24,651 nt of DNA, taken from positions 1 to 24,651 of IMG/VR virus record IMGVR_UViG_3300027896_000207. One strand, given 5' to 3'. The translations under genes and the position numbers were made by a program. Under the pieces are notes generated by a model, which saw only the letters and a program-made list of their open reading frames with translations, was not told the origin of the DNA and ran no database searches. How positions within the stretch are numbered: the stretch's first letter is position 1; the number at the start of each line of letters is the position of its first letter. This document shows, in pieces, positions 1-24,651 of the stretch. Origin of the DNA: a virus.

Positions 1-142
1 TTCCGATCTCCCCAAATGCACTGAGAGTATCGCCTACAGTCTGAATAGGCTGTGGCTTGGCAAGGATATCAATAACAGCTTGACCAACGCGTACACCTTT
101 GGCACCAAAACGATTATAATTATACTTTGAGGCCTCAGACAT
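1..142 (-). CDS. Partial phage protein, N-terminus only
   Basis: An open frame runs from an ATG at 142 off the left edge of the window, giving 47 residues beginning MSEASKYNYNRFG. The visible part has no membrane segment and no motif I recognise. A weak AGGG lies about nine bases before the ATG. It is the last visible member of a minus-strand run with the small genes at 164-693, downstream of the portal gene, so a structural or morphogenesis role is possible by position only. The function is unknown. Confidence 0.6.
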   Translation of the reverse strand, partial: MSEASKYNYNRFGAKGVRVGQAVIDILAKPQPIQTVGDTLSAFGEIG

Positions 143-163
143 GAATCACAGCCCTGTTAGATT

Positions 164-349
164 TTAATAAGACGCGCTCTTTTTTCTTGGTTTTATTGAC
201 TTCATCAAAGACTTGTCTTCTTTAATAGCTCTTCTTTGTTCGCCAATGTCTTTCTTTAGATGCTTAGCAACTTTTTGATGTGGCATTGCTTTTTTGAGCA
301 TCTTCCCAAACAATTTCTTGTCTTGGGATTCGTCATCATGTCCGCGCAT
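164..349 (-). CDS. Small lysine-rich hypothetical protein (61 aa)
   Basis: A 61-residue, strongly basic protein starting MRGHDDESQDKK, with clusters of Lys and Arg through the middle and a KPRKK patch near the C-terminus. There is no hydrophobic segment. The start has a good AGGAG site five bases upstream. It sits seven bases after the previous small gene on the same strand, so the two are probably co-transcribed. The charge would suit nucleic-acid binding, but no family is recognised and that role is inference only. Confidence 0.7.
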   Translation of the reverse strand: MRGHDDESQDKKLFGKMLKKAMPHQKVAKHLKKDIGEQRRAIKEDKSLMKSIKPRKKSASY

Positions 350-356
350 AGATCTC

Positions 357-488
357 CTAATGTTGTAAATAGGGTCCTGTGAGGGTGTTTTTGCTCATCT
401 TCTTTTTCTTTGGAAGCTTAACACCCTTGCTTTTCATTACATTTTCAGCGATTTTCTTTGCTTTCCCACCAGGTCGAATCATGACCAT
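357..488 (-). CDS. Small basic hypothetical protein (43 aa)
   Basis: I place the start at the ATG at 488 (MVMIRPGGKAKK) because AGGA lies eight bases upstream and this start avoids overlapping the preceding gene, which stops at 499. A longer form from 542 is open but lacks a convincing ribosome site and would overlap by 44 bases. The protein is rich in Lys with a KLPKKKKM patch and has no membrane segment. It resembles its neighbours in size and charge. No family is recognised. Confidence 0.6.
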   Translation of the reverse strand: MVMIRPGGKAKKIAENVMKSKGVKLPKKKKMSKNTLTGPYLQH

Positions 489-498
489 ATAGCCAGTC

Positions 499-693
499 CT
501 ACTTCTGATTAGAGATATATTTTTTCGCTTTTCCTTTTCCATGTTCGACTACTTCATCAATTCCAGTAATCGTATCATCAAGTTCTTCCCCATAAACTTT
601 TTGTTTAGGATAGTCGCTCATATGCACTTCTTGGGGCATATTTGCATGACTTGTTTTATCATGTCCAAAAGATTTAGTTGAATGTTTCGCCAT
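499..693 (-). CDS. Small hydrophilic hypothetical protein (64 aa)
   Basis: A 64-residue hydrophilic protein starting MAKHSTKSFGHDK, with an acidic centre (EELDDTITGIDEVVE) and a basic C-terminus. The start is well supported: AGGAGG lies seven bases before the ATG. That site sits in a 10-bp perfect palindrome (TCCTTAAGGA, 703-712), which might bind a regulator or fold over the ribosome site. It is the first gene of the minus run toward position 1, divergent from the HNH gene at 822. Function unknown. Confidence 0.75.
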   Translation of the reverse strand: MAKHSTKSFGHDKTSHANMPQEVHMSDYPKQKVYGEELDDTITGIDEVVEHGKGKAKKYISNQK

Positions 694-821
694 ATAAATT
701 CCTCCTTAAGGAATATTTTTGCCTATGGTTTGAGTCTATAAAATAAAATATTTTTTCGTATATACATTTTTCTTCTTTTGAATTAGGGTCACAATTCCCT
801 AAAGAAAAGGAGGGTTCGTGT
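694..821. promoter_or_regulatory. AT-rich divergent intergenic region with two small palindromes
   Basis: This gap separates divergent genes starting at 693 (minus) and 822 (plus), so it should hold promoters for both. It contains the palindrome TCCTTAAGGA at 703-712 and an inverted repeat TTAGGG/CCCTAA at 783-802 just before the plus-strand ribosome site. The middle is very AT-rich. I could not fix a convincing -35/-10 pair on either strand. Confidence 0.45.
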
Positions 822-1424
822 ATGTCTGAGTACTATGAGAAAGGTTGGTATCAACATCCTAACTGGTTAAGAGTTAGGGCAACTGTGTTTGAAAGAGATG
901 GAAACAAATGTACTATCTGTGGAGCAAAGTCTTGTGATGTGCAGCTTGTAGGCCATCACCTTGTGTATATTGAAGGTAAGAAGTTGTGGGACTATTTGCC
1001 TGAAATGGTTGTGACAACATGCAAAACATGCCATGACAAATTACACAATGTTAAAAAATGCACAAACATTGAAGAAGCTTTCGACTACCTTAAGAAAAAA
1101 ATCTCGTCTATTCAAGATGAGTTGCATGGTTCTTCATTAGATGTGTCGCTATTGTCTGCACTTCCTACAGAAGATATGTCAAAGCAAGAGAATAAATATC
1201 CCATGAAGATTGTGAATAGGAAAGCAGGAGAGGTGGATTATTTTAAGGTTGCTGTCTCAAAAGGATTCAGATCCTTTGTAATCCACACAAAGGAAAAGTT
1301 AAGGATGCCCATTACATCACTCCTAGAGCCATTTACAGCCTTGATTCAAAAATTTGCTGTTGAAATAGATGCATGCAAAAATGAAGAAGAGTTATGGGAT
1401 CTAGCAATGCGATTGAAGTTGTGA
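822..1424 (+). CDS. HNH endonuclease
   Basis: A 200-residue protein with an N-terminal HNH nuclease domain. A CxxC pair at residues 30-33 (CTIC), the HH pair at 45-46 and a second CxxCH at 67-71 give the zinc-ribbon and beta-beta-alpha metal arrangement typical of the family. Residues from about 100 onward form an extension I do not recognise. The ribosome site AGGAGG precedes the ATG closely. In phages such enzymes may be free-standing homing nucleases or packaging-associated nicking enzymes. Here it is far from TerL, and the basic genes and portal next to it lie on the other strand, so a mobile HNH insertion is plausible. The domain call is firm; the role is open. Confidence 0.85.
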   Translation: MSEYYEKGWYQHPNWLRVRATVFERDGNKCTICGAKSCDVQLVGHHLVYIEGKKLWDYLPEMVVTTCKTCHDKLHNVKKCTNIEEAFDYLKKKISSIQDELHGSSLDVSLLSALPTEDMSKQENKYPMKIVNRKAGEVDYFKVAVSKGFRSFVIHTKEKLRMPITSLLEPFTALIQKFAVEIDACKNEEELWDLAMRLKL

Positions 1425-1442
1425 AAAATCTATGATCTTGGT

Positions 1443-1468
1443 AGGATGTTAGCGCTTGTTGACATCCT
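1443..1468 (+). terminator. Hairpin after the HNH gene, possible terminator
   Basis: AGGATGT (1443-1449) pairs with ACATCCT (1462-1468) across a 12-base loop and is followed by the pyrimidine-rich TCTTTC. It lies about 20 bases after the HNH stop. The stem is short and the T-run is interrupted, so termination may be weak. Confidence 0.45.
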
Positions 1469-1485
1469 TCTTTCAAGCTTATGAT

Positions 1486-1516
1486 ACCCTCCCCTCTGTG
1501 GGATAATGGGGAGGGT
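1486..1516. repeat. GC-rich inverted repeat (9-bp stem)
   Basis: ACCCTCCCC (1486-1494) is the exact reverse complement of GGGGAGGGT (1508-1516), with a 13-base loop. It is unusually GC-rich for this window and has no T-run on either side. It lies between two plus-strand ORFs and opposite the end of the portal transcript, so it could be a bidirectional transcription or RNA-stability element. Confidence 0.5.
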
Positions 1517-1540
1517 CTTCATGACTTTATAAAGGCACAA

Positions 1541-1699
1541 ATGACATCTATTCTTGATTGCATAGCTTATGTCCACTTACAATGTGGATGGACTTTTACT
1601 GTATATCAGTCTGATATTGGAGATCTCGTCGCTGATGTTGTTGCTGTGCCTGCTGAGCCTGTTGCTGCTGAACCTACAGACGCTCCTGTTGTGTCTTAG
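1541..1699 (+). CDS. Small hypothetical protein with Ala/Pro-rich tail (52 aa)
   Basis: The frame is open from 1481, but the ATG at 1541 (MTSILDCIAYVHLQ) has AAAGG five bases upstream and avoids coding through the GC-rich hairpin at 1486-1516. The C-terminal third alternates Val, Ala, Glu and Pro (AEPVAAEPTDAP), which looks like real low-complexity protein rather than noise. It ends 10 bases before the convergent portal stop. There is no recognisable domain, and it may be spurious. Confidence 0.45.
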   Translation: MTSILDCIAYVHLQCGWTFTVYQSDIGDLVADVVAVPAEPVAAEPTDAPVVS

Positions 1700-1709
1700 T
1701 CTGAAATCT

Positions 1710-3740
1710 TTATTTGACAATTTTCTGCGGTGTTTGTGAAGATTTCTCATCAGCTCCTGTGGAAGCATTCATGATAGCAATAGCTTTCTCAATCTGTTCT
1801 ATATCCATGCCTTCGTGTTCCTTATCCATGCCTTTGAGTTCCTTTACTGCCTTGACAAGATTGAGGAATGCAGCTGTCTTGTCTTCCTCAGCACGTTGCA
1901 TGCGCTCTACGTTCACTGCTTGATCTAGGTGTATTTTATTCATCCTCTCTGCTGAAAGCGCCTCTTGACTCTTGGCGAAGCTAATCTTTGTCTGAGCGTC
2001 TACATCCATCTGCTGCATTTGAAGTTGAGAAGCTTGCTGTTGCTGTTCTTGCTCTGCTTTCTCTTGAGCTTCAATTTCCTCAATGAGTTCGTCTTTGTCA
2101 GGGAGGGCCATATTCTTCAAGATATATTTGGAAGTGATTGGAATTCCAATTTCTCTCAAGTAGAGAGCTTGTTGTAATGCTAATTGCTTTTGAGTACTTG
2201 TTAATGGAGCTTCTTCAACTATGGCGTCATATTTAGAGAACGCCCTATTGTAAAATTCAGCTGTAGGCTCTTCACCAAGTATGCGAGAGACTTTGCCAGG
2301 GGTCCAGTTAGCTTGTATCATCTCTAGGTGAAGTTTGCCTAGAAGCCTTTGAGATTGATCCAGGTTGTCGAAAATGCCTTGAAGAGTGACTAAACCAGCT
2401 CCCTGACGCAATAGTGAAAGGACGCCAGCCTTCTCATCAATCGCACTACCTAAGAGCTCTTCATTGACTCCAGAGATTTGAGAGATCTCATTGCCAAGCA
2501 TGTCAGAGATTTGTAATACACTTGGAGGAATCTGCGGAGGAAGAATTTGCTCAGCGTCTGTCATCTGCGCCTCAGCTCTCAAAGCTAACCCTCTGCCTTG
2601 GCCTTGGAGGAAGACATCTTTAGGATTGACGAGAGCATTTTCTTTATATTTCCATCCACTATTAATCTGTGATTCCAAAATGTCTAATGATGTAATAACA
2701 CGTCTATTATAAAGATATTGCGCATCTCTAATACCCCTTACTACCCCTTGTATTCTCCATGGAAAATATGGAATCTCTGGTTGATAATAACACCAAACTG
2801 GAACGAATGGATAGCTATCTATTCCCATAGGATTTGGACCATGATACATTACTTTGCCTTGAACAACTATAGCCAACTTGACAGAGGGGACCTGATTCTT
2901 TACTATAATTGTCTGTGGATACATCTGAAGGAACTCTTGCAAGTCTTCCTTCTCGCCCTTCCATTCAATAGTTTCGCCACTTTCAGTGTCTACGATTGTT
3001 TCTTTCTCTCTTGAAGATAGGTACCAAAATTCGTCATACATAATTAGATCTTGCTGACCATAATTATAAGCTTGAGGTTGAAAGAAAAACTTGCCATCTC
3101 TATTTCCCCAGCCTGCCAGTCCTTTAATTTCCTCCTCTCTACCTGGAAGCAAAGACATGACTTGATTTCTTGTGAGATATTTTCTTGTCCATAGTGAATT
3201 ACAGTCAGACAAATCCTTTTTAGTGAAATAAGGATCTATTAGGTAGCCATTATAACTCACGTTGTCTACAACTATATCGCCATTAACTGGATCATTTGTA
3301 AAATCAATCCAAGTGGATAGCAAATTCATCCCCGAAGTGACAGCGCCTTCAAATGCTGACGAGATTGTCTCCAACACATTGCCATGAGTGTTGACATGAT
3401 AGAGCAACTTTGTGAACTGGTCAGCACCTTCCTGAGCTTCTTCATGCAGAGGAGTCACCATGGTCGACTTTCTATGCTGTCTTTGATAACCAGTAATCAT
3501 GTTGACAACTCTTCTTATTCTATTGAAAGAGAATTGCCTTCTTCTAAAGCTAGGAAGATTTCCATATATATCCGAGTAGAGCGTTTGGTCCCCTGAAAGG
3601 AAGCGATTGTCGACGTCAGCCTCGCTCCAAAAACTTTGATTGATAGTGATATACTTTGCGTAAGTGTCATCCATCATTTTTAAGACGTTATGGTCATTGT
3701 CTACGTAATATGTATCGCTGAGTTGTGGAAATAAAGTCAT
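1710..3740 (-). CDS. P22-like portal protein
   Basis: A 676-residue protein recognised as a portal (head-tail connector) of the P22 type. Twelve copies would form the ring at one capsid vertex through which terminase pumps DNA. Supporting features are the length, an N-terminal region with FSFNRIRRVVNMITGYQRQHR, a central GPNPMGIDSYPFVPVW stretch followed by RGIRDAQYLYNRR, and a later QISGVNEELLG segment. The last 150 residues are Gln/Glu-rich predicted coiled coil, matching the long C-terminal helical barrel of P22-type portals. The start is supported by GGGAG six bases upstream. It is alone on the minus strand and far from TerL, which is unusual. Confidence 0.88.
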   Translation of the reverse strand: MTLFPQLSDTYYVDNDHNVLKMMDDTYAKYITINQSFWSEADVDNRFLSGDQTLYSDIYGNLPSFRRRQFSFNRIRRVVNMITGYQRQHRKSTMVTPLHEEAQEGADQFTKLLYHVNTHGNVLETISSAFEGAVTSGMNLLSTWIDFTNDPVNGDIVVDNVSYNGYLIDPYFTKKDLSDCNSLWTRKYLTRNQVMSLLPGREEEIKGLAGWGNRDGKFFFQPQAYNYGQQDLIMYDEFWYLSSREKETIVDTESGETIEWKGEKEDLQEFLQMYPQTIIVKNQVPSVKLAIVVQGKVMYHGPNPMGIDSYPFVPVWCYYQPEIPYFPWRIQGVVRGIRDAQYLYNRRVITSLDILESQINSGWKYKENALVNPKDVFLQGQGRGLALRAEAQMTDAEQILPPQIPPSVLQISDMLGNEISQISGVNEELLGSAIDEKAGVLSLLRQGAGLVTLQGIFDNLDQSQRLLGKLHLEMIQANWTPGKVSRILGEEPTAEFYNRAFSKYDAIVEEAPLTSTQKQLALQQALYLREIGIPITSKYILKNMALPDKDELIEEIEAQEKAEQEQQQQASQLQMQQMDVDAQTKISFAKSQEALSAERMNKIHLDQAVNVERMQRAEEDKTAAFLNLVKAVKELKGMDKEHEGMDIEQIEKAIAIMNASTGADEKSSQTPQKIVK

Positions 3741-3993
3741 AAACTCCCTGAAATTTGAATTTTTTCTTTACAATACATACTAAGGCGAATTTTATTCAAA
3801 GATGACAGATTTTAGTTGAGGAAAATCAACGCGCTAGGCAGAGTCTGAAAATCTATAGACATGTCCCACAATGCCTTTTAGATGAGTATCTATAGATATA
3901 TATACTCTTCTTAAGACGCTGTGGAAGTTGTTCACACATTCGAGCTAGCATAGAGAGAATCGCGTTGTTCACAGTATGTTTGCAGGGGATCAT
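3741..3993. promoter_or_regulatory. Divergent control region between portal and P-loop gene
   Basis: This 253-base gap lies between divergent genes and has no convincing ORF. It holds an AT-rich inverted repeat GAGTAT/ATACTC (3884-3907) with ATCTATAGAT at its core, another CTATAGA copy at 3852-3858, and two copies of GTTGTTCACA (3927-3936 and 3964-3973), 37 bases apart. These could be operators. A possible minus promoter for the portal is TTGAAT with TATTGT 18 bases further on, which is weak. Confidence 0.4.
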
Positions 3994-4593
3994 ATGAAGA
4001 AAATCGCTGTAATAGGCACACATTGCGTCGGGAAGACTACGTTGTGTAAGTCCATCGTAGATTATGCAATAGCCAATCAGAAGGACGCCTATTGCGTTGA
4101 AGAGGTCGTCAGGGAATGTCCATATCCTATCAATCAGAAGCATACGATTGATGCGGTGGAATGGATAATGTTTCACCAAATCCTTCAAGAGGTGGCAGCA
4201 AAGCAAAGAGGCCATGACCTCGTCGTCTGTGATAGGTCAGCATTGGATCCCATTTGCTATTACGAAGCCACAAATGAAAAAGATCCTAAAGATATTCCTA
4301 AGCACTGGGCTCTTCGACACCTAGCTCATGCACATATCAAAGAGTATGACGCAATATTTCTCATCATGCCCAATCAAGAAGAAGTCGAATTTGATGGATT
4401 TAGAGACACAGACCTTAAATTCAGAGAAAAAGTGCATGGCATATTTGAGGCAGAGCTTGAGGATATGTCAGAACAGCATCCATTTCCTGTAGATGATTTA
4501 TCAGAGCTACCACTTTACATGCTATCGTCAGGTCAGATTTTCGGTGGTTATTCTAGAACAACAAAATGGGTGTATAACAAATGTTTTCCTTAA
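3994..4593 (+). CDS. P-loop ATPase/kinase, NadR-kinase-like (AAA_28 type)
   Basis: A 199-residue P-loop protein. The Walker A motif is GTHCVGKT at residues 8-15, followed by VEEVVREC (35-42) and DRSALDP (80-86). This pattern fits the AAA_28 / NadR ribosylnicotinamide-kinase-like group of small nucleoside-kinase-fold enzymes. I start at 3994 (MKKIAVIG) because AGGGG lies five bases upstream; an ATG at 3976 lacks a site. The next gene starts inside this one, overlapping by 13 bases, and encodes a PnuC-like membrane protein, so a role in NAD precursor salvage is suggested. The P-loop fold is well supported; the substrate is inferred. Confidence 0.75.
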   Translation: MKKIAVIGTHCVGKTTLCKSIVDYAIANQKDAYCVEEVVRECPYPINQKHTIDAVEWIMFHQILQEVAAKQRGHDLVVCDRSALDPICYYEATNEKDPKDIPKHWALRHLAHAHIKEYDAIFLIMPNQEEVEFDGFRDTDLKFREKVHGIFEAELEDMSEQHPFPVDDLSELPLYMLSSGQIFGGYSRTTKWVYNKCFP

Positions 4594-4793
4594 CTTGGGC
4601 CCTCACACTATGTGCCTTATATGGCACTTATTTGAACGCCAAGAAGAAGAGAGAAGGCTTCTATTGGTGGGTTGTCACTGACGCTGCGTTCTGTGCTGTC
4701 AATTGGACGATAGACCAATATGCACTATCTGCGTTATTCTTTATCTACACACTCCTAGCTATCAAGGGATTAAGGGAATGGAAAAAGAATTGA
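4581..4793 (+). CDS. Small three-helix membrane protein, PnuC-like half transporter
   Basis: A 70-residue membrane protein with three predicted helices at about residues 3-19, 27-43 and 46-63. Basic residues follow the first helix (NAKKKREGFYWW) and there is a terminal GLREWKK. This resembles one half of the PnuC nicotinamide-riboside transporter fold, where a Lys/Arg loop precedes a FxxW helix and the protein ends G-x-x-x-W. It overlaps the kinase-like gene by 13 bases, has no clear ribosome site and is probably translationally coupled. If PnuC-like, it would need to dimerise to build a full channel. A holin or unrelated small membrane protein is the main alternative. Confidence 0.6.
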   Translation: MFSLTWALTLCALYGTYLNAKKKREGFYWWVVTDAAFCAVNWTIDQYALSALFFIYTLLAIKGLREWKKN

Positions 4794-5026
4794 GGATCAA
4801 ACGCATCGAAAGGAAGGTCACCGATGTGTTGACAGAGTTCTTTGTGGCTGTTGAAGAAAACATCCTCGATAATGACGATGATGAGCTTACAGCTAGGTTG
4901 ATAATCGCTGAGAATGTAGCAGAAGACGTTATGTCAGCATGCGTCAAATTGGGTATTCCTCTCAAGGATAGCTGGAAGAGGTTCACAAAGGATGTTCAAG
5001 ACAATATTTTACTTACAAACACATGA
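4778..5026 (+). CDS. Small helical hypothetical protein (82 aa)
   Basis: The start at 4778 (MEKELRIKRIERK) is chosen because AAGGG lies nine bases upstream; the frame is open further back to 4703 but without a site and through the membrane-protein gene. The protein is predicted almost entirely helical, basic at the N-terminus and acidic in the middle (ILDNDDDELTARL). It overlaps the preceding gene by 16 bases, so it belongs to the same operon. No family is recognised. Confidence 0.65.
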   Translation: MEKELRIKRIERKVTDVLTEFFVAVEENILDNDDDELTARLIIAENVAEDVMSACVKLGIPLKDSWKRFTKDVQDNILLTNT

Positions 5027-5044
5027 GGCAGAGAATGGACTTTG

Positions 5045-5203
5045 ATGAAGAGCACTCCTAAACTTGAAGAAGTTTTGATGAAGATATTTAAAGTGCTTAC
5101 TGACAATGGATTAGATGAGAAAGAAGCTCTTGAGCAACTTGCAAGGATGCTTGAATGGTATGGGAATATAAACAATTTATTGGAGAATGAAGATGACGAA
5201 TGA
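5045..5203 (+). CDS. Small acidic helical protein (52 aa)
   Basis: An ORF of 52 codons from the ATG at 5045 (MKSTPKLEEVLMKIF) to TGA at 5203. Its composition is protein-like, with an amphipathic helical pattern (DEKEALEQLARMLEWYG) and an acidic end (ENEDDE). It fits exactly between its neighbours, ending 11 bases inside the next gene, in keeping with the overlapping style of this operon. The ribosome site is weak (GGAC). No function is recognised. Confidence 0.6.
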   Translation: MKSTPKLEEVLMKIFKVLTDNGLDEKEALEQLARMLEWYGNINNLLENEDDE

Positions 5204-5510
5204 GCTTTTTGAGGAACCTTCAGAAAAAATAATATACATAATTGCTTCAAGATCGAAGCAAATTGTTGAGAGTTTTTTTGCAGACTACACAAATGAGTCT
5301 GATGGAAAGTCTGAGGAGGAGCAGATGATTGAAGCGACTGCTCTATTACATGCAGTATCGTCTATAACCGCGATGGCAATTGTATCCATTAGTGTTGAAG
5401 GACATTATAGAGATTCGTTACTAAAGTACAATAAAGCAAATGTTTTGGCATATATAAAAGCATTTGGAAAAAGAAAAAATGATGAATACATAGCCGAAGC
5501 TCAAGAGTGA
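5193..5510 (+). CDS. Hypothetical protein (105 aa)
   Basis: A 105-residue protein starting MTNELFEEPSEK, chosen over the ATG two codons earlier because GGAG lies seven bases before this one. It is acidic in the first half (SDGKSEEEQMIEA) with a short hydrophobic stretch (ALLHAVSSITAMAIVSISV, about residues 50-68) that is probably a buried helix rather than a membrane span. It is the last gene of the 3994-5510 run before the recombinase promoter. No family is recognised. Confidence 0.65.
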   Translation: MTNELFEEPSEKIIYIIASRSKQIVESFFADYTNESDGKSEEEQMIEATALLHAVSSITAMAIVSISVEGHYRDSLLKYNKANVLAYIKAFGKRKNDEYIAEAQE

Positions 5511-5556
5511 TTTCGTCCCAAGGGGAGGTCGACCGACTTTTTAAGAGCACTTGATG

Positions 5557-5585
5557 TTGACTCCAATAGCACTTGCAAGTATACT
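5557..5585 (+). promoter_or_regulatory. Sigma70-type promoter with operator-like palindrome for the recombinase
   Basis: TTGACT (5557-5562) and TATACT (5580-5585) are separated by exactly 17 bases, giving one mismatch to consensus in each box. Transcription would start near 5592, about 17 bases before the recombinase ATG. The 10-bp perfect palindrome ACTTGCAAGT (5571-5580) occupies the end of the spacer and touches the -10 box, a good site for a repressor. Confidence 0.7.
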
Positions 5586-5608
5586 TTCTGTCTAGCCTGT
5601 AGGTGAGT

Positions 5609-6334
5609 ATGAAAGTATACGCATATATAAGAGTATCAACTGATCTCCAAGTTGAGAGTGGTGTTGGTATTAAATATCAAAAAGACGTGTGCACGCAATG
5701 GGCTGCTGAGCGATCGATGGAAATTGAAAGATGTTTTGTCGAAGATGCTATCAGTGGCGCAAGTGGATTGGAAATGAGACCAAAGTTGATGTTAGCCATC
5801 GCCATGTTGTCCAAAGGAGATGTATTGGTAGTGGCAAGACGCGATCGCCTTGGAAGAGATGTTCTTGTGATGTCAATCATTGAGTCTGAGATTGAGCGCA
5901 AGGGAGCTAGGATAGCGTCTGTAGCTGGCGAAGGCACTGAGAATAACGATCCCACATCATTGTTAATGCGTAGGATGGTAGATGCATTTGCTGAGTTTGA
6001 TAGAAAGATCATCTGTGGACGCGTGAAAGCTGCTATGCAAGCAAAAAAGGATCGCAACGAACGCTGTGGGCACATTCGCTTTGGATATAAGCTTGCTGAT
6101 GATGGTGTGCACTTGGAAGTCAATGAAGACGACATCCCAGCCTTGCATAGGATATTGAATCTTGGGGAGAGTGGATTCACCATACCTCAAATAGTGGATC
6201 ACCTAAATGAGAATGGGCTTTTCAATCGTGGAGGTATGAAATGGAAAAAGTCGACTGTGCACAGATATCTTCAGAGGCTACGCGAAACTGGCGTCCCAAA
6301 ATATGCCAAAAGTGAGATGCAAGTTGCTTTGTGA
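5609..6334 (+). CDS. Serine recombinase (resolvase/invertase superfamily)
   Basis: A 241-residue recombinase. The N-terminal catalytic domain shows YIRVSTDLQ with the nucleophile Ser at residue 10, the ARRDRLGRD motif (about 77-84) supplying active-site arginines, and EFDRKIICGR at the start of the long helix E. The C-terminal part has the G-x-x-x-GY segment and the FTIPQIVDHLNENG...WKKSTVHRYLQ pattern of the PF07508-type DNA-binding region, but much shorter than in large serine integrases. AGG precedes the ATG at 5609; a GTG at 5603 is the alternative. It could excise, integrate, resolve or invert DNA. It has its own promoter, unlike the operon before it. Confidence 0.88.
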   Translation: MKVYAYIRVSTDLQVESGVGIKYQKDVCTQWAAERSMEIERCFVEDAISGASGLEMRPKLMLAIAMLSKGDVLVVARRDRLGRDVLVMSIIESEIERKGARIASVAGEGTENNDPTSLLMRRMVDAFAEFDRKIICGRVKAAMQAKKDRNERCGHIRFGYKLADDGVHLEVNEDDIPALHRILNLGESGFTIPQIVDHLNENGLFNRGGMKWKKSTVHRYLQRLRETGVPKYAKSEMQVAL

Positions 6335-6343
6335 ACCATAAGT

Positions 6344-6384
6344 GAGAAGCTAAGCTAAAGATTTTCTTCTTTGCTATGCTTCTC
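6344..6384. terminator. Long imperfect hairpin between convergent genes
   Basis: GAGAAGC (6344-6350) pairs with GCTTCTC (6378-6384). Inside this, AGC pairs with GCT and AAAGA with TCTTT, giving about 15 base pairs with small bulges around a short T-rich loop. It starts 10 bases after the recombinase stop and overlaps the end of the convergent HTH gene. It probably acts as a bidirectional terminator, although the T-run lies in the loop and not after the stem. Confidence 0.5.
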
Positions 6385-6738
6385 GACCTTGCCAATCTTA
6401 GAAAAATCGCTCTTCTTCTTTACAGTGATGTCCCATTTCTCAAGTAAAGCCTTAACGTCTGGCTCATTGCTTGTGAAGTTGATCTCCTCTTTCTGTCCAA
6501 GATAGAACTTTCCTAACCAGATCAAAAGAGCAGGATTTCCTTCCATTGCTTTCTTGAATTGAGCACGCCTCAGACTAGTTTTTCCAGCCTCTCGAGCATC
6601 TTTGATTACGTCGGAAAATCGGTCATGTAAGGTGTCAACATTGCATCGCATGACTGCTGCAATCTCGCCATTTGTACATTGAATGCTAGCCAATTCTCTG
6701 ATTTGCTCTTCATCAAGTTCTTTTTTTGGTCTTCCCAT
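6355..6738 (-). CDS. HTH DNA-binding protein, candidate terminase small subunit
   Basis: A 127-residue protein starting MGRPKKELDEEQ. Residues 10-45 form a helix-turn-helix (IRELASIQCTNGEIAAVMRCNVDTLHDRF), followed by the helical SLRRAQFKKAMEGNPALLIWLGKFYLGQKE, a combination seen in many phage proteins annotated as small-terminase-like. The C-terminus is basic and probably flexible. AGGGG lies seven bases before the ATG, and a good promoter built from a direct repeat lies upstream. It is on the opposite strand from TerL and 9 kb away, so a transcription-regulator role is a real alternative. The HTH is well supported; the terminase role is uncertain. Confidence 0.7.
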   Translation of the reverse strand: MGRPKKELDEEQIRELASIQCTNGEIAAVMRCNVDTLHDRFSDVIKDAREAGKTSLRRAQFKKAMEGNPALLIWLGKFYLGQKEEINFTSNEPDVKALLEKWDITVKKKSDFSKIGKVEKHSKEENL

Positions 6739-6762
6739 TTATGCCCCTACGTATATATCTCG

Positions 6763-6792
6763 ATTATGTCAAGCTAAAACATTATGTCAAGC
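6763..6792 (-). promoter_or_regulatory. Promoter formed by a 12-bp direct repeat
   Basis: The 12-mer ATTATGTCAAGC occurs at 6763-6774 and again at 6781-6792, 18 bases apart. On the minus strand the outer copy supplies a perfect -35 box TTGACA (6785-6790) and the inner copy supplies CATAAT as the -10 (6763-6768), with a 16-base spacer. Transcription would start about 20 bases before the HTH gene at 6738. The HTH product itself could bind the repeats. Confidence 0.6.
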
Positions 6793-6942
6793 ATTTATTT
6801 TTATTCATTATTTTCGCCATTGAGCTTGCATCAAATGAACAGGAGAGCATATGATCATGTGCACAATTCAGCAGCTAGCATGGTTGTTGAGTTGGCAGTA
6901 AATCTGCAAAACATGTACAAAGACAAAAAAAAGGTAAGCATT

Positions 6943-7173
6943 ATGGAAAACAGCAAAGATTTGACGGTCAAGTTTTGGGAAGACATGAGCATGTTTGGTA
7001 CGCCAATTTATGAGCCAGCAAATGATAAAGCCTTTGAGGTGATTGAGTTCATGGGGCAAGATTATATGGATTCGATTAGCGATGCCAAGATGGATAGAAT
7101 TTATGAGTGGCTCACCAATATGGGCATTGATGTTGTGATTGCTGAGGCGCCAAGGTTGAGGCAGAGTTTATAG
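6943..7173 (+). CDS. Small hypothetical protein (76 aa)
   Basis: I use the ATG at 6943 (MENSKDLTVKFWED), which has AAAGG eight bases upstream. The frame is open back to 6784, and a GTG at 6859 behind AGGAGAGC could extend it, so the start is uncertain. The protein is mixed alpha/beta with no membrane segment and no motif I recognise. It is an isolated plus-strand gene facing the minus cassette at 7316, and a strong terminator follows at 7294. Confidence 0.6.
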   Translation: MENSKDLTVKFWEDMSMFGTPIYEPANDKAFEVIEFMGQDYMDSISDAKMDRIYEWLTNMGIDVVIAEAPRLRQSL

Positions 7174-7178
7174 ACATT

Positions 7179-7220
7179 GAGTTAGGGGGGGTTAAACTCT
7201 AAGAGTTAGGGGGGGTTAAA
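7179..7220. repeat. Two perfect 18-bp G-rich direct repeats
   Basis: GAGTTAGGGGGGGTTAAA occurs at 7179-7196 and 7203-7220, 24 bases apart, with the palindromic junction AACTCTAAGAGTT between the G-tracts. A degraded third copy (GTTTAAGTTAGGG) follows near 7263-7275. They begin just after the stop codon of the small plus-strand gene and are not coding. The seven-G tracts are striking in this AT-leaning DNA. Confidence 0.75.
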
Positions 7221-7293
7221 TCTTTTTTTGGTTTTTTGCAATGAAAAGAAAGGGTTCGCCGGGGTTTAAGTTAGGGTTTCTCCTCTAGAAACT

Positions 7294-7316
7294 AGGGGGC
7301 GCGTAGCCCCCTTTTT
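7294..7316 (+). terminator. Strong rho-independent terminator
   Basis: AGGGGGC (7294-7300) pairs perfectly with GCCCCCT (7306-7312) across a five-base loop and is followed directly by a T-run. It ends transcripts of the plus-strand gene at 6943-7173 just before the convergent minus-strand cassette stops at 7316. Confidence 0.85.
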
Positions 7317-7495
7317 CATTTATGGTCAGAAATACAATTTTGGCCAGCTTCACCCTCGGCAGACATTCCGCCCCTATCTTTTGCCACCCAAACATTTGCG
7401 TCTCTAGGAAGTGGATATTTAACATCTTCCATCTTGAATCCTATGACAAATGCGCAGAAAATCAACCATCTGAGAATTAACATTTGACATTTCAT
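7316..7495 (-). CDS. Small protein with N-terminal hydrophobic segment (59 aa)
   Basis: Starts at 7495 (MKCQMLILRWLIF), four bases after the previous ORF stops, with AAGG eight bases upstream. Residues 5-20 are hydrophobic (MLILRWLIFCAFVIGF), so it is a signal-anchor or exported protein with a roughly 40-residue outer part (FKMEDVKYPLPRDANVWVAKD). The frame is open back to 7618, but that region belongs to two other reading frames. It is the last gene of the 8458-7316 cassette. Function unknown. Confidence 0.6.
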   Translation of the reverse strand: MKCQMLILRWLIFCAFVIGFKMEDVKYPLPRDANVWVAKDRGGMSAEGEAGQNCISDHK

Positions 7496-7499
7496 ACAT

Positions 7500-7676
7500 T
7501 TACCTTGCACCTTGAGAATCTCGATGATTAGCTCCATGATGTGAAGCTCCAGCTGGCGTGTCACCTCTTGGACTGACAGGTCCCTTGCATAAAGTGACGT
7601 CAACAGCAACCATCCCAATCAGCATCGAAAACACCATCATGCTTATGCCCAAAAACTCTTTCCCTATTTTTCTCAT
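7500..7676 (-). CDS. Overlapping small membrane protein (58 aa)
   Basis: An ORF of 58 codons from ATG at 7676 to TAA at 7500, found by reading the second frame of this stretch. The start has AGGGG six bases upstream. Residues 9-30 are hydrophobic (GISMMVFSMLIGMVAVDV), followed by a hydrophilic Pro/Ser/His-rich tail (KGPVSPRGDTPAGASHH). A Cys at residue 30 ends the hydrophobic stretch, but its context (VTLC) is a poor lipobox. The first 77 bases overlap the end of the 7600-7803 gene in another frame, recalling nested spanin pairs, although the partner has no membrane span. Confidence 0.6.
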   Translation of the reverse strand: MRKIGKEFLGISMMVFSMLIGMVAVDVTLCKGPVSPRGDTPAGASHHGANHRDSQGAR

Positions 7677-7803
7677 AAAATTCCCCTTTTTTTTGAATGG
7701 ACTGTGAATTTTCCAAGCTGTCGAGGTAGTCTTCTCTAATCTCTCTCAACATCTCTTGCATTTGAGCAATAATTGATTCGGTTTGTGTTGTATAGTTACT
7801 CAT
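7600..7803 (-). CDS. Small helical soluble protein (67 aa)
   Basis: A 67-residue hydrophilic protein, MSNYTTQTESIIAQM, predicted as one long helix or coiled coil through residue 45 (EMLREIREDYLDSLENSQ). The tail after that overlaps the 7500-7676 gene in another frame and ends DADWDGCC. Its ATG overlaps the stop of the preceding gene as ATGA, the usual coupling signature here. No signal peptide or membrane span is present, unlike the other four cassette members. Function unknown. Confidence 0.65.
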   Translation of the reverse strand: MSNYTTQTESIIAQMQEMLREIREDYLDSLENSQSIQKKGEFYEKNRERVFGHKHDGVFDADWDGCC

Positions 7804-8078
7804 TTTGTTGCGATTAAATCCCCCATCTTTCCATGTTTCTTGTTTTTATCATGTGAATTGTGAAGATACTTGGCTTTACAAACATCTCTTGGCAAATAAT
7901 AGATTCCAGCGTTATTGGCTCTTATGACCTTGAGCTTGAGAAGCTTGCCTTTTTTATAGGTCCTAAAATGTCCGTCGCGAAAGTTCAAGCCAACCATCTC
8001 AATGTATGTCTTGAAAATCTGGCGAGCCTCTATGTGCCCAATCAGCAAGCAAAAAATAGCAAGAAAGGCGATCTTCAT
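7800..8078 (-). CDS. Secreted small protein, paralogue of the preceding gene (92 aa)
   Basis: A 92-residue protein with a probable signal peptide (MKIAFLAIFCLLIGHIEA, cut after A18). The mature part shares a pattern with its upstream neighbour at 8075-8458: YIE, then FxDGxF, a basic stretch, then RAxxxGIYxLxxD. The two are therefore diverged tandem duplicates. The mature protein is basic, with a Lys/His-rich end. It overlaps its neighbours by ATGA on both sides. The fold and role are not recognised; the pattern suggests a small beta-rich domain acting in the periplasm or outside the cell. Confidence 0.7.
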   Translation of the reverse strand: MKIAFLAIFCLLIGHIEARQIFKTYIEMVGLNFRDGHFRTYKKGKLLKLKVIRANNAGIYYLPRDVCKAKYLHNSHDKNKKHGKMGDLIATK

Positions 8079-8458
8079 CTGTTAGCCTCATAGGAGGAGG
8101 GGGTGTCGCGCGAGACATTGGGGGAGGAGGTTGTCTGCCATCTTTCATCATCTCTTGAGTCATAAGTCAAGCTCTTGTCTTGAGGCTCCCAAGCTTCGAT
8201 AGAGTCAACCCTAATGATGTCAGAGTTAAGGAAGTAGATGCCTTCCCTAGCAGCTCTTAGTCTTTTGATGTGAATTTCATCACCAGGGCGAAATGGTGTT
8301 GGCCAGACACTAAAGTAATAAATAGAAAATTCACCATCATAGAATTGAATTGAATCAAGGTTTTCTATATAGTATCTTCTAGAATCTTCAGCAAGCAAGT
8401 TTGTTGTTGACAATATAGAAAATATCGCCATTAACACAGAGAAAGCTACAGTCTTCAT
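8075..8458 (-). CDS. Secreted protein, first gene of small-protein cassette (127 aa)
   Basis: A 127-residue protein with a signal peptide (MKTVAFSVLMAIFSILSTTN, probably cut after LLA at residue 23). The mature domain carries YYIENLDSIQFYDGEF, then DEIHIKRLRAAREGIYFL, matching the paralogue encoded next. The last 35 residues are polar and probably disordered. AGAGGTG precedes the ATG. It leads a five-gene, tightly overlapping cassette (8458 to 7316). Export to the periplasm or cell surface is well supported; possible roles include lysis control, superinfection exclusion or host-surface change, with no decisive evidence for any. Confidence 0.72.
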   Translation of the reverse strand: MKTVAFSVLMAIFSILSTTNLLAEDSRRYYIENLDSIQFYDGEFSIYYFSVWPTPFRPGDEIHIKRLRAAREGIYFLNSDIIRVDSIEAWEPQDKSLTYDSRDDERWQTTSSPNVSRDTPSSYEANR

Positions 8459-8501
8459 ACCACCTCTAAATTTGAATCAGATGGTAGAAACCTTACATGG
8501 G

Positions 8502-8636
8502 CTAGGATTTTTTGTGTAGCTCTTTTTTTGCTTGACTTTCGCGCCACCTAGCTATCATTTCGTCTAGTTTTCTGCGAACTTCAATGTCTTCTGGAGTGTT
8601 GATAAGTTTTTGTGCGACTTTTTTAGACTTTTTCAA
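8502..8636 (-). CDS. Small basic helical protein with TTG start (44 aa)
   Basis: An ORF starting at TTG (8636), four bases after AGGTGG, and ending in TAG at 8502. The 44 residues are basic and helical, with KKSKKVAQKLINTPEDIEVR followed by a charged helix around MIARWRES. The composition and ribosome site suggest a real gene; the non-ATG start and small size keep confidence modest. It lies between the helicase and the secreted cassette, so it belongs to one of those transcripts. No family is recognised. Confidence 0.5.
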   Translation of the reverse strand: MKKSKKVAQKLINTPEDIEVRRKLDEMIARWRESQAKKELHKKS

Positions 8637-8690
8637 CTTGCCACCTAAATTCCCTTCTATTCAATTTTCTCTTTCATTAGCCCAAGTACA

Positions 8691-8720
8691 CCACCAACCT
8701 AACGATCGTCAAGCTGGTGG
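8691..8720. repeat. Imperfect palindrome after the helicase gene
   Basis: CCACCA (8691-8696) pairs with TGGTGG (8715-8720), with the 8-bp palindrome ACGATCGT at its centre. It lies 22 bases past the helicase stop. There is no T-run on the minus side, so it is more likely an RNA-stability hairpin or protein site than a terminator. Confidence 0.4.
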
Positions 8721-8742
8721 CGATTTAGAGGCCTTCTATGGA

Positions 8743-10050
8743 CTACCTAGGTATATCCATGAACCTGGATATTTCTTTATCAAATTTCAATGCTATCTCG
8801 CCAGTTGGTCCATGCCTATTCTTCAAAACATAAACTTGAGCTTCACCAGGTCTGTCATGCTTATCGTAGGAATCTCTCCTGTCTAGAGCAATCACTATAT
8901 CGCTATCCTGCTCTATAGCCCCAGACTCTTTCAAGTCACTAAGGATTGGCTTGTGGATTGACCTTTCTTCTATCTTCCTTGACAATTGAGCCAGGCAGAT
9001 AATAGGAACATTGACAGACTTGGACAGCGCCTTTAATAACCTTGTAGTTTCAGCAATCTCAAGATACCTAAACTCATGCTTATTAGATGGAGAGATTAGT
9101 TGAATGTAATCAATAAAAACGCAAGAAATATCTAACGTCTCTTTTGCTCTCTTGACTTGTGAGCAGATTCCATCTACGGTGATAGTTGACCGATCATTGA
9201 CGATCATCATTCCAGTGTCGATCTCTTCAAGAGATCTCTTAACATCCCGTATATCTTCTAAACTAAATTTCGCTGATTGTAAAATCTTTTGATCTATTCC
9301 AGAGAGTTGAGAAAATATTCTATTCTCAATTTCCTTGTAAGACATTTCAATTGAAACAAAATAGACAGCTTTCTTTTTCTTGACCATAGAGACAGCCATG
9401 TTAAGAGCCATTGCAGTCTTGCCCATTCCAGGACGAGCAGCTATAGTTACCAGCCTATTTCCTTCAATCCCACCTAGCAAATCGTCTAGTGAAGGAATTC
9501 CCAGCTGAACTTTTTCTGGGAGAGGGGCACCTCGAGCAATCTCCTCCATGTCTTCAATGGATTTTGCTGACTCTTTCTTGAAGTCTATCCCAAGCTCTCC
9601 AATCATCCTATCATCGATGTCGTAGATCCAAGCTTTTATATGTGAGAGCAGTTCACTTGTCGGCGATCTATTCTCTTTATCTAACTCTAGCTTTAACTTA
9701 GTTTCTATCTTCTCCAGTTTCCTAAATATCGAGTTATCTTTGATAATGTCCATGTAGTATTTCAAATCATCTCTACAAGAAACATAATTAGAGATAAACA
9801 GGGCCACTTTTTGAGATCCTCCAAGAGGTTCAATTACCCCCTTGTTCGTAAGATGCAAGATTGCTTTGGAAACATCTGGCTTAGTCCCATTTTTGTAGAA
9901 AGACTTTAAAGCGTCAAATATAATCTGACTTTTTAATGAACTAAAGTCATCTATTTTCAAACTTTCTATTCCATAGCACAATAAATCTTCACTTTGTGCC
10001 ATCCCTGACAACGCAAATGACTCTGAAGTCTCACAACAATTTTTTCTCAT
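8743..10050 (-). CDS. DnaB-family replicative helicase
   Basis: A 435-residue replicative helicase like P22 gp12 and bacterial DnaB, which forms a hexamer that unwinds DNA ahead of the fork. The N-terminal helical domain (about 1-110) is followed by a linker and a RecA-like ATPase domain: Walker A RPGMGKT (206-212), Walker B FIDYIQL (312-318), the DnaB motif SDLKESGAIEQDSD (371-384) and KNRHGPTG with the arginine finger (410-417). The start at 10050 has AAGGA upstream and overlaps the initiator stop as ATGA; an earlier ATG at 10074 has no site. It is the last large gene of the replication operon. Confidence 0.93.
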   Translation of the reverse strand: MRKNCCETSESFALSGMAQSEDLLCYGIESLKIDDFSSLKSQIIFDALKSFYKNGTKPDVSKAILHLTNKGVIEPLGGSQKVALFISNYVSCRDDLKYYMDIIKDNSIFRKLEKIETKLKLELDKENRSPTSELLSHIKAWIYDIDDRMIGELGIDFKKESAKSIEDMEEIARGAPLPEKVQLGIPSLDDLLGGIEGNRLVTIAARPGMGKTAMALNMAVSMVKKKKAVYFVSIEMSYKEIENRIFSQLSGIDQKILQSAKFSLEDIRDVKRSLEEIDTGMMIVNDRSTITVDGICSQVKRAKETLDISCVFIDYIQLISPSNKHEFRYLEIAETTRLLKALSKSVNVPIICLAQLSRKIEERSIHKPILSDLKESGAIEQDSDIVIALDRRDSYDKHDRPGEAQVYVLKNRHGPTGEIALKFDKEISRFMDIPR

Positions 10051-10889
10051 GAATTTTTCCTTACTTTGGAACATTGCTTAAACAAATAGGGGACTATCCC
10101 TTGGATCCTCATCCCCTTCTTGGAATCACGACAGACAATATCGATTGCCTTCCCAATGACATGTACTGAAAATCCTAGAAAATATTCTATGTCTTTTTTG
10201 TGAATTTGCATCCTCTGTGAGCCAATGGCGATGGGACGACTCAAGAACTCTCTAGTTTCAGCAACCATTTCTGCAGGACCTGGAGTAGGTGGAGGCATCC
10301 TAGGATCTGTCATCTGCCTAGGGAGAGAGATAACTTTGTCTTCAGGCTCATAGGTGCTGTTTTCAGCCTCATCAGCAAGAAATGTATTTGGAGAAAGTGA
10401 TTGCTCTGGTGAAGAGGAGCAGACTGACTTAGGCCATGACTCTTTTGGAGGTCGCTCCTCTCTGTGTTTTATACTCTTCTTATGTTCTGTATCTATATAT
10501 GTATTGGCGGGGGATGAAGCAAATTTCATGGGGGGGTGAAGTAAATTTCGTGGGTATAAAATCTTTGATTGATTTTCATACTCAAGGTCTCTAGCTTCAG
10601 CCTCAGCAAGATTTTTCCTATTATTCCAGCTCTCAATATCCCAGATTTTTCGCTCATTTTCGTTCTCAACTTCGATAATTATCAGACCAAGACGTTTGAA
10701 CTTATTTAGGTAGAGCTGAACAGAGCGAGTTGTCTTTCTTGACTTGTCTGCTAGGTATCGATTGGACGCCCAACAGTAGCCATATTTGCCCATGAGGGAA
10801 AAAATCAGAGAGTAGAACTTAAATTCTGCGTCAGTGATGTCGGGATTTGTTGCAATAATCTCAGGGATTATGCGAAACTTATCACGCAT
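10047..10889 (-). CDS. HTH replication initiator-like protein
   Basis: A 280-residue protein whose first 95 residues are a winged helix-turn-helix domain (FYSLIFSLMGKYGYCWASNR, then KTTRSVQLYLNKFKRLGLIII and RKIWDIESW), as in HTH_36-type phage replication proteins. A long polar, Pro/Ser-rich linker (about 100-210) leads to a C-terminal helical domain (HKKDIEYFLGFSVHVIGKAI and following) that is probably the helicase-contact part. It overlaps the DnaB-like helicase by four bases, the arrangement expected of an origin-binding protein and helicase pair (compare lambda O/P, P22 18/12). GGAGG lies five bases before the ATG. Two shorter paralogues precede it. Confidence 0.8.
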   Translation of the reverse strand: MRDKFRIIPEIIATNPDITDAEFKFYSLIFSLMGKYGYCWASNRYLADKSRKTTRSVQLYLNKFKRLGLIIIEVENENERKIWDIESWNNRKNLAEAEARDLEYENQSKILYPRNLLHPPMKFASSPANTYIDTEHKKSIKHREERPPKESWPKSVCSSSPEQSLSPNTFLADEAENSTYEPEDKVISLPRQMTDPRMPPPTPGPAEMVAETREFLSRPIAIGSQRMQIHKKDIEYFLGFSVHVIGKAIDIVCRDSKKGMRIQGIVPYLFKQCSKVRKNS

Positions 10890-10921
10890 ATTTCCTCCAT
10901 AACTGGTGGTGATGTGTGCAT
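10868..10921 (-). CDS. Possible 17-residue leader ORF overlapping the initiator start
   Basis: A second copy of the ribosome site and start (GGAGGAAATATGC) lies 32 bases upstream of the initiator's own. It opens a 17-codon ORF, MHTSPPVMEEICVISFA, whose stop lies just inside the initiator gene. Translating it would run ribosomes across the true start, so it could couple to or compete with initiator translation. It could equally be a by-product of a local duplication. Confidence 0.35.
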   Translation of the reverse strand: MHTSPPVMEEICVISFA

Positions 10922-10950
10922 ATTTCCTCCGTAAGGGGTATGTGTTCGTA

Positions 10951-10988
10951 GGGACTGGGATAGGGGATCATCCCAGTTCCAATTTTTT
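10951..10988 (+). terminator. Strong hairpin with T-run on the plus strand
   Basis: GGGACTGGGAT (10951-10961) pairs with ATCCCAGTTCC (10970-10980), 11 base pairs with one G-T, and is followed by AATTTTTT on the plus strand. All genes nearby are on the minus strand, so it would stop antisense transcription. In the minus transcript it is a strong hairpin between the second and third HTH genes. Confidence 0.65.
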
Positions 10989-11001
10989 CTAGCTTCTGCT
11001 T

Positions 11002-11343
11002 TTAATCCATTTCACTCAACACAAAATCCTCTTCATAAGGTTCGTGTCCATAAGCCTCTATAAGGGCAGTCTTTTTGAACCAAGAATCTACAATCCAAAT
11101 CTTTCTATTTTTCCTTCCCTCATTCTCTATAAAGATTACCTCAAGCTTTTTTAGTTTCTTAATGTATCTTCTTATGCACTCTGTTGTTTTGCTACTATAG
11201 ATCCCAAACTGTTCGTTTGATATCTGACAAAATCCATACCGCGTCATACATAGAGAAATGATCGCAAGGAAGCGAAATTCTCCATCAGTGATCATGGTAT
11301 TGGTTGCATCTTTTTCATAAATAGAGCTAACATAACTTATCAT
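11002..11343 (-). CDS. HTH protein, paralogue of the replication initiator (113 aa)
   Basis: A 113-residue protein that aligns along its length with the HTH domain of the 10047-10889 gene: FRFLAIISLCMTRYGFCQIS, KTTECIRRYIKKLKKLEVIFI and RKIWIVDSW. It lacks the linker and C-terminal domain, so it may bind the same or a related DNA site without recruiting helicase, perhaps as a regulator or dominant competitor. The start at 11343 has AGGAG six bases upstream and overlaps the previous stop as ATGA. The ATG two codons earlier sits on the ribosome site itself and is unlikely. Confidence 0.75.
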   Translation of the reverse strand: MISYVSSIYEKDATNTMITDGEFRFLAIISLCMTRYGFCQISNEQFGIYSSKTTECIRRYIKKLKKLEVIFIENEGRKNRKIWIVDSWFKKTALIEAYGHEPYEEDFVLSEMD

Positions 11344-11663
11344 GGGCATCTCCTATCTTCAGTCATTTCGTTCAACTCAAAACCTCTATCAACGGCTTTC
11401 CAAGTTTCTTTGCTCCAAATCTTTCTTCTTTCTCTATTGTTGCTTTCAACAACTATGAATTCCAATTCTCTAAACAATTGTAAATATCTACAAACAGTTC
11501 TAGCGGTCATGCAATACTTAATTGCAAGTTCTGCATTAGTCATTTCCGTATAGCCTTTCTCGTTCATATGCCAGCACAGAAAGCCATAGAAAACCTTGGC
11601 TTGTGGGGATAACATTTCGCACTTGATAACATAATCAGGGATTGTGATAAACTGTTCTGGCAT
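11340..11663 (-). CDS. HTH protein, first of three tandem paralogues (107 aa)
   Basis: A 107-residue HTH protein sharing the same pattern as the two genes after it: KVFYGFLCWHMNEKGYTEMT, MTARTVCRYLQLFRELEFIVV, RRKIWSKETW. Its start region AGGAGATGCCCATG is identical to that of the next gene, which points to tandem duplication. An inverted repeat TGACGA/TCGTCA (11693-11716) lies 30 bases before the ATG and could be where these proteins bind. DNA binding is well supported; whether it acts in replication or regulation is not known. Confidence 0.75.
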   Translation of the reverse strand: MPEQFITIPDYVIKCEMLSPQAKVFYGFLCWHMNEKGYTEMTNAELAIKYCMTARTVCRYLQLFRELEFIVVESNNRERRKIWSKETWKAVDRGFELNEMTEDRRCP

Positions 11664-11692
11664 GGGCATCTCCTATGTAAAAATGACCAGTC

Positions 11693-11716
11693 TGACGATT
11701 TTAAAAGTTCTCGTCA
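11693..11716. promoter_or_regulatory. Operator-like inverted repeat ahead of the HTH genes
   Basis: TGACGA (11693-11698) and TCGTCA (11711-11716) are exact inverse copies with an AT-rich 12-base centre. On the minus strand this gives TTGACG as a possible -35 box, although no clear -10 follows. The centre-to-centre spacing suits a dimeric DNA-binding protein. Confidence 0.4.
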
Positions 11717-11726
11717 AGTTGGTTGG

Positions 11727-11776
11727 AGGGCTAGAGAGGATGAGTCTAGACAACCCACCTCTCCCCTCTTTTTTTT
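11727..11776 (+). terminator. Hairpin with long T-run on the plus strand
   Basis: GAGAGG (11734-11739) pairs with CCTCTC (11758-11763), extended by AGGG (11727-11730) with CCCT (11764-11767) past a three-base bulge, and followed by eight T residues at 11769-11776. It lies between ERF and the HTH genes, all of which are on the minus strand. It therefore reads as a terminator only for antisense transcription. Confidence 0.55.
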
Positions 11777-11835
11777 GATGAAAGCCCACTCCCCACTCTA
11801 ATTTCTTTGTAACGATTGCGTGAGGAGGGGCACAG

Positions 11836-12510
11836 CTATGCTGACACTCTTTTTTCTTGCTTATTCTGCCAATTTACGAAGGACTTTAGGATTTTTTCCC
11901 TTCCTTCATGAGACGAGCATGTGTTTGCAAGACTTTCTCTAGACAATGGGAATTTAGTTTGCCAGATTGCTAAATAATTTGCAAATTCTTTTTCATAGAT
12001 AATGCATTCTAAAGAATTATCTTCCATTAGAGTGTTAGATATTTCTTTAGCAAGAGAATCTATCTCTTCTTGTCCTAACTTTGGAGTCTCAATTTTAGGC
12101 TCTTGCTTCTTTGGAGGTTCTGGCCTCCTTGGAGGTGTCTCACAAGCAGCGTTGCCATCATCGTCTTCTGGAGCTACGCCAAATGCAGCAGATAGGCTGT
12201 ATCGTCTTGCATAGGTAAGCGCAGAGCCAAATCCCTGAGCATCATTTTTGCTGACAGGAACTGAAATAATCCCACCAGACAGACTTTCTCCAGAAGCATG
12301 CATGATGACAGTTTCAACAGAAGCATAGCCAGGTTTGTCATGAATCTGCTGAATGAACCACAGCCCATGAGCTTCCAAGGCTGGTTTTATAGCTGCTATG
12401 ACATTCCCAAGATCAGCATATTTTGACTTATAGTGAGGATTCTCCTTGTCTTTAAGGGCCCCTTCTATCTTGGGAAACGCCTCAGACATAGCCTTGCAAA
12501 TTTCCTTCAT
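11836..12510 (-). CDS. erf: ERF-family single-strand annealing protein
   Basis: A 224-residue recombinase of the ERF superfamily, like P22 Erf, which anneals complementary single strands for phage recombination and genome circularisation. Clear family marks are NPHYKSKYADL (24-34), HASGE, and QGFGSALTYARRYSL (92-106) followed by the acidic DDDGN (116-120). The C-terminal part after about 130 is Pro/Lys-rich and then helical, variable as in other members. The start at 12510 has AGGAGG seven bases upstream; the earlier ATG at 12549 lies in the previous gene. The RecB-type nuclease upstream in the same operon is the likely partner. Confidence 0.92.
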   Translation of the reverse strand: MKEICKAMSEAFPKIEGALKDKENPHYKSKYADLGNVIAAIKPALEAHGLWFIQQIHDKPGYASVETVIMHASGESLSGGIISVPVSKNDAQGFGSALTYARRYSLSAAFGVAPEDDDGNAACETPPRRPEPPKKQEPKIETPKLGQEEIDSLAKEISNTLMEDNSLECIIYEKEFANYLAIWQTKFPLSRESLANTCSSHEGREKILKSFVNWQNKQEKRVSA

Positions 12511-12511
12511 G

Positions 12512-13042
12512 TTACTTCCTCCTAAATGTGGTTTTGGTCTTCTCAACAACTTTCAGCCCAGGAAATACCTTCCTGCCTGTCTTTAAAGCTAACTTCACTT
12601 TCTTATCATCAATCATCAAAAATTCCTTAGAGATCGACTCAAAGTTCTCTATCTCATAAGAGATATCAGATTTTTCAACAGCAGAAATTGTTGCTGTCTC
12701 TAAGACCCCACTCTCACATGATGAAGTTTTCCATTCATCAATCTTCTCAGACAGGAGTTGCTTAACCTCTGCAAGTTTCTCCATGAACTCTTTAGCTAGG
12801 ATGCTCACTTCAGATTGAAATAGCTTAGCTGGCTGTACAATCTCATCCTTGACAGTCTCTATTTTCTCAGCGAGATTAATAGCATCACAAGCAAGATTGA
12901 GAGCGTTTTTTGCCTCATCCTTACTTGTCACATTCATCCCTCTGACATACTCCACAACTTCATTTACTTTGTTTCTGTACTGCTCAACTTGATATTTTAT
13001 CCCATCATTTACTACCAGGGCGTTCTCGTAAAACTCTTCCAT
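12512..13042 (-). CDS. Conserved-looking phage protein next to ERF (176 aa)
   Basis: A 176-residue protein, mostly helical and probably coiled coil through residue 110 (NLAEKIETVKDEIVQPAKLF and EFMEKLAEVKQLLSEKIDEW). The C-terminal segment, FLMIDDKKVKLALKTGRKVFPG ending in basic residues, resembles that of uncharacterised phage proteins often found beside recombinases. It ends one base before the ERF start, so translation is probably coupled. AGAGGTG precedes the ATG. A role helping or regulating the annealing protein is suggested by position only. Confidence 0.75.
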   Translation of the reverse strand: MEEFYENALVVNDGIKYQVEQYRNKVNEVVEYVRGMNVTSKDEAKNALNLACDAINLAEKIETVKDEIVQPAKLFQSEVSILAKEFMEKLAEVKQLLSEKIDEWKTSSCESGVLETATISAVEKSDISYEIENFESISKEFLMIDDKKVKLALKTGRKVFPGLKVVEKTKTTFRRK

Positions 13043-13088
13043 CTTTCACCTCTCAAAATTTTAAACAAATTGTTTTTGGTTATACTTG

Positions 13089-13274
13089 CTAAGTCTTTTT
13101 TCTGAAATCTTTATAGATTGCTAGTTGTTCTCTTAATGACTTAACTTCGTATTCAAGTTTTATCTTGTCAACCTCGAGGAAATATACCTCGTCCTTAAGA
13201 TTGATGATGTCAACAATAACGTTCTGAAGTAAGATGGAAGGTGCAATCCATGCTTCAAATGGTTGTTCTGTCAT
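13089..13274 (-). CDS. Small coiled-coil protein (61 aa)
   Basis: A 61-residue protein, MTEQPFEAWIAPSILLQNV, in which residues 20-58 form a regular heptad-like helix (IINLKDEVYFLEVDKIKLEY and onward). AAAGG lies nine bases before the ATG. It sits in the recombination operon between the 176-residue protein and the next small gene. No family is recognised. Confidence 0.6.
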   Translation of the reverse strand: MTEQPFEAWIAPSILLQNVIVDIINLKDEVYFLEVDKIKLEYEVKSLREQLAIYKDFRKKT

Positions 13275-13312
13275 GATTTTTACCTTTTGTGACAGGTTTT
13301 TGTTTATGTTTG

Positions 13313-13351
13313 TCCTGTAGGTTGTCTGGCGAAGGCTCCTACAGGATTTTT
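13313..13351 (+). terminator. Hairpin with T-run on the plus strand, inside minus operon
   Basis: TCCTGTAGG (13313-13321) pairs exactly with CCTACAGGA (13338-13346), nine base pairs with a 16-base loop, and is followed by TTTTTAC on the plus strand. It lies directly after the stop of the minus gene at 13350. It is the third hairpin of this polarity in the 8.5-14.2 kb operon. Confidence 0.6.
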
Positions 13352-13541
13352 ACTTTTTCTTCACTTCTTCTTTTTCTTTCTCTACGTACTTGATGTCTAC
13401 TCCAAATTCATTGAGTATTTCTACCATTCCATAAGTAACGTTCGACTTCTTGCCTATCCTAGCGAGGATCTTTGCATCCTTTGAGACAGGTCTAAAAGTC
13501 TTGATGCCATTGTAAGCATCGCTCATAATTGTTATATCCAT
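13350..13541 (-). CDS. Small hypothetical protein (63 aa)
   Basis: A 63-residue protein, MDITIMSDAYNGIKTFRPVS, with an excellent AGGAGG ribosome site seven bases before the ATG. It looks like a small alpha/beta domain ending in a Lys/Glu-rich tail (VEKEKEEVKKK). It is the second gene of the recombination operon. No motif is recognised. Confidence 0.7.
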   Translation of the reverse strand: MDITIMSDAYNGIKTFRPVSKDAKILARIGKKSNVTYGMVEILNEFGVDIKYVEKEKEEVKKK

Positions 13542-13633
13542 TCACGACCTCCTATGGGTTTTTCGATGACTAGATCATATGATCACATGCGCATTTAACG
13601 CAAGCTATTTGTGCGAGAAATGTTTTTTAGCCC

Positions 13634-14200
13634 TCACAATGGATTGTAGAGCCTATGCATGACAAGTGCGCAATCGCATTTATACATCATCTCTGTGGTG
13701 TATTCGAACTCCTTAACCTTAGGCAACTTACCATCTTTCTTCAGCTGGACAAATAAGAACCTATTGCTGACATTTTCGACCTTATTTTGCTCAATCAAAT
13801 AATGGTAAAAAGTGCCTTGGAGATGCCATGTGATGCCTATATCTGGGGTACAATATGCTGTTGTCTTCCAATCACACATCACAAGACCTTCTTCATTGGG
13901 AAACCTAGCTAGAGCATCGATACAGCCAGTGATTTGCTTGGCATCATCATAATATCTCATCTCATTGACTACACAATGCACTCTCGAAGCTGATTCCCAT
14001 TCTAGGTAGCTATCAAAATAGGGTTGTGCCTCTGGTGATAAGTCAGGTACGAATCCTTCATTATGCATATGAATAGCGTGATGCACTTCTGTGCCTATGG
14101 CGCACTTCCTATCTAATATTTCCTGAGGTATTCCATCAAACTTAGACCATGGTCTTAGTATGTCTGTAACACGTGTGTAGCCTGGTTTTATTACTTCCAT
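13634..14200 (-). CDS. RecB-type PD-(D/E)XK exonuclease
   Basis: A 188-residue nuclease with all the RecB-family active-site motifs in order: GTEVH (36-40), GCID (92-95), DWK (110-112) and QGTFY (128-132). These bind metal and cut DNA ends, as in the Cas4/RecB/PDDEXK_1 group. In phages such enzymes resect double-strand ends to make the single strands used by annealing proteins, so the ERF gene downstream is its natural partner. The start at 14200 has AGGAG six bases upstream; an ATG at 14227 has no site. It is the first gene of the minus operon, divergent from RusA. Confidence 0.88.
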   Translation of the reverse strand: MEVIKPGYTRVTDILRPWSKFDGIPQEILDRKCAIGTEVHHAIHMHNEGFVPDLSPEAQPYFDSYLEWESASRVHCVVNEMRYYDDAKQITGCIDALARFPNEEGLVMCDWKTTAYCTPDIGITWHLQGTFYHYLIEQNKVENVSNRFLFVQLKKDGKLPKVKEFEYTTEMMYKCDCALVMHRLYNPL

Positions 14201-14227
14201 AGCATCTCCTTTTTTGTTTTTGCGCAT

Positions 14228-14311
14228 TAAGTATAGCGAAATGAAACAAATAACAGTTGTGAAATAATTTTTCCTTAGCTATGTGTTGGCAAATCCAAAT
14301 TTGGGGTTGCC
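14228..14311. promoter_or_regulatory. Divergent intergenic region with 10-bp palindrome
   Basis: This gap should hold promoters for the minus recombination operon and the plus RusA/TerL run. On the minus strand TATACT (near 14233-14238) could be a -10 box, without a good -35. On the plus strand TTGTGA and TATGTG are 17 bases apart, a weak match. The perfect palindrome CCAAATTTGG (14295-14304) overlaps the RusA ribosome site. Confidence 0.4.
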
Positions 14312-14863
14312 ATGATATATCTCGACGTAGATGGTGTACCAATACCTTGGGCGCGTCCTGGGATAATGCGTATGAAAAATTGCAATGTTGTCTATGACAA
14401 GCAAAAAAAGCAGAAGGAGATGTATCAATGGCAGATAAATGCCCAGTACAAAGAACCACCTCTCACAATGCCTCTCATGATCGATTTGACATTTAGGATG
14501 CCAATACCAAAATCCACATCAGCGCCTATGAGAAGGGAGATGCTGAATGGCGTGGTACATCATTCTAAGAAGCCAGACATTGATAATTTGACAAAATTCA
14601 TCTTAGATTGCATGAATACATATGTTTTCATCGATGACTCTCAAATTGCTGAGCTGCGTGTGAGAAAAATGTACTCAAACACACCTGGAACCCTGATTAG
14701 GATTAGACCTTTCACTACAAGCAATAGGCAAGAATTAGAAAAAGAGATTGATGATGAACATTATTCACGAGATCCTGGATCAGGAGATATTTTTAGAGAT
14801 TGTCCTGACAAAGAAAGAACTTCGTCTACTGGAAGAAAAGAAAATCGTGTCATCCCTTTTTGA
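14312..14863 (+). CDS. rusA: RusA-family Holliday junction resolvase
   Basis: The frame encodes 183 residues, of which the first 135 are a RusA domain: an N-terminal strand region IPWARPGIMR, then KKPDIDNLTKFILDCMN (86-102) and FIDDSQIAEL (106-115). Asp 89 and 91, Lys 95 and the Asp pair at 108-109 correspond to the metal-binding and catalytic residues of RusA, which cuts four-way junctions during recombination or before packaging. The tail after residue 135 is polar and overlaps another ORF in a second frame (14751-14939), so it may be under little constraint. GGGG precedes the ATG. Confidence 0.9.
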   Translation: MIYLDVDGVPIPWARPGIMRMKNCNVVYDKQKKQKEMYQWQINAQYKEPPLTMPLMIDLTFRMPIPKSTSAPMRREMLNGVVHHSKKPDIDNLTKFILDCMNTYVFIDDSQIAELRVRKMYSNTPGTLIRIRPFTTSNRQELEKEIDDEHYSRDPGSGDIFRDCPDKERTSSTGRKENRVIPF

Positions 14864-14939
14864 GATGGACGATCAAATTATAAACATAGGCTTGCGCCTA
14901 TCAACACCTGGTGAAGAAAATGCCCCTACACAAAGGTAA
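14751..14939 (+). CDS. Small hypothetical protein overlapping RusA (62 aa)
   Basis: A 62-residue ORF from ATG at 14751 ([17 protein letters not shown]), overlapping the last 113 bases of RusA in another frame and the start of the next gene by 20 bases. The sequence looks protein-like, a regular amphipathic helix through [18 protein letters not shown] and a polar end. A GAGATTG stretch before the start gives a weak ribosome site. It could be a small DNA- or protein-binding helix; no family is recognised. Confidence 0.55.
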
Positions 14940-15075
14940 GAGCAAGAAAGTTATATCAGAAAATATTTCAGAAATGGTTGAAAGTGGTCATCCACAAAAA
15001 CAAGCTGTAGCAGCAGCTCTCTCCACAGCAAGAAAGTCTGGAGCGAAAATCCCTAAGAAAGGCAAGAAAAAATGA
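14920..15075 (+). CDS. Small basic phage protein, [10 protein letters not shown] type (51 aa)
   Basis: A 51-residue protein, [17 protein letters not shown], followed by [20 protein letters not shown] and a Lys-rich end. I recognise this pattern from small uncharacterised proteins of many tailed phages, with the conserved core [16 protein letters not shown] precedes the ATG. Its stop overlaps the next start as ATGA. The strong positive charge suggests nucleic-acid contact, possibly in the virion, but no function is established to my knowledge. Confidence 0.75.
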
Positions 15076-15320
15076 AGATGACAGGTCTTAAACAAAAAGA
15101 CATCCTAGGCGTAATCAAGAGGCAAAAACAATATGCAACGCTGGCCAAGAAAGAAGGGAAGTATGCACTCAAGAAGGAGAAAGAAGAGCGTGCTAAAGAT
15201 GAACCAGAGATGGCGAAGGATAGTGCTAGAGAGGCAAAAATAGCATTTGTATTCGCCAAGAAGAGGAAGGAGTTCGCTAAGAAAGAATCCACGAAGCTTC
15301 ACAAAATCAAGAAAAAGTAG
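15072..15320 (+). CDS. Lysine-rich coiled-coil protein (82 aa)
   Basis: An 82-residue, very basic and almost entirely helical protein starting [20 protein letters not shown], with alternating Lys/Glu and Ala through the middle and a KKK end. It overlaps the previous gene by ATGA and so is translationally coupled to it. Binding to DNA or RNA is likely from the charge. No family is recognised. Confidence 0.65.
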
Positions 15321-15328
15321 GAAAAAAC

Positions 15329-15556
15329 ATGTCAACACAAGAGCCTAAACCAATTCCATCGGTTGAGTTGAGTCTCAAATATGCATCATGGAATGTAAAA
15401 TCAATCGATGAGTCCATGAAGATGCTTGTAACCATTGCCAAGACTAGCAATGAAGCTCTCAACAGAATTGCCAATGCTTTGGAAGGTTGTAAGCAAAACA
15501 AGAGAATTGACATCACCCAGCATACTCATTCAAGCCAAGATGAAGTTCCATTCTGA
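15329..15556 (+). CDS. Small hypothetical protein (75 aa)
   Basis: A 75-residue protein, MSTQEPKPIPSVELSLKYAS, with a helical centre (IDESMKMLVTIAKTSNEALN) and a polar tail. AGGA precedes the ATG. It lies between the basic genes and the winged-helix gene in the plus-strand run to TerL, with short gaps, so it is probably co-transcribed. No family is recognised. Confidence 0.65.
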   Translation: MSTQEPKPIPSVELSLKYASWNVKSIDESMKMLVTIAKTSNEALNRIANALEGCKQNKRIDITQHTHSSQDEVPF

Positions 15557-15576
15557 GCAAAAAAAGGAGACACTGT

Positions 15577-16014
15577 ATGAGATTTTTTGGATGGTTTAGG
15601 AAAAAAGAAAAGAAAGAAAATTTCCCTTCATGTAGAGACTACCTTGAGCAAAGCTTGCTCTCAGAGTATCCAGGGCATATTATCGCTGTGAAACTACAAG
15701 ATCTATCTTCGAAGATTCCTAGGAAGAAGAAAAGGCGCAGTCAAAGGCACTTTTCTGGAGAGGTTGGTAACTTCCTCAAGGAAAGATGTCACTTTACCTT
15801 TGAGTCTGGATTCCTTGATCATGTCTCAGTAGCCAAGCTCTATATTGAGTATTGCAAATGGAAAGAGTCAAGAGACACGCCAGCAATCTCATTATCTGGG
15901 TTTGGAAGAGAGCTTTCTTTCTGCCTAAAAAATAAGAAGATTGAGAGGTATAGGTTAAGAGGTCCAAAAGGATCAGGAATACACATGATCAATCTTATGG
16001 GGTTGAAAAAGTGA
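15577..16014 (+). CDS. Winged-helix DNA-binding protein, candidate TerS partner
   Basis: A 145-residue protein with a basic N-terminal half (RFFGWFRKKEKK, PRKKKRRSQRHF) and a C-terminal winged-helix segment: FLKERCHFT, then VSVAKLYIEYCKWKESRDTP, LSGFGRELSFCLKNKKIERY and a basic hairpin. The pattern YIEYCKWK...FGREL resembles the winged helix that follows primase/helicase domains in D5-type proteins. Its stop overlaps the TerL start as GTGA, so the two are made together. By position and DNA binding it could be the small terminase subunit; a transcription regulator is the alternative. Confidence 0.7.
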   Translation: MRFFGWFRKKEKKENFPSCRDYLEQSLLSEYPGHIIAVKLQDLSSKIPRKKKRRSQRHFSGEVGNFLKERCHFTFESGFLDHVSVAKLYIEYCKWKESRDTPAISLSGFGRELSFCLKNKKIERYRLRGPKGSGIHMINLMGLKK

Positions 16015-17312
16015 CATCCTCACTCTCAGATAAGCAGCTTCTTTCCTTGCATGAGTCCACTGCTAGGATAAACATTTGGGAGGGGGCTGTTAGGTCTGGC
16101 AAAACTTATGTTAGTTTATGGAGATGGCTCAAGGAGCTTATATATGGACCTCCAGGCGAATATTGTATCATAGCCAGGACATATGACTCCTTCAAGCGCA
16201 ATATCCTCCCACAGCTCACGCAAATGATTGGCAGTGATGTCAAGTATTATAGTGGAAAGCGCGAGATGGTTATATTCAAAAAAACCATACATATTGTTGG
16301 TGCTGATGATGAGAGAGCTGAAAGCAAAATTAGAGGACCTACTTTTTCTGGCGCATATGTAGACGAAATTTCAATTATTCCTGAGTCAGTATTTAAGATG
16401 CTGATATCTAGATGTGCCATGCATGGCGCTAAGATTTTTGGCACTACAAACCCTGACAGCCCATATCATTGGCTGAAGAAGGACTATCTCACAGATAATC
16501 CAGATGTACGCAGTTGGAAATTTACCCTAGAAGACAATCCAGAGCTCTCCCAAGATGAAAAAGATTATCTCAGGCGCCAATATAAAGGAATCTGGTTCCA
16601 GAGGTTCATCGAAGGTAGGTGGGTGCAAGCTGAAGGAGCAATTTATGATTTCTTTGAAACTTCTCTTCACGTCATTGATCACCCTCCTGGCAGCGCTGAA
16701 TTCTATATTTGTGGCGTTGACTATGGAACTACCAATCCTTGTAGCTTTGTTCTAATAGGGATAAACAGATCCAGATATCCTAATATGTGGGTTGAGGATA
16801 TGTACTATTGGGACAGCAAGACTAAGCAAAGGCAGAAAACTGACAGTGAATATGCTGAAGATCTCATCAAATTCTTGGAGGGAAAGCCAGTAAAGGCAGT
16901 CTACATTGATCCCTCAGCAGCTTCTTTTAAACTAGAGCTTGCGCGAGAGGGTTTGCGAAATCTCTATGACGCTGAAAATGAAGTTGTCGATGGCATTCGA
17001 TTGGTTGGCAAATTCATAAGCAATGGCACCTTAAAGATCTGTAGAAAATGTGATATGCTCATCAAGGAAATTCAAGGGTATGTTTGGGATCCTAAATGTG
17101 CAAAGACTGGCGTCGATAAACCCATGAAAGACCAAGACCACGCCTGTGATGCCCTTCGCTATGCTATGTACACGCACTTTTTTGGAAAAGAGGCTGCGAG
17201 GATGACCCCACAAGATATTGACAGGCTATATAGTGAGGCTATGGGAGGAGGAAACACTCTGCCGGCACCATTTAGAGACGTGCCAGCAGAGTGTCAAAGG
17301 GGAATCTATTGA
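16011..17312 (+). CDS. terL: Terminase large subunit
   Basis: A 433-residue packaging motor with ATPase and nuclease domains. The Walker A motif is GAVRSGKTY (25-33), Walker B AYVDEI (115-120) and the coupling segment GTTNPDSP (144-151). The RNase H-like nuclease starts at about 230 with GVDYGTTNP (235-243, Asp 237), followed by YIDPSAAS (298-305) and DHACDALRYA (376-385), giving the metal-binding acids that cut concatemers. It uses GTG as start, overlapping the winged-helix gene by four bases, with GGGG eight bases upstream. It pumps DNA through the portal, which lies 12 kb away. Confidence 0.93.
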   Translation: MTSSLSDKQLLSLHESTARINIWEGAVRSGKTYVSLWRWLKELIYGPPGEYCIIARTYDSFKRNILPQLTQMIGSDVKYYSGKREMVIFKKTIHIVGADDERAESKIRGPTFSGAYVDEISIIPESVFKMLISRCAMHGAKIFGTTNPDSPYHWLKKDYLTDNPDVRSWKFTLEDNPELSQDEKDYLRRQYKGIWFQRFIEGRWVQAEGAIYDFFETSLHVIDHPPGSAEFYICGVDYGTTNPCSFVLIGINRSRYPNMWVEDMYYWDSKTKQRQKTDSEYAEDLIKFLEGKPVKAVYIDPSAASFKLELAREGLRNLYDAENEVVDGIRLVGKFISNGTLKICRKCDMLIKEIQGYVWDPKCAKTGVDKPMKDQDHACDALRYAMYTHFFGKEAARMTPQDIDRLYSEAMGGGNTLPAPFRDVPAECQRGIY

Positions 17313-17485
17313 TTTACCTGCATGTCTGCAATGTGCGACAAATCTTTCACTGACTCGTTGACTGTATTCCTCAATGTAGGCGATGGCGTGTCATACTCAA
17401 CAATGTAGAAAAGTGTTGACAAGACGAAGACTGCCAAGAGAATGAGCAATACAGATATCCATTTTGCTATCGTAGGTACTTCCAT
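17306..17485 (-). CDS. Small single-span membrane protein (59 aa)
   Basis: A 59-residue ORF from ATG at 17485 (MEVPTIAKW) to TAG at 17306, with AGGAG nine bases upstream. Residues 10-30 form one membrane helix (ISVLLILLAVFVLSTLFYIV), followed by about 29 polar residues. It overlaps the convergent TerL end by seven bases. It follows the lipoprotein gene by 11 bases, so the pair could be inner- and outer-membrane partners such as spanins, though both are short for that role. Confidence 0.65.
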   Translation of the reverse strand: MEVPTIAKWISVLLILLAVFVLSTLFYIVEYDTPSPTLRNTVNESVKDLSHIADMQVNQ

Positions 17486-17496
17486 AAAAAATACTC

Positions 17497-17679
17497 CTAG
17501 AATGGTTTGACAGGTATAGAAACTTGTGGATCAACTTCAGCATCTGTGCGAGTTGTCTCATCAACGACATCATTAGCATATCCGTGTGTGTCAGTCAGGG
17601 TGACGGTCACAGTACATGACGATATGAGGACTATTCCCACAAGAACCAAAATTGGGATTAGATGTAGAAAAACTTTCAT
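17497..17679 (-). CDS. Small lipoprotein (60 aa)
   Basis: A 60-residue protein with a classic lipoprotein signal: MKVFLHLIPILVLVGIVLIS then Cys 22 in the lipobox ISSC. The mature part is 39 residues (TDTHGYANDVVDETTRTDAE) ending in a Pro-containing tail. AGGAGG lies five bases before the ATG. Lipid anchoring is well supported. It may be an outer-membrane spanin subunit or a lipoprotein involved in superinfection immunity; I cannot separate these from the sequence. Confidence 0.7.
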   Translation of the reverse strand: MKVFLHLIPILVLVGIVLISSCTVTVTLTDTHGYANDVVDETTRTDAEVDPQVSIPVKPF

Positions 17680-17726
17680 GAGACCTCCTTGTTTTCCTCA
17701 CCTCATAACCTTGATCAATAAATTTG

Positions 17727-17906
17727 TCAACTTGACTTTTTTGATGTGTCATCAGGCGAGAGGTCTATGTCGAGTCCAGTCTCTTTCTTAATGATATCTT
17801 CACAAGCTTCTTCCACAGGATTATCCTTCCCAAGAAAAAATATGCTGATGATTGCCACTATGGCAGAGATCGCCACGATGATGGTTATAACTAAGACGCT
17901 ATTCAT
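17727..17906 (-). CDS. Small membrane-anchored protein (59 aa)
   Basis: A 59-residue ORF from ATG at 17906 (MNSVLVITIIVAISAIVAI) to TGA at 17727. One N-terminal membrane helix spans about residues 3-25, followed by an acidic cytoplasmic or periplasmic part containing KDNPVEEACEDIIKKETGLD and SPDD. Small phage proteins with this anchor-plus-NPVEE pattern seem familiar to me but have no known role. It overlaps the end of the glycosyltransferase gene by eight bases and is probably translated by coupling, since no good ribosome site is seen. Confidence 0.65.
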   Translation of the reverse strand: MNSVLVITIIVAISAIVAIISIFFLGKDNPVEEACEDIIKKETGLDIDLSPDDTSKKSS

Positions 17907-18579
17907 CTTTTTTCTTTTCAGTTGTTAATACATCTCTCAACATTCCCACGGTGCCAGCATGATTAAACTGGATCATAGGATCAACCCATATCTCAAGTCC
18001 TGCCTCACGAGCTTTTCTACAGAAAAAGTAATCTTCGCCCCAAAATTCTCCATTCCAGAGCTCGGTATTAAATAGACAGTATCCTTTATCGTCAGGACAT
18101 CGTGAGTCTTTAGGTTTGAAGTACAATTCTGGAAATGCTGTACACATTTTTTCAATGGCTTGCTTTTTCATGAGCATAAATCCAGCGGGGATATAGTCAC
18201 ATTTTAGCAATCCCTTATCAGATATGACGATGGAGCCATCACTTTTTGTGACTGGTCGGAACGTAAAGGTTCTTTCTATACCCCTAGTAGGGTATACGCC
18301 AGCCACAAAATCAAGGTCATGATCAAGAAGTGCTTTGACAGCCATTGGAGGCCATCCTAAGTCTGAATCTATGAATAGCATGTGAGTACAATCACTATTC
18401 CTAAATGCCTCCACGAGTCTATTTCTTTCAGCAACCAACAAAGATCCAGAAGTTGTTATTCTCATCACAACTTCAATTTCACTTGATGCAAGAAGAAGTT
18501 GTGTCTCTGCTAGAGCTATAGCGTAAGGAACATCTACTTTACCAATGAATGCGGGGGTTGCTAAAAATACTTTTGGCAT
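17899..18579 (-). CDS. GT-A-fold glycosyltransferase-like protein
   Basis: A 226-residue protein with a GT-A glycosyltransferase fold. The first strand MPKVFLATPAF, the AERNRLVEAF segment and the metal-binding DSD (71-73, in FIDSDLGWPP) match phage-encoded family members. GVYPTRG and the late GEDYFFCRKAREAG...FNHAG parts fit the acceptor and catalytic regions. It would transfer a sugar from a nucleotide sugar. It lies four bases after the large repeat-bearing tail protein, so it may modify virion proteins, phage DNA or host surface glycans. The fold is well supported and the acceptor unknown. Confidence 0.82.
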   Translation of the reverse strand: MPKVFLATPAFIGKVDVPYAIALAETQLLLASSEIEVVMRITTSGSLLVAERNRLVEAFRNSDCTHMLFIDSDLGWPPMAVKALLDHDLDFVAGVYPTRGIERTFTFRPVTKSDGSIVISDKGLLKCDYIPAGFMLMKKQAIEKMCTAFPELYFKPKDSRCPDDKGYCLFNTELWNGEFWGEDYFFCRKAREAGLEIWVDPMIQFNHAGTVGMLRDVLTTEKKKDE

Positions 18580-18582
18580 GCT

Positions 18583-20562
18583 TCACAAAGCCCTTATGTA
18601 TAAGTTTCTAGAAAAGTTTGACGTATCTTCTAGGGTTATACCAAGGTTTGCATCGGTTGGCAATTGAAAATCTACAGCATTGTTGTAAAAATATGGGTAC
18701 TTGGTGTTTTCTAAAATTCCGCCAGTTCCTCCACAAACGAAATAGTCGTTGCCAAATGTTGTCGCGTACAAAGGTGTTGTAGTGCTAGTTGATATTCCAG
18801 TCCATGTAACAGCGTCTGTTGATGTATATATTCGTGTATCATCTCCACAAGCAACAAAATGACCACCTCCATAAGTTAATGAACGCATTGTGGAAGTCTG
18901 AACTGTTAACGTCGTCCAAGATATTGCGTCAGTTGATGTTGCAAATGCCCCACTGGGTCCACCATAAAGATATTTACTATCAGCATACAGCAAGGTTTGT
19001 ATTGCAAATAATGTACCAGATGATTGAGATGTCCAGGTAATTGTATCAGTGGATGTTCTAATTTCTCCATTAAATCCTCCACATCTCCATTTTCCATCTA
19101 AATATTGAATAGTTTTTGGAGTACTCATACCTGGAGTCTTAGTATCCCAAGTAATTGCGTCGGTAGAAGTTAATATTGTGGCACCACTAAAAATAGTACA
19201 AGCATAAAGACTATTTCCGTACGACAATGACGTTATAACTGATACTGTTCCACTTGTTCTTGGAGTCCATGTAATAGCGTCTGTAGAACTCATTATCATA
19301 CCGCCATTTCCACCAAGAACATACACGCTATTTCCAAATGTCAAAGCTGTTATTGAACTTGATGTTCCTGGTGTAACTGTACCCCATGTTATAGCATCTG
19401 TGGACGTTCTTAAAACTCCACCATTTCCACCAAATACATATTCAGTACCATATGTTAGTGCGTTTATAGAGCTAGTTGTCCCACTAGTTCTTACATCCCA
19501 TGTAATTGAGTCCGTAGATGTATATAAAACCCCACCAAAACCAGCATACACATACTTTCCTCCAGCATATATAAGGGCGTTTATTTGTGAAGTTGTCCCG
19601 CTAGTTCTTACATCCCATGTTATAGCGTCTGTAGATGTATATAAAACCCCACCAGCGCCAGCATATGTATATAGAGTAGGTCCGAAAATTACTGATAATA
19701 TATTGCTTGTTGTGCCAGAAGTTCTTCTATTCCATGTTACACCATCTGATGAAGTAAGCAATACACCACTTTGCGCTCCAGCTAAAATCTTAGTTCCATA
19801 AGTAAGTGAATTTATTGTGGCTATTGTTCCAGTACCTATAAGTTTCCATGTTACGCCATCTGTTGAAGTGTCAATTATTCCTGACTCGCAACCTGCAACA
19901 TAAAGCCCACCCCCATAAGTAATAGATAGAACCGATGATGTTGTCCAACTAGATTGAGTGACCCAAGATATAGCGTCCGTTGAGGTTCCTATTACTCCAC
20001 CACTTGCGCCATAAAGATATAAACCATTTCCATAACCAAGGCTATAAATACTACTAGTTGTATTGCTAGTTTGAGAAACCCATGTTATAGCGTCTGTTGA
20101 GGAATATAGTTTCCCAGTAGATGAACCATAGAGATATATACCATTTCCATAAGTTAGAGAAGATATAGAAACTAAAATTCCGCTTGTTCTTGGTGTCCAT
20201 GTAATAGAATCTGTTGAAGTACACAATTCTCCAGTATCGCCAGCATGTACAAATAGGTTGTTCCCAAAAGTCATAGCTCTTATAAGGGTGTTAGTTCCTG
20301 ACGTTCTTAAATACCAACGATATAACCCAGCGTTAATTAATCCTACGTGGGTAAAAAGAGTGGAATATGTCGCTTGAGAGATAATAGAACCATCACATTT
20401 AAGCCAATATCCTCCAAGGTAAGAATCTCCCCCATAATTTGCAAAATATTCAAGCGCTCCTATGGGTGGAATTTGCGCAGTGCTTAGAGTAGAAAACGAT
20501 CCAGTTCCATCATAAACAGGTATTCCGGCACTTTTTAAATTGATTGCGTTGTTTGTAACCAT
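18583..20562 (-). CDS. Tail fibre/adhesin with split collar domain and propeller repeats
   Basis: A 659-residue virion protein. Residues 1-25 hold the NNAINL...YDGTGSF module shared with two neighbouring genes. Residues 32-78 match the N-terminal half of the phage tail-collar domain (IGALEYF, GYWLKCDGS, ATYSTLF). Residues 83-619 are about 14 repeats of roughly 38 residues, each with W, RTSGT, an ITALTYGN-like strand, a GGxGGVL turn and a closing STDAIT, resembling blades of a beta-propeller. The last 40 residues (NNAVDFQLPTDANLGI) look like the collar's C-terminal half. It is probably a receptor-binding fibre or tail tip. The start follows the previous stop directly. Confidence 0.82.
   Translation of the reverse strand: MVTNNAINLKSAGIPVYDGTGSFSTLSTAQIPPIGALEYFANYGGDSYLGGYWLKCDGSIISQATYSTLFTHVGLINAGLYRWYLRTSGTNTLIRAMTFGNNLFVHAGDTGELCTSTDSITWTPRTSGILVSISSLTYGNGIYLYGSSTGKLYSSTDAITWVSQTSNTTSSIYSLGYGNGLYLYGASGGVIGTSTDAISWVTQSSWTTSSVLSITYGGGLYVAGCESGIIDTSTDGVTWKLIGTGTIATINSLTYGTKILAGAQSGVLLTSSDGVTWNRRTSGTTSNILSVIFGPTLYTYAGAGGVLYTSTDAITWDVRTSGTTSQINALIYAGGKYVYAGFGGVLYTSTDSITWDVRTSGTTSSINALTYGTEYVFGGNGGVLRTSTDAITWGTVTPGTSSSITALTFGNSVYVLGGNGGMIMSSTDAITWTPRTSGTVSVITSLSYGNSLYACTIFSGATILTSTDAITWDTKTPGMSTPKTIQYLDGKWRCGGFNGEIRTSTDTITWTSQSSGTLFAIQTLLYADSKYLYGGPSGAFATSTDAISWTTLTVQTSTMRSLTYGGGHFVACGDDTRIYTSTDAVTWTGISTSTTTPLYATTFGNDYFVCGGTGGILENTKYPYFYNNAVDFQLPTDANLGITLEDTSNFSRNLYIRAL
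18706..20316 (-). repeat. About 14 tandem coding repeats (38-40 codons each)
   Basis: This stretch encodes the tandem units of the tail protein. Thirteen STD or SSD boundaries (STDAITW and variants) separate 14 Trp-headed units. The most alike units lie in the middle (DVRTSGTTS twice in succession, near 19480-19640), where the DNA is also most similar, suggesting recent duplication or gene conversion there. Confidence 0.85.
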
Positions 20563-20563
20563 A

Positions 20564-21310
20564 TTAACTTACCAACCATCCTTGAAATAGTGTTTTAAAA
20601 TCATTTAATCCGCCGTCGATTGTTACATTATCGCCAGCAGATCCATCACATCTTATTGTAACCTTTACAGTATCTAGGGCTGCCAGGGGGATAACAGCGT
20701 TGACGCTTGAGAAAAGATTAAGCCCTGAAGGAGCACCAAACCCATTCGCTCCATTGTAGCGAGTGCCGGCAGATGTTACAAGCTCAATATTTGCTTCTTG
20801 CTTCAAATTTAATGTGGTACAATATGCGCTAGCTGAAAAATAGTAATTACCAGATACTGGAGCAGTAAAGAACCCAGTTACCGTACTATAATTTGCTCCT
20901 ATATTTGTTATAGTTGCATCAAAAACAATAGAATAGACAGCGCCATTGCCTGTAGCGTTTGGAACTGACGCGCTTAGATATGCGAAAAACAATGGCTGTA
21001 GAGGTTTATTGACTTGTCCTGCTGGATATACAACTATAGAGTCTCCAGCTCCATACGCAGCGCCTGAAGAGATCTTGTATTTATCAGCGTCAGCATTGTC
21101 AGCGCCAAAGGTCCAACTTTGTACCCCAGTGATGACAGATTGAAATACTGGACTAGCTGCGGCAGCTCCTGCAACTCTAGCAATAATGGAGGCTGCTGAT
21201 GCTGGTGTATTGCTCAAATTTCTCACAAGGAGTGTTCTATTAACTCCAGCCAAGCTCGATCTAATATCAAAGTCATTAGTGCATTCATTATCAAGTATAT
21301 TAATTGTCAT
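20564..21310 (-). CDS. Tail/virion protein with C1q-like C-terminal domain
   Basis: A 248-residue secreted-free virion protein. The N-terminal half starts MTINILDNECTNDFDIRSS and is Ala/Ser-rich. The C-terminal half (about 105-248) has strands ending FFTAPVSGNYYFSASAYC, then VIPLAALDTVKVTIRC and DGGLNDFKTLFQGWLV, a pattern like the C1q/TNF-type jelly roll seen in some phage fibres and spore or adhesin proteins. It overlaps its upstream neighbour by ATGA and ends one base before the next gene, so it is part of the tail-fibre operon. A trimeric tip or receptor-binding role is likely but not proven. Confidence 0.7.
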   Translation of the reverse strand: MTINILDNECTNDFDIRSSLAGVNRTLLVRNLSNTPASAASIIARVAGAAAASPVFQSVITGVQSWTFGADNADADKYKISSGAAYGAGDSIVVYPAGQVNKPLQPLFFAYLSASVPNATGNGAVYSIVFDATITNIGANYSTVTGFFTAPVSGNYYFSASAYCTTLNLKQEANIELVTSAGTRYNGANGFGAPSGLNLFSSVNAVIPLAALDTVKVTIRCDGSAGDNVTIDGGLNDFKTLFQGWLVS

Positions 21311-22194
21311 ACTTTTGTTAGATTTCCTTTAATACTTGTTGCTACCCATGTAGTATTCGCCGTAATGCAAAGAAGATCGATCCCACCATATGGGTCAATG
21401 CTAGCTATGTATCCTGCTGCGCCAGCTGTTGTTGCATTAAGATTGTCAAAGATTATTTGCTGAGCAGGGACTGCATTTTGATTTATTTGCCATCCTCCTG
21501 CACTCCCACCTTGAATCTTTATGATTGATCCAGCTGCTGCGACAAGAGGAAGCGTAAAGGTTGTCAATCCAGGAAGGGTTGTGTAATACCCTCTATTTGG
21601 AGTTATAGGTTGTGCCGCAATAGCTGCAAGCCACTGAAATGATGAGATGTTTGCTAATGAGACAACCCCTACGGCTGTTGAAAAATATGTTGGGTCAAAT
21701 TGCGCTATACCCTTGACTGCTGTTGATGCATTGACAATGGAGACAACGCCAGCAAGTGTTGTAAATTGAGCTGCATTGTATTGGGAAACACCCTTGGCTA
21801 CTGTGCTAGCGTCTTGTACTGTTGTTTTAATCTCACCAGTGGCAATGAATCCTTGAGTTGACACACCTTGGGCAGCATCGCCAGTAACTAAGCACAGCCC
21901 TGCAATGGGACCTACTGGTAGTCCTACATCACCTTGGAGATTTGTGACTCCAGCGACTCCAGCGCCAGAAGTTGTAGTCCAGACAGCAGCCTTGCCACCT
22001 CCTGGAAGATTGACCAAGTTTGTAAGCTGCCAAATTCCATTAGTGTTTAAATCAATCCAAGTGTCTCCTAAGACGTAGTTTCTAACATCCTGGGCATTTA
22101 TAGGCGCTCGCCTCTTTAAATGTATCTGCCCAGGATATGTTGACTCAACACCTAGGTAAGCTGTTGGATTGTTTGCAGGTAATTGAGTGCTCAT
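21307..22194 (-). CDS. Tail fibre-like protein with shared C-terminal module (295 aa)
   Basis: A 295-residue Gly/Ala/Thr-rich protein. The N-terminus (AYLGVESTYPGQIHLKRRAP) is unlike that of the paralogues; the middle has two similar segments, TVAKGVSQYNAAQFTTLAG and TAVKGIAQFDPTYFSTAVG, each followed by VVSI or VVSL. The C-terminal 90 residues end GGIDLLCITANTTWVATSIK, matching three neighbouring genes. The beta-rich, low-charge composition fits a trimeric fibre. AAGGA lies upstream at a long spacing. It is probably an accessory tail fibre. Confidence 0.72.
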   Translation of the reverse strand: MSTQLPANNPTAYLGVESTYPGQIHLKRRAPINAQDVRNYVLGDTWIDLNTNGIWQLTNLVNLPGGGKAAVWTTTSGAGVAGVTNLQGDVGLPVGPIAGLCLVTGDAAQGVSTQGFIATGEIKTTVQDASTVAKGVSQYNAAQFTTLAGVVSIVNASTAVKGIAQFDPTYFSTAVGVVSLANISSFQWLAAIAAQPITPNRGYYTTLPGLTTFTLPLVAAAGSIIKIQGGSAGGWQINQNAVPAQQIIFDNLNATTAGAAGYIASIDPYGGIDLLCITANTTWVATSIKGNLTKV

Positions 22195-22213
22195 TTCTTT
22201 GTCTTTCCTTGCC

Positions 22214-22804
22214 TTATACTACAGTAATGTTGCCAATTACAGAGCGAACATACCATGTTGTGCTTGCAACTAAGCAAACTAGATCTATACAATCAAAAGC
22301 ATTTGTTGACGTAAGAGATCCACCAGCTCCAGGAGTCGTTGAAGACGAACCTATGACAATATTTTGTCCTACTCCTTGGACAATATTCCAACCTGCTTTC
22401 ATGCCAATAATTGACACGACATCTCCAACTGCTGACACCGCTGGCAATGTGAACGCTAACGATGTTACCTTGTTAGCTCCATAGCCATGATTTACGACTA
22501 GAGCAGTATCAATCGTTGGAACGCTCCAAGTAAGTCCACCACCTACAGCATCAAGTTGAATAGATCCAGCGCCATTAGTTACAGTAATACCAGCGCCAGG
22601 AGTAATTGTAGTTGTTGCGGGATCATTTCCTGTACTACCAACTACTAATTGACCATTTGTCATTGCGCCAAGACTCGTGATGTCATTGGACGCAGCGCCT
22701 ACGAGAACACGATGATTAGTCGTAGTGACAGCAGTGAAACCCCCAGCCCCATCATAATTTGCTAAACCAGACGCTTTTAGATTAATTGCGTTATTCGTTC
22801 CCAT
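22214..22804 (-). CDS. Tail fibre-like paralogue (196 aa)
   Basis: A 196-residue protein almost colinear with the next gene upstream. It has the N-terminal NNAINLKASGLANYDGAGGF module, NGQLVVGSTGNDPATTTITP, GAGITVTNGAGSIQLDAVGG, then a C-terminal domain ending DCIDLVCLVASTTWYVRSVI. The two genes arose by tandem duplication. No enzyme motif is present. The repeated Gly/Thr-rich beta pattern fits a structural fibre or head-decoration part. AAGGA precedes the ATG. Confidence 0.75.
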   Translation of the reverse strand: MGTNNAINLKASGLANYDGAGGFTAVTTTNHRVLVGAASNDITSLGAMTNGQLVVGSTGNDPATTTITPGAGITVTNGAGSIQLDAVGGGLTWSVPTIDTALVVNHGYGANKVTSLAFTLPAVSAVGDVVSIIGMKAGWNIVQGVGQNIVIGSSSTTPGAGGSLTSTNAFDCIDLVCLVASTTWYVRSVIGNITVV

Positions 22805-22823
22805 GATTTATCTTCCTTATATT

Positions 22824-23414
22824 TTAGGTTAATGAGATATTGCCAACTACAGATCGAGCATACCAAAGTAAGTCAGCTACTAAACATACAAGTTCAATAC
22901 AATCATTTGCACCAGTTGACGTAATTAACCCGCCAGCCCCAAGTGTTGAAGCAGATGAACCAATAAAAATTCTTTGATTTGCTGCTTGAGTGATTGACCA
23001 GGTCCCTTGCATGCCAATGACTGAAACAACAGAGCCTACAGCAGCAGCAGCAGGAAGAGCCATTGAGAGCGCGCCAGCTTTGTTTGCGCCAATACCTGCG
23101 TTAATAGCAAGAGTTCCATTAACAGCGATTACAGTCCAAGTAAGTCCACCACCAGTGGAATCAATTTTAATAGATCCAGCGCCATTAGTAATACCAATAC
23201 CAGTACCAGCAGAGAGAGTTGCTGGAGAAGGATCATTTCCAGTACTTCCAATCAACAATTGACCATTAGTAAGGGGTCCAGCGCTTGTGATTCCATTAGA
23301 CGCAGCACCTATAAGTGGGCAGTGGATGGTTGTGGTTTCAGCAGAGAAAGTTCCTGCGCCATCATATTTTGCGAGCCCTGACGCGTTGAGGTTAATGGCG
23401 TTATTTGTTGCCAT
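22824..23414 (-). CDS. Tail fibre-like paralogue (196 aa)
   Basis: Same length and layout as the gene after it: NNAINLNASGLAKYDGAGTF, NGQLLIGSTGNDPSPATLSA, GTGIGITNGAGSIKIDSTGG, and a C-terminal end DCIELVCLVADLLWYARSVV. AAAGGA lies upstream of the ATG. The two copies have drifted mostly in the middle of the C-terminal domain, where surface loops would be expected. A structural or receptor-facing role is likely; no ligand can be inferred. Confidence 0.75.
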   Translation of the reverse strand: MATNNAINLNASGLAKYDGAGTFSAETTTIHCPLIGAASNGITSAGPLTNGQLLIGSTGNDPSPATLSAGTGIGITNGAGSIKIDSTGGGLTWTVIAVNGTLAINAGIGANKAGALSMALPAAAAVGSVVSVIGMQGTWSITQAANQRIFIGSSASTLGAGGLITSTGANDCIELVCLVADLLWYARSVVGNISLT

Positions 23415-23428
23415 AATTTATTTTCCTT

Positions 23429-23965
23429 TTAAGCAAACGTTAAGTTTCCAACTGAGTTTATAATCTGAAATTCTGTATTAGCCGTTACACAGACTAATTC
23501 TATTGTGTCTTTAACTTGAGTTGCTGTTAAGCTTCCAGTCACTCCAGGCGTTGTTGTAAGAGCGCCTAAAGATATACTTTGAAGAGCATTTTGGGTTAAC
23601 GTCCACAAGTTCCCATATCCAGCAATATGGAAAGTATCTCCAATTGCAGCAGCAGCAGGTAGAATAAAAACAACTACTGGTGCGCCTTTAGCTATATATC
23701 CATTACTATTTACAAGTGCGTTTGGATTTGTTGCGCTAGAGACAGCAGTCCAGGTTGTTCCACTTCCCATAGCTGAAATTGTGATTGTTCCAGGTCCATT
23801 TGCAATTCCTACGCCAGCACCAGCAGTCAAAGTTGCGACTCTGATATTTGGAGCAGCTGTTGAACCTATAAGCAATTGACCATCAGCAGTAACTTGACCA
23901 GGATATTGTGTGCCATCGAACCTTACGTTATTAGCCCAAACAACTCCATTATTAAAACCAGGCAT
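23429..23965 (-). CDS. Tail fibre-like paralogue with different N-terminus (178 aa)
   Basis: A 178-residue relative of the two 196-residue proteins. It keeps DGQLLIGSTAAPNIRVATLT, GAGVGIANGPGTITISAMG and the C-terminal DTIELVCVTANTEFQIINSV, but begins MPGFNNGVVWANNVRFDGTQ instead of the NNAINL module. This suggests a different attachment to the virion or a separate partner. AGGA precedes the ATG at a long spacing. It is co-directional with, and 14 bases from, the next gene. Confidence 0.73.
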   Translation of the reverse strand: MPGFNNGVVWANNVRFDGTQYPGQVTADGQLLIGSTAAPNIRVATLTAGAGVGIANGPGTITISAMGSGTTWTAVSSATNPNALVNSNGYIAKGAPVVVFILPAAAAIGDTFHIAGYGNLWTLTQNALQSISLGALTTTPGVTGSLTATQVKDTIELVCVTANTEFQIINSVGNLTFA

Positions 23966-23977
23966 AAATAATAAGTC

Positions 23978-24364
23978 CTATGATACAAATATATAATCAG
24001 CGACAGCAGTCCAATGAATAGTAAGAGCAGCTACGCCAGTTACTTGGATAATTGCATTATTCCCAGCTACTGTCATCTGAGCATCAGCAGGAATCAGCGC
24101 AGCCTCTTCCATCTCATCGATAGCTTGATTTGGAATAAGCACAGCAGCAGCACCAGTTGTGCGTACACTAGCAACAATTGCATAGCCAGCCCCTACAGGA
24201 GTTGTTCCTTCAAAGGCGGCTATGAAAATGTCAAATGTGTAAGTTCCTGGCGTAGCCCCTAGAGGTAGAGTGATGACGTTTGCATTCACAGCCCCTATAG
24301 TCGTCGCAGTGCCAGTGATAGACCCCTTGCCTGGCGTATTTGAAATTAATCCAGCTTGAGACAT
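23978..24364 (-). CDS. Virion-associated hypothetical protein (128 aa)
   Basis: A 128-residue, beta-rich and Ala/Thr/Gly-rich protein, MSQAGLISNTPGKGSITGTA. The start at 24364 is chosen because AGGAGG lies seven bases upstream; the frame is open to 24430 but that part lies within the preceding gene. It resembles small structural proteins placed just before tail fibres (ITLPLGATPGTYTFDIFIAA, ALTIHWTAVADYIFV). No family is recognised with certainty. Confidence 0.68.
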   Translation of the reverse strand: MSQAGLISNTPGKGSITGTATTIGAVNANVITLPLGATPGTYTFDIFIAAFEGTTPVGAGYAIVASVRTTGAAAVLIPNQAIDEMEEAALIPADAQMTVAGNNAIIQVTGVAALTIHWTAVADYIFVS

Positions 24365-24366
24365 TT

Positions 24367-24651
24367 TTAGCCTCCTGCGTATTGGACTACGAGGTAGACA
24401 TTGCCAACCCCAGCAGCCCCTTTCACCCAAACTTGCGTACCTTTTGCAACAGTTAAGCCACCTTCTCGAGATGCATTAGCTGTTTCGTCATACAAAAAGA
24501 AACTTCCTGCTGGGCAAATATCATGATCAGTGGCGCCATTGATTGAGACTGTGACAGGCACCGTGGAGGCATTGACAAGTTTTATCAGAAATGGGTTGTG
24601 TGCAAATACAGCGCCAAGAGCTTGATAATTCCCTGTAAATGTATTGCTATT
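24367..24651 (-). CDS. Partial virion protein, C-terminal part
   Basis: The frame is open from the right edge to TAA-type stop at 24367, giving 95 residues (NSNTFTGNYQALGAVFAHNP onward, ending VGNVYLVVQYAGG). It is beta-rich with no charge clusters, like the genes after it. The true start lies outside the window; an internal ATG or GTG start, such as the GTG near 24561, would be without a ribosome site. A structural protein by context. Confidence 0.65.
   Translation of the reverse strand, partial: NSNTFTGNYQALGAVFAHNPFLIKLVNASTVPVTVSINGATDHDICPAGSFFLYDETANASREGGLTVAKGTQVWVKGAAGVGNVYLVVQYAGG

What the first reader, a model, noticed from the sequence alone, without database searches (positions are those of the whole stretch)
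7316..8458. Five-gene cassette of mostly exported small proteins, including tandem paralogues
Genes at 8075 and 7800 both have signal peptides and share YIE..FxDGxF...RAxxxGIYxLxxD. They are followed by a soluble coiled-coil protein and two small membrane-anchored proteins, with 4-base overlaps or tiny gaps. No known lysis or immunity family is recognised. Such a unit may act at the cell envelope, as a lysis regulator, exclusion system or host-converting factor.
Basis: partly seen in the sequence, partly recalled or inferred. Interest (0 to 1): 0.62.

Follow-up and report, generated by a model that had tools for sequence, protein, structure and literature searches.

The report
Phage proteins mimicking chlamydial exported proteins
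A tailed phage that probably infects amoeba-associated relatives of Chlamydia carries two tandem exported proteins whose core is a distant copy of a domain found in a large, uncharacterised family of paired exported proteins of these bacteria, suggesting that the phage acts on its host's envelope by imitating that host system.

Summary
The cassette is real and A (8075-8458) and B (7800-8078) are true paralogues: the tandem A-B pair recurs in two other related phages. A, B, D and E have hydrophobic N-termini; C is soluble. No protein matches Pfam, PHROGs or NCBIfam, and the shared ~60-residue beta domain has no solved-structure match. Profile searches place the domain. It is the exported core of small proteins of Chlamydiota that carry a Cys-rich ribbon tail and lie immediately upstream of a ~300-residue exported partner. 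That partner family occurs in 99 of 234 Chlamydiota genomes and 0 of 200 control genomes. A chlamydial-only profile ranks phage A/B members as its top six among 10,843 phage ORFs. A phage-only profile hits eight ORFs at chlamydial loci, all the partner's upstream neighbour. The phage lacks both ribbon and partner. A hairpin ends the cassette in six phages, which suggests transcription with the replication genes rather than the terminase. Best reading: phage-borne, Sec-exported mimics of a host envelope module, acting early (exclusion, envelope modification or decoy). The homology is well supported; the mechanism is inferred. A classical spanin or lysis cassette is disfavoured.

The parts
8502..8636 (-).
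   Evidence: Reading frame with upstream GGTGG. Small basic ORFs lie at the same position (after helicase or Rep, before A) in L012, L015 and L083. Homology by position only, not tested by sequence.
8075..8458 (-). Gene A: 127 aa, hydrophobic N-terminus, beta domain about residues 24-85 (8204-8389), disordered tail
   Evidence: Homologues in L021 (41%), L083 (45%), L008/L009 (32%). AlphaFold mean pLDDT 82.9, blocks of 84-96 over the first 60 residues.
7800..8078 (-). Gene B: 92 aa, hydrophobic N-terminus, paralogue of A, 4-base overlap with A
   Evidence: 55% and 58% identical to B of L021 and L083. Best-scoring phage ORF with a chlamydial-only profile, E = 0.0013 among 10,843 ORFs.
7600..7803 (-). 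Gene C: 67 aa, soluble helical protein, 4-base overlap with B
   Evidence: No hydrophobic segment. Similar short acidic helical proteins in the same place in L083, L012, L016, L008 and L003; window C is a weak match to them (13-25% identity).
7500..7676 (-). Gene D: 58 aa, hydrophobic N-terminus, overlaps C by 77 bases in another frame
   Evidence: Exported-type ORFs overlap C out of frame in L083 and L012. Coding status uncertain.
7316..7495 (-). Gene E: 59 aa, hydrophobic N-terminus
   Evidence: Codon score like the core genes (0.349). No homologue found.
7294..7312 (.). Hairpin AGGGGGC-loop-GCCCCCT just after the stop of E, putative terminator for the cassette
   Evidence: stable hairpins follow the last cassette gene in L083, L021, L012, L016 and L008 too. 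A T-tract follows it on the + strand only in the window.
8743..10074 (-). DnaB-like replicative helicase, immediately upstream of the cassette on the same strand
   Evidence: PF03796 E = 5.9e-75, phrog_19 E = 1.6e-82.
6355..6738 (-). Terminase small subunit, downstream of the cassette beyond the hairpin and a convergent + strand ORF (6784-7173)
   Evidence: phrog_309 E = 2.7e-8; same order in relatives.

Best explanation
A and B are two Sec-type exported, single-domain proteins of a tailed phage of Chlamydiota. Their domain is homologous to the exported N-terminal domain of small, Cys-ribbon-tailed chlamydial proteins, which lie directly upstream of a ~300-residue exported partner in an expanded two-gene host module. 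The phage keeps only the domain, in duplicate, and drops the ribbon tail and the partner. Shown: paralogy, homology, gene order, absence of the partner from the phage loci searched, and a hairpin that separates the cassette from the terminase gene. Inferred: transcription with the replication genes, so early in infection; the proteins reach the periplasm or outer envelope and engage the host partner protein or its target as mimics or decoys, changing the envelope of the infected cell (most likely exclusion of competing phages or blocking of a hostile host module). C, D and E would be accessory parts of the same unit.
For: Phage-only profile finds chlamydial chromosomal proteins (best E = 3.2e-5 in one genome); the iterated profile finds members in 7 Chlamydiota genomes at E <= 1.1e-4 against two weak hits (0.004, 0.05) in 398 genomes of a control phylum. 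Chlamydial-only HMM: top six of 10,843 phage ORFs are all A/B family. Phage-only HMM: 8 of 8 hits among 1,079 ORFs at 30 chlamydial loci are the ORF just upstream of the large gene; the chlamydial profile finds that neighbour at 28 of 30. Profile-profile probability 94%, P = 1.2e-7. Partner family in 99 of 234 Chlamydiota genomes, 0 of 200 controls. Named examples: Protochlamydia naegleriophila pPNK and Simkania negevensis pSn, the only two of 72,556 plasmids hit. Portal relatives in 10 of 234 Chlamydiota genomes versus 3 of 219 controls, one of them the seed. Hairpins end the cassette in six phages. Tandem A-B in three phages.
Against: The phage proteins lack the Cys ribbon and the partner, so they may have a different task. 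Sequence similarity is low (about 12% in the profile alignment) and the fold has no known relative. Export rests on hydropathy only. Nothing shows binding to the partner, whose own function is unknown. Host assignment rests on MAG bins, which can hold stray phage contigs: L083, with the clearest cassette, sits in a methanogen bin. In L003 and L004 the A-like gene lies elsewhere in the genome, so the five-gene unit is not fixed.
Confidence: 0.42

Rival explanations
1. Lysis cassette. The hydrophobic small proteins D and E act as holin or spanin-like factors, C/D form a spanin-like overlapping pair, and A/B regulate or assist disruption of the cross-linked chlamydial outer envelope, where a peptidoglycan endolysin is little needed.
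For: C and D overlap out of frame as Rz/Rz1 do. The cassette lies next to the terminase small subunit, a common place for lysis genes. No lysozyme, amidase or holin family was found by Pfam among 44 ORFs of the related 40.5 kb contig.
Against: C has no membrane segment. D has no lipobox in the window, L083 or L012. A hairpin separates the cassette from terminase in six phages, and a convergent ORF lies between. L008 has A and C but no D or E before its hairpin. A/B are homologous to host proteins. Another small-membrane-gene cluster with a lipoprotein beside TerL (17306-17906) is a better lysis candidate.
Confidence: 0.17
2. Host-conversion morons: A and B modify how the infected chlamydia interacts with its amoeba host (cargo for the inclusion or cell surface), with no role against other phages or against the partner protein.
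For: The host family is expanded in Chlamydiota with larger genomes (up to 13 matches of the partner in one genome) and mostly not seen in the listed small 1.0-1.2 Mb genomes; A and B look exported.
Against: The cassette is placed with replication genes; the phage forms lack the ribbon tail; most relatives show no match to the window's recombinase, and conversion mainly pays for temperate phages.
Confidence: 0.2
3. A and B are virion-maturation or structural helper proteins whose similarity to the chlamydial family reflects only a common small beta fold.
For: Fold similarity between small beta domains is common; no function is proven.
Against: Reciprocal profile searches single out the same genomic position 8 of 8 times and rank A/B first among thousands of ORFs, so homology rather than fold convergence; N-terminal export segments do not suit virion proteins; the position is away from the structural genes.
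Confidence: 0.08

Closest known systems
Chlamydial small exported ribbon protein plus ~300-aa partner, e.g. PNK_RS12560/PNK_RS12565 on Protochlamydia naegleriophila pPNK and SNE_RS00355/SNE_RS00360 on Simkania negevensis pSn (all 'hypothetical' or 'zinc ribbon domain-containing')
   Same: Exported N-terminus followed by the same domain (profile match in both directions).
   Different: Phage proteins lack the C-terminal Cys ribbon and have no large partner gene; they come as a tandem pair with a soluble helical protein instead.
Rz/Rz1 spanin pairs
   Same: Two small genes overlapping out of frame, one with an export signal, near terminase.
   Different: C is not a membrane protein, D is not a lipoprotein in the window, transcription seems tied to replication genes.
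Phage superinfection-exclusion envelope proteins (T5 Llp, lambdoid Cor, T4 Imm/Sp; from own knowledge)
   Same: Small exported or membrane proteins made by the phage and acting at the envelope.
   Different: No sequence match; function untested; here the proteins resemble a host exported family.
A0A6J5KV14, uncharacterised fragment from an uncultured Caudovirales phage (BFVD)
   Same: Best viral structure match, probability 1.00, TM 0.50 over 56 columns.
   Different: E = 0.055 only, 20% identity, no function known.

Membership tests
Chlamydial two-gene exported module (small ribbon protein plus large partner) | Hydrophobic export N-terminus | tested here: met
   Hydropathy 2.56 (A) and 3.02 (B) over 12 residues; no dedicated predictor was available.
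Chlamydial two-gene exported module (small ribbon protein plus large partner) | Homologous beta domain ending in R/D-x-x-GxY-x-x-x-x-D | tested here: met
Chlamydial two-gene exported module (small ribbon protein plus large partner) | C-terminal Cys ribbon (CPxC...C..C) | tested here: not met
   A has no Cys, B has no ribbon (sequence).
Chlamydial two-gene exported module (small ribbon protein plus large partner) | Large ~300-aa partner gene immediately downstream | tested here: not met
   Partner HMM hits none of the phage loci L001-L086 nor the fetched phage contigs.
Rz/Rz1 spanins | Inner-membrane i-spanin with N-terminal TM and periplasmic coiled coil | tested here: not met
   C has maximal hydropathy 0.37.
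Rz/Rz1 spanins | Outer-membrane lipoprotein o-spanin with lipobox | tested here: not met
   No lipobox in D of the window, L083 or L012; an ORF of L003 at that place has LTGC.
Rz/Rz1 spanins | Out-of-frame nested or overlapping genes | tested here: met
   C/D overlap of 77 bases.
Superinfection-exclusion proteins | Sequence match to a described exclusion family | tested here: not met
   No Pfam, PHROGs or NCBIfam family for the cassette proteins at a meaningful E-value.
Superinfection-exclusion proteins | Blocks infection by related phages when expressed | not testable with these tools
   Needs an experiment.
Phage of Chlamydiota | Relatives present in genomes of the phylum above background | tested here: met
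   Portal in 10 of 234 Chlamydiota genomes versus 3 of 219 controls, including the seed genome.
Phage of Chlamydiota | Integrated copy with chromosomal flanks, or CRISPR spacer match | tested here: inconclusive
   Many hits are separate contigs of 35-41 kb; the one partial portal in a 125 kb contig (G159) was fetched, but no window protein matched that stretch. CRISPR spacers were not searched.

The most novel reading that the evidence does not exclude
The expanded chlamydial two-gene module is itself a conflict or defence system at the envelope (large effector with a small exported partner), and the phage carries stripped, duplicated copies of the small partner as an exported antidote or decoy that disarms it: a periplasmic anti-defence strategy not previously described.
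Probability: 0.13. Interest if true: 0.85.

Novelty: new variant of a known kind. Interest (0 to 1): 0.6.

Why it matters
It gives an unnamed domain its first context and links a clade of uncultured tailed phages to Chlamydiota, a phylum whose best-known phages are small ssDNA microviruses (own knowledge). It also exposes a large uncharacterised host gene family: a two-gene exported module in about 40% of Chlamydiota genomes, in up to 13 copies, with no Pfam model. The phage copies offer a handle on it: whether A/B bind the large partner is directly testable. The domain can also serve as a sequence marker for chlamydial phages in metagenomes.

Tried and rejected
Single-protein scans of IMG/VR with A and B gave no relatives; relatives came only through the portal. 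DNA and protein comparison with isolated phages: no match for the cassette or A. Pfam, PHROGs, NCBIfam and PADLOC: nothing meaningful for the cassette. Sequence search of the PDB with the domain or the partner: nothing credible (antibody chains at E >= 0.03). Foldseek of both models against the PDB: E > 1. An alignment of all A/B members was too divergent for a pattern scan. Profile scans with A-only and B-only alignments re-found only L021. Spanin hypothesis rejected for C/D on anatomy. The long TTG form of E (7316-7618) was rejected in favour of the ATG at 7495, as its first part has a low codon score. Literature searches found no description of tailed chlamydial phages with such genes or of the two-gene module; PMC7846284 reports phage-derived gene groups (terminase, tail tip) on two chlamydial plasmids.

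Full report
WHAT IS THERE. The window is a 24,651-base IMG/VR virus fragment. Overlaps are 4 bases for A/B and B/C, 77 bases (out of frame) for C/D, and D to E leaves a 4-base gap. A small basic ORF (8502-8636, TTG) precedes A and was missed. A strong hairpin at 7294-7312 follows E. N-terminal hydropathy marks A, B, D and E as exported or membrane-anchored and C as soluble. D is the least certain gene.

ARE A AND B PARALOGUES? Direct BLASTP gives E = 7e-5. A portal-protein scan brought in 80 related phage contigs. Two related phage contigs, L021 and L083, carry the same tandem A-B pair; B is 55-58% identical and A 41-45%. L008/L009 carry one A-like gene at the same place, and L003/L004 carry one A-like gene elsewhere in the genome. 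AlphaFold on shallow alignments gives a small beta domain for A (mean pLDDT 83, blocks of 84-96 over the first 60 residues) and a similar one for B (77, about 90 over the first 50). Neither has a solved-structure counterpart.

WHAT THE DOMAIN IS. Profile searches in the 234 genomes of the phylum of a 'Parachlamydia sp.' MAG, which holds a relative of this phage, found chromosomal proteins with an export N-terminus, the same domain and a C-terminal Cys ribbon. Almost every one lies immediately upstream of a ~300-residue exported protein with motifs GYTLxGxKP and GIxLGYGxxN, which has no Pfam model. That partner is found in 99 of 234 genomes, in up to 13 places in one genome, and in none of 200 control genomes. 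In 72,556 plasmids it is found only on Protochlamydia naegleriophila pPNK and, weakly, Simkania negevensis pSn; in both, a small protein of the same type lies just upstream. The phylum's identity is supported by MOMP (PF01308) hits in five of its genomes and in none of the 14 named controls.

IS THE HOMOLOGY REAL? It was tested both ways with non-overlapping training sets. A profile of 24 chlamydial small proteins taken at the partner loci, searched against 10,843 phage ORFs, puts A/B family members at ranks 1 to 6 (window B first, E = 0.0013). A profile of phage proteins only, searched against 1,079 ORFs at 30 chlamydial loci, hits eight ORFs at E <= 0.05, all eight being the ORF immediately upstream of the large gene; the chlamydial profile finds that neighbour at 28 of 30 loci (most of those 28 were in its training set). 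Profile-profile comparison gives 94% probability, P = 1.2e-7, over 50 columns. In 398 control genomes the combined profile gives only two weak hits. Each score is modest; the agreement on position is what convinces.

HOST. Portal relatives occur in 10 of 234 Chlamydiota genomes (nine at E below 1e-100) and 3 of 219 control genomes, one of them the genome that had seeded the control set. With the domain evidence this makes Chlamydiota the likely host. MAG bins are imperfect: L083 sits in a methanogen bin.

HOW IT MOST LIKELY WORKS. Shown: duplicated domain, export-type N-termini, homology to a host exported protein, absence of ribbon and partner, placement after the replication genes, hairpin after the cassette in six phages (window, L083, L021, L012, L016, L008), and a convergent ORF between cassette and terminase. 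Inferred: transcription with rep/dnaB, so early in infection; action in the periplasm or outer envelope; binding to the host partner protein or its ligand as a mimic or decoy. The outcome is most likely exclusion of competitors or blocking of a host module; host conversion is the nearest alternative. C and D/E may be helper proteins; their role is not resolved. The closest non-mimic rival is a lysis cassette: no endolysin or holin family was seen by Pfam among 44 ORFs of the related 40.5 kb contig, which fits a host poor in peptidoglycan, but C is not membrane-anchored and the hairpin separates the unit from terminase.

LIMITS. No signal-peptide predictor and no complex prediction were available. 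PHROG output for the related contig listed 25 of 42 families. The number of phage genomes with the domain is small (six or seven distinct), and the donor (phage or host) is not determined. The hairpins are predicted structures; termination and the timing of transcription were not measured. Literature was searched only in an open-access library.

Noticed in passing
window 3976-4793 +: NadR-like AAA_28 ATPase (PF13521, E = 2e-17) overlapping a 70-aa ORF that matches only the C-terminal third of the PnuC transporter (NMN_transporter positions 113-175, E = 2.5e-10): a NAD-salvage pair with a truncated transporter. The ATPase is shared with several relatives.
   Followed up: partly
window 17306-17906 -: Three small ORFs beside TerL: two single-TM proteins and a lipoprotein-type ORF (LISSC); the lipoprotein and one TM protein are conserved in the related phages L083/L105 and L084/L108. 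Better candidates for lysis or envelope functions than the reported cassette.
   Followed up: partly
window 5603-6334 +: Serine recombinase (Resolvase PF00239, E = 2.4e-30); only a weak match in one other contig (L070) among 80 relatives, so it may be a recent acquisition.
   Followed up: no
window 20564-24430 -: Run of tail or appendage proteins including a C1q-like domain (20564-21310) and tandem paralogues starting M(G/A)TNNAINL (22214-23414); next to it a long protein of TSTDAITW repeats (18583-20562).
   Followed up: no
window 6784-7173 +: Convergent ORF between cassette and terminase, conserved on the opposite strand at the same place in L003, L008, L012, L015, L021 and L083; function unknown.
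   Followed up: no
L151-L180, L185, L186: The chlamydial ~300-aa partner family (GYTLxGxKP...GIxLGYGxxN) is expanded, up to 13 matches in one genome, sometimes in frames of about 600 aa, in 99 of 234 Chlamydiota genomes; no Pfam or PADLOC model.
   Followed up: partly
L083 (contig CAIYHQ010000095.1): A 40.5 kb phage contig with the clearest A-B-C-D cassette is filed in a Methanomicrobiales MAG; the domain evidence suggests a misbinned chlamydial phage.
   Followed up: partly
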